Positions 1 through 64,000 of a DNA stretch of 64,000 bases are shown piece after piece (the first letter of the stretch is position 1; the number at the start of each line of letters is the position of its first letter). Both the position numbers and the translations under genes were made by a program. Location of the stretch: positions 496,001 to 560,000 of the forward strand of contig NZ_PKRQ01000002.1 of the NCBI RefSeq assembly GCF_002855575.1. The letters run 5' to 3'. Under the pieces are notes generated by a model. That model was given only the letters and a program-made list of their open reading frames with translations. It ran no database searches and was not told the origin of the DNA. Origin of the DNA: Tabrizicola sp. TH137. GTDB taxonomy: Bacteria; Pseudomonadota; Alphaproteobacteria; Rhodobacterales; Rhodobacteraceae.

Positions 1-9
1 CGCTTTCAT
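1..9 (-). CDS. 5' end of a divergent gene leaving the window
   Basis: Only the first three codons (ATG AAA GCG, read leftwards) are inside the window. They are preceded on the minus strand by a good Shine-Dalgarno sequence, GGGAGG, six bases before the ATG. The gene is divergent from the LacI regulator, with candidate operators in the shared spacer. In similar alphaproteobacterial sugar loci this position is usually taken by the binding protein of a sugar ABC transporter, but that is inference; no protein sequence is visible. Confidence 0.45.
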
Positions 10-74
10 GGTCATCCTCCCGATTCCCCCGCCCTCTTGACGGGGCACATCCCAACTCCGGCCAGAATCATACT

Positions 75-86
75 CAAACCGCTTTG
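75..86. promoter_or_regulatory. Candidate LacI-family operator 1
   Basis: CAAACCGCTTTG has the form AAAnCGnTTT around a central CG, the usual symmetry of LacI-family operators. It lies in the spacer between the divergent left-hand gene and the LacI regulator. Two further copies of the pattern are at 179-190 and 251-262. Function is inferred. Confidence 0.45.
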
Positions 87-178
87 GATGCCGCACCCTT
101 GCCGATCCCTCCCGCCAAGTCAATCAAAAGCGCGGCGGCAAAGCCGCCAGACGCCTGCGATATTGGCGACTGCGCCGC

Positions 179-190
179 GAAAACGTTTCC
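179..190. promoter_or_regulatory. Candidate LacI-family operator 2
   Basis: GAAAACGTTTCC is a near-perfect CG-centred palindrome (AAACGTTT core). It sits about 90 bp upstream of the LacI start and belongs to the same set as the sites at 75-86 and 251-262. Confidence 0.5.
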
Positions 191-250
191 CGACCGCCGC
201 GCTTAACCTTTGACCTTGACAGATCGAATCTCTAACCTCCCCCCGAAATT

Positions 251-262
251 GAAATCGGTTTG
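251..262. promoter_or_regulatory. Candidate LacI-family operator 3
   Basis: GAAATCGGTTTG fits the AAAnCGnTTT pattern and lies about 15 bp before the LacI start codon, just downstream of a weak promoter-like pair (TTGACC at 210-215, TAACCT at 233-238). A repressor bound here would block its own gene, which suggests autoregulation. Confidence 0.4.
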
Positions 263-277
263 GAACCGCAACCCACC

Positions 278-1309
278 ATGAACCTCAAGGAACTGGCCAC
301 CAAGCTGGGCCTCTCGCCCACGACCGTCAGCCGCGCGCTGAATGGCTATCCCGAGGTGAACGAAGCCACGCGCGAACGCGTCATGGCCGCGGCCAAGCGG
401 CACAATTACCGCCCCAACACCCGCGCCATCCGCCTTGCCACCGGCCGCGCGCTGGCCATCGGCCATGTGATCCCCCTCGCCACGCGGCACGAGATCATGA
501 ACCCCATCTTCGCCGATTTCATCGCCGGCGCGGGCGAAACCTATTCCCGCAACGGCTATGACATGCTCCTCTCCGTCGTCCCCGACGAGGAAGAGGAACA
601 GGCCTATCGCGACCTCAAGTCGCGCGGCAGCGCCGATGGCGTGATCCTGCACGCCCCCCGGATGAACGATCCCCGCATCCCCCTGATGCATGAAATCGGC
701 ATTCCCTTCGTCGTCCATGGCCGCGCCACCGACACCGCCCTCCCCTATTCCTGGGTGGATGTGAACAACCGCCGCGCCTTCCAGCGCGCCACCGAATTCC
801 TTCTCGATCTGGGCCATGCCCGCATCGGCCTGGTGAACGGCCTCGAATTCATGGATTTCGCCATCCGCCGCCGCACCGGCTATGCCGATGCCCATGCCGC
901 CCGCGGCCTGCCCCTCGACCCCGCGCTGATGTCCTCCGACGAGATGACCGAAATCTCCGGCTTCCGCGCCGCCTCCGCCATGCTTGACCTGCCCGATCCG
1001 CCGACGGCCTTCCTCGTCGCCTCCATGATCTCGGGCATGGGCGTCCGCCGCGCGATCGAGGGGCGCGGCCTGACCATGGGGCGCGACATCTCGGTCATCA
1101 TCCATGACGATGACCTCTCCTATCTGAAGAATGGCGATGACGTGCCGATCTTCACCGCCACCCGCTCCTCCGTGCGCGAGGCGGGGCGCATCGCCGCCGA
1201 AATGCTGCTTGCCATCATCACCCAGCACGGCAGCGAACCGCAGAACCGGCTTCTCGAAGCCGAACTCATCATCGGCCAGTCCACCGGACCGGCCCCCCGC
1301 CGGGCCTGA
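278..1309 (+). CDS. LacI-family transcriptional regulator
   Basis: Sugar-responsive DNA-binding repressor of 343 aa, a normal length for the family. The N-terminus is a classic LacI helix-turn-helix (MNLKELATKLGLSPTTVSRA, residues 1-20, followed by the hinge region), and the rest fits a periplasmic-binding-protein-like effector domain. The open frame extends six codons upstream to a TTG, but ATG 278 puts the HTH at the N-terminus as expected. It is followed after 4 bp by a GH1 beta-glucosidase and then glucokinase, so it probably controls uptake and use of a beta-glucoside. CG-centred candidate operators lie upstream. The effector cannot be read from the sequence. Confidence 0.93.
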   Translation: MNLKELATKLGLSPTTVSRALNGYPEVNEATRERVMAAAKRHNYRPNTRAIRLATGRALAIGHVIPLATRHEIMNPIFADFIAGAGETYSRNGYDMLLSVVPDEEEEQAYRDLKSRGSADGVILHAPRMNDPRIPLMHEIGIPFVVHGRATDTALPYSWVDVNNRRAFQRATEFLLDLGHARIGLVNGLEFMDFAIRRRTGYADAHAARGLPLDPALMSSDEMTEISGFRAASAMLDLPDPPTAFLVASMISGMGVRRAIEGRGLTMGRDISVIIHDDDLSYLKNGDDVPIFTATRSSVREAGRIAAEMLLAIITQHGSEPQNRLLEAELIIGQSTGPAPRRA

Positions 1310-1313
1310 CCCC

Positions 1314-2633
1314 ATGACGCTTTCCCGTTTCGACTTTCCCGAAGGTTTCCTCTTCGGGGCCGCCACCGCCGCCTACCAGATCGAAGGATCACGCTTCGGC
1401 GGCTGCGGCCCCTGCCACTGGGACAGCTTCGCCGCCACCCCCGGCAATGTCCTGCGCGCCGAGGACGGCGCCACCGCCTGCGACCATTACCACAACTGGC
1501 CCGCCGATCTCGACCTGCTGCGTCAGGCCAATATGGATGCCTACCGCTTCTCCACCTCCTGGGCGCGCGTCATGCCGGATGGCGTCACCGTCAATCCCGA
1601 AGGTCTCGCCTTCTACGACCGTCTGGTGGACGGGATGCTCGAACGCGGCCTGCGCCCCTTCCAGACCCTCTATCACTGGGAACTGCCCTCGGCTCTGGCC
1701 GACAAGGGCGGCTGGGCCAATCGCGACACCTGCCTCCGCTTCGCCGATTTCGCCGAAACCATCACCCGCAGCCTGGGCGACCGCGTCGCCTCCATCGCCA
1801 CGATCAACGAACCCTGGTGCGTGGCCTGGCTCTCCCACTTCCTCGGCCATCACGCGCCCGGCGTGCGCGACATCCGCGCCGCCGCCCGCGCCATGCACCA
1901 CATCCTGCTCGCCCATGGCCTCGCCGTGGAACGGCTGCGCGGCATGGGCCAGCCCGATCTCGGCATCGTGCTGAACTTCGACCATGCCACCCCCGCCTCC
2001 GCCAGCGCCGAGGATCAGACCGCCGCCGCCCGCGCCGATGGCATATTCAACCGCTGGTTCATCGAGGCCATCACCCGCCAGACCTATCCCGAGATCGTGC
2101 TGGAAGGCCTCGCCCCCCATATGCCCGACCGCTGGCAGGAGGACATGGCCACCATCGGCCAGCCGCTCGACTGGCTCGGCGTCAACTACTACACCCGCCA
2201 CCTTCAGGCCCATGATCCCGCCGCGCCCTGGCCGCATCTGCGCGAAGTGCCGGGCCCCCTGGCGAAAACCCAGATGGGCTGGGAGATCTATCCCGATGGC
2301 CTGCACGGTTTCCTCACCCGCATGGCGCGCGATTACGTGGGCGACCTGCCGATCTATGTCACCGAAAACGGCATGGCCAATGCCGATCAGCCAGACCTCC
2401 CCGACACGATGCGCGAAGATTTCCTCTTCGCCCATCTCGCCGCCACGAAACAGGCCATCGCCGATGGCGCCAATGTCCGGGGCTTCTTCTACTGGTCGCT
2501 TCTGGACAATTACGAATGGGCCTTCGGATATGAACGCCGCTTCGGCCTCGTCCATGTCGATTTCGACAGCTTGAAGCGGACCCCCAAAACCTCCTATCAC
2601 GCCCTCGCCCGCGCATTGGCGCGGAACGACTGA
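1314..2633 (+). CDS. GH1 beta-glucosidase
   Basis: Cytoplasmic glycoside hydrolase family 1 enzyme (439 aa) that releases glucose from beta-glucosides by a retaining mechanism. The acid/base glutamate is in TINEPW (E166) and the nucleophile is in YVTENG (E351). The N-terminal FPEGFLFGAATAAYQIEG is the GH1 signature, and no signal peptide is seen. ATG 1314 gives the correct GH1 N-terminus; the longer frame running back into the LacI gene is an overlap artefact. It lies between the LacI regulator (4-bp gap) and glucokinase (11-bp gap), forming a small operon in which released glucose is phosphorylated by the next gene product. A 6-phospho-beta-glucosidase is less likely, since the partner is a kinase. 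Confidence 0.93.
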   Translation: MTLSRFDFPEGFLFGAATAAYQIEGSRFGGCGPCHWDSFAATPGNVLRAEDGATACDHYHNWPADLDLLRQANMDAYRFSTSWARVMPDGVTVNPEGLAFYDRLVDGMLERGLRPFQTLYHWELPSALADKGGWANRDTCLRFADFAETITRSLGDRVASIATINEPWCVAWLSHFLGHHAPGVRDIRAAARAMHHILLAHGLAVERLRGMGQPDLGIVLNFDHATPASASAEDQTAAARADGIFNRWFIEAITRQTYPEIVLEGLAPHMPDRWQEDMATIGQPLDWLGVNYYTRHLQAHDPAAPWPHLREVPGPLAKTQMGWEIYPDGLHGFLTRMARDYVGDLPIYVTENGMANADQPDLPDTMREDFLFAHLAATKQAIADGANVRGFFYWSLLDNYEWAFGYERRFGLVHVDFDSLKRTPKTSYHALARALARND

Positions 2634-2644
2634 CGGAGCGTTCC

Positions 2645-3619
2645 ATGACCCTCGCCATCCTCGCCGATATCGGCGGCACGAATACAAGGGTCGCCCTTGC
2701 CGATGGCACCGCCATCCGCGACGGCAGCGTCGCCCGCTTTTCCAATGCCGAATACAAGGCGCGCGGCCAGGACATCGCCCATATCCTGCGCGACTACCTC
2801 GCCACCACCGGCGCCCGCCCCGATGGTGTCTGCGTCGCCGCCGCAGGCCCGGTGCAGGATGGCGTGGCCAGCATGACCAATCTCGACTGGGTCATGGACG
2901 CCGCCAAGCTCGCCACCGCCACCGGCGCGCGCCGAGTCGCCCTCCTCAACGACCTTCAGGCACAGGGCCATGCGCTCGGCCATATCGCGCCCGCCCATCT
3001 GCGCGCACTCATCCCCGGCCCGGCCCATCCCGGCGCCTCCCTGCTCGTCGTCGGCCTCGGCACCGGCGTCAACGCCGCCCCGGTCCATGGCCAGGGCGCG
3101 GCCCGCGTCGTGCCGCCCTCCGAATGCGGCCATGTCAACATGCCCGTCCGGTCCGAAGAAGACCTCCGCCTGATGCGCTTCATCGAAACCCGCCTCGCCG
3201 CACAGGGCGAGGTCGCCCATTGCGGCGTCGAGGAAGTGCTTGCAGGCCGCGGCCTTGCCAATCTCCACGCCTTCGCCGCCGCCGAAGTCGGCCATCCCGC
3301 CGAAAAGACCTCTGCCGAAGTGCTCACCGCCCTCGCCGCGGGCGATGCCACCGCCACCCATGCCGCGCGGCTCTATACCCGCATCCTGGCGCAGGTCCTC
3401 GCCGATCTCGCCCTGATCCACCTGCCCTATGGCGGCATCTACCTGATCGGCGGCATGTCCCGCGCCATGACCCCGCATTTCGCCCGCTTCGGCCTGACCG
3501 ACAGCTTCCGCGAAGCCCGCCGCGTGGACCTGCTGCAAAAGGATTTCTCCGTCACCGTGGTCGAGGATGATTTCGCCGCCCTCACCGGCTGCGCCGCCTA
3601 TCTGGACGCCACCACCTGA
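2645..3619 (+). CDS. glk: Glucokinase
   Basis: ATP-dependent glucokinase (324 aa) that makes glucose 6-phosphate. The N-terminal phosphate-binding motif ADIGGTNTR (residues 7-15) and LLNDL with the expected catalytic Asp103 match the bacterial Glk family (group A); the zinc-binding CXCGXXGCXE signature of ROK kinases is absent. A second glycine-rich motif, LIGGMS, is near the C-terminus. A GGAG-like ribosome binding site precedes ATG 2645. It is the last gene of the LacI-bgl-glk operon, so its role here is to phosphorylate glucose released by the beta-glucosidase. Confidence 0.93.
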   Translation: MTLAILADIGGTNTRVALADGTAIRDGSVARFSNAEYKARGQDIAHILRDYLATTGARPDGVCVAAAGPVQDGVASMTNLDWVMDAAKLATATGARRVALLNDLQAQGHALGHIAPAHLRALIPGPAHPGASLLVVGLGTGVNAAPVHGQGAARVVPPSECGHVNMPVRSEEDLRLMRFIETRLAAQGEVAHCGVEEVLAGRGLANLHAFAAAEVGHPAEKTSAEVLTALAAGDATATHAARLYTRILAQVLADLALIHLPYGGIYLIGGMSRAMTPHFARFGLTDSFREARRVDLLQKDFSVTVVEDDFAALTGCAAYLDATT

Positions 3620-3660
3620 CCCGGTTCACCCCGCATTAAGGTTAACGCGCCCCCCCGCCC

Positions 3661-3730
3661 TCACTTTCTGTCGAAAAATATCCTCGGGGGGTGAGGCGCG
3701 GCACGCGCCGAGGGGGGCAGACAGCCCCCC
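3661..3730 (-). repeat. GAGGATATTT-box intergenic repeat, copy 1
   Basis: Between convergent glk and the esterase gene. Read on the minus strand it starts with a 7-bp GC hairpin (GGGGGGC/GCCCCCC, loop of 5; plus-strand 3712-3730), then a short second palindrome, then the box CCGAGGATATTTTTCGACAG and AAAGTGA. The box half (3661-3696) is identical over 36 nt to copy 2 at 10289-10324. It may act as a terminator for the esterase gene. Related copies are at 5053-5079, 10289-10354 and 59336-59402. Confidence 0.7.
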
Positions 3731-3748
3731 TGCAACGCCCGCCATCCC

Positions 3749-4408
3749 TCACCCCGGCAGCCGCTCCCGCAGGAACTGCAAGGCAACCCCCAACCCGTCC
3801 GGCGCGATCCCGTGCCCGGTCCCCTCCATCACATGGCCAAAGGTCTCGAACCCCGCCGCCACCAGCGCCTCCCCTGCCTTGCCCATATCCGCAAAGGGCA
3901 CGACCGGATCCTGATCCCCATGGACAAGCAGCACCGGCGGCTTCACCACCGCCTCCGCCGCCAGCAGCTCCGGCACCAGCAACCGCCCGGAAATCGCCAC
4001 CACCCCGGCCACCGCCGCCGCCCGCCGCGGCGCCACATGCAACGACATCATCGCCCCTTGCGAAAACCCGACCAGCGCCAGCGCCTCCGGCCCCAGCCCC
4101 TCTTCCGCCAGCCGCGCATCCAGAAAGGCGTTCAGCAGATCGACCGACGCCGCCATCCCCTCCCGCGCCGCCTCTTCCGAAGACCCGTCCAGCCAGGGGA
4201 TCGGAAACCACTGGAAACCGAAGGGGCTTCCCACACAGCGCTGCGGCGCATCCGGCGCGACAAAGACCGTATCCGGCAGATGCGGCGCCAGCGCATCCCC
4301 CAGACCCAGAAGGTCCGCCCCATCCGCCCCATAGCCATGCACGAACACCACCAAAGACCGCGCCCGCCCGCTCCGCGCCGCCTTGCGCCCGAATGTCAAA
4401 CCGCTCAC
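3749..4408 (-). CDS. Alpha/beta-hydrolase, carboxylesterase/phospholipase family
   Basis: Cytoplasmic esterase-like protein (219 aa) of the Abhydrolase_2 (YpfH/carboxylesterase) family. Visible features are the oxyanion loop VFVHGYGADG, the nucleophile elbow GFSQG (Ser116), HGDQDP with Asp167, and GTGHG with His199: a complete Ser-Asp-His triad. The start is GTG 4406-4408, whose GTGA overlaps the stop of the upstream DNA glycosylase, indicating translational coupling. The substrate is unknown; the family acts on short-chain acyl esters or lysophospholipids. No signal peptide. Confidence 0.85.
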   Translation of the reverse strand: MSGLTFGRKAARSGRARSLVVFVHGYGADGADLLGLGDALAPHLPDTVFVAPDAPQRCVGSPFGFQWFPIPWLDGSSEEAAREGMAASVDLLNAFLDARLAEEGLGPEALALVGFSQGAMMSLHVAPRRAAAVAGVVAISGRLLVPELLAAEAVVKPPVLLVHGDQDPVVPFADMGKAGEALVAAGFETFGHVMEGTGHGIAPDGLGVALQFLRERLPG

Positions 4409-5052
4409 CGGATGCCCTCCCGTTCCTTTGCCACCCGGTAGTAGGCCCAGAGCAGCCGCGCCGCAACCGCCCGCCAGGGCGACCAGGCCTCAGCCATGGC
4501 CCGCAGCGCCTTTTCCCCGGGCCGCGCCTCCAGCCCGAACAGCATTCGCGCCGCCTCCTGCAAGGCCAGGTCCGCCGGCGCAAAGACATCCGCCCGCCCC
4601 AGTGCGAACATCGCATAGATCTCCGCCGTCCAGCGCCCGATCCCCGGCACCGCCACCAGACCCGCCACCACCTCCTCGTCGGGCATGTCCCGCAGCGCGG
4701 CGAAGTCGATCCCCGCCTGCGCCAGCGCCTGCCCATAGCGCGCCTTCTGCCGCGACAGGCCCGCCGCCCGCAGCGCCTCGTCCGACGCCGCCGCCATCAC
4801 CCCCGGATCACACAACCCCGCCGCCTCCAGCCGCGCCCAGATCGCATTGGCCGAAGCAACCGAAACCTGCTGGCTCACGATCGCCGACAACAGCGCCCGA
4901 AACCCGTCCTCCCGCCGCCGCAGCGGCAAGGGCCCCGTCATCTCCAGCGCCGCCGCAAAGCGCGGCTCGCGCTCCGCCAGCCAGGCCGCCCCCTCGGCCA
5001 CGCAGGCCTCCGTCCGAATGATCCGCCCGACCAAGATGCCATCCCCCGCCAT
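4405..5052 (-). CDS. DNA-3-methyladenine glycosylase II-like (AlkA family)
   Basis: Base-excision repair glycosylase (215 aa) that removes alkylated bases. It has the helix-hairpin-helix-GPD architecture: AIVSQQVSVASANAIW (about residues 58-72) opens the fold, VPGIGRWTAE (about 135-144) is the HhH hairpin, and FAPADLAL carries the expected catalytic Asp161. No iron-sulfur cysteine cluster is present, which argues against EndoIII/MutY. It lacks the N-terminal domain of E. coli AlkA, as is common for shorter homologues. Its start lies directly behind a short copy of the GAGTATTT repeat, whose final GAAG can serve as ribosome binding site. Coupled to the downstream esterase by a 4-bp overlap. 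Confidence 0.88.
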   Translation of the reverse strand: MAGDGILVGRIIRTEACVAEGAAWLAEREPRFAAALEMTGPLPLRRREDGFRALLSAIVSQQVSVASANAIWARLEAAGLCDPGVMAAASDEALRAAGLSRQKARYGQALAQAGIDFAALRDMPDEEVVAGLVAVPGIGRWTAEIYAMFALGRADVFAPADLALQEAARMLFGLEARPGEKALRAMAEAWSPWRAVAARLLWAYYRVAKEREGIR

Positions 5053-5079
5053 GCCGCTTCATCTTGGCCCAAATACTCA
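5053..5079 (-). repeat. GAGTATTT-box repeat, short copy 2
   Basis: On the minus strand this reads GAGTATTTGGGCCAAGATGA followed by AGC and, two bases later, the ATG of the glycosylase gene. It lacks the GC hairpin of copies at 3661 and 10289 but keeps the box and the purine-rich tail. The GAAGC tail sits where a Shine-Dalgarno sequence is expected. Confidence 0.55.
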
Positions 5080-5195
5080 TGCCGACACCAGCCACCCCGC
5101 GCAGCCGCCCAAAGTGAAAGACCCACCCCCTCCAGACATTCACCCGCGCGCATTTGTCCCTTGCCCCCGACGCGCCAGAGGATAACCCTGCATCC

Positions 5196-6413
5196 ATGAC
5201 CGACAGCACCGCGCCCACCGACTCCACCGCGAAACGCAATGTCCTCGTCCTCGTCGCCGCCCAGGCGATCCTTGGCGCCCAGATGCCGATGATCTTCACC
5301 GTGGCGGGGCTGGCCGGGCAATCGCTCGCCCCGAATGTCTGCTGGGCCACGCTGCCCATCACCGCAGCCGTCATCGGCTCCATGCTGACCGCCACGCCGA
5401 TCTCGGCCTTCATGCAGAAATACGGCCGCCGCGCAGGCTTCGCCATCGGCGCGCTGGGCGGCGGGATCGGCGGCGCGCTCGGCGCCTATGCGCTCTCGAC
5501 CTCCAACTTCGCCCTCTTCGTGATCGCCGCCCTCTTCACCGGCATCTATATGTCCGCCCAGGGCTTCTACCGTTTCGCCGCCGCCGACACCGCCTCCGAC
5601 TCCTACCGCCCCAAGGCCATCTCGCTCGTCATGGCGGGCGGCCTGCTCTCCGCCGTCCTTGGCCCGCAACTGGTCAAGCTCACCGCCGAGGCGATGGTCA
5701 TCCCCTTCCTCGGCACCTATCTCGCCATCATCGCGCTCAATGCGGTCGGCGTCTTCCTCTTCACCCTGCTCGATATCCCGAAACCCCGCCCCCCCGTCGC
5801 TGGCGCCGCCACCGGCCGCAGCCGGGCCGAGATGATCCGCACCCCCGTCATCGCCGTGGCGATGATCTGCGCCACCGTCTCCTATGCGCTGATGAACCTC
5901 GTGATGACCTCCTCCCCCCTTGCCGTGGTGGGCTGCGGCTTCACCAAGGGCAACGCGGCGGATGTCGTCACGGCCCATGTCCTTGCCATGTATGCGCCCA
6001 GCTTCTTCACCGGCCATCTCATCGCCCGTTTCGGGGCCGAGAAGATCGTCGCCACCGGCCTTGTCATCCTCGCCGGCGCCGGGGCCGTCGCCATCGCCGG
6101 GGTCGCGCTGGAGAATTTCTTCATCGCCCTCATCCTGCTCGGCCTCGGCTGGAATTTCGGCTTCATCGGCGCCACCACCATGCTCACCGCCGCCCAGGCA
6201 CAGGAAGAGAAGGGCCGCCTCCAGGGCCTGAACGACCTCGTGGTCTTCGGCGGCGTGACGCTCGCCTCCTTCTCCTCGGGCGGTTTGATGAACTGCTCGG
6301 GCGGATCGGTCCAGTCGGGCTGGCAGGCGGTCAATTTCGCCATGCTGCCCTTCCTCGTTCTCGCCGGAGGGGCGCTGATCTGGCTCGCCCTCCGCCCGCG
6401 CGAGGCGCGCTGA
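5196..6413 (+). CDS. MFS transporter
   Basis: Inner-membrane transporter of the major facilitator superfamily, 405 aa with about 12 hydrophobic segments. A basic loop between TM2 and TM3 (MQKYGRRAGFAIGALGGG) resembles the MFS motif A. ATG 5196 is chosen over an in-frame TTG at 5154 because GAGG lies about 10 nt upstream. It stands alone, converging on the Hint-like gene with a 3-bp gap, so the two transcripts overlap in their 3' ends. The substrate is not predictable. Confidence 0.85.
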   Translation: MTDSTAPTDSTAKRNVLVLVAAQAILGAQMPMIFTVAGLAGQSLAPNVCWATLPITAAVIGSMLTATPISAFMQKYGRRAGFAIGALGGGIGGALGAYALSTSNFALFVIAALFTGIYMSAQGFYRFAAADTASDSYRPKAISLVMAGGLLSAVLGPQLVKLTAEAMVIPFLGTYLAIIALNAVGVFLFTLLDIPKPRPPVAGAATGRSRAEMIRTPVIAVAMICATVSYALMNLVMTSSPLAVVGCGFTKGNAADVVTAHVLAMYAPSFFTGHLIARFGAEKIVATGLVILAGAGAVAIAGVALENFFIALILLGLGWNFGFIGATTMLTAAQAQEEKGRLQGLNDLVVFGGVTLASFSSGGLMNCSGGSVQSGWQAVNFAMLPFLVLAGGALIWLALRPREAR

Positions 6414-6416
6414 AGA

Positions 6417-6953
6417 TCAGCCCGCCAGCGCCAGAAGCCGCGCCTCGGCGGCGCTCAGGGCCGGGCGGTTGTCGCGGGCCGCATCTCCCACCGCAACCTG
6501 CAACCCCTCGACGACCAGCGCGCAGGGCGTCACCGTCTCGATCTCGAACCAGACCTCGCTCGCCGGGGCCTCGACCAGACGCAGGTTCTGCCCATCGACC
6601 AGGGCCCCCACCGGCGCCAGCGCCTCCTCGACGCCGAAATAGGCGGCCAGCCGGTCGCCCGCCACCACGATCATCTGCTCGGGCGCGAGATAGAGCGGCT
6701 CCGACCCCCGGCCCGCGCCCCGCGCCTCGCCGGACACGAACACAGCCTTGGCCCCGGCCCGCGCCACCATCACGGCGCGAAGGGCCGAAATCTCCACCGG
6801 CCTTTCCCGGCAACAGGACAGGATCTCACCAACCCGCAGCGTCTCCACCGCGCGCCATCCCGCGGGCGTCATCAACCTGGAGCCGCGCAGAAAACCGCGC
6901 GGCGACGCCGCCACTTCGACATTTACCGGAACAATGGGCGATACGATGCTCAT
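6417..6953 (-). CDS. Hint-domain-like protein, degenerate
   Basis: Cytoplasmic protein of 178 aa similar in pattern to the Hint (Hedgehog/intein) domain proteins common in Rhodobacterales. The segment GSRLMTPAGWRAVETLRVGE (residues 21-40) corresponds to the usual G-T-x-I-x-T-P-x-G-x-x-x-V-E-x-L-x-x-G-D block, and LYLAPEQMIVV to the second block that normally reads SPxHxxxV. The nucleophilic Cys/Ser at the block start and the His of the second block are both missing, so self-splicing is not expected. Start ATG 6953 is the only in-frame start after an upstream stop; its ribosome binding site is weak. Function unknown. Confidence 0.7.
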   Translation of the reverse strand: MSIVSPIVPVNVEVAASPRGFLRGSRLMTPAGWRAVETLRVGEILSCCRERPVEISALRAVMVARAGAKAVFVSGEARGAGRGSEPLYLAPEQMIVVAGDRLAAYFGVEEALAPVGALVDGQNLRLVEAPASEVWFEIETVTPCALVVEGLQVAVGDAARDNRPALSAAEARLLALAG

Positions 6954-7137
6954 TACAGTCCAGACCGCTCCGGTTCACACGGCGGCAGGTCGGGATGACC
7001 TGCAACTTCCTCCTACCGTGACAACCATCCGTGGTCTCAAACGGACGCAATTCAGGATTTTCTAGGGCATCACCCATCAATTTGAGGATATCTGTACGAA
7101 TCCCCCCGGAATGGCGCAGAGCGGCGGGAAGCCGCCA

Positions 7138-7929
7138 TCACAGACCCCCGCGCAGCCCCGCGCGCAGCAACCCCCAGCGCCGCGCGAATTCCGACTGGCC
7201 CAGACCGCCCGCCGCCACCCGCCCCGGCTCCCGCGCCGCCTGCCGCAGGATCGCTTCCGCCTGCCATGCGGCGATCGTGGCCGCCCGCGCAGGCCCCATC
7301 CGCCGCACCCCCTGCCGCGCCGCCTCCAGCCGGGCCAGCCCCTGCCGCGCCAGCGCCGCCACCGCCTCCGGCCGGCCATCGACCAGCGGCACCCGCCCCC
7401 GCGCCTCCAGCTCCGGCACCGCCCGTAGGAATCCCGCCAGGCCCGCCGCCCAGCCCGCCGCGCGCAGCGCCGCCTCATCCGCTCCGCTTGCCCCCAGCGC
7501 CCGCCCCGCCAGCCACATCACCCCGCCGCCCGTGTCCTCCAGATAGGCCGCCAGCGCCGCCCCATCCTCGAACGGCGCGCGATAGACGTCCCAGCGACGC
7601 GCCTCCACCAGCGCATCCAGCGCCGGCAGCGGCAGCCCAGCCTCCGCGATCAGCGCCGCCAAAGGCCCTGCCACCTCATGCGCCCGGGCAGGCCGCCCCT
7701 CTGCCGCCTCGGCCACCACATCCCGCCACCATTGCAGCCGCATTTCGGCAATCATCGGCTCCTGCGTCACCCAGGGCGCGCGCGCCACTTCCAGATTGAA
7801 GGCATAAAGGACAAATAGCCGCCCCCGCGCCGCAACAGGCGCCGCCATCACGGCGGCAAAGCGGTCGGCATCGCCCCGCTCCACCAGCGCCGCACAGGCC
7901 CCGATCGCCGCCGGGCTCAGCCCTTCCAC
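7138..7929 (-). CDS. Squalene/phytoene synthase family protein
   Basis: 263-aa alpha-helical protein of the squalene/phytoene synthase superfamily (the NDUFAF6-like branch). FVLYAFNLEVAR, MRLQWWRDVV and the Y-L-E-D-T-G-G block match the family pattern, but the Asp-rich DXXXD metal-binding motifs of true prenyl synthases are not intact. That makes carotenoid synthesis unlikely and a structural or assembly-factor role possible. I start it at GTG 7929, which overlaps the end of the methyltransferase gene and lies near the conserved N-terminus (LSPAAIGACAALV); an ATG at 7977 would give 16 more residues. It is the last gene of the cimA-methyltransferase transcript. Confidence 0.72.
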   Translation of the reverse strand: MEGLSPAAIGACAALVERGDADRFAAVMAAPVAARGRLFVLYAFNLEVARAPWVTQEPMIAEMRLQWWRDVVAEAAEGRPARAHEVAGPLAALIAEAGLPLPALDALVEARRWDVYRAPFEDGAALAAYLEDTGGGVMWLAGRALGASGADEAALRAAGWAAGLAGFLRAVPELEARGRVPLVDGRPEAVAALARQGLARLEAARQGVRRMGPARAATIAAWQAEAILRQAAREPGRVAAGGLGQSEFARRWGLLRAGLRGGL

Positions 7930-8642
7930 CGCGCCACCGTCAAGAGATACCCGGTTTCCGCCCGCACCCGCCGCCACAGCGCCGCCTCCTCCGCGCAGAT
8001 ATCCAGCATCGCCGACAGCCGCGCATCCGCACCGGCCCGCAGCGCAGCAATCCGCGCCTCCATCGGCCCGTAATACGCCTCCCAGGCCGCATCGCCCAGG
8101 GCCCGCACCCCAAGGCTCTCATACCCCGCATCCGCCACGGCCGCCGCGATCCCGGCCGCATCCCGCGTCGGATACCCCTCCCAAAACCCCATCGCCGCCG
8201 CCGACGGCGCATCCGCAAAGAAGCAGGGTTCCGAAAAGGCCAGCACCCCGCCCGGCCTCAACGCCCCCGCCATCCGCGCCAACCCCGCCTCCAGCCCCAG
8301 GAAATACAGCGCCCCGGCACACCAGATCAGGTCGAAAGGCCCCGCCGTATGGCTGGCCAAAGCCGCCATATCGGCCTCTTCCACCACCACCCGCCCCTCA
8401 CCGGCAAAGCGCGCCCGCATCTGCGCCACGAAACCCGGATGGCTGTCGATGGCCAGAACCCGCGCCCCCGGCACAGCCAGCAGCGCCGCCACATCGCCCC
8501 CGGCCCCGGCCCCCGCATCGCAGATCGCCGCCCCCTCCGGCACCCCGGCCAAAGCCAAGGCCCAGGCCACGTCGCCCGCCTCCCCCGGCCCCTCGCGCGG
8601 CAGGTCGCTATGAACGGCGAAAAAGCTCTCCCAATCCATCAC
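7917..8642 (-). CDS. Class I SAM-dependent methyltransferase
   Basis: Cytoplasmic Rossmann-fold methyltransferase, 241 aa. Motif I is ICDAGAGAGGDVAALL, the acidic end of beta-2 is VLAIDSHP, and the motif around FDLIWCAGALYFLG corresponds to motif IV. These give SAM binding; the acceptor is not identifiable. The GTG at 8640-8642 and the following ATG 8637-8639 both overlap the cimA stop codon, so translation is coupled to citramalate synthase. It overlaps the phytoene-synthase-like gene downstream. Confidence 0.82.
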   Translation of the reverse strand: MMDWESFFAVHSDLPREGPGEAGDVAWALALAGVPEGAAICDAGAGAGGDVAALLAVPGARVLAIDSHPGFVAQMRARFAGEGRVVVEEADMAALASHTAGPFDLIWCAGALYFLGLEAGLARMAGALRPGGVLAFSEPCFFADAPSAAAMGFWEGYPTRDAAGIAAAVADAGYESLGVRALGDAAWEAYYGPMEARIAALRAGADARLSAMLDICAEEAALWRRVRAETGYLLTVARWKG

Positions 8643-10273
8643 GCGCCAATGCCCACCGGCTGCCCCACATCGCGGATCAGCTTCCAGTTGATCGCATCCA
8701 GCAGCGCCTCGAAACTGGCATCCACGATATTCGCGCTCACCCCCACGGTGGACCAGCGCCGCCCCCGCGCATCCTCGCTGTCGATGATGACCCGCGTCAC
8801 CGCCTCGGTGCCGCCCTGCGTGATCCGGACCTTGAAATCCACCAGCTTCATGTCGTCGATCACCGCCTGATAGGGGCCAAGGTCCTTGCCCAGGGCCTTG
8901 GCCAGCGCGTTCACCGGCCCCCGGTCCGTCCCCGTCTCATCCATCGACTCGCTGACCGACAGCATCTTCCGCTCGCCGATCTTCACCACGACCACGGCCT
9001 CGGACAGGCTGACCATCTCGTTATACTTGTTCTTCCGCCGCTCCACCGTCACGCGATAGCGCTTCACCTCAAAGAACTCCGGCAGCAGCCCCAATTCCGC
9101 CCGCGCCACCAGTTCGAAACTCGCCTGCGCGCCGTCATAGGCATAGCCCTGATCCTCGCGCGCCTTCACCACCTCCAGAATCCGCCCCAGCCGGGCATCC
9201 TTCGGATCGACCTCGATCCCCGCCGCCGCCAGCCGCGCCCGCAGGTTCGACTGCCCGGCCTGATTGCTCATCGGGATGACGCGCTCATTCCCCACCACGC
9301 CCGGATCGACATGCTCATAGGTCGAAGGGTCCTTCAGGATCGCGCTCGCATGCAACCCCGCCTTATGGGCAAAGGCCGACGCCCCCACATAAGGCGCAGA
9401 CCGCAGCGGCACGCGGTTCAGGATATCGTCCAGTTGACGGCTCACCTGCACCAGCCCCGCCAGCGCCTCGCGGCTTACCCCCACCTCGAACCGGCTCGCA
9501 TAGGGTTCCTTCAACAGCAGCGTCGGGATGATCGTCGTCAGATTCGCATTCCCGCAGCGCTCCCCCAACCCGTTCAAGGTTCCTTGGATCTGCCGACAGC
9601 CCGCATCCACGGCCGCCAGCGAATTTGCCACCGCATTCCCGGTATCGTCATGGCAATGGATGCCCAGCCGATCCCCCGGCACGCCTGCCGCGATCACCTC
9701 GGCCACCACGCGCCCCACCTCGGCGGGCAGCGTGCCGCCATTCGTGTCGCAAAGCACCACCCAGCGCGCCCCCGCCTCCAGCGCCGCGCGCAGACAGTCC
9801 AGCGCATAGGCCGGATTGGCCCGATAGCCGTCGAAGAAATGCTCCGCATCCAGCAGCGCCTCGCGCCCCTTGGCCACAGAATGCGCCACGCTCGCCCGGA
9901 TCGCCTCGCGGTTCTCCTCCAGCGTGCATCCCAGCGCGGTGCTCACATGAAACTCATGCGTCTTCCCCACCAGACAGACGGCAGGCGTCCCCGCATCCAG
10001 AACGGCCGCCAGCACATCATCATTCTCCGCCGACCGCCCCACCCGCTTGGTCATCCCAAAGGCCGTCATCCGCGCCCGCGTGCGCGGCGCATCGGCAAAG
10101 AACTCGCTGTCGGTCGGGTTCGCCCCCGGCCAGCCACCCTCGATGTAATCCACGCCCAAGGCATCCAGCGCCGCCGCAATCACCCGCTTCTCGGGGGTGG
10201 AGAACTGCACCCCCTGCGTCTGCTGCCCGTCCCGCAGCGTGGTGTCGAACAGATACAGCCGCTCGCGGGTCAT
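8639..10273 (-). CDS. cimA: (R)-citramalate synthase
   Basis: Condenses pyruvate and acetyl-CoA to citramalate, an entry to isoleucine synthesis independent of threonine. The 544-aa length and domain order fit the long CimA type: an N-terminal HMGL-like TIM barrel with FDTTLRDGQQ (residues 9-18) and GIHCHDDTGNAVANSL metal-binding region, then a C-terminal LeuA-type allosteric domain (about residues 400-540). Isopropylmalate synthase and homocitrate synthase are the alternatives; the TTLRDGQQTQGVQFS start and overall length favour CimA. The start lies directly behind an intergenic repeat whose tail (GAAGGCGAGGGG) supplies the ribosome binding site. First gene of a three-gene overlapping set. 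Confidence 0.9.
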   Translation of the reverse strand: MTRERLYLFDTTLRDGQQTQGVQFSTPEKRVIAAALDALGVDYIEGGWPGANPTDSEFFADAPRTRARMTAFGMTKRVGRSAENDDVLAAVLDAGTPAVCLVGKTHEFHVSTALGCTLEENREAIRASVAHSVAKGREALLDAEHFFDGYRANPAYALDCLRAALEAGARWVVLCDTNGGTLPAEVGRVVAEVIAAGVPGDRLGIHCHDDTGNAVANSLAAVDAGCRQIQGTLNGLGERCGNANLTTIIPTLLLKEPYASRFEVGVSREALAGLVQVSRQLDDILNRVPLRSAPYVGASAFAHKAGLHASAILKDPSTYEHVDPGVVGNERVIPMSNQAGQSNLRARLAAAGIEVDPKDARLGRILEVVKAREDQGYAYDGAQASFELVARAELGLLPEFFEVKRYRVTVERRKNKYNEMVSLSEAVVVVKIGERKMLSVSESMDETGTDRGPVNALAKALGKDLGPYQAVIDDMKLVDFKVRITQGGTEAVTRVIIDSEDARGRRWSTVGVSANIVDASFEALLDAINWKLIRDVGQPVGIGA

Positions 10274-10288
10274 GCGCGCCCCTCGCCT

Positions 10289-10354
10289 TCACTTTCTGTC
10301 GAAAAATATCCTCGGGGGGTGAGGCCGAAGGCCGAGGGGGGCAGACAGCCCCCC
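10289..10354 (-). repeat. GAGGATATTT-box intergenic repeat, copy 3
   Basis: Fills the 100-bp gap between cysS and cimA. On the minus strand: hairpin GGGGGGC/GCCCCCC (plus-strand 10336-10354), a small GGCC-TTC-GGCC-type palindrome, then CCGAGGATATTTTTCGACAG and AAAGTGA, running straight into the cimA ribosome binding site. Its box half is identical to copy 1 (3661-3696) over 36 nt. Confidence 0.75.
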
Positions 10355-10373
10355 TTCTGCGACGCCAGCCCCC

Positions 10374-11765
10374 TCACAGCAACCCCTCCAGCTTCGCGAC
10401 ATCGAATCCCGGCCCGGGCAGCAATTCCACCCCCGCCTTCGACATCCGCACCTCCACCCCCGCCGCCAGCAGCGCCGCCTTCATCGCATCGACCGGGGCA
10501 AAGTCCTTCGTCTCCATCGCCGCCGCCCGCAGCGCCGCCAGCCGCGCGGCAAAGGGCGCAAGGTCCACCCCCGCCTCGGCCCAGCCGCCCATATGATCCT
10601 CCAAGAGACCCATAAGCCCAGCCGATGCCTTCAACCCCGCCGCATCCCCGGTGGCCGCCAGCGCATGCAGTTCCGCAATCGCCCCCGCCGTGTTCAGGTC
10701 GTCCGCCAGCGCCGCCACCACCGCCTCCGACGGCACCGACGGCGCGACGCCCGCCACCATCCCCCGCCATTTCCGCAAGGTAGCCTCCGCCTGCGCTGCC
10801 TTCTCCGCCGTCCAATCCATCGGCTTGCCGTAATGCGTCCCAAGGAACACCATCCGGATCACCTCTCCCGGTATCCCCTGATCCAAGAGATCCCGCACCG
10901 TGAAGAAATTGCCCAATGACTTGGACATCTTCTTCCCTTCCACCTGCAACATCTCGTTATGCATCCAGACGCGGGCAAAATCCGCCTCCGGATGGGCACA
11001 GCAGCTTTGCGCCACCTCATTCTCGTGATGCGGGAATTGCAGGTCGATCCCGCCGCCATGAATGTCGAAACTCGCCCCCAGCAGCGCAAGGCTCATGGCC
11101 GAGCATTCGATATGCCACCCCGGCCTCCCCCGGCCCCAGGGGCTCTCCCAACCCGGAAGCGACGCATCCGACGGCTTCCACAAGACGAAATCCATCGGGT
11201 CTTCCTTGAAGGGCGCCACTTCCACCCGTGCCCCCGCGATCATGTCATCGACCGACCGCCCCGACAGCCGCCCGTATTCCGCGAAAGACCGCACCCGGAA
11301 CAGGACATGCCCCTCCTTCGCATAGGCATGGCCCCGCGCGATCAGGTCCACGATCATCGCGATCATCTGGCCCACATACGCCGTGGCCCGCGGCTCATGC
11401 GTGGGCCGCAGCGCGCCGAGGGCATCCATATCGTCATGATACCAGCGGATCGTCTCTTCCGTCCGCTCCGCGATCAACTGCTCCAGCGTCCCCGCCGCCC
11501 CCGCCTCCTTCCGCGCAAGCGCCGTGGCGTTGATCTTGTCATCCACGTCGGTGAAGTTGCGCACATAGGTCACATGCTCCGGCCCATAGACATGGCGCAG
11601 CAGCCGGAACAACGTGTCGAACACCACCACCGGCCGGGCATTGCCCAGATGCGCGCGGTCATAGACGGTCGGCCCGCAGACATAGACCCGCACATTGCCT
11701 GCGTCGATCGGGGCGAAGACCTCCTTCGCCCGCGTCCTCGAATTGTGCAGCCGGATCGTCACCAT
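10374..11765 (-). CDS. cysS: Cysteinyl-tRNA synthetase
   Basis: Charges tRNA-Cys with cysteine. The 463-aa length is normal for the family. Class I signatures: [16 protein letters not shown] (residues 29-44, with the HLGN form of HIGH) and [10 protein letters not shown] (KMSKS). Zinc ligands are Cys30, the Cys in HIECS, and the HHENE region. I start it at ATG 11765, which follows GGAAGGGG by about 9 nt and begins MVTIRLHNS as in homologues; the open frame continues 30 codons upstream into non-conserved sequence. The gap to cimA is filled by an intergenic repeat. Confidence 0.96.
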
Positions 11766-12086
11766 GTCCCAAACCCCTTCCCGGCCCGCCGTCACCGCAG
11801 CCAATCGCCCCTCCGGCGCGGGTCTAGCAACTTCGTCTTTCCCTGGGAATGACAAGAAGGCCCGCGCGACCGAAGGTCAGCGCGTAATGCAGCAGATGCA
11901 GAGGATGCCCGTCCTGTTCATGCCCCATGGCTACAGCCATTCGCCCCGCCTGCCAAGCCCCCCGGCAGCCGTCCACCGTCGCGGCCCCCATCCGCCCCAT
12001 CCACCGCGCCATGCGACGGGACGGTCGGACATGCCCGAACCCACGCCCCCTCCCGCCCCACGCCACCTGCCCCCGCACGCCCACCC

Positions 12087-12110
12087 GTAGGATGGGCCAT
12101 CCGGCCCATC
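12087..12110 (+). repeat. GTAG-headed REP-like hairpin 1
   Basis: GTAG (12087-12090) followed by the perfect stem GATGGGCC / GGCCCATC with loop ATCC. This is the layout of REP elements recognised by RAYT (REP-associated) transposases. A second copy with identical stem is at 12181-12204, and similarity between the two copies extends about 15 bp upstream (CCCCGCACGCCC). Confidence 0.65.
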
Positions 12111-12180
12111 GCCCCCGCCGTTCCGCGCCTTCCACCAGACCCTCACGCGCGCCTTCCCACCTTCCCCCGCACGCCCCCGC

Positions 12181-12204
12181 GTAGGATGGGCCATCCGGCC
12201 CATC
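12181..12204 (+). repeat. GTAG-headed REP-like hairpin 2
   Basis: Identical in stem and loop to the element at 12087-12110, in the same orientation, 94 bp further on. Together they resemble a two-unit REP cluster. No RAYT transposase gene is in this window. Confidence 0.65.
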
Positions 12205-12275
12205 GCCCCCCCACCTGGCCCATCCCGGCGCACCCCGTTAACCTTGACACCTCCGGGCCACGCCGCGCGCCGCGT

Positions 12276-12319
12276 GACCACAGTTTGCGGCACAGAACGC
12301 GGCACAGCGCACGGCACAG
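12276..12319 (+). repeat. 12-bp-period repeat array A (4 units)
   Basis: Four octamers spaced exactly 12 bp apart: GACCACAG (12276), CGGCACAG (12288), CGGCACAG (12300), CGGCACAG (12312), separated by variable 4-nt linkers. The first unit is degenerate, as in arrays B (12403-12446) and C (31875-31918, minus). Too short and regular for a CRISPR; function unknown. Confidence 0.8.
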
Positions 12320-12402
12320 GCCATGACACCGCCACCGCGCCCAGCCCGGACCGGCGCCACTTGCACTTTTTCAACACTTTCCCACGCCACCGCCCGCATC
12401 GT

Positions 12403-12446
12403 GGCCACAGTTTGCGGCACAGTTCACGGCACAGGAAACGGCACAG
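12403..12446 (+). repeat. 12-bp-period repeat array B (4 units)
   Basis: GGCCACAG (12403), then CGGCACAG at 12415, 12427 and 12439, again at a strict 12-bp period with linkers TTTG, TTCA, GAAA. It ends about 100 bp before the PLP decarboxylase start and points towards it. The first linker TTTG is shared with arrays A and C. Confidence 0.8.
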
Positions 12447-12548
12447 CCGATTCCACCCAAATCCCTGATTTCCCGCAGGGATTTTCTCCCCCTTGCAGCC
12501 CCCCGCAATCCCGGCTCATCTCGCAGCGGGAGAAGGACAATCATCACC

Positions 12549-13928
12549 ATGGATCACGACGACCTCCGCCACTGGTCGAAAATCGCCGCCGACTGGGCGC
12601 ATGACTACCACGCAGGCCTGCGCAACCGCCCCGTCCGCGCCCCCCTGACCCCCGGCAGCATCGCCGCGCAACTGCCTGATGCGCCACCGGAAGATCCCGA
12701 ACCGCCCGAGGCGATCTTCGCCGATTTCGCCCGCATCATCCCGCCGGGTCTGACCCATTGGCAGCATCCCCGCTTCTTCGCCTATTTCCCCGCCAATGCC
12801 TCCCCCGCCTCCATGCTGGCCGAACAGCTCGCCAATGCCATCGCCGCGCAGGGCATGCTCTGGCAAACCTCCCCGGCCGTGACCGAGGTGGAACAGGTCA
12901 TGATCCGCTGGCTCGCCCAGTCCCTCGGCCTTCCCGCCACCTTCACCGGCACGATCCATGACAGCGCCACCACCGCCACGCTCTCGGCCATCCTGACCAT
13001 GCGCGAACAGGCGCTGGGCTGGGCGGGCCTGCAACAGGGCCTCTCCGGCCAGCCCCGCCTGCGCCTCTATGCCAGCGCCGAAACCCATTCCTCGGTGGTC
13101 AAGGGCGCCCGCATCGCCGGGATCGGTCAGGAAAATCTCGTGAAGATTCCGACAGATGCGACGCTGTCCATGAAACCGGGCGCATTGGCCGGGGCCATCG
13201 CCGCCGACCGCGCGGCGGGCTTCCTCCCCGCCGGCGTCATCCTCTGTGCAGGCGGCACCTCGGTCGGGGCCTTCGACCGCATCGCCGATTGCATCGCGGT
13301 GGCCAAGGCCGCGGGCCTCCCCGTCCATGTCGATGCCGCCTGGGCCGGCAACGCCATGATCTGCCCGGAATTCCGCACCCTCTGGGCAGGGGTGGAGGGG
13401 GCCGACAGCATCGTCTTCAACCCCCATAAATGGCTCGGCGCGCAATTCGATTGCGCCGTCCAGTTCCTCGCCGATCCGGGGCCGCAGGTCCGCACCCTCG
13501 GCCTCCGCCCGACCTATCTGGAAACCGCAGGCCGGGAAGAGGTCACCAATTTCAACGAATGGACGGTGCCACTGGGGCGGCGCTTCCGCGCCCTTAAGCT
13601 CTGGTTCACCCTTCGCGCCTATGGTCTGTCCGGTCTGCGCACCCGGATTCGCAACCATGTGGATTGGGCGCGGCAGGCCCGCGATGCGCTGGCGCGGCTC
13701 TCCGGCGTGACGATCACCACGGAACCCTCGCTCTCGCTCTTCACCTTCGCCCTCGCGACGGATCAGGAAACGGAACGCTTGCTCACCCGCATCAACGATG
13801 ATGGCCGCATCTACCTGACCCAGACCCGTCACGCGGGCCGCTATGTCATCCGCGTGCAGGTGGGCCAATTCGATTGCACGGCCGAAGATGTTGCCCTTAT
13901 CCCGCAGGTCGTGGCGGAACTCATGTGA
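12549..13928 (+). CDS. PLP-dependent amino acid decarboxylase (group II, AADC/GAD-like)
   Basis: Pyridoxal-phosphate enzyme of 459 aa, the size of aromatic-L-amino-acid decarboxylases. The PLP lysine is Lys294 in FNPHKWLG; HVDAAWAGNA is the Asp that contacts the pyridine ring; AETHSSVVKGARIAG and the N-terminal WQHPRFFAYFPANASP match the group II fold. The substrate (tyrosine, DOPA, tryptophan, glutamate or another acid) cannot be assigned. It is monocistronic, preceded by the repeat-rich spacer with arrays A and B, and followed by a strong hairpin shared with the convergent OMP gene. Confidence 0.87.
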   Translation: MDHDDLRHWSKIAADWAHDYHAGLRNRPVRAPLTPGSIAAQLPDAPPEDPEPPEAIFADFARIIPPGLTHWQHPRFFAYFPANASPASMLAEQLANAIAAQGMLWQTSPAVTEVEQVMIRWLAQSLGLPATFTGTIHDSATTATLSAILTMREQALGWAGLQQGLSGQPRLRLYASAETHSSVVKGARIAGIGQENLVKIPTDATLSMKPGALAGAIAADRAAGFLPAGVILCAGGTSVGAFDRIADCIAVAKAAGLPVHVDAAWAGNAMICPEFRTLWAGVEGADSIVFNPHKWLGAQFDCAVQFLADPGPQVRTLGLRPTYLETAGREEVTNFNEWTVPLGRRFRALKLWFTLRAYGLSGLRTRIRNHVDWARQARDALARLSGVTITTEPSLSLFTFALATDQETERLLTRINDDGRIYLTQTRHAGRYVIRVQVGQFDCTAEDVALIPQVVAELM

Positions 13929-13953
13929 AAAAGGCGGCCCGTGACAGGCCGCC
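13928..13953 (-). terminator. Bidirectional terminator, mainly for the OMP gene
   Basis: Perfect 7-bp stem GGCGGCC (13933-13939) / GGCCGCC (13947-13953), loop of 7. On the minus strand it is followed by TTTTT (13928-13932), a typical intrinsic terminator for the OMP gene; on the plus strand it follows the decarboxylase stop immediately. Confidence 0.85.
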
Positions 13954-13982
13954 CTTAACACTTCGTTAACCCTTTGCGGGCG

Positions 13983-14570
13983 TCAGAACCGGAACCCCAC
14001 CCGCGCGTTCAGCGTGGTCGCGTCGATATCCGTCCCGCTGCCGACGAAATTGTCGAACCGGTGCTCCATCAGCTCCGCGCCCAGCGTCATCTGGTCGCTC
14101 ACGGCATAATCCACCCCAACCCCGAGGCCATAGCCATTGTCGGCCCCCAGCGTCGTGTCGGCCCGCACCGCCGCCACCGTGCCATAGACCAGCGCCGGAC
14201 CCATGTCATAGCCCCCGATCAGCTTCAGCCGCGAGATGCTGTCCAGCGAGGTGCCGCCGCCCAAGTCTATGTTCGCCCAGTCGAAATTCCCCTCGACCCC
14301 GGTCACGAACTGTCCGAAATCGGCGCGATACCCTGCAAAGAGGCCCGCCGTCTCGCCATCGCCCGCCAGCGCGCCCGTCGATCCGACATCGCCATAGCCA
14401 AGCTGACCCCCGACATAGAGCCCGCTCCAATCCGCCGAAGGGGCCGCCACCGGAACCGGCGCCGGGGCGACCATCGGCTCTTCGGCCACCTGCACCGGGC
14501 CACCCGCCAAAGCGGGCATCGCGCCCAAAGTCACGGCCGCTGCCGCCATCGCCATGCTGCGTTTCATCAT
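13983..14570 (-). CDS. Outer-membrane beta-barrel protein (OmpA/Omp25-like)
   Basis: Small outer-membrane protein, 195 aa. The N-terminus MMKRSMAMAAAAVTLGAMPA is a signal peptide with probable cleavage after ALA (about residue 22), followed by a Pro/Ala-rich linker and then alternating beta strands beginning DWSGLYVGGQLGYG. It ends in phenylalanine (ARVGFRF), the BAM recognition signature of outer-membrane barrels. ATG 14570 is preceded by GGAGA; the longer frame from 14603 adds a charged stretch that would spoil the signal peptide. It resembles the porin-like opacity/Omp25 family; no pore specificity can be inferred. Confidence 0.83.
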   Translation of the reverse strand: MMKRSMAMAAAAVTLGAMPALAGGPVQVAEEPMVAPAPVPVAAPSADWSGLYVGGQLGYGDVGSTGALAGDGETAGLFAGYRADFGQFVTGVEGNFDWANIDLGGGTSLDSISRLKLIGGYDMGPALVYGTVAAVRADTTLGADNGYGLGVGVDYAVSDQMTLGAELMEHRFDNFVGSGTDIDATTLNARVGFRF

Positions 14571-14805
14571 CTGTCTCCTGTGCCTGCTGCGCGGCCCTCC
14601 CACCCGCAGGCTGCGGGCGACAGGCCGTCTCGTGCCCCAGACCTGCGCCCCTTTCCCCTGTGCGGCAAGGCTGGGTCGCAGCTTGGTGATGGCCCGTGAG
14701 GGTCTTGCGCAGGAACTGGCGCAGCCTTCCGCCCGGTCCCGGCCAGAATTCGCCTATCCCCTCAAAATCACGTGGGAATTTCTCGCATTCGCGTGACTGA
14801 AACGG

Positions 14806-16626
14806 CTACGCCCGCTCGGCCAGGGCCAGCCATTCCTCTTCCGCCGCCGCCAGCGCCTGCTGCCGTTCCGCTATCGCCTCCGATGCCTTGCGGAACTTCG
14901 CCGGCTCCTTCGTGAACAGCTCCGGGTCCGACAGAAAGTCGCCAAGCTTGGCAATCTCGGCCTCCAGCCTCTCGATCACCGCCGGCAGGGCCTCCAGCCG
15001 CTTGCGCTCGGTAAAGCTCAAACCCTCCGCCCGGGCCGCCTCTGCCCCGGCCGCCTCGGCCCTGACCTCCGCCCGCGCGGCCTCGCCCCGCCCCGTCCGT
15101 CCCGCCTCTTCCGCCACGGCGGGCCGCTGCGCCGCATAGTCCGACCAGCCCCCGGGATAGACCGTCGCTCGCCCTTCGCCTTCCAGCGCGACCGTGGCAG
15201 TTGCCACACGGTCGATGAAATCGCGGTCATGGCTCACCAGCAGGACCGTGCCGTCATATTCCCCCAGCACATCCTGCAACAGATCCAGCGTTTCCACATC
15301 CAGATCATTCGTCGGTTCGTCCAGAATCAACAGGTTGGACGGTTTCGCCATCAGCTTGGCCAGCAGAAGCCGCGCCTTTTCGCCGCCCGAAAGGCTCTTG
15401 ACCGGCGCCCGCGCCTGCCGCTCGTCAAAGAGAAAATCCTTCAGATAGGCCACCACATGGCGCGGATTGCCCCGCACCATGACCTGATCGGAATTGCCCG
15501 ATACCCGCATCATCGGATCGCCCGTCAGGTTCTCCCACAGGCTCGCCTCGGCATCCAGTTGCGCGCGGGTCTGGTCAAAGACCGCGATCTCCAGATTTGT
15601 GCCAAGGCTCACCGCCCCCGCATCGGGTGCGACCTCGCCCACCAGCATCTTCAACAGCGTCGTCTTGCCCACCCCGTTGGGGCCGACAAAGGCCACCCTG
15701 TCCCCGCGCAGCACCCGCAGGTCAAACCCCTTGACGATCACCTTGTCGGCAAAACGTTTTTCCAGCCCCTTCGCCTCGATCACCCGCTTGCCGCTGGTGG
15801 TCCCGGCTTCCAGTTCCAATGCCGCCGTCCCCTGACGGCGGATCATCGACGCCCGCTCGTCGCGCAGCGCGGCCAGCGCCCGGACCCGGCCCATGTTCCG
15901 CTTGCGCCGCGCGCTGATGCCCTCGACGGCCCATTTCGCCTCAGCCTTGATCTTGCGCTCCAGCTTGTGGCGCGCCTCATCCTCTTCAGCCCAGACGGTT
16001 TCGCGCCATTCCTCGAACCCGTCGAATCCCGCTTCCCGCCGCCGCACCTCGCCCCGGTCGATCCAGAGCGTGGCCTTGGTCAGCGCCTTCAGAAAGGCGC
16101 GGTCATGGCTGATCAGGACAAAGGCGGTGCGCGTCTCGGAAAGCTGCGCCTCCAGCCATTCGATGGCCTGGATGTCCAGATGGTTCGTCGGCTCGTCCAG
16201 CAGCATCAGCTCCGGCGCCTCGGCCAGCAGCTTGGCCAGCGCCGCCCGCCGCCTCTCCCCGCCCGAGGCAGTGGCGACCGGCGTCTCGGGCCGGAACTTC
16301 AACCCTTCGGCCACCATCTCCACCCGATAGGCCTCGCCTTCGGGAAGCTGGCTGGCCGCATAATCCCCCAAGGTGGCAAAGCCGGAAAGATCGGGGTCCT
16401 GCTCCATATAGCCGACCACCACGCCGGGCGGCACCACGCGGCTGCCCTGATCGGGTTCCACCAGCCCCGCCATCACCTTCATCAGGGTGGATTTCCCCGA
16501 CCCGTTCCGCCCCACAAGGGCCACCCTGTCGCCCGGCTGCACCACAAGGTCCAGCCCGTCGAAAACGGGATTGCCGCCAAAGGTCAGGGTGATACCGGAA
16601 AGCTGAAGAAGAGGTGCGCGTGCCAT
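14806..16626 (-). CDS. uup: ABC-F family ATPase (Uup-like)
   Basis: Soluble protein of 606 aa with two fused ABC ATPase domains and no membrane segments, hence ABC-F. First Walker A GRNGSGKS (residues 39-46), signature ASGGERRR and Walker B LMLLDEPTNHLD; second Walker A GPNGVGKT, signature LSGGEKAR and Walker B LLILDEPTNDLD. The linker is rich in Arg/Lys, and the C-terminus (last about 90 residues) is a charged Ala/Glu coiled coil, which favours Uup over EttA or YheS. Uup-like proteins act on the ribosome and in genome stability. It stands alone on the minus strand. Confidence 0.88.
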   Translation of the reverse strand: MARAPLLQLSGITLTFGGNPVFDGLDLVVQPGDRVALVGRNGSGKSTLMKVMAGLVEPDQGSRVVPPGVVVGYMEQDPDLSGFATLGDYAASQLPEGEAYRVEMVAEGLKFRPETPVATASGGERRRAALAKLLAEAPELMLLDEPTNHLDIQAIEWLEAQLSETRTAFVLISHDRAFLKALTKATLWIDRGEVRRREAGFDGFEEWRETVWAEEDEARHKLERKIKAEAKWAVEGISARRKRNMGRVRALAALRDERASMIRRQGTAALELEAGTTSGKRVIEAKGLEKRFADKVIVKGFDLRVLRGDRVAFVGPNGVGKTTLLKMLVGEVAPDAGAVSLGTNLEIAVFDQTRAQLDAEASLWENLTGDPMMRVSGNSDQVMVRGNPRHVVAYLKDFLFDERQARAPVKSLSGGEKARLLLAKLMAKPSNLLILDEPTNDLDVETLDLLQDVLGEYDGTVLLVSHDRDFIDRVATATVALEGEGRATVYPGGWSDYAAQRPAVAEEAGRTGRGEAARAEVRAEAAGAEAARAEGLSFTERKRLEALPAVIERLEAEIAKLGDFLSDPELFTKEPAKFRKASEAIAERQQALAAAEEEWLALAERA

Positions 16627-16677
16627 GGCGGCTCAGGTATGCGGGGCAGGCTGCAAGGTCAACGCCTCTTGCTCCCG

Positions 16678-17397
16678 CTAGCGTGCATCCCCCCGCAAAA
16701 GGCGCGCCCGCGCCGGCGGAACCGCGGCGATTTCCACGCCGGTACAGACATGCAGCGTCCCCAGATCGCGGTCCACCACCGCGTGATCACTGACCCAGCC
16801 CCCCATCGCCAGATAGCTGCGCAGCAAGGGCGGCATCTGCACCATGGCCCGCCGTGCCTCATGGGGTGCTGGCGAAAGGTTGATCGTCTCGAACGCCTTC
16901 CGCCCGGGCCGCAACCGCTCCGGCGCCAGATGCCGGGCTGCAAGGGCTGCAAAAGCATCGGCATAGGGCGCAGGGTCCGTCCCCGGAAAGGACGAACAAC
17001 CGAAGAGCAGCGCCACCCGCTCGGCATCCACCCGGCGCGTCAACGCCGCCCAAGCAAGGCGGAGCGCATCCGGATCACGCCCCCCCGCCGCCATGCAGAA
17101 CCGGCCAACCTCCAGAAACGGGCCGGAAATTTCGCGAAATGCGGAAAGATCGTAGAATTGTCCGGTATAGGTCCGGCCCAGTTCCGCCCCGTCCGACAAA
17201 AGCTGAAGGCGGCAGGTGCCAACCAGATCACCGCCTGCCGCCGTCTCGATCAGCAGGTGGTCGCATTGCGCGTCGAACGCATCGGCATCCAGCCCCGCCG
17301 TCCCGCGAAAGGCATGATGCCGCAGACGTTGCGCCGCCCGCAGATCCGCCGTCCCTTCCGCCCATCGGACGCGATAGCGCCCCTTGCTGAATTCCAT
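16678..17397 (-). CDS. Ornithine N-acyltransferase-like protein (OlsB family)
   Basis: GNAT-fold acyltransferase of about 239 aa. RLRHHAFRG near the N-terminus, the DHLLIETAAGGDLVGTCRL strand pair and FLEVGRFCMAAGGRD match the OlsB family, which N-acylates ornithine with 3-hydroxy fatty acids from ACP in ornithine-lipid synthesis. No OlsA lies next to it in the window, so the pathway assignment rests on family resemblance. The start is ATG 17397; an in-frame GTG two codons upstream (17403) is possible, and neither has a strong ribosome binding site. Confidence 0.78.
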   Translation of the reverse strand: MEFSKGRYRVRWAEGTADLRAAQRLRHHAFRGTAGLDADAFDAQCDHLLIETAAGGDLVGTCRLQLLSDGAELGRTYTGQFYDLSAFREISGPFLEVGRFCMAAGGRDPDALRLAWAALTRRVDAERVALLFGCSSFPGTDPAPYADAFAALAARHLAPERLRPGRKAFETINLSPAPHEARRAMVQMPPLLRSYLAMGGWVSDHAVVDRDLGTLHVCTGVEIAAVPPARARLLRGDAR

Positions 17398-17504
17398 GCC
17401 CACACCGCTTGCCGCTTGGCTGACCGAAGCGCAAAGCCTAGATATGAAGCGGGGACAAGAGCCGGGGCAAGGCCCCGCAACAGCCGCAAGGAAGGATCAG
17501 TCTG

Positions 17505-17897
17505 ATGGACAAGGTGGTGAAATCCGATGCCGAATGGCGGTCGCAGCTTTCGGACCTCGCCTATCGCGTAACGCGCAAACACGCCACGGAACGCGCCTTC
17601 ACGCATGACAATTTCCCCAAGGCGCCCGGCACCTATCGCTGCATCTGCTGCGATGCCCCTCTGTTCTCGGCGCGCAACAAATTCGACAGCGGCACGGGCT
17701 GGCCCAGCTTCTGGCAGCCCATCGACCCTGAAATGGTCGGGGAACAAGAGGATCGGACCCTCTGGATGCGGCGGACAGAGGTTCATTGCAACCGCTGCGA
17801 CGCCCATCTCGGCCATGTCTTCCCGGACGGCCCCCCACCGACCGGACTGCGCTACTGCATCAACGGCGTGGCGCTGACCTTCGATCCCGAGGAGTAA
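17505..17897 (+). CDS. msrB: Peptide-methionine (R)-S-oxide reductase
   Basis: Reduces methionine-R-sulfoxide in proteins, 130 aa. Structural zinc is bound by two CXXC pairs (Cys46/Cys49 and Cys95/Cys98). The catalytic cysteine is Cys118 in GLRYCIN, and [11 protein letters not shown] plus [18 protein letters not shown] are the family signatures. AAGGAAGG precedes ATG 17505. No MsrA domain is fused. Cytoplasmic, as there is no signal peptide. Followed by a long hairpin that overlaps the end of bamE. Confidence 0.97.
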
Positions 17898-17903
17898 GCT
17901 TCT

Positions 17904-17932
17904 GATACCGGGCCGCGCAGGCGGCCCGTATC
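17904..17932. terminator. Hairpin between convergent msrB and bamE
   Basis: GATACCGGGCCGC (17904-17916) pairs with GCGGCCCGTATC (17921-17932), one bulged C, loop GCAG. The right arm covers the bamE stop codon (TGA on the minus strand, 17931-17933). No T-run, so termination would be weak or Rho-assisted. Confidence 0.6.
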
Positions 17933-18416
17933 AATCTCCGGTGATCACGCCCGGCGCAATGCGGCCAAAGCTGCCCAGAAGCTGCTGGATCAGGCTAAGC
18001 CCCTTCACGCTCGATTCCGTCACGCGGCGCGACAGGGGCACGACTTTCCCACGCTCCAGCCCGAATCGTTCGATGTTCTGGACGGTGCCGTTCTCGCTGA
18101 AGGTGATCGAAACGACCTGACGGTCGATCTCACGCGGCTCGAAGGCGCCGCGATATTCCCACCGGCTTTGCACATAGAACCAGCCGACATCGTTCAAGAG
18201 GCCCGAGGCCGACGGACGTCCCACCTTCTCGGTCACCGTCTCGCGCGTATCCACGCCGACCTCCACCAGTGCCAGATCGGCATCGGTCGGAACATAGCCG
18301 TGGTTGCGATAGAGCGTGGAGCAGGCGGCCACCGCAACAAGGACCAGACCCACCATCCCGGCCCGCAGGATGCGGGCGGCACCCGAAAGGGCCGTCATCT
18401 TGCCGTAGAACCCCAT
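17931..18416 (-). CDS. bamE: Outer-membrane assembly lipoprotein BamE
   Basis: Lipoprotein subunit of the BAM complex that inserts beta-barrels into the outer membrane. The 161-aa protein has a signal peptide ending in the lipobox VAAC (Cys32), then YRNHGYVPTDADLALVEVGVDTRE, which resembles the BamE/SmpA start, and a conserved beta-rich core (WFYVQSRWEYRGAF; VVSITFSENGTV). ATG 18416 is preferred over the longer frame from 18479 because it gives a normal lipoprotein signal and has a GGGTGGGA site upstream. Divergent from the DUF177 gene. Confidence 0.88.
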   Translation of the reverse strand: MGFYGKMTALSGAARILRAGMVGLVLVAVAACSTLYRNHGYVPTDADLALVEVGVDTRETVTEKVGRPSASGLLNDVGWFYVQSRWEYRGAFEPREIDRQVVSITFSENGTVQNIERFGLERGKVVPLSRRVTESSVKGLSLIQQLLGSFGRIAPGVITGD

Positions 18417-18628
18417 TCCGTTCCCACCCTGCCTCTGCCCTGCCCGTCTTGTCTCGCACGGGCGCAGCACATATGGCATACACCATATCCTGCGCGGCTG
18501 CTTTCCTTCGGCTTACAGAAGGATCGGCCGCACTTCAAGAATGCAAACAGCCGAGCCGGGATCGCAACCGCGACCGCACAGCCGAATCCGCCAGCCCCGA
18601 TCCCTGCCCCTGCCCCGGATGACCCATC

Positions 18629-19195
18629 ATGACCGCCGCTCCCACTGACCAACCGCAGTTCAGCCATCCCTTGCGCAGCGCCACGCTTTCGTCGCGCAAA
18701 CCCACCCGTTTCGACCTGCGCCCCGATCAGAGCACGCGGCGCGCGATGGCCGAACAGCTTGGCCTGCTGGACCTTCCGGCCTTCCGATTCACCGGCGAGA
18801 TCCGGCCCGAAGGCCGGCATGATTTCCTCCTCGAAGGCAACCTGACCGCCGAAGCCGTTCAGCCCTGCGCCGTGACCCTTGCTCCGGTCCTGTCCCGGAT
18901 CGCCGAGGCCGTCCGGCGCCGCTATCTTGCCGACTGGCAGGAACCGGAAGGCGACGAGGTGGAGATGCCGGAAGACGACACTCAGGAGGCGCTGCCCGAG
19001 GTGATCGACCTCGCGCTTGTTGCGATGGAGGCCCTGGAACTTGCCCTGCCGCTCTACCCGCGCGCCGAAGGTGCGGAACTGGGCGAGGCGGTCTTCGCCG
19101 CCCCCGGGACAGCCCCGCTGCGCGATGACGACCTGCGCCCCTTCGCCGGACTTGCCGCCCTGAAAGCGCGGCTCGACGGTTCGCAGGACGGTTGA
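18629..19195 (+). CDS. DUF177 / YceD family protein
   Basis: Acidic cytoplasmic protein, 188 aa, of the DUF177 (YceD) family. The conserved block is LEGNLTAEAVQPCAVTLAPV (about residues 68-87), here with only one of the usual cysteines, followed by the typical acidic stretch EPEGDEVEMPEDD and E-V-I-D-L-A. YceD proteins lie immediately upstream of rpmF in most bacteria, as here; plant and bacterial homologues are linked to 23S rRNA accumulation. Its own promoter would lie in the 212-bp gap with bamE. Confidence 0.88.
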   Translation: MTAAPTDQPQFSHPLRSATLSSRKPTRFDLRPDQSTRRAMAEQLGLLDLPAFRFTGEIRPEGRHDFLLEGNLTAEAVQPCAVTLAPVLSRIAEAVRRRYLADWQEPEGDEVEMPEDDTQEALPEVIDLALVAMEALELALPLYPRAEGAELGEAVFAAPGTAPLRDDDLRPFAGLAALKARLDGSQDG

Positions 19196-19227
19196 AACCG
19201 CTCTGCACCGCACTGCAACAAAGGGGC

Positions 19228-19255
19228 TTGCGCGCGCAGGAATTCCGGCTATGTT
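19228..19255 (+). promoter_or_regulatory. Candidate promoter of rpmF
   Basis: TTGCGC (19228-19233) and TATGTT (19250-19255) with 16-nt spacing, about 105 bp before the rpmF start. It fits the relaxed sigma-70 consensus of alphaproteobacteria. It would give a leader of roughly 95 nt. Confidence 0.4.
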
Positions 19256-19359
19256 CCGCGCCTCATCAGATGGCAGGTACCGGCTCGCGCGGAATGTGGG
19301 CAAACCGCTGTCCGCAATAGGAAAATCAGGGGCCTGTCCCCGCTACCCGAGGTTGAGAC

Positions 19360-19566
19360 ATGGCTGTCCCTCAGAACCGAGTCACCCGTTCGCGCCGCAA
19401 CATGCGTCGCGCCCATGACGCTCTCGTCGCTGGCAATCCGCAGGAATGCTCCAACTGTGGCGAGCTGAAGCGTCCGCATCACGTGTGCAGCGCCTGCGGT
19501 CACTATGACGCGCGCGAAGTCGTGGCGACGGCGAAAGAGATCGACCTGGACGAGGACGCGGCGTAA
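19360..19566 (+). CDS. rpmF: 50S ribosomal protein L32
   Basis: Small zinc-ribbon protein of the large ribosomal subunit, 68 aa. [20 protein letters not shown] is the standard L32 start, and [20 protein letters not shown] carries two CXXC pairs. It is followed after 24 bp by plsX, the conserved order rpmF-plsX-fabH. The N-terminus is highly basic for rRNA binding. Confidence 0.98.
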
Positions 19567-19590
19567 GCCGCATCCAAGACGCCCTGCCCG

Positions 19591-20724
19591 ATGGCCAACG
19601 GAGCACAAGATCCGGCAACCGACGGCGCGAAGCGTATCGTCATTTCCGTTGACGCCATGGGCGGAGACAGGGGACCGGCAGCCGTGGTTGCCGGTCTTGC
19701 CTTGTCGATACGGGAATTGCCTGATGCCGATTTCCTGCTGCACGGCAATGAGGAAGAGCTGGCCCGCCTGGTTGCTCAGGAAGCGGGACTTGCCGGTCGC
19801 GTGACGCTCTGTCATGCGGATCGTGTCGTGACCATGCAGGACAAGCCCAGCCAGGTGATGCGCCATGGTGAGGGCACATCCATGTGGTCCTGCATCGAAA
19901 GCGTGAAGCAAGGCGCTGCAACTGCGGCCGTTTCTTGCGGCAATACCGGGGCGCTGATGGCGCTGTCGATGATCCGCCTGCGCCGCCTGCCCGGCATCAA
20001 CCGACCTGCCATCGCCAGCCTCTGGCCGTCGCGCAATCCCGGCGGCTTCAACGTCATGCTCGACATGGGCGCAGACGTGAAGGCCGAGGCGAATGATCTG
20101 CTGCAATTTGCGATGATGGGCGCCTCCTATGCCCGCAACGGCCTGCGCCTTGCCAGACCGCGGGTCGGCCTGCTGAATGTCGGCACCGAAGAGCACAAGG
20201 GGCGCGCCGAACTGAAAGAGGCGCATGAACTCGTCGCCCAATCGGCCGAAGCAGGCGGGTTTGACTATGTCGGTTTCGTCGAAGGCAGTGATATTCCCTC
20301 CGATCGCGTGGATGTCATCGTGACCGATGGCTTCACCGGCAATGTCGCGCTCAAGACGGGCGAAGGCACGGCCAAGCTGATCTCGGATTTCCTGCGCGAG
20401 GAATTCAATGCCTCGGTCTTTTCGCGCCTTGCCGCGCTCTTCGCGCTGTCCACACTGCGGCGCCTCCAGAAGCGGATGGACCCGCGCCGGGCGAATGGCG
20501 GCGTGTTCCTCGGCCTGAATGGAACCGTCATCAAGTCCCATGGCTCGGCGGATGCAACAGGTGTGGCGGCGGCGATCCGGCTGGCGCATCAACTGGCGGC
20601 CGCAGGCTTTCAGGAGCGGCTGGCGGCACGGGTTGCCTCTGCCATGCGTCCGAGGCAGGATGGCACCGATGGAGCGACCCCGTCCGAGACGGCCGTGGGG
20701 ACGGGAGGCGGGACCAAGGAATGA
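19591..20724 (+). CDS. plsX: Phosphate acyltransferase PlsX
   Basis: Converts acyl-ACP to acyl-phosphate for phospholipid synthesis by PlsY. The 377-aa sequence has the PlsX start [16 protein letters not shown], the NTGALMAL glycine loop, and [20 protein letters not shown] short N-terminal extension (about 15 aa) precedes the family start. The last codons overlap the fabH ATG (ATGA), so the two lipid genes are translationally coupled. A C-terminal tail of about 35 residues rich in Gly/Thr is poorly conserved. Confidence 0.97.
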
Positions 20725-21692
20725 CGATACGCGCCGTCGTAAGGGGCGTTGGGCACTATCTCCCCGAAAGGGTTGTCCCCAATGCAGAATTCGAGTCGAT
20801 CATCGAAACCAGCGATGAATGGATTCGCACCCGTTCCGGGATTGAGCGGCGCCATGTCGCCGCGGAAGGGCAAACCACGTCCGACCTCGGCCTTCGGGCG
20901 GCACGGGCGGCGCTTGACGATGCAGGGGTCACGGCGGAAGAGATCGACGCCATCATCGTTGCCACATCAACGGCCGATCTGACCTTTCCGTCTGTGGCCA
21001 CGATGATTCAGGCCGGTCTCGGACGGACGGGCGGTTTCGCCTTTGACGTGCAGGCTGTCTGCGCGGGCTTCGTCTATGCCCTGACCACGGCCAATGCGCT
21101 GATCCTTGCCGGTCAGGCGCGGCGGGTTCTGGTGATCGGGGCCGAAACATTCTCGCGGCTGATGGATTGGACGGACCGGTCCACCTGCGTCCTTTTCGGG
21201 GATGGCGCCGGGGCGCTTGTGCTGGAGGCGCAGGAAGGCGACGGCACCTCGCAGGATCGCGGCATTCTCTCTACCGACCTGAATTCGGACGGACGCTTCA
21301 AGGACATCCTTTATGTCGATGGCGGGGTATCGACGGGAACGACCGGCCATCTGCGGATGGAAGGCAAGGAAGTGTTTCGCCATGCCGTTGAAAAACTTGC
21401 AGAAACCGCCCATGCCGCCCTCGAGAAGATCGGCCTGACCGGCGGCGATGTCGATTGGATCGTGCCCCATCAGGCCAATATCCGTATCATCGAGGCGACC
21501 GCCAAGCGGATGCAGGTGCCGATGGATCGTGTCGTCGTGACGGTGCAGGATCATGGCAATACCTCCGCGGCCTCCATCCCCCTCGCCCTGTCGGTGGGCA
21601 AGCAGCGGGGCCAGATCAAGACCGGTGACCTTGTGGTGACAGAGGCAATCGGCGGCGGGCTGGCCTGGGGTGCGGTGGTGTTGCGCTGGTGA
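20721..21692 (+). CDS. fabH: 3-oxoacyl-ACP synthase III
   Basis: Initiates fatty acid synthesis by condensing acetyl-CoA with malonyl-ACP. The 323-aa protein has the thiolase fold with the catalytic triad in place: Cys114 in QAVCAGF, His in [10 protein letters not shown] and Asn in DHGNTSAAS. The GWDG... [11 protein letters not shown]-terminus is typical. Start overlaps the plsX stop by 4 bp, with ihfA about 100 bp downstream. Confidence 0.97.
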
Positions 21693-21790
21693 CGCCGCAG
21701 CCGTGCATCAAATGCACGCCGCAAGTGGTTGATATTGACTCGTTTCTCCAAACGGCTCACTCTCGCGTGAAATCCCGGGGGGGCCTTGAC

Positions 21791-22093
21791 ATGAGTGAGA
21801 AGACCTTGACGCGCATGGATCTGTCCGAAGCGGTGTTCCGCGAGGTGGGTCTGTCCCGCAACGAAAGCGCATTGCTGGTGGAAAGCGTACTCCAGCACAT
21901 GTCCGACGCGCTGGTCGAGGGGGAGACGGTCAAGATATCGTCCTTCGGCACGTTCTCGGTGCGCAGCAAATCGGCCCGTGTCGGCCGCAATCCCAAGACC
22001 GGCGACGAGGTTCCGATCAGCCCGCGCCGTGTGCTGACCTTCCGCCCCTCGCATCTCATGAAAGACCGCGTGGCCGCCGGATCGAAGCGGTAA
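21791..22093 (+). CDS. ihfA: Integration host factor alpha subunit
   Basis: DNA-bending protein, 100 aa, forming the IHF heterodimer. [20 protein letters not shown] is the family start; [25 protein letters not shown] holds the DNA-clasping beta-arm (RNPKTG with the intercalating proline). The ATG at 21791 is chosen because the frame upstream (GTG 21689, overlapping fabH) encodes 34 residues unlike any IHF. It lies between fabH and a MerR-type gene, the usual alphaproteobacterial arrangement. Confidence 0.96.
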
Positions 22094-22106
22094 GGGGCCA
22101 TCGCCG

Positions 22107-23051
22107 ATGGAGAAATCGCCAGAGGCGTTCAGAACCATCAGCGAAGTGGCCGACCTGCTGGATACACCGGCCCATGTCCTGCGGTTCTGGGAAAGCCGGT
22201 TTCCGCAGATCCGCCCGGTCAAGCGTGCGGGCGGACGACGCTATTACCGCCCGGGGGATGTGGCCTTGCTGGCCGGGATCAAGAAACTGCTCCATGACGA
22301 TGGGCTGACCATCCGCGGGGTGCAGAAAATCCTTAGGGAACAGGGTATCCGGCATGTGTCGAGCCTGACAGCGCCGTTTCCCGATCCGGTCCCCGGCGCC
22401 ATTGACCTGGCGGTTTCGGATGCAGATCCAGGCGAGGCGGAGCAGTTCCTGCTTTCGGCGCTTATGCCCCCTGACGGTCCCAAGGAAACGGCGCAGATCA
22501 TCCCGCTCGATCAGGCCTATGCACGGCAGGAGGCGCAACGTGGGCTGGTTGCCAGTGCCACCGATGGTGACGGTGCCGGCATAGCGGGATCGGACGGGGC
22601 CGAGGACGGCCTGCAAGAATTGGAAATGACCGAGACCGCGCCGGAGGCGCCCTTCATCGAAGCCGAAGAGGAAGCAGAGGACAACGATCCCTTGCCTCTT
22701 TTCGGTTTTTCCCAGGGCGGGCCAGATGGCGTTTCGGGGGAAGAGACGGCCGCCGATACGGCAAGTCCCCCGCAAGGCGAGCCGTCAGATGGCAAGGCGG
22801 CCATCGAATCGCTGCCGCCTGTTTCTGGCGACGACAGTGCCGTCGAACCGCCTGAACCGGTGACTTCTGCGGAAGACACCGCCAACGCGGCCGAGGCTGC
22901 GGAAGCGGAATTTCCCACGGTGGCCAGCCTGTTGCGCCGCAGCAGGGCCAGGCGCCTCGCTCCACATCGCGCCGAGCTTGAACGCCTGCGCGACCGCCTT
23001 GCCGACCTGCGGGATCGCGTCGCAGAGGCCTCTCGCCGCCGCATCCGGTGA
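22107..23051 (+). CDS. MerR-family transcriptional regulator with long acidic tail
   Basis: Cytoplasmic DNA-binding protein, 314 aa. Residues 6-75 form a MerR winged helix-turn-helix ([20 protein letters not shown], then [20 protein letters not shown]). The remaining 230 residues are low-complexity and acidic, without the metal- or drug-binding cysteines of classical MerR proteins, and end in an Arg-rich helix ([20 protein letters not shown]). It follows ihfA by 13 bp, as in other alphaproteobacteria, where it is annotated only as MerR family. Target unknown. Confidence 0.87.
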
Positions 23052-23075
23052 TCGTCACGGGATGCGCTTTCCTGC

Positions 23076-23103
23076 TTGCCCCTGCCCGGAATATCGGTAT
23101 GTA
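23076..23103 (+). promoter_or_regulatory. Candidate promoter of tRNA-Pro
   Basis: TTGCCC (23076-23081) and TATGTA (23098-23103), 16-nt spacing, with the -10 box ending 10 nt before the tRNA 5' end. Position and spacing are right for a tRNA promoter. Confidence 0.5.
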
Positions 23104-23113
23104 TCCCGCCTGT

Positions 23114-23191
23114 CGGGCCGTGGCGCAGCCTGGTTAGCGCGTCCGTCTGGGGGGCGGAAGGTCGCGAGTTCGAATCTCGCCGGCCCGACCA
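23114..23191 (+). tRNA. tRNA-Pro (anticodon GGG)
   Basis: 78-nt cloverleaf with encoded CCA. Acceptor CGGGCCG (23114-23120) pairs with CGGCCCG (23181-23187); D-stem GCGC/GCGC; anticodon stem TCCGT/GCGGA with loop CTGGGGG, giving anticodon GGG for CCC/CCU codons; T-arm GCGAG-TTCGAAT-CTCGC. Followed immediately by an intrinsic terminator, so it is transcribed alone. Confidence 0.97.
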
Positions 23192-23196
23192 AAACC

Positions 23197-23239
23197 GAAA
23201 CCGCCCGCCTGCCGCAAGGCAGCGCGGGCGGTTTCGTTT
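23197..23239 (+). terminator. Intrinsic terminator after tRNA-Pro
   Basis: 12-bp stem GAAACCGCCCGC (23197-23208) / GCGGGCGGTTTC (23224-23235) capped by an inner CTGCC/GGCAG stem with GCAA loop, then GTTT. It lies 5 nt after the CCA end. Confidence 0.88.
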
Positions 23240-23264
23240 CCAGCTTCGTGAACGAGGGTCTAGG

Positions 23265-24341
23265 ATGACTGCCATCGGTGTGCTTCCCTCGCAGACGCTG
23301 CGCCAGCTCATAGCCAAGGGTCAAATCACCGCCACCGCCCCGATCACCGAGGCGCAGGTGCAACCGGCCAGCCTAGACCTGCGGCTGGGCACCATAGCCT
23401 ATCGCGTGCGCGCCTCCTTCCTTGCCGGACAAGGCCGGAGCGTGGCCTCACGCCTGGCCGAGTTCGAGATGCACCGGGTTGACCTGTCGCAGGGGGCGGT
23501 GCTGGAAAAGGGCTGTGTCTATGTCATCCCCCTTATGGAGTCCCTGAACCTGCCGGGCGACCTGACGGCGGTGGCGAATGCAAAAAGCTCCACCGGGCGG
23601 CTGGATCTTCTGACCAGAACGATCACCGATGGCGGAACGGAGTTCGATCGTATCGCGCCGGGGTATCACGGGCCGCTCTATGCTGAAGTCTGCCCCCGCA
23701 GCTTTTCCGTGCTGGTGCGTCCCGGCATGCGGCTGAACCAGATCCGGTTCCGGCACGGTCAGGCCGTGCTGGACGATGAAGCGTTGGCGGCGCTGCACAT
23801 GGCGGAACCACTCGTTTCGGGCGAGGCGGTGATTGCGGGTGGCCTTGGCTTTTCCGTGGATCTCAAACCGGAGACCGGCGATCTGCTGGGCTATCGTGCC
23901 AAGCCGCATACCGGGGTGATCGACCTTGACCGCATCGGTTACTACCCGGCCCGCGATTTCTGGGAAGAGGTACGGAGTTCCGACGGCCGTATCATTCTTG
24001 ATCCCGGGGCCTTCTACATCCTGGTCAGCCAGGAGGCCGTGACGATTCCGCCGGATTACGCGGCTGAAATGGCCCCCTATCTGGCGATGGTGGGCGAGTT
24101 CAGAGTCCATTACGCCGGCTTCTTCGATCCCGGCTTTGGCCATGCCCTTGCAGGAGGAACCGGATCGCGCGGGGTGCTGGAAGTGCGCTGCCACGAGGCG
24201 CCCTTCGTTCTGGAACATGGGCAGGTGGTCGGTCGGCTGGTCTATGAACGCATGACGGAACGGCCTGACACGCTCTACGGTCAGGCGATCAAGTCCAACT
24301 ATCAGGGGCAGGGGCTGAAACTGGCCAAGCAGTTCCGGTAG
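23265..24341 (+). CDS. dcd: 2'-deoxycytidine 5'-triphosphate deaminase (long alphaproteobacterial type)
   Basis: Deaminates dCTP to dUTP in pyrimidine nucleotide synthesis. At 358 aa it is about twice the length of E. coli Dcd and matches the fused type common in Rhodobacterales. The N-terminal half carries QVQPASLDLRLG and NAKSSTGRLDLLTR, the nucleotide-binding S-S-x-x-R-region with the following TDGGTEFDRI; the second half repeats the fold (GEFRVHYAGFFDPGFGH). ATG 23265 follows GAGGGTCTAG; the frame upstream runs back through the terminator and tRNA-Pro and is not coding. Confidence 0.9.
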   Translation: MTAIGVLPSQTLRQLIAKGQITATAPITEAQVQPASLDLRLGTIAYRVRASFLAGQGRSVASRLAEFEMHRVDLSQGAVLEKGCVYVIPLMESLNLPGDLTAVANAKSSTGRLDLLTRTITDGGTEFDRIAPGYHGPLYAEVCPRSFSVLVRPGMRLNQIRFRHGQAVLDDEALAALHMAEPLVSGEAVIAGGLGFSVDLKPETGDLLGYRAKPHTGVIDLDRIGYYPARDFWEEVRSSDGRIILDPGAFYILVSQEAVTIPPDYAAEMAPYLAMVGEFRVHYAGFFDPGFGHALAGGTGSRGVLEVRCHEAPFVLEHGQVVGRLVYERMTERPDTLYGQAIKSNYQGQGLKLAKQFR

Positions 24342-24344
24342 GCG

Positions 24345-24557
24345 CTAGCGCCAGAAGCGCCGTCCGACACGCATGATTTCCTTCAGACGTTTCTGCGTTT
24401 CCGCGGATTTGGCGTGGTGGCGGCGTTCGGCATCGGTCATCTGGCCCTTGGCTTTCGGGGCGCCGCCGATCCGGTCCAACCCGTGTTTCATGGCCATGCC
24501 AAGCGCCTGCCGCAGCAGCCTGCCGCCCATACCTTGAAGAAGTCTGTTCCAGTCCAT
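24345..24557 (-). CDS. Small hypothetical protein, basic C-terminus
   Basis: 70-residue protein beginning MDWNRLLQGMGGRLLRQALG with a predicted amphipathic helix and ending in a very basic tail (HHAKSAETQKRLKEIMRVGR). No known domain recognised. ATG 24557 has AAGGA upstream, located in the 16-bp gap after scpB, so it is the last gene of the argS-SPOR-nagZ-scpA-scpB transcript. The longer open frame would overlap scpB. In related genomes small genes of this kind sit between scpB and the tat genes; no tat gene is present here. Confidence 0.65.
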   Translation of the reverse strand: MDWNRLLQGMGGRLLRQALGMAMKHGLDRIGGAPKAKGQMTDAERRHHAKSAETQKRLKEIMRVGRRFWR

Positions 24558-24573
24558 CGCAATCGTCCTTCCA

Positions 24574-25221
24574 CTAATCCTCGAACAGTTCGCTCTGTCC
24601 GACAGTCGCCTCTTCCTCGTCATCGCTACGTGCCAGACTGCCGGGAAGCGGGCGGTTGTCCAGAAGACCGGCCGCCCGCAACTCCTTGAGCCCCGGCAGA
24701 TCGCGCGCCGACTCCAGACCGAAGTGATCTAGGAACTGTTCGGTCACAACAAAAGTGACCGGACGGCCCGGGGTCATCCTTCTGCGGCCCAGACGTATCC
24801 ATTCGAGTTCCAGAAGCTGGTCCACCGTCCCGCGCGACACGGCGACCCCCCGGATTTCCTCGATCTCGGCCCGGGTGACGGGCTGGTGATAGGCGATGAT
24901 GGCGAGGGTTTCGATCGCGGCGCGCGACAGTTTTCGCTGCTCGACCGTCTCCTTCTGCATCAGATGGCCAAGGTCGGGCGCAGTGCGGAAGGCATGGGCA
25001 TCGCCCACCCGGACCAGTTGCACCCCCCTGCCCTCATAGCGTTTCCGCAGATAGACCAGCGCCTCGGCCGGATCGCAGCCATGGGGCAGACGTTTCTCCA
25101 GTTCGGCAACGGTGACCGGTTCGGCCGAGGCGAAGAGAATGGCTTCGACCATCCGTTCCTGTTCCGCCATGGGCGGCGCTTCGAAAAGGCTGCGCTCCAC
25201 GGGTTCCAAAGGATCGTTCAT
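24574..25221 (-). CDS. scpB: Segregation and condensation protein B
   Basis: Winged-helix subunit of the SMC-ScpAB condensin, 215 aa. RMVEAILFASAEPVTVAELE opens the first winged helix and LSRAAIETLAIIAYHQPVTRAEIEEIRG is the most conserved ScpB block; TFVVTEQFLDHFGLESARDLPGL follows. ATG 25221 overlaps the scpA stop (ATGA), giving a normal ScpB length. The acidic tail SDDEEEATVGQSELFED is typical. It works with ScpA encoded directly upstream. Confidence 0.95.
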   Translation of the reverse strand: MNDPLEPVERSLFEAPPMAEQERMVEAILFASAEPVTVAELEKRLPHGCDPAEALVYLRKRYEGRGVQLVRVGDAHAFRTAPDLGHLMQKETVEQRKLSRAAIETLAIIAYHQPVTRAEIEEIRGVAVSRGTVDQLLELEWIRLGRRRMTPGRPVTFVVTEQFLDHFGLESARDLPGLKELRAAGLLDNRPLPGSLARSDDEEEATVGQSELFED

Positions 25222-26006
25222 GGCTCTTTCCGCCGAAGCTGGATGGGGGCGAAGGTTTCGCCCTGCCGCAACTCGACTTGCCCGCGTTTCGCCAATTCGA
25301 GCACAGCCGCGAAATGGGCGGCGGTGGAGGAGCGGCGACGCATCGGGTTGCCGTCCCAGCCTTCCGGCAGGAAGGAGGTCAATTCGGCCCAATCCCCGGC
25401 ATAGCCGATCAGGCCGCGCATCCGATCCAAGGCCTGTTCCATGGTGAAGACGTGGTCGCGGTCCATCACGAAGGGGCGGAATTCATCCTTGGTGCGGATG
25501 CGGGCATAGGCGCGCATCAGATCGAGCAGCGTCGCCGAATAGGTCACCTTGCGGTTCAGCGAGACATCTTCAGGCAGGCCGCGTGCAAAGAAGTCGCGAC
25601 CCAGTTGGTCACGCGCCATGAGGCGGGCAGCGACATCGCGCATCGCCTCAAGCCGTTCCAGTTGAAAGGCCAGATGCGCGGCGAGTTCTTCGGCAGTCGG
25701 GCCATCCTCCCCCGGTTCGGGGGGAAGGAGAAGACGGGATTTCAGGAAGGCGAGCCAGGCCGCCATGACCAGATAGTCTGCCGCGAGTTCGATCCGCAGC
25801 GAATGCGCCTTGTTGATGAAGCCAAGATACTGGTCTGCGAGTTGCAGGATGGAGATGCGGCGCAGATCCACCTTCTGGGTGCGCGACAAGGTCAGGAGCA
25901 GGTCCAGCGGGCCTTCATAGCCATCGACATCGACGATCAGCGCCTCGGCCGCCAGACGTTCGGCGGTGGGCAGACGTTCCACGGAGGTCCAGTCATCATC
26001 AGACAT
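25218..26006 (-). CDS. scpA: Segregation and condensation protein A
   Basis: Kleisin subunit of the SMC complex, 262 aa. YEGPLDLLLTLSRTQKVDLR is the ScpA signature, followed by LADYLVMAAWLAFLKSRLLLP. The C-terminal winged helix contains STAAHFAAVLELAKRGQVEL. ATG 26006 overlaps the end of nagZ by 8 bp; the longer frame is not ScpA-like. Overlaps scpB by 4 bp, indicating tight coupling. Confidence 0.95.
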   Translation of the reverse strand: MSDDDWTSVERLPTAERLAAEALIVDVDGYEGPLDLLLTLSRTQKVDLRRISILQLADQYLGFINKAHSLRIELAADYLVMAAWLAFLKSRLLLPPEPGEDGPTAEELAAHLAFQLERLEAMRDVAARLMARDQLGRDFFARGLPEDVSLNRKVTYSATLLDLMRAYARIRTKDEFRPFVMDRDHVFTMEQALDRMRGLIGYAGDWAELTSFLPEGWDGNPMRRRSSTAAHFAAVLELAKRGQVELRQGETFAPIQLRRKEP

Positions 26007-27012
26007 GCGTGCTTCCCCGAAGGATCGCAGCAAGGTCATCTTCCAGCGCAGCGATGTCAACGGGATCGGGGGATCGGCGCAAGGCGAGGGCGGCGGCCGC
26101 CCTGCCCCGGCTGGCGGTATCCAGGGTTCCGGCAACCGCGGCGACAGCCTCCATCTCGGCCAGATCGCCCTTGCAATGAAGGGCGATGTCGCAGCCGGCC
26201 GCCCGGGCGGCGGCGGCCCGGCTGGCCAGCGTGCCGGACAGGGCCTGCATGTTGAGATCATCTGTCATCAGGAGCCCGCCAAAACCGATGCGATTGCGGA
26301 TTACGTCGATCATCGCGGGAGACTGGGTTGCCGGCCGATCGGGGTCGAAGGCGGCGAAGACGACATGGGCCGTCATGGCAAGCGGCATGTCGCGCAAGGC
26401 GCGGAAGGGTGCGAAATCGGTGCGGTCGAGGGTTTCGGCAGAGGCCGTCACAGTGGGCAAGTCGTGATGGGTGTCGGCGGTGGAGCGACCATGGCCTGGC
26501 ATGTGCTTCATCACCGGCAGGACGCCGCCCGCAAGATGCGCCTCGGCAACGGCGCGGGCGATGGCGGCGACCTCAGCCGGATCACTGCCATAGCAGCGAT
26601 TGCGCAGGAAGGGATGGGTGTTCTCGGAGGCCAGATCGCAGCAGGGGGCGCAGTTCGCGTCAATTCCCACGGCGCGCAGTTCGTGGGCGATGATCCGCGA
26701 CCGGATCGCCATGCCGCGCGCAGCCTGAGCGGCGCTTTGCGCCACCTGATCCAGCGGGGGCAACCATTCGCGCCAATGCGGGGCGCGCAGACGCTGCACG
26801 CGCCCGCCTTCCTGATCGACAAGGATCGGCGCGTCATGGCCGGTGGCGGCACGCAGATCATCGGTCAGGCGACGAACCTGATCGGGTGTTTCGACGTTGC
26901 GGGCGAAAAGGATGAAACCGAAGGGATCGGCCTCGCGGAAGAAGGCCGCCTCGTCCCGTGTCAGGACCGGACCGGAACAGCCGAAGATGGCGGCCCCCTG
27001 ACCGAAACTCAT
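25999..27012 (-). CDS. nagZ: Beta-N-acetylhexosaminidase
   Basis: Cytoplasmic family 3 glycosidase (337 aa) that removes N-acetylglucosamine from muropeptides during cell-wall recycling. VDQEGGRVQRL, the catalytic His loop KHMPGHGRSTADTHHDLP and the nucleophile Asp in LLMTDDLNMQAL are the NagZ signatures. ATG 27012 overlaps the stop of the SPOR gene (ATGA); a further in-frame start eight codons upstream would create a larger overlap. Position between a peptidoglycan-binding SPOR protein and scpAB is conserved in Rhodobacterales. Confidence 0.94.
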   Translation of the reverse strand: MSFGQGAAIFGCSGPVLTRDEAAFFREADPFGFILFARNVETPDQVRRLTDDLRAATGHDAPILVDQEGGRVQRLRAPHWREWLPPLDQVAQSAAQAARGMAIRSRIIAHELRAVGIDANCAPCCDLASENTHPFLRNRCYGSDPAEVAAIARAVAEAHLAGGVLPVMKHMPGHGRSTADTHHDLPTVTASAETLDRTDFAPFRALRDMPLAMTAHVVFAAFDPDRPATQSPAMIDVIRNRIGFGGLLMTDDLNMQALSGTLASRAAAARAAGCDIALHCKGDLAEMEAVAAVAGTLDTASRGRAAAALALRRSPDPVDIAALEDDLAAILRGSTHV

Positions 27013-27980
27013 CCGCGCTGCTCGACCGGGATGCAAGAGGCGTTCTGTGCCAGCATTTCGGTGCAGAAACCGCGCGCCTCCGTTTCATCCGCGAAACCAT
27101 GGGCCCGCAAGCGGAAGAAGGTGCGTCCACCGCTTTCGGCCGCCTGCACGACAAGCGCCTTGCCCAGGAACAGCGGCCCGAACTGGTTGCCCAGCTTCAC
27201 CCATTCGGCCCGCGCCTCGTCTGCCGTGTCAAAGGCGCCAAGCTGCACGAGCCGCGTTCCCTCGGGAATGGCGGCGGGGTCGATCTCTGCCGAAGGTGCT
27301 CCAGAGCTGGCCGCGCCGGCCAGCGAAACGGGTTCAATCGTCGCCTCCTGTCCCGGAACGGCCGGGCGAGGACGGGGGCGGAGCTGGCCCGAGGCGGTGG
27401 TTTCTGGCGTGGCGGAAACTTGTTCGGGCACGGGTTCGGCCAGCGCCTCGGCCAGGGCCTGCGCCACGGCATCGGGATCGGGGCCAAGATTGGCCTCGTC
27501 TTCGGGCATGGCCGACGCGACGGGGGCCAAGGCCGGATTGGGCGCCACAGCCGCGGCGGAAACGGGAAGGACCGACGTCTCGTCCGCCTGCGGCATCGCC
27601 CCGGCAAGGGCCATGCCCGGTGCATCCTCCTGGCTGAGTTCGACGGGGCGCGGGGCCAGCACGAGCCGATCCGGCGGCGGCGCGGCGGTGCCGAGAGCGG
27701 CAACGGTGTTTACCGAAAGTCCCTGATGATCGGCAACTTCGCCACCCGGATCTTCCGGCGCGATGCGCATCGGCCCTTCCATCGCACGCACGACAGGAAC
27801 GCCGTTCACGTCGCGCACGGCAAGGCGGTACCCCCAATAGGCCATGCCAATGACCAGAGCCACCGAACAGACCGCCCCCGCGATATGGACATAGCGCGCC
27901 ATGCGGCCCGACCGGGCGACAGGGTCCGCCCAGCCTTGATCGTTGCCGGCATCGTAATCGTCGTAATCAACGTCCGCCAT
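27009..27980 (-). CDS. SPOR-domain membrane protein
   Basis: Bitopic inner-membrane protein, 323 aa: acidic cytoplasmic N-terminus (DVDYDDYDAGND), one transmembrane helix at about residues 30-52 (VHIAGAVCSVALVIGMAYWG), a long Pro/Ala-rich periplasmic linker, and a C-terminal SPOR domain (about 240-318; LVQLGAFDTADEARAEWVKL ... FFRLRAHGFADETEARGFC). SPOR domains bind denuded peptidoglycan at the division septum. It lies directly downstream of argS and is coupled to nagZ. Confidence 0.9.
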   Translation of the reverse strand: MADVDYDDYDAGNDQGWADPVARSGRMARYVHIAGAVCSVALVIGMAYWGYRLAVRDVNGVPVVRAMEGPMRIAPEDPGGEVADHQGLSVNTVAALGTAAPPPDRLVLAPRPVELSQEDAPGMALAGAMPQADETSVLPVSAAAVAPNPALAPVASAMPEDEANLGPDPDAVAQALAEALAEPVPEQVSATPETTASGQLRPRPRPAVPGQEATIEPVSLAGAASSGAPSAEIDPAAIPEGTRLVQLGAFDTADEARAEWVKLGNQFGPLFLGKALVVQAAESGGRTFFRLRAHGFADETEARGFCTEMLAQNASCIPVEQRG

Positions 27981-28055
27981 CTGGTGCCTCGTGCCGGATG
28001 CGATACATGCCGCATCCGCGTTCTTTGCCTGCTCGAACCGGCGGGACGCTGTTGA

Positions 28056-29801
28056 TCAGCGCATTTCCTCGACCGGAGTGACGCCCAAGATAGCAAGACC
28101 GCTGCAAATGACAACGGAAACGCTGCGGGCAAGGGCGATTTTCGCCTGCGAGACGGCGGGATTGCCGTCCTGGAGGAAGCGAAGGGAAGTGTCGTCATTG
28201 CCCCGGTTCCACAACCCGTGGAATTCGGAGGCCAGTTCATAGAGGTAGAAGGCCACGCGATGCGGTTCGTTGTTGCGCGCCGCAATCTCCACCAGTCGCG
28301 GCCATTCGGCGATCTTCTTGGCCATGGCGAGTTCCGCCTCATGCGTCAGGATCGACAGGTCGGCGGCCTGAAGCGTGGCGTCGGACACGTCCAGCCCCGC
28401 CTCGCGCGCCTTGCGCAGGACGGAGTTCACGCGGGCATTGGCGTATTGTACGTAGAAGACAGGGTTGTCCTTGGACTGTTCCAGCACCTTGTCGAAATCG
28501 AAGTCGAGCGCCGCGTCGTTCTTGCGGGTCAGCATGACGAAGCGGGTCACGTCGGCCCCGGCCTGTTCGACCACGTCGCGCAGGGTGACGAAAGTCCCTG
28601 CCCGTTTCGACATCTTGAAGGGTTCGCCGTTCTTGTAGAGCTTCACGAGCTGGATCAGCTTGATATCCAGCGGCACGCGGCCGTTCGACAGGGCGGAGAC
28701 AGCGGCCTTCATGCGTTTGACATAGCCGCTGTGATCGGCGCCGAAAATGTCGATCAACTGGTCAAAGCCGCGACGGACCTTGTTGTAATGATAGGCGATG
28801 TCGGGGGCGAAATAGGTCCATGACCCGTCCGACTTCTGCACCGGGCGGTCCACATCGTCGCCATGGGCGGTGGAGCGGAACAGGGTCTGGACGCGGGGTT
28901 CCCAATCCTCGGGCTCCTTGCCCTTCGGGGGTTCCAGCGTGCCTTCGTAGATCAGGCCCATGCTGCGGAGGGTGTCAATCGCCGCCTCGATCTCGCCCGT
29001 GCCGTAGAGCGCCTTTTCCGAGGAATAGACATCCATCTCGACGCCCAAGACCTTGAGATCGTTGCGAATCTCGGCCATCATCATTTCGGTGGCGAAATCG
29101 CGGACGTCTTTCAGCCAGACGGATTCCGGCTGGTCCAGCAGGGTCGCGCCGTATTTGGCCTTGAGTGCCTCACCCACCGGGATGAGATAGTCGCCGGGGT
29201 AAAGGCCTTCGGCGATGGCGGGTTCAAGACCATGCGCCTCGCGGTAGCGTTCATAGGCGGAACGGGCCAGCACATCGACCTGCGCGCCGCCGTCGTTGAT
29301 GTAATATTCCCGCGTCACATCCCAGCCAGCGAAGGACAGAAGGCGCGCGAGCGCATCGCCGAAGACCGCGCCGCGGGTATGGCCCACATGCATCGGGCCG
29401 GTCGGGTTGGCGGAGACGAATTCGACATTGACCTTCAGCCCCTGCCCGAGGGTGGAGCGGCCATAGTCGATCCCCTGCCCCAGCGTGGCGCGGATGAGGC
29501 CGTGCCAGAGCGCGGGATCAAGACGGAGGTTCAGAAAGCCCGGGCCGGCCACATCTGCGCCCGCGATGCGGGGATCGGCCATCAGGCGGGCGGCCAGCGC
29601 CTCGGCGATCGCGCGGGGCTGCATGTTGGCGGGCTTGGCCAGCACCATTGCGGCATTGGTGGCCATGTCGCCATGCGCCGCGTCGCGCGGCGGTTCCACC
29701 GCGACGGCGGTGTAGTCCAGTCCCTGCGGCAGCACGCCTTCGGCGGCAAGATCGGCAAGGGACGCGATGACGAGGTCCCGGATATCCGAGAAGAGGTTCA
29801 T
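28056..29801 (-). CDS. argS: Arginyl-tRNA synthetase
   Basis: Charges tRNA-Arg, 581 aa. Class I signatures are [20 protein letters not shown] (HVGH form of HIGH) and [10 protein letters not shown] (KMSK). N-terminal Add-1 domain (residues 1-100) and C-terminal anticodon-binding domain ([16 protein letters not shown]) are present. ATG 29801 begins [11 protein letters not shown] as in homologues and has AGGA upstream; a frame starting at 29834 adds 11 atypical residues. First gene of the argS-SPOR-nagZ-scpAB block. Confidence 0.97.
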
Positions 29802-29869
29802 TTGATCACATTCCTGTCTGGTTGCCTTCGGCAATGCCAGAGGCGACCAGACAGGTCAAGGCGGCCGGA

Positions 29870-30232
29870 TCAGGCGGGGCTGTCGGAGCCCGGCTTTTCC
29901 GGTGCAGCGGGCGCGGAGGGCGGCGTGCGGTGCCGCATGTGATGCGCCTCGCGCGCGCCGAAATGGCCAGCGAGGATCGCGCCGACCAGCCACCAGAGTT
30001 CATCCGGCATCCGGTCGAGACTGGCCATGCCGCGATCGAAGAGGTCGGGCCGGATCAGCGCAAGGAACAGGAGCGCCACGGTGCCAGAGACAAGAACCCG
30101 GCGCGGCAGGCGGTTGGCCGCGTCGATCAGCCGGTCATAGCGGCCCTGCGCCAGAGACGGTGCAGGCTGCGCCAGAAGACGCCGCAGGCGGCGTGCGAAG
30201 GTGGCGGTTTTCGAAAGGATGGTGTCCGGCAT
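29870..30232 (-). CDS. Holin-like protein, GTA 3TM-holin family
   Basis: Small membrane protein, 120 aa. The pattern YDRLIDAANRLPRRVLVSGT, a hydrophobic LLFLALIRPDLFDRG and DELWWLVGAILAGHFGAREAHHMR closely resembles the three-TM holin family of Rhodobacterales gene transfer agents (P-E-x-L-W-W-L-x-G-A-I plus F-G-A-R). A Pro/Ala-rich hydrophilic tail follows. No GTA capsid, endolysin or other phage gene is adjacent: it sits between argS and ccmE. It may be a stray lysis gene or have been adopted for another role; family assignment is from memory of the pattern. Confidence 0.72.
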   Translation of the reverse strand: MPDTILSKTATFARRLRRLLAQPAPSLAQGRYDRLIDAANRLPRRVLVSGTVALLFLALIRPDLFDRGMASLDRMPDELWWLVGAILAGHFGAREAHHMRHRTPPSAPAAPEKPGSDSPA

Positions 30233-30301
30233 GAGGGTCCCCGTGATGATGGGGACCAGCCTCGCGCGAAAGGGTTAACGGGCGCGGTAAGGAGCGCGCG
30301 G

Positions 30302-30763
30302 TCAACTGTCCGGCTGGTTCGGATCGACATAGACGCCCTGTTCCTTCAGGGCATCCACCACCTCGGCCGGCATGTAGGTTTCATCGTGTTTGGCAAGGAT
30401 TTCCGTGGCCTGGAAAGTGCCGTCCACCATGCTGCCGGTGCCGACCATCCCCTGCCCTTCGGCAAAGAGGTCGGGCAGGATGCCGGTATAGGCCACGGGA
30501 ATGGACTGGTTCATGTCGGTCACGCGGAAGGTGACGGTTTCGCCCTGCCCGCGGATGATGGAGCCTTCCTCGACCAGCCCGCCGATGCGGAACACCTCTC
30601 CCTGTGCGGGGGGTTCTTCGACGACCTGGGTCGGGGAGCGGAAGAAGTTGATGCCGTCGCGCATGGCATAGCCGACCAGCGCCGTCGCACCGATCAGGGC
30701 GACCGTCGCAAGCGCGATGATCTGGATACGCCGTTGTTTCTTTAGCCCTTTCAGACCGGCCAT
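30302..30763 (-). CDS. ccmE: Cytochrome c maturation heme chaperone CcmE
   Basis: Membrane-anchored periplasmic protein that carries heme to apocytochrome c, 153 aa. One N-terminal transmembrane helix (about residues 13-34) is followed by an OB-fold. The covalent heme-binding histidine is His126 in LAKHDETYMP, with the conserved Tyr130. It follows argC by 8 bp on the same strand; other ccm genes are not in the window. Confidence 0.95.
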   Translation of the reverse strand: MAGLKGLKKQRRIQIIALATVALIGATALVGYAMRDGINFFRSPTQVVEEPPAQGEVFRIGGLVEEGSIIRGQGETVTFRVTDMNQSIPVAYTGILPDLFAEGQGMVGTGSMVDGTFQATEILAKHDETYMPAEVVDALKEQGVYVDPNQPDS

Positions 30764-30771
30764 GATCCCTC

Positions 30772-31800
30772 CTACGGGAAGACGGGGGCGAGCATCAGCC
30801 CTTGGGTTTCGGGCAGGCCCAGCATGATGTTTGCGTTCTGGATGGCCTGACCGGAAGAGCCCTTGGTCAGGTTGTCCAGCACGGCGATGACCATTGTCCG
30901 ACCGGGGATGCGGTCGCCGGTCACGCCGATATGGCAGAAGTTGGAACCTACGATATCGCGTGTCGAGGGGAGTGCGCCAAAGGGTAGCACTTTCAGGAAA
31001 GGTTCGGAGTCATAGGCGCTTGCGAGGGTTTGGTGAACCAGTTTCGGATCGCCCTTGACATAGACGGTGGCGAGGATGCCCCGGTTCATCGGCAGCAGGT
31101 GCGGAGTGAACTGGACATGGACGGGGCGGCCCGCCAAGGCGCTGAATTCCTGATCGAATTCGCCAAGGTGCCGGTGCTTGCCGCCCGCCGAATAGCTGTG
31201 GGTGCCGCCCGAGAGCTCGGCATGGAGGAGGTTTTCCTTCAAGGACCGCCCTGCCCCGCTGACCCCTGCCTTCAGGTCGATCAGGATATCGTCAAGGTCG
31301 ATGCAACCCTTTGAAATCAGGGGCCGAAGGGCATATTGCCCGGTGGCGGCATTGCAGCCGGTTCCGGCGACGAGACGGGCCTTGGCGATGGCTTCGCGGT
31401 AGAATTCGGTGAGGCCGTAAACAGCTTCCTTTTGTAGGTCGAGGGCGGTGTGGGGCTGGCCGTACCATTTTTCATATTCCGCAGGGTCGCGCAGGCGGAA
31501 ATCGGCGGAGAGGTCCACGATCCTGAGGGTGCGGGGGAGTGCGGCCACAACCTGTTGGGTGGTGGCATGGGGCAAGGCGCAGAAGCAAAGGTCGACGCCG
31601 GAAAAGTCGATCTCGTCGATCTTTTGCAGCCTGGGAAGGGTCAGGTGGCGCAGGAAGGGGAACACGTCCGCCATCGCCATGCCGGCCTTGCGGTCGGCAG
31701 AAAGCGCCGCGATTTCAAGGCCTTCATGCGTGGCGATCAGGCGGACGAGTTCCGCGCCCGTATAGCCCGATGCCCCGAGAATTGCGACTTTCGCGGCCAT
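30772..31800 (-). CDS. argC: N-acetyl-gamma-glutamyl-phosphate reductase
   Basis: Third step of arginine biosynthesis; NADPH reduction of N-acetylglutamyl phosphate, 342 aa. Rossmann motif [15 protein letters not shown] (residues 7-21), catalytic Cys149 in AGTGCNAATG, and the second half with GVSGAGR and H-R-H. ATG 31800 has GGAAAGGGGG upstream and gives the normal length. The open frame extends 87 codons further upstream across a 12-bp repeat array and is not conserved protein. Operon with ccmE. Confidence 0.94.
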
Positions 31801-31874
31801 GGCGACCCCCTTTCCAGATGCCGCGTTGATGCGGCAGGCCGGGGCCGGTGGCAAGGGGTTTTTGGCTGCAACGG

Positions 31875-31918
31875 TTGTGCCGCATGTTGTGCCGCTTTCT
31901 GTGCAGCAAACTGTGGCC
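31875..31918 (-). repeat. 12-bp-period repeat array C (4 units), argC leader
   Basis: Read on the minus strand: GGCCACAG (31918-31911), CTGCACAG (31906-31899), CGGCACAA (31894-31887), CGGCACAA (31882-31875), exact 12-bp period, first linker TTTG. Same design and orientation relative to the downstream gene as array B (12403-12446). It ends about 75 bp before the argC start. Confidence 0.8.
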
Positions 31919-31969
31919 ACACAGCGAACGGGGGTGGGGAAGTTCCGAAAGCGTCTGGAGGGCCGGAGC

Positions 31970-31991
31970 GGCGGGGAGACCCCCGCCCTAC
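31970..31991 (-). repeat. GTAG-headed REP-like hairpin 3
   Basis: On the minus strand GTAG (31991-31988) precedes the stem GGCGGGG / CCCCGCC with a 4-nt loop. Same architecture as the elements at 12087 and 12181 but a different stem sequence. It lies between argC and murI, about 75 bp past the murI stop. Confidence 0.55.
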
Positions 31992-32046
31992 AGGCCGAGC
32001 TGTGGGCGGTGTTGGGGCGGTTTGTGTACGGGTCGGGGTGGGGGTC

Positions 32047-32070
32047 GGTGCGTGCGAGCACGCACCCTAC
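32047..32070 (-). repeat. GTAG-headed REP-like hairpin 4 overlapping the murI stop
   Basis: Minus strand: GTAG (32070-32067) then a perfect 9-bp stem GGTGCGTGC / GCACGCACC with a 2-nt loop. The TAG of GTAG is the stop codon of murI (...GCC GCG TAG), so the element is joined to the gene end with no spacer and may also serve as its terminator. Confidence 0.65.
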
Positions 32071-32879
32071 GCGGCCTCGAATTCGATCTTCCGGCGCAGG
32101 AACTGCGTGGCCTTGTTCGACACCGCCTTCGGGTCGCCCGTCGTCAGGAACTTCGACTCCGTCCCCGTTCCCAGAAACTCCGGCCGCCGGGTGAGGTAGT
32201 CGGCCAGGGACTCGGCCACGAGATTGGCCTGGGAATAGACCTTGACCCCCTGCCCCAGCGCCTCCTGGAACACTTTTTCCATCAGCGGGTAATGGGTGCA
32301 GCCGAGGATCGCGGCTTCGGGCGCAGGCATGCGGCGCTTGAGTGCCTCGACATGGGAGCGGACCAGCGCCTCGGCCAAGATCTCGTCGCCCTGTTCGATG
32401 GCATCGACAACGCCGCCGCAGGGCTGCGCCTCGACATCAACGCCGATGGCGCGGAAGGCCAGTTCGCGCTGGAAGGCGCGGGAGGCGACGGTGGCGGGGG
32501 TGGCGAAGAGGGCGACATGCTTCACCGCCACTTCGCGCGGCGGGGAATTGTCGCCCCATTGGCGTTCGGTCAGCGCCTCGATCAGGGGGACGAAGACGCC
32601 CAGCACGCGCTTGTCGGCGGGGACCCAGGTTTCCTGCATCCGTTTCAGCGCGGCGGCAGAGGCGGTGTTGCAGGCGAGGATGACGAGGTCGCAGCCTTCG
32701 GCCCAGAGCCGTTCGGTGGCGGCGCAGGTGAGGTTGAAGATGTCATCGGCGGTGCGCACGCCATAGGGGGCGTGGGCATTGTCGCCCAGATAGACGAAGG
32801 GCACCTCGGGCAGGCGGCGCGCGACGGCATCGAGCACTGTGAGGCCGCCGAGACCCGAATCGAAGATGCCGACTGCCAT
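32067..32879 (-). CDS. murI: Glutamate racemase
   Basis: Makes D-glutamate for peptidoglycan, 270 aa. The two catalytic cysteines are Cys70 in LACNTASA and Cys194 in [19 protein letters not shown] (residues 6-16) and [11 protein letters not shown] are family signatures. ATG 32879 has an excellent ribosome binding site, GGAAGGAGG. Its stop codon lies within a REP-like hairpin. Divergent from the LysR gene. Confidence 0.96.
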
Positions 32880-33103
32880 CACCGCCTCCTTCCCCGGCCT
32901 GCTGCCGGGTCCTGCCCTGTCTTGCGGCAGCATAGGCGGGTTGGTCGGGGGGGGAAAGGCCATTGCCTGCCGCCGATCCGGGCCTGTGCGGCAGGTTGTT
33001 GCGTGGAGGCCGAGAATCGCAGCCATGCATCCTTTACATGGCAGTTATACTTCTTATGTGGGGGCTCCCGTGGTAGCGTGCCCGGAAGTTTACGGTGATT
33101 GAC

Positions 33104-34000
33104 ATGATGGACTGGGACAAGCTGCGGATTTTCCATGCGGTGGCCGATCGCGGCAGCCTGACCCATGCAGGGGATGTGCTGCATCTGAGCCAATCGGCGG
33201 TGAGCCGGCAAATCCGCGCGCTGGAGGAAAGCCTGAATGTGACGCTGTTCCACCGCCATGCGCGGGGCCTGATCCTGACGGAACAGGGCGAACTTCTTTA
33301 TGACGCCACCACGCAGATGGTGAAGCGGCTGGAGGCGACGGCGGCGCGGATCCGCGACAGCGAGGATGAGGTCTTTGGCGAGTTGCGGGTGACGACGACG
33401 GTGGGTTTCGGCACGCTGTGGCTGGCCCCGCGACTGACGGCGCTGTATCAGAAATATCCGGTGCTGAAGATCGACCTGATGCTGGAAGAGCGGGTGCTTG
33501 ATCTGCCGATGCGCGAGGCGGATGTGGCGATCCGGATGAAGGAGCCGTCGCAGGCCGATCTGATCCGCAAGCGTCTGATGCAGATCCGGATGCGGCTTTA
33601 TGCGACGCCGGAGTATCTGGCGCAGAACGGCACGCCGGAAAGCATGGCGGATTTCCATTCCCATCGCCTGATCTGCCAGCATCCCGGCACGGCGCAGGTG
33701 GCGGCCGGGGCCGTGCTGGTGCAGCAGTTGATGAGCAACGACATTCCTTCCACCCTGACGGTGAACAATTACTTCGGGGTGTTGCAGGGGGTGCTGAACC
33801 ATATCGGAATCGGGGTTCTGCCGGATTACATCACCGAGGATTTCCCCTTCCTCGTCCGCGTGCTGCCGGATACGGAAAGCGCCGAGGTTCCCGTCTTCCT
33901 CGCCTATCCCGAAGAGTTGCGCCATTCCAAGCGGGTGGCGGCCTTCCGCGAATTCGTGAGCGAGGAAATCTTCAAGTACCGCAAGCGCGAACAGGGCTGA
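33104..34000 (+). CDS. LysR-family transcriptional regulator
   Basis: 298-aa regulator with N-terminal winged HTH (MDWDKLRIFHAVADRGSLTH, SQSAVSRQIRALEESL; residues 2-60) and a C-terminal periplasmic-binding-like effector domain. The start is either GTG 33095 (GGAAG 7 nt upstream) or ATG 33104 (GGTGA 5 nt upstream); I use the ATG. It is divergent from murI and followed by a candidate small RNA. No adjacent metabolic gene points to a target. Confidence 0.88.
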   Translation: MMDWDKLRIFHAVADRGSLTHAGDVLHLSQSAVSRQIRALEESLNVTLFHRHARGLILTEQGELLYDATTQMVKRLEATAARIRDSEDEVFGELRVTTTVGFGTLWLAPRLTALYQKYPVLKIDLMLEERVLDLPMREADVAIRMKEPSQADLIRKRLMQIRMRLYATPEYLAQNGTPESMADFHSHRLICQHPGTAQVAAGAVLVQQLMSNDIPSTLTVNNYFGVLQGVLNHIGIGVLPDYITEDFPFLVRVLPDTESAEVPVFLAYPEELRHSKRVAAFREFVSEEIFKYRKREQG

Positions 34001-34114
34001 GGCGGAGCGGCGACGCGGGCGGCGGGGGCCGGGAAGGAAACGTTTCCATGCCTTGCGCAGAAAGCCATGCACGGCCTGCATAGCGGCCATGATGCAGTCG
34101 CGGCATCCCTGCCC

Positions 34115-34142
34115 TTGCGCATGACAGAACACCACCCTAAAT
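34115..34142 (+). promoter_or_regulatory. Candidate promoter for small RNA
   Basis: CTTGCGC (from 34114; TTGCGC 34115-34120) and CTAAAT (34137-34142), 16-nt spacing, in the spacer after the LysR gene. The CTTG -35 resembles RpoH-type promoters as well as sigma-70. It would start transcription near 34149. Confidence 0.35.
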
Positions 34143-34148
34143 CCAGTG

Positions 34149-34231
34149 GCGAGGCGGTGATCGAGAGTTTCTCTTGCCGCTTCATACCTCCCTGTTGGAC
34201 TTGGGCCGAGCTTCTGCTCGGCCTTTTTTTT
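34149..34231 (+). ncRNA. Candidate small RNA with CCTCCC motif
   Basis: About 83 nt from a promoter-like sequence to a very strong intrinsic terminator, with no open frame. It contains a small GAGA/TCTC hairpin, then single-stranded ATACCTCCCTGTTGG, whose CCTCCC is anti-Shine-Dalgarno-like, then the terminator stem. This layout recalls the stress-induced CcsR/cuckoo-type small RNAs of Rhodobacter, which expose CCUCC motifs. Identity is inference; it could be only a long 3' UTR of the LysR gene. Confidence 0.4.
34204..34231 (+). terminator. Strong intrinsic terminator
   Basis: Perfect 8-bp stem GGCCGAGC (34204-34211) / GCTCGGCC (34216-34223), loop TTCT, followed by eight T (34224-34231). The best terminator in the window; it ends the LysR gene or the candidate small RNA and separates them from the convergent sigma-factor gene. 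Confidence 0.93.
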
Positions 34232-34250
34232 GGTTTTCGCGCAAACAGGA

Positions 34251-35468
34251 TCAGTCTGCCTGCGGATGCGGCAGTGCAGCACGGGCTTTGCCGAGGAATG
34301 CAGCATCTGCTGGAGAGGTGGTGAGCGCGAGCGCGCGGTCATAGGCCGCATGTGAGTCGCGGATACGCCCCGCCCGGGCGAGCAGGGCGCCATGGGCGGC
34401 GTGGAAGGGCTGATAGTCCTGAAGCAGGGCGGCAAGGTCGGACAGTTCGGCAAGCGCCGAGGGGAGATGGCCAGTTTCGGCTAGGGCAACGGCGCGGTTC
34501 AGACGGATGACCGGGGTCGGTTCGAAATCCATCAGGCGGGTGTAGAGGGCGGCGATCTGCGGCCAGTCGGGCGCGGGGTCTGCCATCTGGCAGGCGGCGA
34601 TGGCGGCCTTGATCTGATAGGGGCCGGGGGCGCGGCGGGACAGTGCCATGTCGAGAAGGCGGTGCCCCTCGGCGATGCTGTCCGGGTTCCAGAGGCGGCG
34701 GTCCTGCGCGGCGGGGGGAAGGCTTGCGCCATCGGGGCCGATGCGCGCGGCCCGGCGGGCATCGGTGAAGAGCATGAGCGCGAGAGCGCCTTCGATTTCC
34801 GCCTCGTCGGGGCGGAGGGCGGCGAGGAGCCGGGCGAGGAAGATCGCCTCGGCGCAGAGGTCGCGGGGTTCGCTCGGGCCTGCGGCATAGCCGGTGGTGA
34901 AGATGAGGTAGAGGGTGGCCAGCACGGTATCGAGCCGGGCGGGCCAGTCCTCTGGGCCGGGGATGGAAAAGGGGATGCGGGCGGCGCCGATCTTGGCCTT
35001 GGCACGGGAAAGGCGCTGGCCCATCGTCGGTTCGGTGTCGAGGAAGGCGCGGGCGATTTCGGGCGTGGTCAGACCGCAGACCACGCGCAGGGTGAGGGCA
35101 GTGCGGGATTTCGGGTCGAGCGCCGGGTGGCAGCAGGCGAAGATCAGGCGGAGGCGGTCGTCGGGGATGTCGGGGCGGTCGTCCAGTGCGGCTTCGTCAG
35201 TGGCGAGGATGGCCATGGCCTGCGCGTGGCGGCGGGAGGTGCCATCGCGGCGGATGCCGTCGATCGCCTTGCGGTAGGCAGCGCGCAGGAGCCATGCATC
35301 CGGGCGCGCGGGGATGCCGCGCGACCAGTGGATCAGGGCGGAGGCGGCGGCCTCTTGCAGCGCGTCTTCGGCGCGCTGGACATCGCCCAGGCGGCTGGCA
35401 AGGGCCGCGACGAGGCGGCCCCTGTCGGTGCGCAGGCACAGGTCGAGCGCCTGTTCGGAGGTCATCAA
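34251..35468 (-). CDS. ECF42-group RNA polymerase sigma factor with C-terminal TPR-like domain
   Basis: 405 aa, twice the size of a standard ECF sigma. Residues 1-170 hold sigma-2 (DVQRAEDALQEAAASALIHW; RKAIDGIRRDGT) and sigma-4 (RLIFACCHPALDPKSRTALT ... LTTPEIARAFLDTEPTMGQR). The remaining 230 residues form an alpha-helical domain with repeats, including LYTRLMDFEPTPVIRLNRAVA, as in the DUF6596/COG4941 type. Its partner, a DGPF (YCII-related) protein, is encoded upstream with a 4-bp overlap, which is the ECF42 hallmark. No anti-sigma factor is nearby; the C-terminal extension is thought to take that regulatory role in this group. Confidence 0.9.
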   Translation of the reverse strand: MMTSEQALDLCLRTDRGRLVAALASRLGDVQRAEDALQEAAASALIHWSRGIPARPDAWLLRAAYRKAIDGIRRDGTSRRHAQAMAILATDEAALDDRPDIPDDRLRLIFACCHPALDPKSRTALTLRVVCGLTTPEIARAFLDTEPTMGQRLSRAKAKIGAARIPFSIPGPEDWPARLDTVLATLYLIFTTGYAAGPSEPRDLCAEAIFLARLLAALRPDEAEIEGALALMLFTDARRAARIGPDGASLPPAAQDRRLWNPDSIAEGHRLLDMALSRRAPGPYQIKAAIAACQMADPAPDWPQIAALYTRLMDFEPTPVIRLNRAVALAETGHLPSALAELSDLAALLQDYQPFHAAHGALLARAGRIRDSHAAYDRALALTTSPADAAFLGKARAALPHPQAD

Positions 35469-35812
35469 TACTCCATCACGGGGCGCACCTCGACTGTGCC
35501 GAGACGGGCGACCGGTATTTCGGCGGCATAGGCGAGCGCCGCGTCGAGGTCGGGCGCGTCGATCAGATAGAAGCCGCCCAGATGTTCGCGGGTTTCGGCG
35601 AAGGGGCCGTCCATCGTTTCGCGCTTGCCGTTGCGCAGGCGCAGGGAGGTGGCGGTTTCGACGGGTTGCAAGCCGTCGCCGGCGAGGAAGGTGGCGATGC
35701 CCTTGGTGCGTTCTCCCACGGTGAAGAATTCCTGGATGTAGGCGTCGAATTCCGGCGTGCCGGGGGTGGGTTCCTTGGCGGGGTCCGCGTAAAGGAGGAG
35801 CATGTATTTCAT
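35465..35812 (-). CDS. DGPF / YCII-related protein
   Basis: Cytoplasmic protein of 115 aa with a ferredoxin-like dimeric alpha/beta-barrel fold. MKYMLLLYADPAKEP is the YCII start and the motif ETMDGPFAETREHLGGFYLI contains the DGPF tetrapeptide. It is the usual partner of ECF42 sigma factors, though its biochemical role is not established. Overlaps the sigma gene by 4 bp. An ECF42-type promoter lies at 35874-35900. Confidence 0.9.
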   Translation of the reverse strand: MKYMLLLYADPAKEPTPGTPEFDAYIQEFFTVGERTKGIATFLAGDGLQPVETATSLRLRNGKRETMDGPFAETREHLGGFYLIDAPDLDAALAYAAEIPVARLGTVEVRPVMEY

Positions 35813-35873
35813 GGCGTGTCGCTTTCCTGTCTGTCAGGTGGCGGGCGGGATTGCCGGACCATCCTAAGCCAAG

Positions 35874-35900
35874 GACGCGGGCGTGGCGCAGATTTCGACA
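35874..35900 (-). promoter_or_regulatory. ECF42-type promoter of the DGPF-sigma operon
   Basis: On the minus strand TGTCGA (35900-35895) is followed after exactly 17 nt by CGTC (35877-35874). These match the -35 TGTCGA and -10 CGTC boxes I recall for ECF42 promoters. It lies about 60 bp upstream of the DGPF start, so the sigma factor probably activates its own operon. Confidence 0.65.
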
Positions 35901-36021
35901 TGTGGTTTCGCGCGGCCTGCAAATTTCCTGCGGAGGGTGGCTTGCCCTGCCCTTCCCCCTTCCCCTTTGCGCCCGTTTCGCCTAGACGCGCGGGCAAGCA
36001 CCAGACCCGAAGGATGCCGCC

Positions 36022-38175
36022 ATGACTGAACCCGCCCTGACGCCCGACCTGATCGCCAGCCACGGGCTGAAGCCGGACGAGTATCAGCGGATATTGGAGA
36101 TCATCGGGCGGGAGCCGACCTTTACGGAACTGGGCATCTTCAGCGCGATGTGGAACGAGCATTGTTCCTACAAGTCGTCGAAGAAATGGCTGCGCACGCT
36201 GCCGACCACAGGGCCGCAGGTGATCTGCGGTCCGGGGGAAAATGCGGGGGTGGTGGATATCGGCGACGGGCAGGCCGTGATCTTCAAGATGGAGAGCCAC
36301 AACCACCCGTCCTATATCGAACCCCATCAGGGCGCGGCGACGGGCGTGGGGGGCATCCTGCGCGACGTCTTTACCATGGGCGCGCGGCCCATCGCGGCGA
36401 TGAATGCGCTGTCTTTCGGGGAGCCGTCACATCCGAAGACCAGCCACCTTGTGAAGGGGGTGGTCGAGGGGATCGGGGCCTATGGCAATGCCTTTGGCGT
36501 GCCGACGGTGGGCGGCGAGGTCCGGTTCCACCGCGCCTATAACGGCAACTGTCTGGTGAATGCCTTTGCCGCAGGCTTGGCGGATGCGGACAAGATTTTC
36601 TACTCCGCCGCCTCGGGCGTAGGAATGCCGGTGGTCTATCTCGGCGCGAAAACCGGGCGCGATGGCGTGGGCGGGGCGACCATGGCCAGCGCCGAATTCG
36701 ACGAAACGATCGAGGAGAAGCGGCCCACGGTGCAGGTGGGCGACCCCTTCACCGAGAAGCGTCTGCTGGAGGCCTGTCTGGAGCTGATGGCTTCGGGTGC
36801 GGTGATTTCCATTCAGGATATGGGGGCGGCGGGCCTGACCTGTTCGGCGGTGGAGATGGGCGACAAGGGCGGCCTTGGCATCCGGCTGCAACTGGACAAT
36901 GTGCCCCAGCGCGAGACGGGCATGACGGCCTATGAGATGATGCTGTCGGAATCCCAGGAACGGATGCTGATGGTGCTGAAGCCCGAGAAAGAGGCCGAGG
37001 CGCGGGCGATCTTCGTGAAATGGGACCTCGATTTCGCCATCGTGGGCGAGACGATCCCCGAGGATCGGTTCCTGATCCTGCATGGGAACGAGATCAAGGC
37101 GGACCTGCCCTTGTCGAAACTGTCCTCCAGCGCGCCGGAATATGACCGGCCCTGGGTGGAGACGCCCAAGGCTGCGCCTCTGGGTGACATTCCTGTGATT
37201 GCGCCGCTGGCGGGGCTGCGGGCGCTGATCGGCAGCCCGACCTATGCCCACAAGGCGTGGGTCTGGGAACAGTATGACAGCCAGGTGGGCGCCGATACGG
37301 TGGTGACGCCGGGCCTGCCTGCGGGCGTGGTGCGGGTGCATGGGACGGGCAAGGCGCTGGCCTTCACGTCGGACGTGACGCCGCGCTATGTGAAGGCCAA
37401 CCCGGTGGAGGGCGGCAAGCAGGCGGTTGCCGAGGCGTACCGCAACCTGACGGCGGTGGGGGCGCGGCCCCTTGCCACGACGGATAACCTGAACTTCGGC
37501 AACCCGGAAAAGCCCGAGATCATGGGGCAGTTCGTGGGCGCGATCAAAGGGATCGGCGCGGCGGTGGCGGCGCTGGACATGCCCATCGTGTCGGGCAACG
37601 TGTCGCTTTACAACGAGACGGACGGGCGGGCGATCCTGCCTACGCCGACGATCGGGGCCGTGGGAATTCTGTCCTCGCTCGACGAGGTGATCCACGGCAA
37701 GCCGGTGGCGGGCGATGCGGCGGTGCTGATCGGGGCGCCGGGCGCGCATCTGGGGCAATCGGCGGTGCTGGCCGAGATGTTCGGGATCGAGGCGGGGGAT
37801 GCGCCTGCCGTCGATCTGGCAGCGGAAAAGCGGCATGGGGAATTCGTACGGGCCAACCGCGCGCTGATCCGGGCTTGCACCGACCTTGGCGATGGCGGGC
37901 TGGCGCTGGCGGCCTTTGAGATGGCGGAAGGGGCCTGCCTTGGCGTGACGCTGGACAGCGGCGAGGCCGGGTTCCTGTTCGGCGAGGATCAGGCGCGCTA
38001 TCTGGTGGCCACCGACAAGGCCGAGGCGCTGATCGCGGCGGGCAAGGCGGCGGGGGTTCCCGTGGCTGTTGTGGGTCGTTTCGGCGGGGACAAGGTCGCC
38101 TTCGGGGGCGATGCGGCGCCGGTGGCGGAATTGTCGGTTCTGTATCGGTCCGCCTTTGCCAAGGCGGTTGCCTGA
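36022..38175 (+). CDS. purL: Phosphoribosylformylglycinamidine synthase subunit PurL
   Basis: Purine biosynthesis: FGAR + ATP + glutamine-derived ammonia to FGAM. The 717-aa length marks the small PurL that needs PurS and PurQ (not in the window). Signatures include [35 protein letters not shown] (ATP/metal binding), and the second half [19 protein letters not shown] and [17 protein letters not shown]. Its stop overlaps the start of a GNAT gene (TGATG). A 469-residue open frame on the opposite strand is an artefact of GC-rich codon use. Confidence 0.97.
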
Positions 38176-38636
38176 TGCTTCGGCAGGCGACCGATGGGGA
38201 AATCCCGGCGGTCACCGCGCTTATCGCGGCGCATCCCCTGTCGCTTTTGCGGCAATCCGAAGACTGGCTGCGCGAGGTTGCGGCCGCCGAGGCGAAGGGT
38301 GTGCTGATCTGGGATCGGGGTGGCATCGACGGGGTGGCGGTGCTGGAATGGGCCTATCCGGGGGTGGTCTATCTGATCAACCTCGGCCTGGCGGTGCCGG
38401 GGCGCGGCGAGGGGAAGGCCCTGATCGCAGCGGTGCAGGATCACGTCTTCGGCGGGCTTGGGGCGCATCGGATGTTCTGTGACATCGCTTTTGACAATGG
38501 GGCGGCCCTGTCGGCCTTCCGCAAGGCGGGATTCACGCAGGAGGGAACGATGCGCGAATGCTGGAAGCGGGGGGAAACCTGGGTGGATTGCCATGCCTTC
38601 GGGATGCTGGCGCGGGAATGGCGGGCGCGCGGATGA
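38175..38636 (+). CDS. GNAT-family N-acetyltransferase 1
   Basis: 153-aa acetyltransferase-like protein. The acetyl-CoA loop is roughly LAVPGRGEGKALIAAVQDHV (R-G-x-G-x-A), followed by FDNGAALSAFRKAGFTQEGTMR, the usual GNAT C-terminal block with N-x-x-A-x-x-x-Y/F. Its ATG overlaps the purL TGA by one base, so it is translated from the purL mRNA. A second GNAT gene follows with a 4-bp overlap. Substrate unknown; N-terminal protein acetylation or small-molecule detoxification are both possible. Confidence 0.8.
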   Translation: MLRQATDGEIPAVTALIAAHPLSLLRQSEDWLREVAAAEAKGVLIWDRGGIDGVAVLEWAYPGVVYLINLGLAVPGRGEGKALIAAVQDHVFGGLGAHRMFCDIAFDNGAALSAFRKAGFTQEGTMRECWKRGETWVDCHAFGMLAREWRARG

Positions 38637-39148
38637 GCCTGCGCCCTGCCCTGCCCGCGGATTTCGCCTTCATCCGGTCGCTGGCGCAGCGGCCCGACTA
38701 TGGCATCTACATCACGGATGAGGATGAGGCGCGGCTGGCGGTCTATGCCAGCGATCCTGCCTTTCGGCTGCTGATCTGGGATGTGGACGGGGTGCGGGCA
38801 GGGTTCGCCTTGTTTGCGGAAGTGGGGGAGCCATCGGGGGCGGTGGAGTTGCGGCGGCTGGCGCTGGATCTGGCAGGTGGCGGGATGGGCCTCGCTTTCG
38901 TGCGGGCGCTGACGGATTACGGATTTTCCGTGCTGGGGGCAAAGCGGGTCTGGCTGGATGCGAGCAGCGAGAATCTGCGGGCGCAGAAGATCTATGAGCG
39001 GGCGGGTTACCGGCTTGAGGGACGGCTGCGCGAGCATTGGTGGCGGCCGATGCTGGGGCGGACTGTGGACCTTATGCTTTACGGGATGCTGCGCGCGGAA
39101 TGGGAGGCCTTGCCGCCCCCTGCCCCACTTGCGGCCCCTGCCCCTTAG
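38633..39148 (+). CDS. GNAT-family N-acetyltransferase 2
   Basis: 171-aa GNAT protein: MSLRPALPADFAFIRSLAQR start, VELRRLALDLAGGGMGLAFV (beta-4 and CoA loop), VWLDASSENLRAQKIYERAG (N-x-R-A-x-x-x-Y). It overlaps GNAT 1 by ATGA (38633-38636), an operon with purL. It is only weakly similar to GNAT 1 by eye, so this is not a recent duplication. It ends in a Pro/Ala-rich tail; bolA follows after 36 bp. Confidence 0.82.
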   Translation: MSLRPALPADFAFIRSLAQRPDYGIYITDEDEARLAVYASDPAFRLLIWDVDGVRAGFALFAEVGEPSGAVELRRLALDLAGGGMGLAFVRALTDYGFSVLGAKRVWLDASSENLRAQKIYERAGYRLEGRLREHWWRPMLGRTVDLMLYGMLRAEWEALPPPAPLAAPAP

Positions 39149-39184
39149 GCATACATCTTCGGTCAGGAATACCGGGGAGCCAGC

Positions 39185-39418
39185 ATGATCACCGCACGCG
39201 ACATCGAGAATCTGATCCGGGAAAGCTTTCCCCATGCGACGATCACGGTGCAGGGCGATGACGGGCAGCATTTCGCGGCGGAAGTGATCGACGCGAGCTT
39301 CAAGGGCATGAACCGGGTGCAGCAGCAGCGGGCGGTCTATGCCGCGCTGAAGGGAAAGATGGATGGCGCGCATGGGGAACTCCATGCGCTGGCGCTGACG
39401 ACGAAGGCGCCGGAGTGA
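39185..39418 (+). CDS. BolA-like protein
   Basis: 77-aa BolA/IbaG family protein that partners with monothiol glutaredoxins in iron-sulfur cluster trafficking. The invariant His is in GDDGQHFAAEVIDASFKG, followed by NRVQQQRAVYAALKGKM and GELHALAL. The partner glutaredoxin gene lies 12 bp downstream, a conserved arrangement. Confidence 0.93.
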   Translation: MITARDIENLIRESFPHATITVQGDDGQHFAAEVIDASFKGMNRVQQQRAVYAALKGKMDGAHGELHALALTTKAPE

Positions 39419-39430
39419 GAGGATAAGGGA

Positions 39431-39790
39431 ATGAGCGCTGAGGCACAGATCCGCGAGACGATCGAGAAGAATGACGTGGTGCTGTTCATGAAGGGCACCA
39501 AGATGATGCCGCAATGCGGGTTTTCCTCCCGCGTGGCAGGCGTGTTGAACTACATGGGCGTGAGTTTCGCCGATGTGAACGTGCTGGCCGATCCGGATAT
39601 CCGTCAGGGCATCAAGGATTTCAGCGACTGGCCGACGATCCCGCAGCTTTACGTGAAGGGCGAATTCGTGGGCGGCTGCGATATCGTGACGGAGATGACG
39701 CTGTCGGGCGAGCTGGACGCGCTGTTTGAGGCGAAAGGTGTGGCCTTCGACAAGGATGCCGCGAACAAGATCCGCGAGGCGAATGCCTGA
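39431..39790 (+). CDS. grxD: Monothiol glutaredoxin (Grx4 family)
   Basis: 119-aa CGFS-type glutaredoxin that binds a [2Fe-2S] cluster with glutathione and BolA. Active site QCGFSSRV with Cys29; KGTKMMPQ precedes it, [20 protein letters not shown] is the cis-Pro and glutathione-binding block. Ends in an intrinsic terminator. Together with bolA it forms an iron homeostasis pair. Confidence 0.96.
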
Positions 39791-39814
39791 GAGGGCGTGA
39801 TGCGCGCAAGGAAA

Positions 39815-39837
39815 GGCCCGCCAATGGCGGGCCTTTT
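39815..39837 (+). terminator. Intrinsic terminator after grxD
   Basis: GGCCCGCC (39815-39822) / GGCGGGCC (39826-39833) with loop AAT and TTTT. It lies 24 nt past the grxD stop and just before the end of convergent ccdB. Confidence 0.9.
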
Positions 39838-39843
39838 GCTGTT

Positions 39844-40143
39844 TCAGGAACCCGTGAGCATCAGGTCAAATGCACGAATGATCCTGTCACGTTCGTGCGA
39901 AAAACTGGCAACAAAACTACCGAGTTCGGCCACAGTTAAGGTGGCAAGGACATGCGGGGCGAGGCGTAGTCGGATATCGCCAGCTGTAAGGACAGGGGAT
40001 AAAGCCGAAAGCGCCGGGACCGCTGCCCCTTCGGGAATGGCCAAGCAAACGGCGCGGGTGTTCAGATCATCAAGCAGGTCAGATTGCAGGACGATGACGT
40101 AATCCCCTTCCGCCATTCGATAGAGGTCGAACTGATCTGCCAT
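39844..40143 (-). CDS. ccdB: CcdB-family toxin
   Basis: 99-aa type II toxin expected to poison DNA gyrase. The pattern V-L-Q-S-D-L-L-D-D-L-N-T-R, then PVLTAGDIRLRLAPH and ASFSHERDRIIRAFDLMLTG matches CcdB (F plasmid: VQSDIID, LSHRENDIKNAINLMF). The C-terminal residues in CcdB that contact GyrA (W-G-I) are not kept here, ending instead LMLTGS. Its ATG overlaps the ccdA stop by one base (TGATG). Located between grxD and zapA, an insertion into otherwise core genes. Confidence 0.88.
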   Translation of the reverse strand: MADQFDLYRMAEGDYVIVLQSDLLDDLNTRAVCLAIPEGAAVPALSALSPVLTAGDIRLRLAPHVLATLTVAELGSFVASFSHERDRIIRAFDLMLTGS

Positions 40144-40370
40144 CAGAACTTACGATAGCGCGCGAGAGGCACGCCGTTCTCTTCAATCCACTTGTTATAG
40201 GCCGCGATGTCGGCGGCGTTGTCCTCTTTCCAGCGGCGGCCGCGTTCGGCGCGGACCTGTGCGAGGATGCCTTCCTCGGCGGCGCGGGAGATGTTGATGC
40301 CCAAGGCGCGCGCCTCATCCAGAAGGGCGGCGTCGAGGGTCATGGACGTGGCGCGGCGGGTGGCGGGCAT
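40143..40370 (-). CDS. ccdA: CcdA-family antitoxin
   Basis: 75-aa antitoxin with an N-terminal ribbon-helix-helix DNA-binding domain (residues 8-40; LDAALLDEARALGINISRAA) and a C-terminal toxin-binding tail, RWKEDNAADIAAYNKWIEEN, close to the CcdA form RWKAENQEGMAEVARFIEMN. GGAG precedes ATG 40370. It is read first, then the toxin, as in all ccd operons. Operator-like repeats lie at 40397-40429. Confidence 0.9.
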   Translation of the reverse strand: MPATRRATSMTLDAALLDEARALGINISRAAEEGILAQVRAERGRRWKEDNAADIAAYNKWIEENGVPLARYRKF

Positions 40371-40396
40371 GGCGGACTCCTGCGGTTGGCGAGAGT

Positions 40397-40429
40397 ATAC
40401 CGCAAAACATACCGCAGATGAAGCGGTAT
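40397..40429 (-). promoter_or_regulatory. ccdAB promoter/operator repeats
   Basis: ATACCGC occurs at 40397-40403 and 40409-40415 and inverted (GCGGTAT) at 40423-40429. On the minus strand this includes GCGGTATACT, with a -10-like TATACT directly upstream of ccdA. Repeated sites of this kind are typical of RHH antitoxin autoregulation. Confidence 0.6.
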
Positions 40430-40455
40430 GAACCGTCATCGAGAGCTTGCAGTTG

Positions 40456-40824
40456 TCAGGCGGTGCCGCGCGCCTCGTCCACCCGCTGGGCCAGCGCCTC
40501 GGCCTGGGCGGCGATCTCGGCCAGGGTTTCGGTGACCTGCGGCGGGATGACCGGCACTTCGACCCGGTTCTCGGGCCGGGATTCGAGATCGGCAATCCGG
40601 GCCTTGAGGGCGCGTATCTCATCCTCGACGGCGGCGGTCTTGTCGGCGAGCATGAGACCCGCCATCAGCAGCATCTTCGCCTCGGGCAGGCGGCCCATCT
40701 GGGCGACGAGGGGCTGGGCTTCGGCATCCAGCATGGCGGCGGCGGCGCGCAGGAAATGTTCTTCGCCGTCCTGACAGGCGACGGGGAAGGACCGGCCGCC
40801 GATGGTGACATGGAGTTCAGGCAT
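40456..40824 (-). CDS. zapA: Cell division protein ZapA
   Basis: FtsZ-associated protein that bundles Z-ring filaments, 122 aa. LHVTIGGRSFPVACQDGEEH is the conserved start, followed by the central A-x-x-L-x-x-x-x, then a C-terminal coiled coil (DKTAAVEDEIRALKARIADL). ATG 40824 is used; a GTG two codons upstream (40830) is also possible. It overlaps the end of the coiled-coil gene by 8 bp. Confidence 0.92.
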   Translation of the reverse strand: MPELHVTIGGRSFPVACQDGEEHFLRAAAAMLDAEAQPLVAQMGRLPEAKMLLMAGLMLADKTAAVEDEIRALKARIADLESRPENRVEVPVIPPQVTETLAEIAAQAEALAQRVDEARGTA

Positions 40825-41350
40825 CGGCACGCTCTTCGGTGATGAGGGGGGTCAGTTCGGAGAGGATTTCATCCATCTCGGCGACTTCGGACAGGCGGGA
40901 GACGCGCATCGCCTCGATCTCGGCCATCATGGCGCGGTTGATCTGTTCGGGATCGGCGAGGTTGGCCACCTGGGCGCGGCGCAGGCCGCGCAGATTTTCG
41001 CGCAACTGGACCACGGTCTTGCGCATGCGCTGCATCTCGAGCCCCTGCACGTCGAGCTGGGCGGTCATCTTGTCGATCCGGGCGTAAAGCGCGGCGACAT
41101 CCGTGGGCAGGTCAGCGATGGTGGGCGGCGCATCTTCAAGCTCCGAGATGCGCTGGCGCAGGCTGGCGGAAAGCGCACGTTCCGCGGCGAGATCGGCCTC
41201 GAGCGCGGCAATGCGGGTTTCGGTTTCGGAATCGGTGCCGTCCTCTGTCGCGGGTGCGGCGGCGGGGCGCATCGACAATGCCTCTACCCCGTCACCGATG
41301 CGTTGCAGCGCGGCGGCGATGCGGCGTTCCAGCTCGGCCAAATCCTGCAT
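40817..41350 (-). CDS. Coiled-coil protein upstream of zapA
   Basis: 177-aa acidic protein, no signal peptide, predicted to be almost entirely coiled coil: LAELERRIAAALQRIGDGVE, then a short low-complexity break, then ETETRIAALEADLAAERALS and QRMRKTVVQLRENLRGLRRA. ATG 41350 has AAAGG upstream and removes a 25-residue Pro/Arg-rich stretch from the longer frame. Its 8-bp overlap with zapA suggests a division-related partner (a ZapB-like function is speculation). Divergent from tkt. Confidence 0.72.
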   Translation of the reverse strand: MQDLAELERRIAAALQRIGDGVEALSMRPAAAPATEDGTDSETETRIAALEADLAAERALSASLRQRISELEDAPPTIADLPTDVAALYARIDKMTAQLDVQGLEMQRMRKTVVQLRENLRGLRRAQVANLADPEQINRAMMAEIEAMRVSRLSEVAEMDEILSELTPLITEERADA

Positions 41351-41454
41351 GGGGTGCCTTTCTGTCCTGCGATACGTTTCTTCTGGTTCTGCGTCCTGTC
41401 GGCCCGGTGCGGGAGCGGCAGGCACGAATCGCCCCGTCCCGACCTAAGCGCCAG

Positions 41455-41465
41455 TTTAGCGCAAG
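41455..41465. promoter_or_regulatory. Candidate TTAGCGCAA operator of tkt
   Basis: TTTAGCGCAAG in the tkt upstream region shares the 9-mer TTAGCGCAA with the site at 44692 upstream of the first gap gene. It may belong to the same regulon. Confidence 0.35.
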
Positions 41466-41579
41466 AATAAGGCGCAACTCACGCCTTTGCACCCAAGGGC
41501 TTGCGGGGATTGCTTGATCTTGCCCGAGATGCGCCCTAGAGCGGGGCCGAAAACCGCAACTTACGACAGGACCCTGGCC

Positions 41580-43595
41580 TTGGACATTCAGACGCTCCGC
41601 GCCCGCCACCCGGATCACTGGAAACGCGCCTGCGCGATCCGCACCCTGACGCTCGATGCGGTGGCGGCCGCGAATTCGGGCCATTCGGGGATGCCGATGG
41701 GCATGGCCGATGTGGCGACCGTCCTCTTCGAGAAGCATCTGAATTTCGATCCCGCCGCGCCGCGCTGGCCGAACCGCGACCGGTTCATCCTGTCGGCGGG
41801 CCATGGGTCGATGCTGATCTATTCGCTGCTCTACCTGACCGGCTATGCCGACATGACGCTGGATCAGATCAAGAATTTCCGTCAATGGGGCGCGATCACC
41901 GCAGGGCACCCGGAATTCGGCCATGTCGCGGGGGTGGAGACGACGACCGGGCCTCTGGGTCAGGGCATCGCCAATGCCGTGGGCTTTGCCATCGCCGAAG
42001 AGAACCTGCGCGCCCGCTGGGGGACGAAGATCGTCGATCACCATACCTATGTGATCGCGGGCGACGGCTGTCTGATGGAAGGCGTGAGCCAGGAGGCCAT
42101 CGCCCTGGCGGGCAAGCAGCAATTGAGCCGCCTGATCGTGCTGTGGGATGACAATGGCATCACCATCGACGGCAAGGTGTCGATTGCCGATGTGACGGAT
42201 CAGAAGGCGCGCTTTGCGGCCTCGGGGTGGAACGTGCTGTCCTGCGACGGGCACGACCCGGAGGATATCGACCGCGCGCTGACGGCCGCCAAGGCATCGG
42301 ACAAGCCCACGATGATCGCCTGCAAGACGCATATCGCGCTGGGCCATGCGGCGCAGGACACCTCCAAGGGCCATGGCGCGCTGACGGATGCGGCGCAGAT
42401 GGCGGCGGCGAAGGCGGGCTACGGCTGGGAGCACGGGCCCTTCGAGATTCCGGCCGATATCAAGAAGGCCTGGGAAGCCAAGGGCGCGCGTGGGGCGAAG
42501 GCCCATGCGGAATGGAAGGCACGGCTTGCGGCCCTTTCGGCGGCCAAGCAGGCGGAATTTGCGCGCATCTTCGCGGGCGAGGCCCCGGCGAAGCTGGCCT
42601 CGGTCATCCGTGGCGTGAAGAAGGCGGCGGTCGAGACGATGCCGAAACTGGCGACGCGGGCGGCATCCGAAAAGGTGCTGGCGGCGGTCAATCCAGTGAT
42701 GACGGAAACCATCGGGGGGTCGGCGGACCTTACGGGATCGAACAACACCAAGACCGCCGATCTGGGCGTGTTCACGCCCGAGGACCGCAAGGGCCGTTAC
42801 GTCTATTACGGCATCCGCGAACATGGCATGGCGGCGGCGATGAACGGCATGGCGCTGCATGGCGGCGTGCGGCCCTATGGCGGGACGTTCATGTGCTTTA
42901 CCGACTATGCCCGCCCCTCGATGCGCCTGTCGGCGCTGATGGGGCTGCCGGTCGTCTATGTGATGACGCATGACAGCATCGGACTGGGCGAAGACGGGCC
43001 GACCCACCAGCCGGTCGAACATCTGGCGATCAGCCGGGCGACGCCCAACACGCTGGTCATCCGTCCGGCGGATATGGTCGAGACGGCGGAAGCCTGGGAA
43101 GTGGCGCTGACGCAGACCTGCCGGCCTTCGGTTCTGGCCTTGAGCCGTCAGAACCTGCCTGCGGTGCGGAAGGCCCATGTGAACCAGAACCTTGTCGCCA
43201 AGGGCGCCTATGTTCTGGAAGAGGCGACGGGCAAGCGGCAGGTGATCCTGATCGCCACCGGGTCGGAGGTGGAGATCGCGCTGAAGGCGCGGGCCGCGCT
43301 GGAGGCCGAGGGGATCGGCACGCGGGTCGTTTCCATGCCGTCGATGGAACTGTTTGCCGCACAGGACGAAGCCTATCGCAAGCGCGTGCTGCCGGGTGGC
43401 CCGGTGCGCGTGGCGATCGAGGCGGGCGTGCGTCAGGGTTGGGACCGCTGGCTCTTGGGCGAGCGCGGGAAAGAGACGAAGGCCGGGTTCGTGGGCATGT
43501 CGTCCTTCGGCGCATCCGCCCCGATGGAGCGGCTTTACAAGGAATTCGGCATCACGGCGGAAAATGCCGTGGCGGTGGCGAAGTCCCTGCTCTGA
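41580..43595 (+). CDS. tkt: Transketolase
   Basis: Thiamine-diphosphate enzyme of the pentose phosphate and Calvin cycles, 671 aa. [14 protein letters not shown] (substrate His), [13 protein letters not shown]...GDDNG-like [10 protein letters not shown] (TPP/Mg binding) and [19 protein letters not shown] are signatures. I start it at TTG 41580, with AGGA 8 nt upstream and the family start [14 protein letters not shown]; the frame upstream to 41487 is unconserved. The 229-bp divergent spacer carries a TTAGCGCAA motif also found at the gap genes. Confidence 0.96.
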
Positions 43596-43597
43596 TC

Positions 43598-43636
43598 AAA
43601 AATCTTCGAAGATTTTTGCAAGTTTCTTCGAAGAAA
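43598..43636. terminator. Twin TTCGAA palindromes after tkt
   Basis: Two perfect palindromes in a row: AAAAATCTTCGAAGATTTTT (43598-43617) and TTTCTTCGAAGAAA (43623-43636). The first makes a 10-bp hairpin ending in TTTTT, usable as an intrinsic terminator in both directions. A GC hairpin (GGCCGCGC/GCGCGGCC, 43641-43661) overlaps the end of the DUF808 gene. Confidence 0.7.
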
Positions 43637-43648
43637 TTTGGGCCGCGC

Positions 43649-44623
43649 CTAGTGCGCGGCCTTCTTCTTTCCGGTAACGGCGGCGATGGCGGGGCCGATG
43701 AGGCGGGTCGCAACCGGGATCAGCGCCACGCCGAGGATCAGGCCGAAGATGCCGTCGAAGAAGGCGGTGACGAGCCAGGAAACGAAGCCCTGCGCCGTAG
43801 CAAGCGCCGTGGCCGCGGCATCGGCGAGGTGATGGATCGTCTCATAGGGCCAGGGCCAGAGATGCGTCACCTCCAGCCCATGGGTCACGATATTGCCGCC
43901 GACCCAGAGCATCGCGGCGGTGCCAATGAGCGACAGCGCGGCCATCAGCTTTGGCATCCCCCGCACCAGCCCGCGCCCGAGCGCGCGCCCTGCCCCGGTC
44001 CGGCCCGTGGCGGCCATGTGGAGACCCACATCATCCATCTTCACGATCAGCGCGACCGCGCCATAGACGGCCACGGTGATGAGGATGCCGACCACGGCCA
44101 GCGTAATGGCCTGCATCGCGAAGCTTGGGCTTTCGATGGTGGCGAGCGCGATGGTCATGATTTCGGCCGACAGGATGAAGTCGGTCTTGATGGCACCGGC
44201 GACCTTTTCCTCTTCCAGATGGGCGGGATCGGCGGTGTCGAAATCCTCGGCCACTTCGGCATCGGCATGGGGGGCGAAGGCGTGGAGCACCTTTTCCGCG
44301 CCTTCGAAGCAGAGATAGGCACCGCCCAGCATCAGAAGCGGGGTGATGGCGACGGGAAGGAAATGGTCAAGCGCGAGGAGCGCGGGCAGAAGGAAGATCA
44401 GCTTGTTCCGCATCGACCCCACCGCGATGCGCCAGATGATGGGCAATTCGCGGTCGGCCGAAAAGCCGTGAACATATTTGGGTGTGACGGCGGCATCGTC
44501 GATCACCACGCCTGCGGCCTTGGTCCCCGCCTTGGCGGCGGCTGCGGCGATGTCATCGACGGAGGCGGCGGCGACCTTGGCGATGGCGGCCACGTCGTCA
44601 AGCAAGGCGAGCAGACCACTCAT
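43649..44623 (-). CDS. DUF808 (YedI-like) membrane protein
   Basis: Polytopic inner-membrane protein, 324 aa, with about 6-8 hydrophobic segments. MSGLLALLDDVAAIAKVAAA is the DUF808 start; VTPKYVHGFSADRELPIIWR and NKLIFLLPALLAL are family-conserved, as is GGAYLCFEGAEKV. Function unknown in all organisms. It ends in KKKAAH inside a GC hairpin. Flanked by tkt and gap but read convergently with tkt. Confidence 0.9.
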   Translation of the reverse strand: MSGLLALLDDVAAIAKVAAASVDDIAAAAAKAGTKAAGVVIDDAAVTPKYVHGFSADRELPIIWRIAVGSMRNKLIFLLPALLALDHFLPVAITPLLMLGGAYLCFEGAEKVLHAFAPHADAEVAEDFDTADPAHLEEEKVAGAIKTDFILSAEIMTIALATIESPSFAMQAITLAVVGILITVAVYGAVALIVKMDDVGLHMAATGRTGAGRALGRGLVRGMPKLMAALSLIGTAAMLWVGGNIVTHGLEVTHLWPWPYETIHHLADAAATALATAQGFVSWLVTAFFDGIFGLILGVALIPVATRLIGPAIAAVTGKKKAAH

Positions 44624-44691
44624 GCAAATCTTCCCTTGTTCCCATGGGATCTACCTAACGCGGCGGGCGGGATTTGGCAAAGCCTGAGGGA

Positions 44692-44724
44692 TGTTAGCGC
44701 AAACCTTCGATGTTTGCGTTAACA
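44692..44724. promoter_or_regulatory. Paired CG-centred operators upstream of the first gap gene
   Basis: TGTTAGCGCAAACC (44692-44705) and TGTTTGCGTTAACA (44711-44724) both fit TGTTnnCGnnAAC and together form an inverted repeat. This is LacI-family symmetry; CceR, the central-carbon regulator of Rhodobacter, is a candidate. A matching TGTTAGCGC is at 46018 in front of the second gap gene. Confidence 0.5.
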
Positions 44725-44818
44725 CATTGAAATCATGTCGGAAACGGGCTTTCCCCCCGCCCCGCGCTTCGCTATGGCCGGGGTATCGGCAGGGAGTCTT
44801 TGGCAGGGAGCGGCAGAC

Positions 44819-45826
44819 ATGACCATCACCATCGGGATCAACGGGTTCGGGCGGATCGGGCGCTGCACGCTGGCCCATATCGCGGAAAGCAACCGCAACG
44901 ACGTGCAGGTGGTGGCGATCAATGCCACCGGACCGATCGAGACCAATGCGCATCTTCTGAAATACGACTCGGTCCACGGGCGGTTTCCGGGCACGGTGAA
45001 GGTGAAGGACAACATGCTGGACCTGGGCCGCGGGCCGATCCGGGTGATGAGCAGCTACAACCCGGAGGAGCTGGATTGGGAGGGGGTGGATGTCGTCCTG
45101 GAATGCACCGGCAAGTTCAATGACCGTGACAAGGCGGCAGTGCATCTGGGGCGCGGGGCAAAGCGGGTGCTGGTGTCGGCCCCGGCCAAGCGGGCGGACA
45201 AGACGGTGGTTTACGGCGTCAACCACCGCGCGCTGACGGCAGAGCATCTGGTCGTGTCGAACGGGTCCTGCACGACGAATTGCCTTGCCCCGCTGGCCAA
45301 GGTTCTGAATGACGCGATCGGGATCGAGTCGGGCATCATGACGACGATCCATTCCTATACCGGCGATCAGCCGACGCTGGACCGGCGGCACAAGGACCTC
45401 TATCGCGCCCGCGCCGCCGCGATGGCGATGATCCCCACGAGCACGGGCGCGGCCAAGGCCCTTGGCGAGGTGCTGCCGGAACTTGCGGGGCGGCTGGATG
45501 GCAGTGCGATCCGCGTGCCGACCCCGAATGTCAGTGCGGTGGACCTGACCTTTGTCGCGGGCAAGACGGTGACCGCGCAGGATGTGAACGACATCGTGCG
45601 CGAGGCGGCGGCGGGGTATATGGGCATGGTGCTGGCCTATGATCCGGAACCCAAGGTTTCCATCGACTTCAACCATACGCCACAATCGTCTATCTTCGCC
45701 CCGGACCAGACCAAGGTCGTCGGCGGGCGCACGGTGCGCGTGCTGGCCTGGTATGACAACGAGTGGGGCTTCTCCTGCCGGATGGCCGATGTGGCCGGGG
45801 TGATGGGGCGGCTCCTCCACTGATGG
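44819..45826 (+). CDS. Glyceraldehyde-3-phosphate dehydrogenase, GapB-like
   Basis: 335-aa GAPDH. Catalytic Cys is in SNGSCTTNCLAP; the Rossmann motif is INGFGRIGR. The residue after the second beta strand (position 36, AINATGP) is Ala rather than the Asp that binds NAD ribose, as in B. subtilis GapB, so NADP use and a gluconeogenic or anabolic role are likely. ATG 44819 is chosen from context (28 atypical residues upstream). It lies in a tandem with a small membrane ORF and a second gap gene. Paired operators precede it. Confidence 0.93.
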
Positions 45827-45833
45827 AGGGGTC

Positions 45834-45977
45834 GTGACCGACCGTATCGCGCTTTACCTCGGCCTGGCCCTTGTCGGGCTGATCGTGCTGGACCTTGCTG
45901 TCACGGGCGGGGACGAGATACTGTTCGTGCTGAGAAAAATCTTCGTCTTCATCGAATTCTTGGCATTCTGGCGCTGA
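45834..45977 (+). CDS. Small membrane protein between the gap genes
   Basis: 47-aa ORF starting GTG with GGAGGGG 3-9 nt upstream, 7 bp after the first gap gene. It has one hydrophobic helix (about residues 5-22) and ends FVFIEFLAFWR. Similar tiny glycine/leucine ORFs ending LAFWR occur next to gap genes in related bacteria, from memory. It is probably cotranslated with gap; role unknown. Confidence 0.65.
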   Translation: MTDRIALYLGLALVGLIVLDLAVTGGDEILFVLRKIFVFIEFLAFWR

Positions 45978-46017
45978 GCGCGCGCGAGTCGGGTTGAATT
46001 TCCGCCCGTTCTGCGGA

Positions 46018-46031
46018 TGTTAGCGCTATCG
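46018..46031. promoter_or_regulatory. Candidate operator upstream of the second gap gene
   Basis: TGTTAGCGCTATCG shares TGTTAGCGC with the site at 44692 and is close to the full palindrome TGTTAGCGCTAACA. It lies 43 bp before the second gap start. Confidence 0.45.
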
Positions 46032-46073
46032 GAGCGGCGGATTCGCCGCGTCCATCCAATTGGAGGAATTGCC

Positions 46074-47075
46074 ATGACCGTCAAAGTTGCCATCAACGGA
46101 TTCGGCCGGATCGGGCGCAACGTGCTGCGCGGGATCATCGAGTCGGGCCGCACCGATATCGAGGTCGTGGCGATCAACGATCTGGGACCGGTGGAAACCA
46201 ATGCCCATCTGCTGCGCTTTGATTCCGTCCATGGCCGATTTCCGGCGCAAGTAACGACGGGCGAGGACTGGATCGACGTCGGGCGCGGGCCGATGAAGGT
46301 GACCGCGATCAAGAACCCGGCCGATCTGCCCTGGGGCCATGTGGACATCGTGATGGAATGCACCGGCATCTTCACCAGCAAGGAGAAGTGCCTGGCCCAT
46401 CTGGAGAACGGATCGAAGCGGGTGCTGATTTCCGCCCCCGGCGACGGGGCAGACAAGACCATCGTCTATGGCGTGAACCACCACACGCTGACCAAGGAGG
46501 ATGTGGTCGTTTCCAACGCCTCTTGCACCACCAACTGCCTGTCGCCGGTGGCGAAGGTCCTGAATGAGGTGGTGGGGATCGAGAAGGGGATGATGACCAC
46601 CATCCATTCCTATACCGGCGATCAGCCGACGCTGGATACGATGCACAAGGACCTGTATCGCGCCCGTGCGGCGGCCCTGTCGATGATCCCGACGTCGACC
46701 GGGGCGGCAAAGGCGGTGGGGCTGGTGCTGCCGGAACTGAAGGGCAAGATGGATGGCTTCGCGATCCGCGTGCCGACGCCGAATGTTTCGGTCGTGGACC
46801 TGAAGTTCATCGCCAAGCGTGCGACGACCGTGGAAGAGATCAATGCCGCGATCAAGGCCGCGGCGGATGGGCCGATGAAAGGCATCCTCGGCTATACCGA
46901 GTTCAAGAATGTTTCTTCCGACTTCAACCATGATCCGCATTCGTCGGTCTTCCACATGGATCAGACCAAGGTGATGGATGGGACCTTCGTTTCCATCCTG
47001 TCCTGGTATGACAATGAATGGGGATTCTCGAACCGGATGGCGGATACCGCCGTCGCCATGGGCAAGCTGATCTGA
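46074..47075 (+). CDS. Glyceraldehyde-3-phosphate dehydrogenase, GapA-like
   Basis: 333-aa GAPDH with catalytic Cys in [12 protein letters not shown]. Position 36 is Asp (AINDLGP), the NAD-selective residue, so this is the probable NAD-dependent, glycolytic enzyme. It starts at ATG 46074 with GGAGGAA upstream. It shares the insertion-free core and P-x-E-T-N-A-H-L-L block with its neighbour, indicating an old duplication. A terminator follows. Confidence 0.94.
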
Positions 47076-47102
47076 TTTCAGACAGGTTTCAGGATTGTTG
47101 CA

Positions 47103-47127
47103 GGCCGGTCATGCTCTGTGACCGGCC
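47103..47127 (+). terminator. Terminator after the second gap gene
   Basis: GGCCGGTCA/TGACCGGCC 9-bp stem (47103-47127) followed by TTCGCTTTTG. It lies 27 nt past the gap stop, 39 nt before the antiporter gene. Confidence 0.8.
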
Positions 47128-47166
47128 TTCGCTTTTGTTACCGCCGGGGCGGGCTATCTTGGTTTC

Positions 47167-49725
47167 ATGGAGCTGATTGTCGTCATCGCGATTCTGAGCG
47201 GGCTGTTTCTGGCCATCGCTCTGGCGGAGCCGCTTGCCGCGCGGCTGCGGCTGCCTGTGCCGGTGATCCTTGTGGGCCTTGGCATGGCCATCGGGGCCGG
47301 GGCGGCGTGGTTCTGGCGCACCGAAATGACCGATGCGCTGAACCCCGTGGCGCTGGCGATCCTGAGCCTGCCGATTTCTTCGGAGGTCTTCATCTATGTG
47401 CTGCTGCCGATCCTGCTGTTTCAGGTGTCGCTGACACTGAACCTGCGGCGGCTGATGGATGACTGGGTTCCGGTCCTGTCGCTGGCGGTGATCGCGGTGA
47501 TCGTGGCAACGGTGGTGATTGCGGCGGCGCTGATGCCGTTTTCGAGCCTGCCCTTGCTGGCCTGCCTGCTGCTGGGGTCCATCGTTTCGACGACCGATCC
47601 ATCGGCGGTGGTCAGCATCTTCCGGGCGACCCCTGCCCCGCAGCGTCTGGCGCGGATCGTGGAGGGGGAGAGCCTGCTGAACGACGCGGCGGCCATCGCG
47701 CTGTTTTCGGTGTTCCTGTCTGCGCTGGCGATGCGGGAGACGGAACCTTCGGCGCTGAGCGTGATGGCGCAACTGCCCTGGGTGATCTTTGCTGGCGCGG
47801 TGGTCGGCTGGTTCCTTGCGCGGGTGGCGATGTGGGTGATGGCGGCGATGAACCCCTGGCCGCTGGCGCAACTGTCGGTGAGCTTCGCCCTGCCCTTCGC
47901 CACCTTCCTGATCGTCGATCAGGTTCTGGCAGCGTCGGGCGTGGTCGCGGCGGTGGTGGCGGGGATGACGGTGAATTTCCTCGCACCAGGACGGCTGGCC
48001 CCGCCGGCGCTGGCCTTCCTGCGTGAGGCCTGGAACCTGCTGGCCTATTGGGCGGGCGGGTTGATCTTCGTGCTGGCGGCGCTGCTGGTGCCTTCGGCGC
48101 TGGAACAGGCCGTGGCGCAGGATTTCCTGCTGGTCGGCGTGGTGGTGGTGGCGGCCTTTGCGGCGCGGGCGGTGATCCTCTGGGGGCTTTTGCCACTGCT
48201 GTCGCTGGCGCGGCTGTCGCCGAAGGTGGAAGGGCCCTATCGCATTGCCATCCTCTGGGGCGGCTTGCGCGGGGCGGTCACGCTGGCGCTGGCGCTGGCA
48301 GTGACGGAGAACCCGGCGATTCCCTTCGAGATCAAGCGGCAGGTCGGCATCGTGGCGACGGGTTTCGCGCTGTTCACGCTGCTGGTGCAGGGCACGACGC
48401 TGCGGCTGATGATCGGCTGGCTGGGGCTGGACCGGCTGTCGCCGCTGGACCGGGCGCTGTCGGAGCAGGTGGTGGCGGTGGCCTTGCAGGATGTGCGCGA
48501 GACGGTGGCGGAGACGGTGCGGGGCTTCGATCTGACGCCCGCCATCATCCGCGAAGAGGCGGTGCGCTTTGGCGAGAGGCTGAACAAGGCGGTGGAGCAG
48601 GCGGATGAGGCGCGCGACATCCTGGACAAGGACCGGGTCACGCTGGGCCTTGTCGCGCTGGCAGGGCATGAGCGCGACCTTGTGCTTTATGCCTTCCGGG
48701 ACGGGTTCATCTCGGCCCGCACGGCGGAACGGATGCTGGCCGATGCGGACCGCCTGATCGAGGCGACGCGGACGGCGGGGCGGGCCGGGTATCGCGCGCA
48801 GGCGCGGCGCGCGTTGCGGCGGGGGCGGATGCTGGGGCTGGCGGAATGGGCGCATAGCCGGTTCCGCTGGCAGGCCGGGTTGCAGAACCTGATCGCGGAC
48901 CGGTTCGAGTTTCTGGTGGCGGATCAGCAGATGCTGCGCTTTCTGCGGAGCTTTGTGGAAAAGCGCATCCTGCGGATACACGGGCGGCGCGTGGCCGCCC
49001 TGCTTCAGGACCTTGTGGGATGGCGCATGGAAGAGGCGGGGCGCGAGCTGGAGGGGCTGCGCATCCAGTTTCCGGGCTATGCCGAAGAGGTGGAGCGGCA
49101 GTTGATCCGTCGCCTCGCCCTGCGGCAGGAGGAGGTGGAGTATGACCAGTACACGCAGGATGGGCTGATCGGCCCGGAACTGCGCCTTTCGCTGCAACAG
49201 CGCCTGACGGCGGAGCGGGCAAAGCTGGCCACGCGGCCCAAGCTGGACCTGCGGACCCAGCGGATCGACATCCTGCGGGGTTTTGCCCTTTTCGCCGGGC
49301 TTGATGAGGCGTCGCTGAAGCAACTCGCCCGCCGCATGAAGGCGGTCTATGCCGCGCCGGGCGATGTGCTGGTGAAGAAGGAGGACCTGCCCGACCGCGT
49401 CTGGTTCGTGGCGCGTGGCGCGGTGGAGGCAGAGATAGCCGGGGGGCGGCATCTCCTGGGCCATGGCGAGATGTTCGGGCATCTGTCCGTCTTGCAGAAG
49501 CGGCCAAGGCGGGCCACGGTGCGCGCGCTGAGCCATACGATGCTGCTGACCTTGCAGGAGGCGGAGTTCGTCGCGCTGATGGCACAGGTTCCCGATCTGG
49601 CTGCGGCGGTGCAGAAGAGCGCCGAGAAACGCGGGGTGATCGTCGATCTGCCGGTGCCATCGGGGCCGAAGGCGGCGCGGCATCTGATGGCGAAGCTGCG
49701 CGCTGGCATGCGTCCCGCGGAGTAG
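47167..49725 (+). CDS. CPA1-type Na+/H+ antiporter with cyclic nucleotide-binding domain
   Basis: Large inner-membrane antiporter, 852 aa. Residues 1-420 form about 12 TM helices; the ion-binding block is STTDPSAVVSIFRATPAPQR then EGESLLNDAAAIALFSVFLS (ND pair). A 280-residue cytoplasmic region follows, then a cyclic-nucleotide-binding-like beta barrel (about residues 700-820; LFAGLDEASLKQLARRMKAV ... LLGHGEMFGHLSVLQKRPRR). Domain layout resembles plant SOS1 and some bacterial NhaP/NHE proteins. Whether a nucleotide is bound is uncertain, since the usual PRAATV-type motif is only RRATV. Stands alone after gap. Confidence 0.88.
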   Translation: MELIVVIAILSGLFLAIALAEPLAARLRLPVPVILVGLGMAIGAGAAWFWRTEMTDALNPVALAILSLPISSEVFIYVLLPILLFQVSLTLNLRRLMDDWVPVLSLAVIAVIVATVVIAAALMPFSSLPLLACLLLGSIVSTTDPSAVVSIFRATPAPQRLARIVEGESLLNDAAAIALFSVFLSALAMRETEPSALSVMAQLPWVIFAGAVVGWFLARVAMWVMAAMNPWPLAQLSVSFALPFATFLIVDQVLAASGVVAAVVAGMTVNFLAPGRLAPPALAFLREAWNLLAYWAGGLIFVLAALLVPSALEQAVAQDFLLVGVVVVAAFAARAVILWGLLPLLSLARLSPKVEGPYRIAILWGGLRGAVTLALALAVTENPAIPFEIKRQVGIVATGFALFTLLVQGTTLRLMIGWLGLDRLSPLDRALSEQVVAVALQDVRETVAETVRGFDLTPAIIREEAVRFGERLNKAVEQADEARDILDKDRVTLGLVALAGHERDLVLYAFRDGFISARTAERMLADADRLIEATRTAGRAGYRAQARRALRRGRMLGLAEWAHSRFRWQAGLQNLIADRFEFLVADQQMLRFLRSFVEKRILRIHGRRVAALLQDLVGWRMEEAGRELEGLRIQFPGYAEEVERQLIRRLALRQEEVEYDQYTQDGLIGPELRLSLQQRLTAERAKLATRPKLDLRTQRIDILRGFALFAGLDEASLKQLARRMKAVYAAPGDVLVKKEDLPDRVWFVARGAVEAEIAGGRHLLGHGEMFGHLSVLQKRPRRATVRALSHTMLLTLQEAEFVALMAQVPDLAAAVQKSAEKRGVIVDLPVPSGPKAARHLMAKLRAGMRPAE

Positions 49726-49852
49726 CCATGCGCTGAATGCATGACGGCATCCTGCGCTTGGGCGTTGTTGGCGGTAACAATGAGGGCCATCTTCACGGCA
49801 TGTCGAAGGGATAACCGAGAAGCCCTTGGCAGGTTCGTGAAAGGAACATGAG

Positions 49853-50014
49853 ATGAAACTGATCGAAACGCTGAAGGCCGCTGCCGCCAACCGGGCGCTG
49901 TTCAAGCGGACCCGCGACGAGATCGCCCGGCTGCCGCGCGATGTGGCGCTGGACCTTGGGATCTATCCGGAGGATGCGGATCGCATCGCCTGGGCTGCCG
50001 TTTACGGCAAGTAA
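49853..50014 (+). CDS. DUF1127 small protein
   Basis: 53-aa basic protein of the DUF1127 (YjiS-like) family: RTRDEIARLPRDVALDLGIY, then D-A-D-R-I-A-W. AAGGA lies upstream. Genes of this type are common in Rhodobacterales; in Rhodobacter some give rise to CcsR-type small RNAs from their 3' UTR, though no such RNA is visible here. It is followed by a strong hairpin. Confidence 0.82.
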   Translation: MKLIETLKAAAANRALFKRTRDEIARLPRDVALDLGIYPEDADRIAWAAVYGK

Positions 50015-50041
50015 GTTCGACGCCAGACCGGCGCGGAGGGA

Positions 50042-50062
50042 GGGGGCCTTGCGGCCCCCTTT
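50042..50062 (+). terminator. Terminator after DUF1127
   Basis: GGGGGCC (50042-50048) / GGCCCCC (50053-50059), loop TTGC, then TTT. It sits between the DUF1127 stop and the end of convergent coaD. Confidence 0.8.
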
Positions 50063-50068
50063 CGCATG

Positions 50069-50560
50069 TCAGGCAAAGCGCGCCTTCAAGGCCGCCTCGA
50101 CCGGAGGTGTCACGAATTTGGACACATCACCGCCGAGGCGGGCGATTTCCTTGACGAGCTTGGACGCGATGGCCTGTCGGCGGGCATCGGCCATCATGAA
50201 GACCGTCTCGATGCTGGCATCCAGGGCACGGTTCATCCCCACCATCTGGAATTCATATTCGAAATCCGCCACGGCGCGCAGGCCGCGCACGATGACGCTG
50301 GCCCCCACATCGCGGGCGCAGTCGATCAGCAGGTTTTCAAAGGGATGGACGACGATCTCGCCCCCCGTCTTGGCCTGGATGGCGGCGCATTCGGCCTGCA
50401 CCATCGCCACCCGTTCCTCGAGCGAGAAGAGCGGCCCCTTGTCGCGGTTGATCGCCACGCCGATCACCAGACGATCCACCAGCGCCATCGCGCGCTGGAT
50501 GATATCGACATGGCCCAGGGTGATGGGGTCGAAGGTGCCCGGATACAGGCCGATGCGCAT
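50069..50560 (-). CDS. coaD: Phosphopantetheine adenylyltransferase
   Basis: CoA biosynthesis step 4, 163 aa. Nucleotidyltransferase motif YPGTFDPITLGHVD (residues 6-19), then RGLRAVADFEYEFQMVGMNR and ASKLVKEIARLGGDVSKFVTP. ATG 50560 begins MRIGLYPG as in homologues; the longer frame from 50593 is not conserved. Cytoplasmic hexamer in family members. Stands alone, convergent with the DUF1127 gene. Confidence 0.96.
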   Translation of the reverse strand: MRIGLYPGTFDPITLGHVDIIQRAMALVDRLVIGVAINRDKGPLFSLEERVAMVQAECAAIQAKTGGEIVVHPFENLLIDCARDVGASVIVRGLRAVADFEYEFQMVGMNRALDASIETVFMMADARRQAIASKLVKEIARLGGDVSKFVTPPVEAALKARFA

Positions 50561-50646
50561 GGGTCCACTCCCCCTCAGTCGCGGTGGATGCACGCAACAT
50601 TATTGCGCGGATGAGTGCAAGACCCAAAGCGCCGCGAGGCGGGATG

Positions 50647-51081
50647 TCAGAAGCCCTTGATCATCCCTTCCAGCGCGTCCTTTTCCATGGCGAGTTCGGT
50701 CAGGCGCGCCTTGACCACGTCGCCGATGGAAATGAGGCCGATCATCTGGTTGCCATCCATCACGGGCATATGGCGAAAGCGTCCATCGGTCATCTTTTGC
50801 AGCACGTCATCGGCCCGGTCCTCGCGACGGCAACCGACGGTGTTGGCGGTCATGATGCTGTCCACGGTTTCGGCCATGCAGGCGGGGCCGCGGCGGCCAA
50901 GTTCGCGCACGATGTCGCGTTCCGAGACGATGCCCGAGACGCGTTTGCCATCGGGCGAGACGATGATCGCCCCGATGCGGCGGGTGGACAGGATTTCGGC
51001 GACCTGCGCGACGGATGTTCCCGGCGGCACGGTGACGACGCCGTCATCGGCCTTGGTCTTCAGGATCTGGCTGACAAGCAT
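50647..51081 (-). CDS. CBS-domain protein
   Basis: Cytoplasmic protein, 144 aa, consisting of two CBS domains (about residues 1-60 and 75-130): VSQILKTKADDGVVTVPPGT, IGAIIVSPDGKRVSGIVSER, then VDSIMTANTVGCRRED and HMPVMDGNQMIGLISIGDVV. CBS pairs bind adenosyl nucleotides such as AMP. A GGGAGGAG ribosome binding site precedes ATG 51081. No partner domain; the role is unknown. It is followed on the right by a LysR gene in the same direction. Confidence 0.9.
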   Translation of the reverse strand: MLVSQILKTKADDGVVTVPPGTSVAQVAEILSTRRIGAIIVSPDGKRVSGIVSERDIVRELGRRGPACMAETVDSIMTANTVGCRREDRADDVLQKMTDGRFRHMPVMDGNQMIGLISIGDVVKARLTELAMEKDALEGMIKGF

Positions 51082-51136
51082 GGGCTCCTCCCTTCCCTCG
51101 TTGTCAGTTTGATGGTGCGCGCGGTTGACCCTTCTG

Positions 51137-52039
51137 TCAACGGCGGCCTGCGGCCGCCTGCCCCTCCAGCCGTGCCACCTCGCGCCGCAACCCCTGGGCC
51201 AGAAGATCGGCAAAGCGGTTCAGCCGCGCCACGCGGCCGTCATCGGCATGGCGGATCAGCCAGAAACTGCGGGTAAGCGCGACCCGATCGGGGATGACCT
51301 GCACGAGTTCCGGCGCGGCGGGAAGGGCGAAGTCATGCACCACGCCAACCCCTGCCCCGGCGCGCAGCCAGTTGAGTTGCACCGAAACGGAATTGGAGGC
51401 CAGCGCCACGGTGCCCGCGCCGAGTTCGGCGAGGTAATCGAGTTCCTTGTCGTGGATCATGTCGGGGATGTAGCCGACCAGGCGATGATGCCGCAGGTCC
51501 TGCGGGGCGGTCAGGGGCGCCGCCTGGGCGAGGTAGTCGGGATGCGCGGCGAGGTGGAGGTGGTAATCGGTCAGCTTCTGCACTGTCAGGCGGCCTGCGG
51601 TGGGGCGGCTGACGGCGATGGCGAGATCGGCCTCGCGTTTCGAGAGATTGAAGACACGGGGCAGCGCCACGATCTGCACCTCCAGCCCCGGATTGGCATC
51701 GCAGATGGCCGCCAGAACCTGCGGCAGCAGATAGTTGGCGCAGCCATCCGGCGCGCCGATGCGGATCTGGCCCGACAGGCCTTCGGGACCGGAGAGGGCT
51801 TCCCTCGCGCCGTCCAGCGCGGTTTCGGCGCGTTCGGCATGGGGCAGAAGGCGGGTGCCCTCTTCCGTCAGGGCATAGCCCTGCGGGGATTTGGCGAAAA
51901 GGCGCGCGCCCATCGCCTCTTCCAGCCGGGCAATGCGGCGCCCGACGGTGGCGGCGTCGATCTTCAGCCGCTTGCCCGCGCCCGACAGGCTTTCGCTGCG
52001 GGCGACAGCGAGGAAGATGCGGAGGTCGTCCCAGTCCAT
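51137..52039 (-). CDS. LysR-family transcriptional regulator (divergent from mmsA)
   Basis: 300-aa LysR regulator: MDWDDLRIFLAVARSESLSG and DAATVGRRIARLEEAMGARL form the N-terminal HTH; the remainder is the effector domain. Divergent from mmsA with 102 bp between, so it probably regulates mmsA. The spacer is A/T-richer than its surroundings (around 52055-52115) and would hold the T-N11-A LysR boxes, for example near TTTCCGCTGTTTACGGCATT. Inducer unknown, possibly a methylmalonate or valine catabolite. Confidence 0.87.
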   Translation of the reverse strand: MDWDDLRIFLAVARSESLSGAGKRLKIDAATVGRRIARLEEAMGARLFAKSPQGYALTEEGTRLLPHAERAETALDGAREALSGPEGLSGQIRIGAPDGCANYLLPQVLAAICDANPGLEVQIVALPRVFNLSKREADLAIAVSRPTAGRLTVQKLTDYHLHLAAHPDYLAQAAPLTAPQDLRHHRLVGYIPDMIHDKELDYLAELGAGTVALASNSVSVQLNWLRAGAGVGVVHDFALPAAPELVQVIPDRVALTRSFWLIRHADDGRVARLNRFADLLAQGLRREVARLEGQAAAGRR

Positions 52040-52141
52040 GCCTTGCCATCCTGCAATTCTGCAAAGCCTCTTTGAGTTCTTTCCGCTGTTTACGGCATTT
52101 CCGCAAGGCTATTGTGCCAGCAGCAAATGAGGGAGGGTCCC

Positions 52142-53641
52142 ATGAAAGAGATCGGTCACTGGATCAACGGCAAGCATGTGGCGGGCAAATCGGGCCGCTT
52201 TGCCGATGTCTTCAACCCGGCGACGGGTGAGGTGCAGGCCAAGGTGGCGCTTGCAACGAAGGCAGAGCTGGATGCGGCCACGGCGGATGCCGCCAAGGCG
52301 CAGGTGAAATGGGGCGCAACCAACCCGCAGCGCCGCGCGCGGGTAATGATGGAATTCGTCCGCCTTCTGAACCGCGACATGGACAAGCTGGCCGAGGCGC
52401 TGTCTTCGGAACATGGCAAGACCATTCCGGATGCGAAGGGCGATATCCAGCGCGGGCTGGAGGTGATGGAGTTCTGCATCGGCGCGCCGCATCTCTTGAA
52501 GGGCGAATTCACCGATAGCGCGGGTCCGGGGATCGACATGTATTCGATGCGCCAGCCCATCGGCGTGGCGGCGGGGATCACGCCCTTCAACTTTCCGGCC
52601 ATGATCCCGATGTGGAAGATGGGGCCTGCGCTGGCCTGCGGGAATGCCTTCATCCTGAAACCGTCGGAGCGTGACCCGTCGGTGCCGCTGATGCTGGCCG
52701 AGCTGATGCAGGAGGCGGGGCTGCCCGATGGCGTGCTTCAGGTGATCAACGGTGACAAGGAAGCGGTGGATGCGATCCTGGACAGCCCGATCATCGCCGG
52801 GATCGGTTTCGTCGGGTCCACCCCCATCGCGGAATACATCTATGGCCGTGGCTGTTCCAACGGCAAGCGCGTGCAGTGCTTTGGCGGTGCCAAGAACCAC
52901 ATGATCATCATGCCGGATGCCGATATGGATCAGGCGGCGGATGCGCTGGTCGGGGCGGGCTATGGTGCGGCGGGCGAACGCTGCATGGCGATCTCGGTCG
53001 CGGTGCCGGTGGGCGATGCGACGGCGGATGCGCTGATCGAAAAGCTGATCCCGCGGATCGAGAAGTTGAAGGTCGGCCCCTATACCGCTGGAAACGATGT
53101 GGATTACGGCCCCGTGGTGACGGCCGCGGCGAAGGCGAACATCCTGCGCCTGGTCGAAAGCGGCGTGGCGCAGGGGGCGAAGCTGGTCGTCGATGGCCGG
53201 AACTTCAAGCTGCAGGGCTATGAGGACGGGTTCTTTGTCGGCCCGCACCTCTTTGACCATGTCACCCGCGACATGGACATCTATCGCAAGGAAATCTTCG
53301 GGCCGGTTCTTTCGACCGTCCGCGCCAAGACCTATGAGGAAGCCTTGGCCTATGCGATGGACCATGAATATGGCAACGGGACCGCGATCTTCACCCGCGA
53401 TGGCGACACGGCGCGCGACTTTGCCGCCCGCGTCAACGTGGGCATGATCGGGATCAACGTGCCGATCCCGGTGCCGCTGGCCTATCACACCTTTGGCGGC
53501 TGGAAGAAATCGGCCTTCGGCGATCTGAACCAGCACGGCCCGGATGCGTTCCGCTTCTATACGCGGACCAAGACCATCACCTCGCGCTGGCCTTCGGGGA
53601 TCAAGGAGGGCGCGGCCTTCAATTTCAAACAGATGGATTGA
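52142..53641 (+). CDS. mmsA: Methylmalonate-semialdehyde dehydrogenase (acylating)
   Basis: CoA-dependent aldehyde dehydrogenase of valine and myo-inositol degradation, 499 aa. The N-terminus MKEIGHWINGKHVAGKSGRF, GITPFNFPAMIPMWKMGPAL and the catalytic Cys in GYGAAGERCMAISVAV are MmsA signatures. ATG 52142 follows GAGGGAGGG; ten upstream residues in frame are unlikely. Under probable LysR control. Other valine genes (mmsB, bkd) are not present in the window. Confidence 0.93.
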   Translation: MKEIGHWINGKHVAGKSGRFADVFNPATGEVQAKVALATKAELDAATADAAKAQVKWGATNPQRRARVMMEFVRLLNRDMDKLAEALSSEHGKTIPDAKGDIQRGLEVMEFCIGAPHLLKGEFTDSAGPGIDMYSMRQPIGVAAGITPFNFPAMIPMWKMGPALACGNAFILKPSERDPSVPLMLAELMQEAGLPDGVLQVINGDKEAVDAILDSPIIAGIGFVGSTPIAEYIYGRGCSNGKRVQCFGGAKNHMIIMPDADMDQAADALVGAGYGAAGERCMAISVAVPVGDATADALIEKLIPRIEKLKVGPYTAGNDVDYGPVVTAAAKANILRLVESGVAQGAKLVVDGRNFKLQGYEDGFFVGPHLFDHVTRDMDIYRKEIFGPVLSTVRAKTYEEALAYAMDHEYGNGTAIFTRDGDTARDFAARVNVGMIGINVPIPVPLAYHTFGGWKKSAFGDLNQHGPDAFRFYTRTKTITSRWPSGIKEGAAFNFKQMD

Positions 53642-53662
53642 TCTGCCTGTCAGCCTCTGGAA

Positions 53663-53688
53663 GGGCCGCCCCCTCGGGCGGCCCTTTT
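53663..53688 (+). terminator. Terminator after mmsA
   Basis: GGGCCGCC (53663-53670) / GGCGGCCC (53677-53684), loop CCCTCG, then TTTTGCGTTTTG. Confidence 0.88.
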
Positions 53689-53752
53689 GCGTTTTGCCCT
53701 TGATTGCCGATGCTGCGGGCTGCTTTCATCAATCTGAAGGCAAGGAGGTGCC

Positions 53753-54391
53753 ATGGACTGGATATCGGACATCGGACCGATCCTGCCGGAGTCACGGGCC
53801 GACCTCTCCCTGTTGCAGCGGCGGGGATTGCCGCGCGGGCTTGATCTCTTTGCGCCGGGGGATCGGGCGCAGGGCTTTCCGCTTGTTCTGTCCGGCAGGG
53901 TGGAAGTGTTTCTGACCGGCCCCTCGGGGCGCGAGATCCTGCTTTACGCGGTGGAGCGCGGGCAAAGCTGCATCCAGACAACGCTGGGTCTTCTGGGGGA
54001 CGAGCCTTATTCCGGCACTGCCGCCACGGTGAGCGATGCCGAAGTGGTGACGATCCCGAAACCGCTTTTCCTGAAGCTGATGGATCGCGACCCGGCTTTT
54101 CGCGGCTTTGTCCTGCGGTCCTTCGGGCAGCGGATGGCCGATCTGACGCGGCTTCTGGAATCGGTGGCCTTCGGGCGGGTCGAGGCGCGGCTGGCGGGCA
54201 TATTGCTGGACCTGGCCGAGGCGGGGGTGGTGCGCGCCACGCAATCCGAAATCGCGGCGCGGATCGGATCGGCGCGCGAGGTGGTGTCGCGCAAGCTGGA
54301 TGCCTTTGCGAAATCGGGCTGGGTGGAGACCGACAGGGGCGAGGTGCATCTGCGCGACCTGCTGGCCCTGCGCCGCGCAGCGGGGCGGTAA
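53753..54391 (+). CDS. Crp/Fnr-family regulator
   Basis: 212-aa regulator: N-terminal cNMP-binding-like domain (about 20-130; FAPGDRAQGFPLVLSGRVEV, IQTTLGLLGDEPYSGTAATV), C-terminal Crp-type HTH (ATQSEIAARIGSAREVVSRK). No FNR-type N-terminal cysteine cluster. A GTGAnnnnnTCAC site lies 43 bp past its stop, in front of the DUF2892 gene, suggesting it regulates that gene. The effector could be a redox or sulfur signal, given the DUF2892 neighbour, but this is speculative. Confidence 0.87.
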   Translation: MDWISDIGPILPESRADLSLLQRRGLPRGLDLFAPGDRAQGFPLVLSGRVEVFLTGPSGREILLYAVERGQSCIQTTLGLLGDEPYSGTAATVSDAEVVTIPKPLFLKLMDRDPAFRGFVLRSFGQRMADLTRLLESVAFGRVEARLAGILLDLAEAGVVRATQSEIAARIGSAREVVSRKLDAFAKSGWVETDRGEVHLRDLLALRRAAGR

Positions 54392-54433
54392 GCGGGGCAT
54401 AAGCCCCGTCTGGACCGGTTGGCGCGGCCCGAC

Positions 54434-54446
54434 GTGACAATATCAC
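54434..54446. promoter_or_regulatory. Candidate Crp/Fnr-type site before DUF2892
   Basis: GTGACAATATCAC, a perfect 4-bp inverted repeat with a 5-nt centre, lies 77 bp before the DUF2892 start. Its half-sites resemble Crp/Fnr (GTGA/TCAC). Confidence 0.5.
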
Positions 54447-54522
54447 AGACAAGATATGCGCGATTCGCTATGTTTCTCCCATGACCCGGAGGAACCGGGC
54501 CAAGGACAGAAAGGGAACCATC

Positions 54523-54729
54523 ATGTTCAAGAAAAATGTCGGTGGAATTGACCGTGTGCTGCGGATCGTCGTCGGCCTTGCCCTGCTGGCCGGGTTCTTC
54601 CTGAATGCCGATGCGGCCTATCGCTGGGCCTATCTGATCGGGATCGTGCCGCTGGCGACGGGGTTGATGTCGTCCTGCCCGCTCTATTCGATCCTCGGGC
54701 TTTCGACCTGCCCGATGAAGAAGGCCTGA
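54523..54729 (+). CDS. DUF2892 inner-membrane protein
   Basis: 68-aa protein with two predicted transmembrane helices: FKKNVGGIDRVLRIVVGLAL and the segment AYRWAYLIGIVPLATG, with conserved Cys in SSCPLYSILGLSTCPMKKA. This is the YgaP/DUF2892 type, often linked to rhodanese or sulfide metabolism. ATG 54523 has AAGGGAACC upstream; an in-frame ATG at 54481 is less likely. Confidence 0.82.
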   Translation: MFKKNVGGIDRVLRIVVGLALLAGFFLNADAAYRWAYLIGIVPLATGLMSSCPLYSILGLSTCPMKKA

Positions 54730-54778
54730 GCCTTCTCTGCGATGTGGAAGAGGCGCCGCTCCGAGGGCGGCGCCTCTC

Positions 54779-57637
54779 TCATTCAGCGGCCACGCGGCGG
54801 GGTTTGAGCATGTCGCGCAGATAGCGCCCGGTATGGCTGCGTTCGACCTTGGCCACCTCTTCCGGCGTGCCGGTCGCCACGATCTCGCCCCCGCCATCGC
54901 CACCTTCGGGACCGATGTCGATGATCCAGTCGGCGGTCTTGATGACGTCGAGATTGTGCTCGATCACGACAACCGTGTTGCCCTGATCGACAAGCTCGTG
55001 CAGCACTTCAAGAAGTTTGCGCACATCCTCGAAATGCAGGCCGGTTGTGGGTTCGTCGAGGATGTAGAGCGTTCGCCCCGTGGCCCGGCGCGACAATTCC
55101 TTCGAGAGTTTCACGCGCTGTGCCTCGCCCCCCGACAGGGTCGTGGCCTGCTGGCCGACCTTGATATAGCCAAGCCCCACCTGACAGAGCGCATCCATCT
55201 TCTCGCGGATCGCCGGAACGGCCTGGAAGAAGCCTTGGGCATCTTCGCATGTCATATCAAGAACATCCGATATGCTTTTGTTCTTGAACTTTATTTCCAG
55301 CGTTTCCCGATTGTAGCGATGGCCCTTGCAGGTTTCGCAGGTGACATAGACATCGGGCAGGAAATGCATCTCGATCTTGATGACGCCGTCACCTTGGCAG
55401 GCCTCGCAGCGCCCGCCCTTCACGTTGAAGGAGAAGCGGCCGGGTTGATAGCCGCGCGCCTTGGATTCCGGCAGGCCGGCGAACCAGTCGCGGATAGGGG
55501 TGAAGGCCCCCGTGTAAGTGGCCGGATTCGAACGCGGAGTCCGCCCGATGGGCCGCTGGTCGATGTCGATGACCTTGTCGAGATGTTCGAAACCCTTGAT
55601 CGTCTCGCACGGTGCGGGCGTCTCTCGCGCGCCGTTCAGGCGCATGGCGGCGGTCTTGAACAGCGTCTCGATGGTGAGGGTTGACTTGCCGCCGCCCGAC
55701 ACGCCGGTCACGCAGACGAACTTGCCCAAGGGAAAGTCCACCGTGACGTTCTTGAGGTTGTTGCCCGTGGCCCCGACCACGGTCAGCTTCTTGCCGCTGC
55801 CGCTGCGCCGGGTCTTTGGCACCGCAATCTCGCGCTGGCCGGAAAGGTATTGGCCCGTCAAGCTGACCGGGTCGGCGGCCACCTGTTCGGGCGTGCCGTG
55901 GCTGACGACGCGGCCGCCATGCACCCCCGCGCCGGGGCCGATGTCGAAGACATAATCCGCCTCGCGGATGGCATCCTCGTCATGTTCCACCACCAGCACC
56001 GTGTTGCCCTGATCGCGCAGGTTCTTGAGCGTGGTCAGAAGCCGGTCATTGTCACGCTGGTGCAGGCCGATGGAGGGTTCATCAAGGACATAGAGCACGC
56101 CCGTCAGGCCCGATCCGATCTGCGATGCAAGACGGATACGCTGCGACTCTCCGCCCGACAGCGTGCCGGCATTGCGCGACAGGGTCAGATAGTCGAGGCC
56201 GACATTGACAAGGAATCCAAGGCGTTCGCGGATTTCCTTGAGGATCGCGCGGGCGATTTCGTTCTTCTGGTTGGTCAGGCTATCCGGCACCGTGCCGATC
56301 CAGGCAAAGGCTTCCTTGATCGACATGCGGACCACTTCGCCGATATGAAGCCCCGCGATCTTGACCGCCAGCGCCTCGGGCTTCAGCCGGTAGCCGTGGC
56401 AGGTGCCGCAGTTGCGGTTGTTCTGGTAGCGTTCGAATTCCTCGCGCACCCAGGCAGAGTCCGTCTCGCGGTAGCGGCGTTCCATATTGGGGATGACGCC
56501 TTCGAAGACGCGGGACACTTCGTAGATGCGGCCGCCTTCGTCATAGCGGAAGCGGATCTCCTCTTCGCCCGAGCCATAAAGGAAGAGCTGCTGCACATGG
56601 GCGGGCAGGTCTTTCCATTTCTTCTTCGCGTCGAATTCGTAATGTTTCGCAAGGGCCTGGATGGTTTGCGTGAAGTAGGGGCTTTTCGATTTGGCCCAAG
56701 GCGCGAGTGCGCCCTGCATCAGGGTCAGGCCCTGATCGGGCACGACGAGGCGGTCGTCGAAGAACAGTTCGACGCCGAGGCCGTCACAGGCCGGGCAGGC
56801 CCCGAAGGGCGCGTTGAAGGAGAAAAGCCGCGTTTCGATTTCGGGGATGGTGAAGCCAGAGACCGGGCAGGCGAAGTTTTCCGAATAGGTGATGCGTTCG
56901 GGGTCGCCCTCGGCGGGCGCGGTTTCAAGGATGGCGATGCCATCGGCAAGGTCCAGCGCAGTGCGGAAACTGTCGGCAAGGCGTGTTTCCAGCCCTTCGC
57001 GCACGACGATCCGATCCACCACGACGTCGATGTCGTGGCGGAATTTCTTGTCGAGGGTGGGCGGCTCCTCAAGCTCGTAGAACTGGCCATCCACCTTGAC
57101 CCGCTGAAAGCCCTGCTTGCGCAGGTCGAGGAATTCCTTCTTGTACTCCCCCTTCCTGTCCCGGACGATCGGGGCCAGCAGATAGGCGCGTGTGCCTTCC
57201 GGCATGGCCATGACGGCATCGACCATGTCCTGCACCTGCATCGCCGTGATGGGCAGGCCGGTGGCGGGGCTGTAGGGCGTGCCGACGCGGGCAAAGAGAA
57301 GGCGGAGGTAGTCATAAATCTCCGTCACCGTGCCGACGGTGGACCGCGGGTTCTTCGACGTGGTCTTCTGTTCGATGGAGATGGCGGGCGAGAGGCCGGA
57401 GATGTGATCCACATCCGGTTTCCCCATCATGTCGAGGAACTGCCGCGCATAGGCCGAGAGGGATTCGACATAGCGGCGCTGCCCTTCGGCATAGATCGTA
57501 TCGAAGGCCAGCGAGGATTTGCCAGAGCCGGAGAGGCCGGTGATGACCACAAGCTGATCGCGCGGGATGTCGAGATCGACGCCCTTCAGATTATGTTCGC
57601 GCGCGCCGCGCACTTCGATGAACTTCTGTTCGGCCAT
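54779..57637 (-). CDS. uvrA: Excinuclease ABC subunit A
   Basis: DNA damage recognition ATPase of nucleotide excision repair, 952 aa. Two ABC modules: Walker [10 protein letters not shown] near the N-terminus and GVSGGGKST about residue 650; signatures [12 protein letters not shown] and [14 protein letters not shown]. Zinc fingers CPACDGLG and the CEACQGDG...CETCKGHR pair. ATG 57637 gives the standard start. A LexA-type box (57704-57718) lies 67 bp upstream, so SOS control is likely. Confidence 0.97.
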
Positions 57638-57703
57638 GGCCAGTCTCCCGCACGGATGGGGCAGAGATAGGGCATCGCGGGCGAGTCTCCAATCTTAAAA
57701 TGT

Positions 57704-57718
57704 GAACAATGGGTGAAC
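57704..57718. promoter_or_regulatory. LexA (SOS) box of uvrA
   Basis: GAACAATGGGTGAAC matches the alphaproteobacterial LexA consensus GAAC-N7-GAAC. It lies 67 bp upstream of the uvrA start, over the likely promoter. Confidence 0.8.
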
Positions 57719-57775
57719 ATTCTACCCTGGCGCGCGGCTTTTGCCCGGGTTTTGAGCGGCCCCGCCCTGCCCCCT

Positions 57776-57803
57776 TTACATATTCAATTTTTACTATATG
57801 TAA
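57776..57803. promoter_or_regulatory. AT-rich palindrome before the rhodanese gene
   Basis: TTACATAT (57776-57783) and ATATGTAA (57796-57803) form perfect 8-bp inverted arms around a 12-nt AT-rich centre in otherwise GC-rich DNA. It lies 33 bp before the rhodanese start. Such sites are typical of ArsR-type repressors (BigR/SqrR class, persulfide-responsive), but the regulator is not in the window. Confidence 0.55.
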
Positions 57804-57835
57804 TCCGCCAGAGTTTGCATAGAAAGGGCAAGGCG

Positions 57836-58171
57836 ATGATTACGATCACTTCGGTTCCCGAGGCCGTCGAGCTTGCGCGGCAGGGGCGGCTGACGCTGCT
57901 GGATGTGCGCGAGGCGGGAGAGGTGGCCGCCTCCGGCACGGCGAAGGGGGCGGTGCATATTCCGCTGGGTCTTCTGCCGCTGAAGGCCGATCCGCGTTCG
58001 CCCGATTACGACAGGCGGCTGGCGGGAAAGCCGGTGGCCGTCTTCTGCGCTGCCGGGGCGCGGGCCGGGCGGGCAGTGGCGCTGCTGGAGCAGTTCGGGC
58101 ATGAGGCGGTGAATATCGGCGGCTTCGGCGATTGGTGCGGCTGCGGTGGAGAGGTGCAGCGTCACGCCTGA
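57836..58171 (+). CDS. Rhodanese-domain protein
   Basis: 111-aa single rhodanese domain, cytoplasmic. Active-site loop VFCAAGARAGRAVALL with Cys71 as the sulfur-carrying residue; LLDVREAGEVAASG is the family start. ATG 57836 follows AAGGGCAAGG. An extra Cys pair, DWCGCGGEVQ, is near the C-terminus. It overlaps convergently with the MFS gene by 10 bp. Likely in sulfane sulfur metabolism, possibly under persulfide control. Confidence 0.87.
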   Translation: MITITSVPEAVELARQGRLTLLDVREAGEVAASGTAKGAVHIPLGLLPLKADPRSPDYDRRLAGKPVAVFCAAGARAGRAVALLEQFGHEAVNIGGFGDWCGCGGEVQRHA

Positions 58172-59325
58172 CGGGCGCGGCGGCGGGCCTGCAAAGCGTG
58201 GACCGCGATCCCCGCAAGGCAGAGTGGCAGGCAGAAGGCGATCAGGCCGGAAGGCCCCATCGCACCTATCATCAGCGCCAGAAGCGGCGTGCCGGTGGTC
58301 GTGCCGACATTCCCCAGTTGCGCTACGGCGCCCGAGGCGCGGGCGCGGTCTTCGGGGGCAGGGTTCAGTTGCGGGATGGAGGCGAAGCTGGCCCCTTGCA
58401 CGATGCCCATCGCGCCGGCCAGCAGAAAGGCGGCGATGAGCGCAAGGTTCCCCTGCCCCCAACCCGCCCAGAGCAGCAGGGTAGCAAGCGCCCCGGCCGC
58501 ATAGCCTGCCTGAACCATTTGCACCGCCGTCAGATAGCGCAGCCCCCAGACCCCGAGCGTCAGGGAGATGGCAATGGAGAAAAGCGGCATCCCCGCCGCC
58601 GCCAGGGCGCGTTGCCCTTCAGGCAGAAGCGGCGGCAGCAGGGTCAGCACGGCCACGTAAAGCGCGGTGTAGAAGACGAAGCCAAGCGCCGGGGCCGCGA
58701 TGCGTGGCGAGGCATAGATGGCCAGATGCTGCGCGATCAGGCCGCTGCCGAGGGTCAGGCTGGGCGCGGGCGGATCGGAGGGCAGCAAGCCGCGCAGGAT
58801 GAGAGCCAGCGCCGCCATCCACCCGGCATGGGCAAGGAAGAGCGGCGCGATGCTGCCTTCGGCCAGCAGAGGCGGGCCGATCACGGCGAGAAGCGCGTAG
58901 GTGACACCGAAGAAGCTGCTCCACAGCGTCATGGCAAGGCCCTGATGGCGCTGTGACGCGATGCCTGCGATCATCGTGGGGCCAACCACGACGATGGCCA
59001 GATGCGACACGCCTTCCAGAACACGCGTCAGGATCAGGGCCGCGTAAGGCAGGGGCAGCGTCTGCAAGACCGAGACGGCCGCACCGAGGGCGAGGGCCGC
59101 CACGATGGCACGGCGCGGGCCGATCCGCGCCACCAGAAGCCCCGCAGTCGTGCCGAAGATCAACCCGACGATGCCCACGATGGAAACGATCAACCCGATC
59201 CCCGCCGCCCCTTGTTCGGGATAGCGGGCGGCCATCAGATCGAAGGCCACCGACAGCTTGCCGAATTGCGCGGCGGAGCCCAGCCCCGCCAGCCAGAGGG
59301 CGAACACCGTCACCACAGCCCGCAT
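58162..59325 (-). CDS. MFS transporter (CynX/sugar-type)
   Basis: Inner-membrane MFS permease, about 387 aa, 12 predicted helices; motif A-like region GLLVARIGPRRAIVAALALG between TM2 and TM3. I start at ATG 59325 (MRAVVTVFALWLAG), preceded by AAGGGGCAGGGG; the ATG 59340 used by the longer frame lies inside the GAGGATATTT repeat. Substrate unknown. Overlaps the rhodanese gene at the 3' end and follows lpdA. Confidence 0.84.
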   Translation of the reverse strand: MRAVVTVFALWLAGLGSAAQFGKLSVAFDLMAARYPEQGAAGIGLIVSIVGIVGLIFGTTAGLLVARIGPRRAIVAALALGAAVSVLQTLPLPYAALILTRVLEGVSHLAIVVVGPTMIAGIASQRHQGLAMTLWSSFFGVTYALLAVIGPPLLAEGSIAPLFLAHAGWMAALALILRGLLPSDPPAPSLTLGSGLIAQHLAIYASPRIAAPALGFVFYTALYVAVLTLLPPLLPEGQRALAAAGMPLFSIAISLTLGVWGLRYLTAVQMVQAGYAAGALATLLLWAGWGQGNLALIAAFLLAGAMGIVQGASFASIPQLNPAPEDRARASGAVAQLGNVGTTTGTPLLALMIGAMGPSGLIAFCLPLCLAGIAVHALQARRRARQA

Positions 59326-59335
59326 CCCCTGCCCC

Positions 59336-59402
59336 TTCATCTGTTCTCAAATATCCTCGGGGGGAGGGTCGCGCAGCGGCCCGTGGGGGGCAGACAGCCC
59401 CC
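59336..59402 (-). repeat. GAGGATATTT-box repeat, copy 4
   Basis: Between lpdA and the MFS gene. Minus strand: GGGGGCTGTCTGCCCCC hairpin (59385-59402), then CCGAGGATATTTGAGAACAG and ATGAAGG. The conserved ATGAAG tail overlaps the longer MFS frame and explains a false start. Confidence 0.7.
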
Positions 59403-59427
59403 TGCCCCGCCCGGTCCGGGTGCGCCG

Positions 59428-60822
59428 TCAGAAGTGCAGCGCGCGGCCGTAGGCGTCAAGCACCGCTTCATGCATCATCTCGGACAGGGTCGGATGCGGG
59501 AAGACGGTGTTCATCAGATCTTCCTCGGTGGTTTCCAGCGACCGCCCCACGACATAGCCCTGGATCAGCTCCGTCACCTCGGCGCCCACCATATGCGCGC
59601 CCAGAAGCTCGCCTGTCTTCGCGTCGAAGATCGTCTTGATCATGCCCTCGGATTCCCCAAGGGCGATGGCCTTGCCATTGCCGATGAAGGGGAAGCGGCC
59701 GACCTTGATGTCATATCCCGCCTCTTTCGCCTTGGCTTCGGTCAGGCCGACAGAGGCAACCTGCGGATGGCAATAGGTGCAGCCTGCGATGGAATTGGGC
59801 TTGATGGGATGGGGATGGCCGCCCGCGATGAGTTCGGCGACCATCACGCCTTCATGGCTGGCCTTGTGGGCAAGCCAGGGCGCCCCGGCGATGTCGCCGA
59901 TGGCGTAGAGGCCTTCAACGCCGGTGCGGCAGTATTCGTCAGTGATGACATGGGTGCGGTCGATCTTCACCCCCAGCGCCTCGAGCCCCAGGTTTTCGAC
60001 ATTGCCGACGATGCCCACGGCGGAAATGACCGTGTCGAAGTCATGGGTTTCGATCTTGCCGCCCACCTCGATATGGGCGGTGACGCCGACGCCGGGTTTG
60101 CGGTCAAGTTTCTTGACCCCGGCCTTTTCGAGGATCTTCATCCCCTGTTTCACAAATTGCTTTTTCGCGAAGGCGGAAATCTCGGCATCTTCGACGGGAA
60201 GGATGCGGTCCATCACCTCTACCACCGTGGTATCGGCGCCCAGCGTGTTGAAAAAGGAGGCGAATTCGATGCCGATGGCCCCGGACCCGATCACCAGAAG
60301 CTTTTTCGGCATCCGCTTGGGTTGCAGGGCATGCCTGTAGGTCCAGACCAGATCGCCATCCGCCTCCAGCCCCGGCAATTCGCGGGCGCGGGCGCCGGTG
60401 GCGAGGATGATGTTCGGCGCGGTCAGTTCCTCGACCCCTTTGTCAGTCTTGACGCTGACCTTGCCCTTGGCGGTGACAGCGGCCTGCCCCATCACGACCG
60501 TGATCTTGTTCTTCTTCATCAGATGGCCGATGCCGGAAGAAAGCTGCTTGGCCACCCCGCGGGACCGGGCGACGACGGCGGGAAGATCATAGCCGATGCC
60601 ATCCGCCTTCAGTCCGAACTCCTTGGCGCGGTGCATCAGGTGGAACACCTCCGCCGAGCGCAGCAGCGCCTTGGTCGGGATGCAGCCCCAGTTCAGGCAG
60701 ATGCCGCCCAGATGTTCGCGTTCGACGATCACGACCTTCCGGCCCAGTTGCGCGGCGCGGATCGCGGCGACATAGCCGCCCGGACCGGCACCGATCACGA
60801 TCACATCATAGGCTGCGGCCAT
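59428..60822 (-). CDS. lpdA: Dihydrolipoyl dehydrogenase
   Basis: E3 flavoprotein, 464 aa, of 2-oxoacid dehydrogenase complexes. FAD motif IGAGPGGYVAAIRAAQLG (residues 10-27); redox pair Cys42/Cys47 in GICLNWGCIPTKALL; NAD motif VIGSGAIGIEF; C-terminal His-Glu in PHPTLSEMMHEA. ATG 60822 is standard. No E1/E2 gene is adjacent, so the complex served cannot be told. Confidence 0.97.
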   Translation of the reverse strand: MAAAYDVIVIGAGPGGYVAAIRAAQLGRKVVIVEREHLGGICLNWGCIPTKALLRSAEVFHLMHRAKEFGLKADGIGYDLPAVVARSRGVAKQLSSGIGHLMKKNKITVVMGQAAVTAKGKVSVKTDKGVEELTAPNIILATGARARELPGLEADGDLVWTYRHALQPKRMPKKLLVIGSGAIGIEFASFFNTLGADTTVVEVMDRILPVEDAEISAFAKKQFVKQGMKILEKAGVKKLDRKPGVGVTAHIEVGGKIETHDFDTVISAVGIVGNVENLGLEALGVKIDRTHVITDEYCRTGVEGLYAIGDIAGAPWLAHKASHEGVMVAELIAGGHPHPIKPNSIAGCTYCHPQVASVGLTEAKAKEAGYDIKVGRFPFIGNGKAIALGESEGMIKTIFDAKTGELLGAHMVGAEVTELIQGYVVGRSLETTEEDLMNTVFPHPTLSEMMHEAVLDAYGRALHF

Positions 60823-60899
60823 CGCTTTCCTCCCTCAAAGAAATTGGTTTGGCCTTAAACTATTTTCCAAGCCCAAGCAACGAAGGCCGCGCCGGGGGC

Positions 60900-61493
60900 C
60901 TATGCATGGGGCGCATGGCTGGCGCCCTCCTGCATCCGGCGCAGTTCGGCGGCATAGCCACCGGCATCCAGCCAATCCTGTTCTTCCGGCGTACTGAAGC
61001 GGCCAAGCGCCACGTTCCGGCCGGGAAAGCGGCCGAAGCGGGCTATGACATATTGATGCGCGCGGGCATGCAGGGCCATTTCCGGATCGGAGGACATGCG
61101 TTCCTCCATCAGCGTGACCGCAAGGGATTGGTCGGCAGGGTCTTCGGAATGCTCGAAAGGCATGTAGAAAAATTGCCGGTCAGGTTCCGGCGCGCCTTTG
61201 TCCCAGCCCATCTCCAGCGCCCGGCGGGCGGCGGCGAGGGCGCGGGCATCGGTGGCAAAGCTTTTGGCGGTGCCGCGGAACATGTTGCGGGGAAGCTGAT
61301 CGGTCAGGATCAGATAGGCCAGCGTGCCGACGGTGCCGTCGATCCAGTGATCGAGATGGCCGTCGCGGGCGGCGGTCCAGAGATCCTCGAACCGGTCGCG
61401 GCAGGTGCTGTCGATCGCCTCGCCCCCGGCATACCAGCCGTCGGGTCCGATCTCGGTCAGCCAGAAATCAAGGAGTTCGACCGGGTCCGCCAT
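60900..61493 (-). CDS. DUF924 family protein
   Basis: 197-aa cytoplasmic all-helical protein of DUF924, similar in fold to TPR proteins. VELLDFWLTEIGPDGWYAGG is the family start, then LILTDQLPRNMFRGTAKSFA and FFYMPFEHSEDPADQSLAV; H-A-x-x-H-x-x-V-I-x-R-F-G-R-F-P near the C-terminus is the most conserved block. Start ATG 61493 follows GGAAGGAAA. Function unknown. It may be read together with lpdA (78-bp gap). Confidence 0.9.
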   Translation of the reverse strand: MADPVELLDFWLTEIGPDGWYAGGEAIDSTCRDRFEDLWTAARDGHLDHWIDGTVGTLAYLILTDQLPRNMFRGTAKSFATDARALAAARRALEMGWDKGAPEPDRQFFYMPFEHSEDPADQSLAVTLMEERMSSDPEMALHARAHQYVIARFGRFPGRNVALGRFSTPEEQDWLDAGGYAAELRRMQEGASHAPHA

Positions 61494-61620
61494 GGGGTTT
61501 CCTTCCCTGCTCAAGCGGCGACGTTCGCAGGTAACGAGACTGGGCGCAACCTGCGATCCACTCGCGGTTGATACCTCTGCGCCCGGCGACGCCTGTCCGC
61601 CGCAATGGCGAAGGCGCCGA

Positions 61621-62841
61621 TCAGCGGTCCTTGTCGATCACCGCCGTTGCGGCAACCGACGAGGCTGTCGGCACGATGAAGGGCGAAGGTGCGGTGCCTG
61701 CCGGTGCGGCGCGGCGGGTCATCCGCCAGATCGCATAGGCCGTGAGCGCGACATAGAGCGCCGAGATGAAGAGGAAGAACCCGCCCGGCCCCACCTGCTG
61801 CATGAGCCAGCCGGTGATGAGCGGGCCGAAGATCGCGCCGAAGCCATTGAGGAATATCATCCCGGCGCTGGCTGCGGCCATGTCATCCTTCGACAGGAAG
61901 TCGTTGGTATAGGCGATGAGCAGGGCATAGACCGGATTGGTGATGCCGCCCAAGAGCAGTGCTGCGACGAGATAGGCCCAGAAGGGCAGAGCGAAGAGGC
62001 CGGCCGCCAGCATGGAGAGTGCCGCGACGGCAGAAAGCGAGGTGATGAGCAGGCGGCGATCCATGCGGTCGGACAGCCAGCCGACGGGATATTGCAGCAC
62101 GAGGCCACCCACATAGAGCGCGCCCACGAAGATGGAGATGTCGCGCACCGACAGCCCCTCCATCGCGCCCCAGACCGAGGCCATGCCGAACATCGCCGAA
62201 AAGACCCCGCCCGTCAGCAACATGCCCGCGCAGCCGAGGGGCGAGATGCGGAACAGCGCGCGGAAGGAGAGCGGCTTGGTCGTCTCGAAGGTGGGCGCGG
62301 GTGTCGGCGCCAGAAGGATGGGCATGAAGGCGAGCGAGACGAGGACCGAGGGGATCACGAAGAGCACGAAGCCCGACGGATCGCCCACGTTCAGGATGGC
62401 CTGACTGGCGATGATGCCCAGCATCTGCACGATCATATAGGCCGAAAGCGCCTGCCCCCGCGTCTCGTTCGTGGCGGCGTTGTTCAGCCAGCTTTCGGCG
62501 GTGATGTAGATGCCAGAAAAGCAGAAGCCGATCAGCACGCGCAGCGCGGTCCAGACCATCCAGTCGGCGGCGACGGGATAGACCACCAGCACGGCAGAGA
62601 TGAGCGAGCCGAGCGCCGCGAAAACGCGCACATGCCCGACCTTGCGGATCATGGCCGGAGCCATCTTGGACCCGAAGAGAAAGCCCGCGAAATAGGCCGA
62701 CATGACGATGGAAATCTCGTAAGTCGAGAAGCCCTCGATCGCGCCTCGGATGCCCAGAAGCGTGCCCTGGATGCCATTCCCGACCATCAGCAGCATGACG
62801 CCCAGAAGCAGCGGCCAGGAGGTGGAGATGACGCGGATCAT
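61621..62841 (-). CDS. MFS transporter (YcaD-like)
   Basis: 406-aa MFS permease with 12 predicted helices. WPLLLGVMLLMVGNGIQGTL start and GSKMAPAMIRKVGHVRVFAA, the TM2-TM3 loop, resemble the YcaD/CynX branch; DAESWLNN-type IYITAESWLNNAATNETRGQ is distinctive of this branch. The 3' part ends in Pro/Ala-rich tail. Monocistronic. Substrate unknown. Confidence 0.86.
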   Translation of the reverse strand: MIRVISTSWPLLLGVMLLMVGNGIQGTLLGIRGAIEGFSTYEISIVMSAYFAGFLFGSKMAPAMIRKVGHVRVFAALGSLISAVLVVYPVAADWMVWTALRVLIGFCFSGIYITAESWLNNAATNETRGQALSAYMIVQMLGIIASQAILNVGDPSGFVLFVIPSVLVSLAFMPILLAPTPAPTFETTKPLSFRALFRISPLGCAGMLLTGGVFSAMFGMASVWGAMEGLSVRDISIFVGALYVGGLVLQYPVGWLSDRMDRRLLITSLSAVAALSMLAAGLFALPFWAYLVAALLLGGITNPVYALLIAYTNDFLSKDDMAAASAGMIFLNGFGAIFGPLITGWLMQQVGPGGFFLFISALYVALTAYAIWRMTRRAAPAGTAPSPFIVPTASSVAATAVIDKDR

Positions 62842-62928
62842 GGGGCACCAGGGGAAGCGGATGAAAAAATCATAGCACCCCCGGCGCAGAAGCGGGGAAG
62901 GAATGCGACGCGGGCTGTATCGCGCCCG

Positions 62929-63963
62929 TCAGGGGATGAGAAGCGAGGAATCGCCGTAGCTGAAGAAGCGGTAGCGGTTTTCCACCGCATGGGCATAGAT
63001 TCGCCGGATGCGATCCTGCCCCATGAGGGCCGAAACCAGCATCATCAGCGTGGATTTGGGCAGGTGGAAATTCGTCATCAGCGCATCGGTGATGCGGAAC
63101 CGGTAGCCGGGATAGATGAAGATGTCGGTGGGTCCGGTCCAGGGCTGCATCATCCCCCGGTCATCTGCGGCGGATTCGATCAGGCGCAGCGCCGTGGTGC
63201 CCACGGGGATGATGCGGCCCCCGGCCTGTTTCGTGGCGTTGATCTCGGCCGCCGCGCCGGGTGTGACCTGGCCCCATTCGGCATGCATCCGGTGGGTGGT
63301 GACATCCTCCACCTTGACCGGCAGGAAGGTGCCCGCGCCGACATGCAGGGTGACTTCGGTGAAGGCCACGCCCTTGGCGGCCAATGCGCGCAGAAGCGCC
63401 TCGTCGAAATGGAGCGAGGCGGTGGGGGCGGCGACGGCCCCGGCATGGCGGGCAAAGACCGTCTGGTAATCGGTCGCGTCCTGCGCGTCGGGGGCGCGTT
63501 TGGCGGCGATATAGGGCGGCAGGGGCATGGCCCCCGCCTCGGCTAAAGCGGTGTCGAAATCGTCGCCCGTCAGGTTGAAGGTCAGGCGCAGATCGGCTTC
63601 GCCTTTTTCGGCCACGGTGGCCGACAGGCGCTCGGAAAAGGTGATGACTTCCCCCGGCTCGACCTTGCGCAGAGGCTTTGCCAGCGCGCGCCAGCCCTCT
63701 GTTGCGGGTTCCAGAAGCGTGATCTCGACCTTCGCCACGGCCGCGCCGCGCTGGCGCTGGCCGGTCAGGCGGGCGGGGATGACCTTGGTGTTGTTCAGGA
63801 TCAGCCGGTCGCCGGGCTGGAAAATGTCGATCAGGTCATAGACGTGACGATCAGAGATGCGGCCACCTTCGGCCAGCAGCAGCCGCGCATGGGTGCGCGG
63901 GCGCGCGGGCCGGGTGGCGATAAGGTCCTCCGGCAGGTCAAAGTCGAAATCGGAAAGCTTCAT
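62929..63963 (-). CDS. queA: tRNA preQ1(34) S-adenosylmethionine ribosyltransferase-isomerase
   Basis: Queuosine synthesis enzyme, 344 aa; transfers ribose from SAM to preQ1 at the wobble position. [20 protein letters not shown], the block [27 protein letters not shown] and THHVGAGTF-like [20 protein letters not shown], and [19 protein letters not shown] are signatures. Whether tgt and other queuosine genes lie to the right cannot be seen. Start ATG 63963. Confidence 0.97.
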
Positions 63964-63966
63964 CCG

Positions 63967-64000
63967 TCAGGGTTTCCAAGGGTCGGCGGGTCGCCGCGGA
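63967..64000 (-). CDS. Possible 3' end of the gene upstream of queA
   Basis: On the minus strand one frame reads ...PRRPADPWKP followed by a TGA at 63967-63969, only 3 bp before the queA start. Such a Pro-rich tail followed closely by queA fits an operon. The evidence is a short tail only, so the call is weak. Confidence 0.3.
   Translation of the reverse strand, partial: PRRPADPWKP

Follow-up and report, generated by a model that had tools for sequence, protein, structure and literature searches.

What are the short rows of repeated octamers that lie upstream of a pyridoxal-dependent decarboxylase gene in Tabrizicola sp. TH137, and do they serve that gene or the chromosome? In the window, by which we mean the whole 64-kb stretch of DNA analysed here (64,000 nucleotides), array 1 (12276..12319, plus strand) reads GACCACAG-TTTG-CGGCACAG-AACG-CGGCACAG-CGCA-CGGCACAG, with units at 12276, 12288, 12300 and 12312. 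Array 2 (12403..12446, plus strand), spaced 127 bp from it, reads GGCCACAG-TTTG-CGGCACAG-TTCA-CGGCACAG-GAAA-CGGCACAG, with units at 12403, 12415, 12427 and 12439. An earlier reading of the letters, here called the sequence-only reading, had described two four-unit octamer arrays phased at 12 bp, with 4-nt linkers of which the first is TTTG, and both coordinates and sequence bear this out. It had also reported a third array of equal design; an array does lie at 31875..31918, but its units are less regular than claimed, and it is on the minus strand, which was absent from that reading (from 31918 to 31875: GGCCACAG-TTTG-CTGCACAG-AAAG-CGGCACAA-CATG-CGGCACAA). When up to 2 mismatches are allowed, CACAG-N7-CACAG-N7-CACAG is found 9 times in the window, once (at 7139) outside the three arrays, compared with a shuffle mean of 0.07, and none of 100 shuffles reached 9. 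A TTAA-containing stretch, GTTAACCTTGAC (12237..12248, plus strand, from sequence), lies upstream of array 1. The neighbours of arrays 2 and 3, respectively the decarboxylase gene (12549..13928, plus strand; PF00282) and a semialdehyde dehydrogenase family gene (30772..31800, minus strand; Pfam match), which we take to be argC, are not considered part of the element.

Several other features of the window were noted. Between array 2 and the decarboxylase gene, at about 12460-12484, an inverted repeat (AATCCCTG...CAGGGATT) followed by TTCT looks by eye like an intrinsic terminator. Intergenic repeats of the GTAGGATGGGC and GTAGGGCGGGG types, on either strand, occur at 12087, 12181 and 31981, close to the arrays, and similar sequences adjoin several other arrays. 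A AAAATCTTCGAAGATTTT palindrome is present at 43599; bases ~485-534 of an array-locus query, which hold a similar palindrome, matched many places in most of 19 genomes of the genus (among the matches listed), and a second family of dispersed repeats, palindromic in kind, seems to exist. A tRNA gene (23114-23188) is the sole Rfam match in the window at gathering thresholds.

The arrays recur throughout the genome of the window (G000; 4.66 Mb, 38 contigs). Genome-wide, GGCACAGNNNNNGGCACAG has 59 exact matches and its reversed control 0; similarly, GGCACA-N6-GGCACA-N6-GGCACA with up to 2 mismatches has 163 matches and its control 0. From this genome 68 stretches were taken, 67 around sites among the matches listed and one other, and these hold 73 arrays of at least three units each. 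An array consists of 3-4 direct repeats, sometimes 5, with a period of 12 bp in G000. Subtype A runs ...GCGCTGCGT-GGCCACAGTTTG-C(G/T)GCACAGnnnn-CGGCACARnnnn-CGGCACAG-CCG(T/A)TTTC, and subtype B starts with TTGTATGTACACTTTG-CTGCACAG. The linkers are non-random, TTTG being the first in most arrays. TTAA is present within 60 bp 5' of 50 of the 73 arrays and 12-72 bp 3' of 23, against a background of 0.75% of 60-bp windows (400 kb of C22, the contig of the window), an excess which may in part be due to the intergenic location of the arrays, the background being mostly coding DNA. What is special is the array, not the octamer, because isolated CGGCACAG is neither in excess nor clearly polar: outside arrays, the 460 kb of C22 from 400 to 860 kb hold 31 single octamers versus about 36 expected (both strands, whole stretch), 19 of them on the C-rich strand and 12 on the other.

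Arrays can also stand side by side. Among the matches listed, 20 adjacent pairs from five species were measured (excluding L160, at 115 bp, and L176); 12 are spaced 114-117 bp apart and the remaining 8 at 95, 105, 126, 127, 128, 137, 149 and 163 bp. Periods of 10 to 12 bp all fit the phase of these spacings, and a 10.5-bp period fits only weakly once the main cluster is set aside (8 pairs, p ~0.03); helical phasing of neighbouring arrays is only suggestive. In the orthologous tandem pairs L088 and L183, aligned by first unit, the spacing is 116 bp in both. On a larger scale, strict arrays in the relative G104 occur on average once per 56 kb, and more evenly than random placement would give (CV 0.69 versus a null mean of 0.97; p 0.0004 in 5000 simulations).

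By crude codon-usage gene calls all 73 G000 arrays examined are intergenic, the smallest distances to a gene being 15 and 0 bp. Flanking genes are convergent around 30 arrays, codirectional around 30 (17 along the array, 13 against it) and divergent around 13; for comparison, these loci and the window have 209 gaps of 80 bp or more in all (those with arrays counted in), and 39 of them are convergent. The sequence-only reading had assigned the arrays to the downstream gene. This assignment is not supported, with 30 of the 73 lying in convergent gaps and with orientation tracking strand asymmetry, not gene strand, as described below; the position upstream of the decarboxylase gene looks incidental. 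It is therefore improbable that the family consists of operators or leader-RNA elements for adjacent genes. The window arrays do lie upstream of two genes, and 30 of the 73 face a gene start; nevertheless, as many lie between convergent genes, which argues against promoter elements as a class, and an operator would be expected upstream of gene starts, a position to which arrays with 30 convergent and 13 divergent settings (by the same crude calls) do not keep. Folding of the three window arrays on both strands gave six z values from -2.2 to +0.9, the lowest for the minus strand of array 1, and the Rfam search of the whole window at gathering thresholds matched a tRNA only and no array. An RNA element was rejected for the window arrays on these two grounds. 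Of the two causes first proposed, a bound protein or an RNA structure, the protein is the simplest.

The arrays are kept in related species. When 40 regions of G104, taken for their arrays, were compared with the 67 G000 array loci, 33 aligned well (summed bits >3000) and formed 36 locus pairs, and 7 matched none of the 67, all loci having been chosen for holding arrays. The two species are about 85% identical, and 35 of the 36 pairs keep the orientation of the array relative to its flanks, one being inverted; the ortholog of array 2 is G104 locus L158, at which a single array was found. It had been proposed that arrays inside genes, or lost from close relatives, would speak against function; the 73 examined lie in no called gene, and arrays occupy the same places in a relative. 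In the 35 pairs compared without gaps (inverted pair excluded), most unit-core positions are 97-100% identical, partly by construction, as both sets were found via their cores. Single positions in units 1 and 2 are only 46% and 49% identical, and flanks are mostly 50-65% identical. Identity in the last linker is 11-63%, lower at several of its positions than in the flanks; at many G104 sites it is now AACAG before GGCACA, and CGGCACANAACAGGGCACA has 75 exact matches.

Further away, the units themselves change. In G207 and G208, at two sites read by eye, the 12-bp register is kept but the units are CTGCAC, and a CTGCAC-type pattern matches 125 times in G208 (control 1). The G000-type pattern has 147 matches in G104, 50 in G198, 104 in G202 and 138 in G205, and 0-7 in the other 14 genomes of the genus. 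A two-unit pattern is found in 19 of 198 genomes of the family (57 matches in G000, 0-3 in the others), and an exact 31-bp pattern recovered 20 stretches from GTDB contigs, all from one MAG, 'Rhodobacteraceae bacterium isolate Clear-D3', in a scan from which records of the window's own genome were maybe left out. In addition, TGTGCATCnnn with an 11-bp period occurs in outgroups within the genus (G199 25, G209 22, G212 13 and G214 12 matches, some of which look coding by eye; controls 0) and in 7 of 293 genomes from other genera (G249 118, G032 84, G278 51, G084 39, G063 34, G091 26, G130 9; controls 0 except for 1 in G032), against 0-5 in the other 286. The 44 such arrays that were read come from G249, G084, G063, G199 and G209 and from single loci of G063, G130 and G091, with G032, G278, G212 and G214 left out; matches up to 300 bp from the region middle were used (except at L332), so that L336 and L339, whose regions stop where their contigs do, contributed no array. 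The 11-bp and 12-bp arrays may be homologous, to judge from the single site at which both are found (site 2, in G199 and G209), from the upstream TTAAC shared there and from the shared polarity.

This conservation bears on two further origins. Chance, slippage or low-complexity repetition has nothing in its favour beyond the repetition itself and is refuted; the earlier opinion that slippage is not responsible is upheld by the shuffle and reversed-pattern controls, the variable linkers between conserved cores and the orthologous conservation, and Tandem Repeats Finder lists five other rows and no array. A formerly mobile repeat of MITE or REP type, which entered the chromosome with a strand preference and has since become fixed, would explain the many dispersed copies and the two subtypes with some flanking sequence in common, and strand-biased insertion is known for some mobile elements. 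We consider it unlikely given that positions are common to the 36 G000/G104 locus pairs, 35 in the same orientation, that cores are conserved while flanks diverge, that a given site can carry different units in different species without a change of register (two sites, by eye), and that one array compared by blastn with 72,556 plasmid records gave no match. In viral contigs the 12-bp pattern occurs in 44 stretches and the 11-bp pattern in 2; inspection of sequence and open frames by eye shows the 44 to be mostly other kinds of repeat, often coding. An array-like CGGCACA triplet with 12-bp spacing is present at L396 1659, on a viral-collection contig which is possibly host DNA labelled viral.

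What array orientation follows is the local strand composition. In G000 the array lies on the locally C-rich strand at 66 of 67 loci (GC skew of the surrounding 5 kb in array orientation; mean -0.156), and regression of the skew gives an intercept of -0.159 +/- 0.007 and a gene-strand slope of 0.025 +/- 0.012; the skew in array orientation depends little on gene strand. As CGGCACAG has equal G and C, octamer composition does not force this result. Similarly, 50 of 55 arrays in G104, under a loose array definition, have negative skew in array orientation. In G208 (one 4.225-Mb contig) all 30 loci among the matches listed, with 21 distinct arrays, agree with skew, and in further stretches of this genome each single array matches the skew sign of at least one side, L265 being near zero. 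The 11-bp arrays of other species and genera lie on the C-rich strand in 41 of 44 cases. Within the window, arrays 1 and 2 lie in a domain with a C-rich plus strand (1..19000; skew -0.08 to -0.32 per 1-kb step), and array 3, on the minus strand, lies in a domain whose plus strand is mostly G-rich (19001..64000; skew up to +0.23, with 5 of 45 1-kb steps slightly negative, to -0.05). The border near 19000 is sharp, the skew jumping from -0.154 to +0.011 between adjacent 1-kb steps. It is the first of four sign changes in 460 kb of C22, at about 515, 595, 651 and 677 kb, and the array strand changes alongside.

Could this orientation simply be that of the replication arms? FtsK-orienting polar sequences (KOPS), which PMC13342612 describes as polar, chromosome-wide and oriented by replication arm, were used in the form GGGNAGGG as a view of the arms that is independent of skew. 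Their switches in G104 lie near 0.85 Mb (dif-like) and 2.31 Mb (origin-like), the arms being drawn from a sample of 40 loci with a single locus beyond 2.42 Mb. Of the 73 strict arrays on contig C1, 59 point towards the KOPS-inferred origin; 2 of the 75 strict G104 matches are on the smaller contig C3. Array orientation in G208 likewise fits two arcs (59 of 73 among the matches listed, versus 52 for the best of 500 shuffles); a skew switch at 4.14 Mb was dropped as the origin of that genome, KOPS giving it no support. The exceptions to the arm rule are local patches in which skew and array flip jointly and KOPS do not. For example, between 1.945 and 2.544 Mb of G208 KOPS are 87 forward and 4 reverse in 11 stretches, and arrays there are 6 plus and 5 minus. 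On C22 of G000, a sharp switch of KOPS lies at about 455 kb and thus outside the window, from 38 forward and 6 reverse at 400-460 kb to mostly reverse at 460-860 kb; this is a candidate dif position, and skew is negative on both sides of it. None of the four C22 skew switches, including that near 19000 in the window, has a KOPS switch, and the arrays follow the skew. By KOPS arm, window arrays 1 and 2 agree and array 3 disagrees. When the G000 array loci are taken together, 140 KOPS occupy the strand opposite to that of the array and 45 share its strand.

The arrays might cause the local skew or only mark it. On C22, within the territory of each array, skew on the 5' side weakens with distance, from -0.167 at 0-5 kb through -0.130 and -0.114 to -0.084 at 15-20 kb and -0.056 at 25-30 kb, with few and uneven bins beyond; the 3' side has no steady fall (-0.130, -0.114, -0.111, -0.157, -0.098). 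The 5' decay may partly reflect distance to the sharp domain borders. Skew is stronger 5' than 3' in G208 (n 13; -0.129 versus -0.070; p 0.008) and around 11-bp arrays (n 40; -0.131 versus -0.099; p 0.009), arrays with too little flank having been excluded (1 of 14 and 4 of 44), as well as at both window sites (-0.245 versus -0.156; -0.139 versus -0.047). The difference is absent over C22 400-860 kb as a whole (10 arrays, p 0.6), and close in, up to 2.4 kb from the array (67 arrays), it is if anything the 3' side that has the stronger skew (-0.223 in the first 200 bp).

Comparisons of the same site between species add to this picture. At L065 (G000) and L157 (G104), an array-bearing piece of about 108 bp has been inverted in place (108 bp aligned on the minus strand, 81% identity) between collinear flanks, with about 220 bp of extra DNA beside the inverted array in G104, and skew in the same gene frame goes from +0.116 to +0.010. 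In G104 the inverted array is in line with its KOPS arm, and in this one case the fall could thus be due to the arm alone. Two near-identical tRNA-like copies (by eye; L065 2652-2833) adjoin the array inverted in place and may favour rearrangement. At the tpiA site, among the loci of 18 species read by eye, the 11 with an array have locus skew of -0.104 to -0.180 and the 7 without -0.073 to +0.081. At a second orthologous site skew is -0.121 to -0.175 in ten array-bearing species and about -0.10 in two whose arrays have the 11-bp period; in the seven species that have no array there it is -0.143 (G200), -0.109 (G206), -0.085 (G214), -0.081 (G212), -0.031 (G211), -0.009 (G203) and +0.017 (G210), a weaker trend than at tpiA. 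G200, in which no array was seen here, has arrays elsewhere, and in G206 the array types are not in excess. Both comparisons follow phylogeny and are not independent. In G104, arrays in the minority orientation (n=11) have a mean skew of -0.071, with 9 negative and 2 of the wrong sign, and majority arrays (n=34) one of -0.149, with 33 negative; the weaker minority skew fits both a sum of array and arm effects and the decay of old inversions. Overall, the 5' decay, the 5'/3' bias, the tpiA site and the L065/L157 inversion suggest a link between the array and whatever causes the skew.

We regard the arrays as probably being bound polar sites of the chromosome rather than devices of gene control, a view that comes from sequence comparison. 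The joint change of sequence at many sites points to a dedicated, putative binding protein, which would bind each array either as a head-to-tail oligomer along the repeats or through several DNA-binding modules. Rows of direct repeats at 11 or 12 bp would suit head-to-tail protein assembly, as in DnaA arrays and iteron centromeres, and unequal modules, or co-evolution with one protein, are suggested because the last linker has changed species-wide at a fixed position. The bound array could then start a directional process, most likely unwinding or fork- or helicase-like loading, which would travel towards the 5' side of the array, away from the origin, and expose the complementary strand. Repeated exposure and deamination of C would leave the array strand C-rich over roughly 10-40 kb, and the observed sign of the skew would follow because the exposed complementary strand would lose C. 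On whether the arrays themselves cause the local strand bias we are almost evenly divided, leaning slightly against. The full proposal is more speculative and we put it forward only tentatively: dispersed polar arrays would launch a directional process, by unwinding or in the manner of a fork, whose effect on mutational strand asymmetry would extend over tens of kb and override the replication arm, much GC skew would be made by dozens of local sites and not by one origin, and a rapidly changing multi-module protein would read the arrays.

Against this causal proposal stands a strong rival account, though one that we also hold less likely than not, in which the arrays are oriented by replication (for segregation, condensation or a fork-related role), the skew patches are old inversions that have not relaxed, KOPS have been restored in them by selection, and the arrays do not cause skew. 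The 59 of 73 strict C1 arrays of G104 in agreement with the KOPS arms, the two-arc fit of G208 (among the matches listed) and the weaker skew of the minority patches in G104 speak for it. It sits less well with the finding that most minority arrays of G000, G104 and G208 still have skew of the opposite sign around them, with the unchanged skew at the C22 KOPS switch, and with L065/L157, where the array alone was inverted and skew changed, although there the arm could explain the change too. Moreover, skew is weak (-0.073 to +0.017) at both compared sites in G210, G203 and G211, genomes in which the 12-bp pattern has 3, 7 and 1 matches (controls 1, 1 and 0) and the 11-bp pattern 0, 1 and 0.

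The direction of replication is commonly read from GC skew. If the causal proposal is true, orientation that tracks local skew independently of the KOPS arms would make skew something that local sites can set; even on the tamer reading, the arrays are a conserved polar chromosome element of Rhodobacteraceae. No paper describing such arrays was found among the open-licence PubMed Central texts searched, and the arrays lack those features of KOPS, AIMS, operators, structured RNAs and mobile repeats for which they were tested.

Among known systems, KOPS resemble the arrays in being polar, chromosome-wide and oriented by replication arm. However, KOPS are single 8-mers, GGGNAGGG, which occur separately in these genomes, whereas the arrays are tandem and intergenic, with units CGGCACAG, CTGCAC or TGTGCATC; membership was rejected on the wrong 8-mer and on the mixed arrays (6 plus, 5 minus) where G208 KOPS are 87:4. 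Architecture imparting sequences (AIMS) are strand-biased and thought to order the chromosome (PMC5993296). They are abundant 8-mers whose bias rises towards the terminus, whereas isolated array octamers are neither in excess nor clearly polar and the arrays are mixed in the KOPS-strict part of G208. AIMS membership was rejected on the isolated CGGCACAG, 19 versus 12 by strand and without excess in C22 400-860 kb.

Iteron centromeres offer a further comparison, the unit of tubC being 12 bp long. In tubC and parC, a row of short direct repeats is bound by an oligomer of TubR or ParR that wraps, or is wrapped by, the DNA (PMC5016525). Each of these occupies one locus only, that of tubC being upstream of the cognate tubRZ operon, whereas the arrays here are dispersed; Pfam matches of 8 window genes are to metabolic, tRNA-synthetase, LysR and outer-membrane genes, and no linked centromere system was seen among them. 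DnaA-box arrays are another row of this kind, found at one origin per chromosome and built from a 9-bp box, consensus TTWTNCACA, that hardly changes between bacteria. At oriC such boxes form rows of same-orientation sites, with four low-affinity sites 2 bp apart in the example given in PMC6727663. With a 9-bp box, this gap gives a period of 11 bp. The unit consensus of G000, G104 and G208, compared by eye, departs from that of the DnaA box; the units of the present arrays change between species, and the DnaA box hardly does. Finally, the CTCF and PRDM9 sites of animals are polar composite sites read by a multi-module protein, and PRDM9 sites change jointly with their protein; these systems are eukaryotic.
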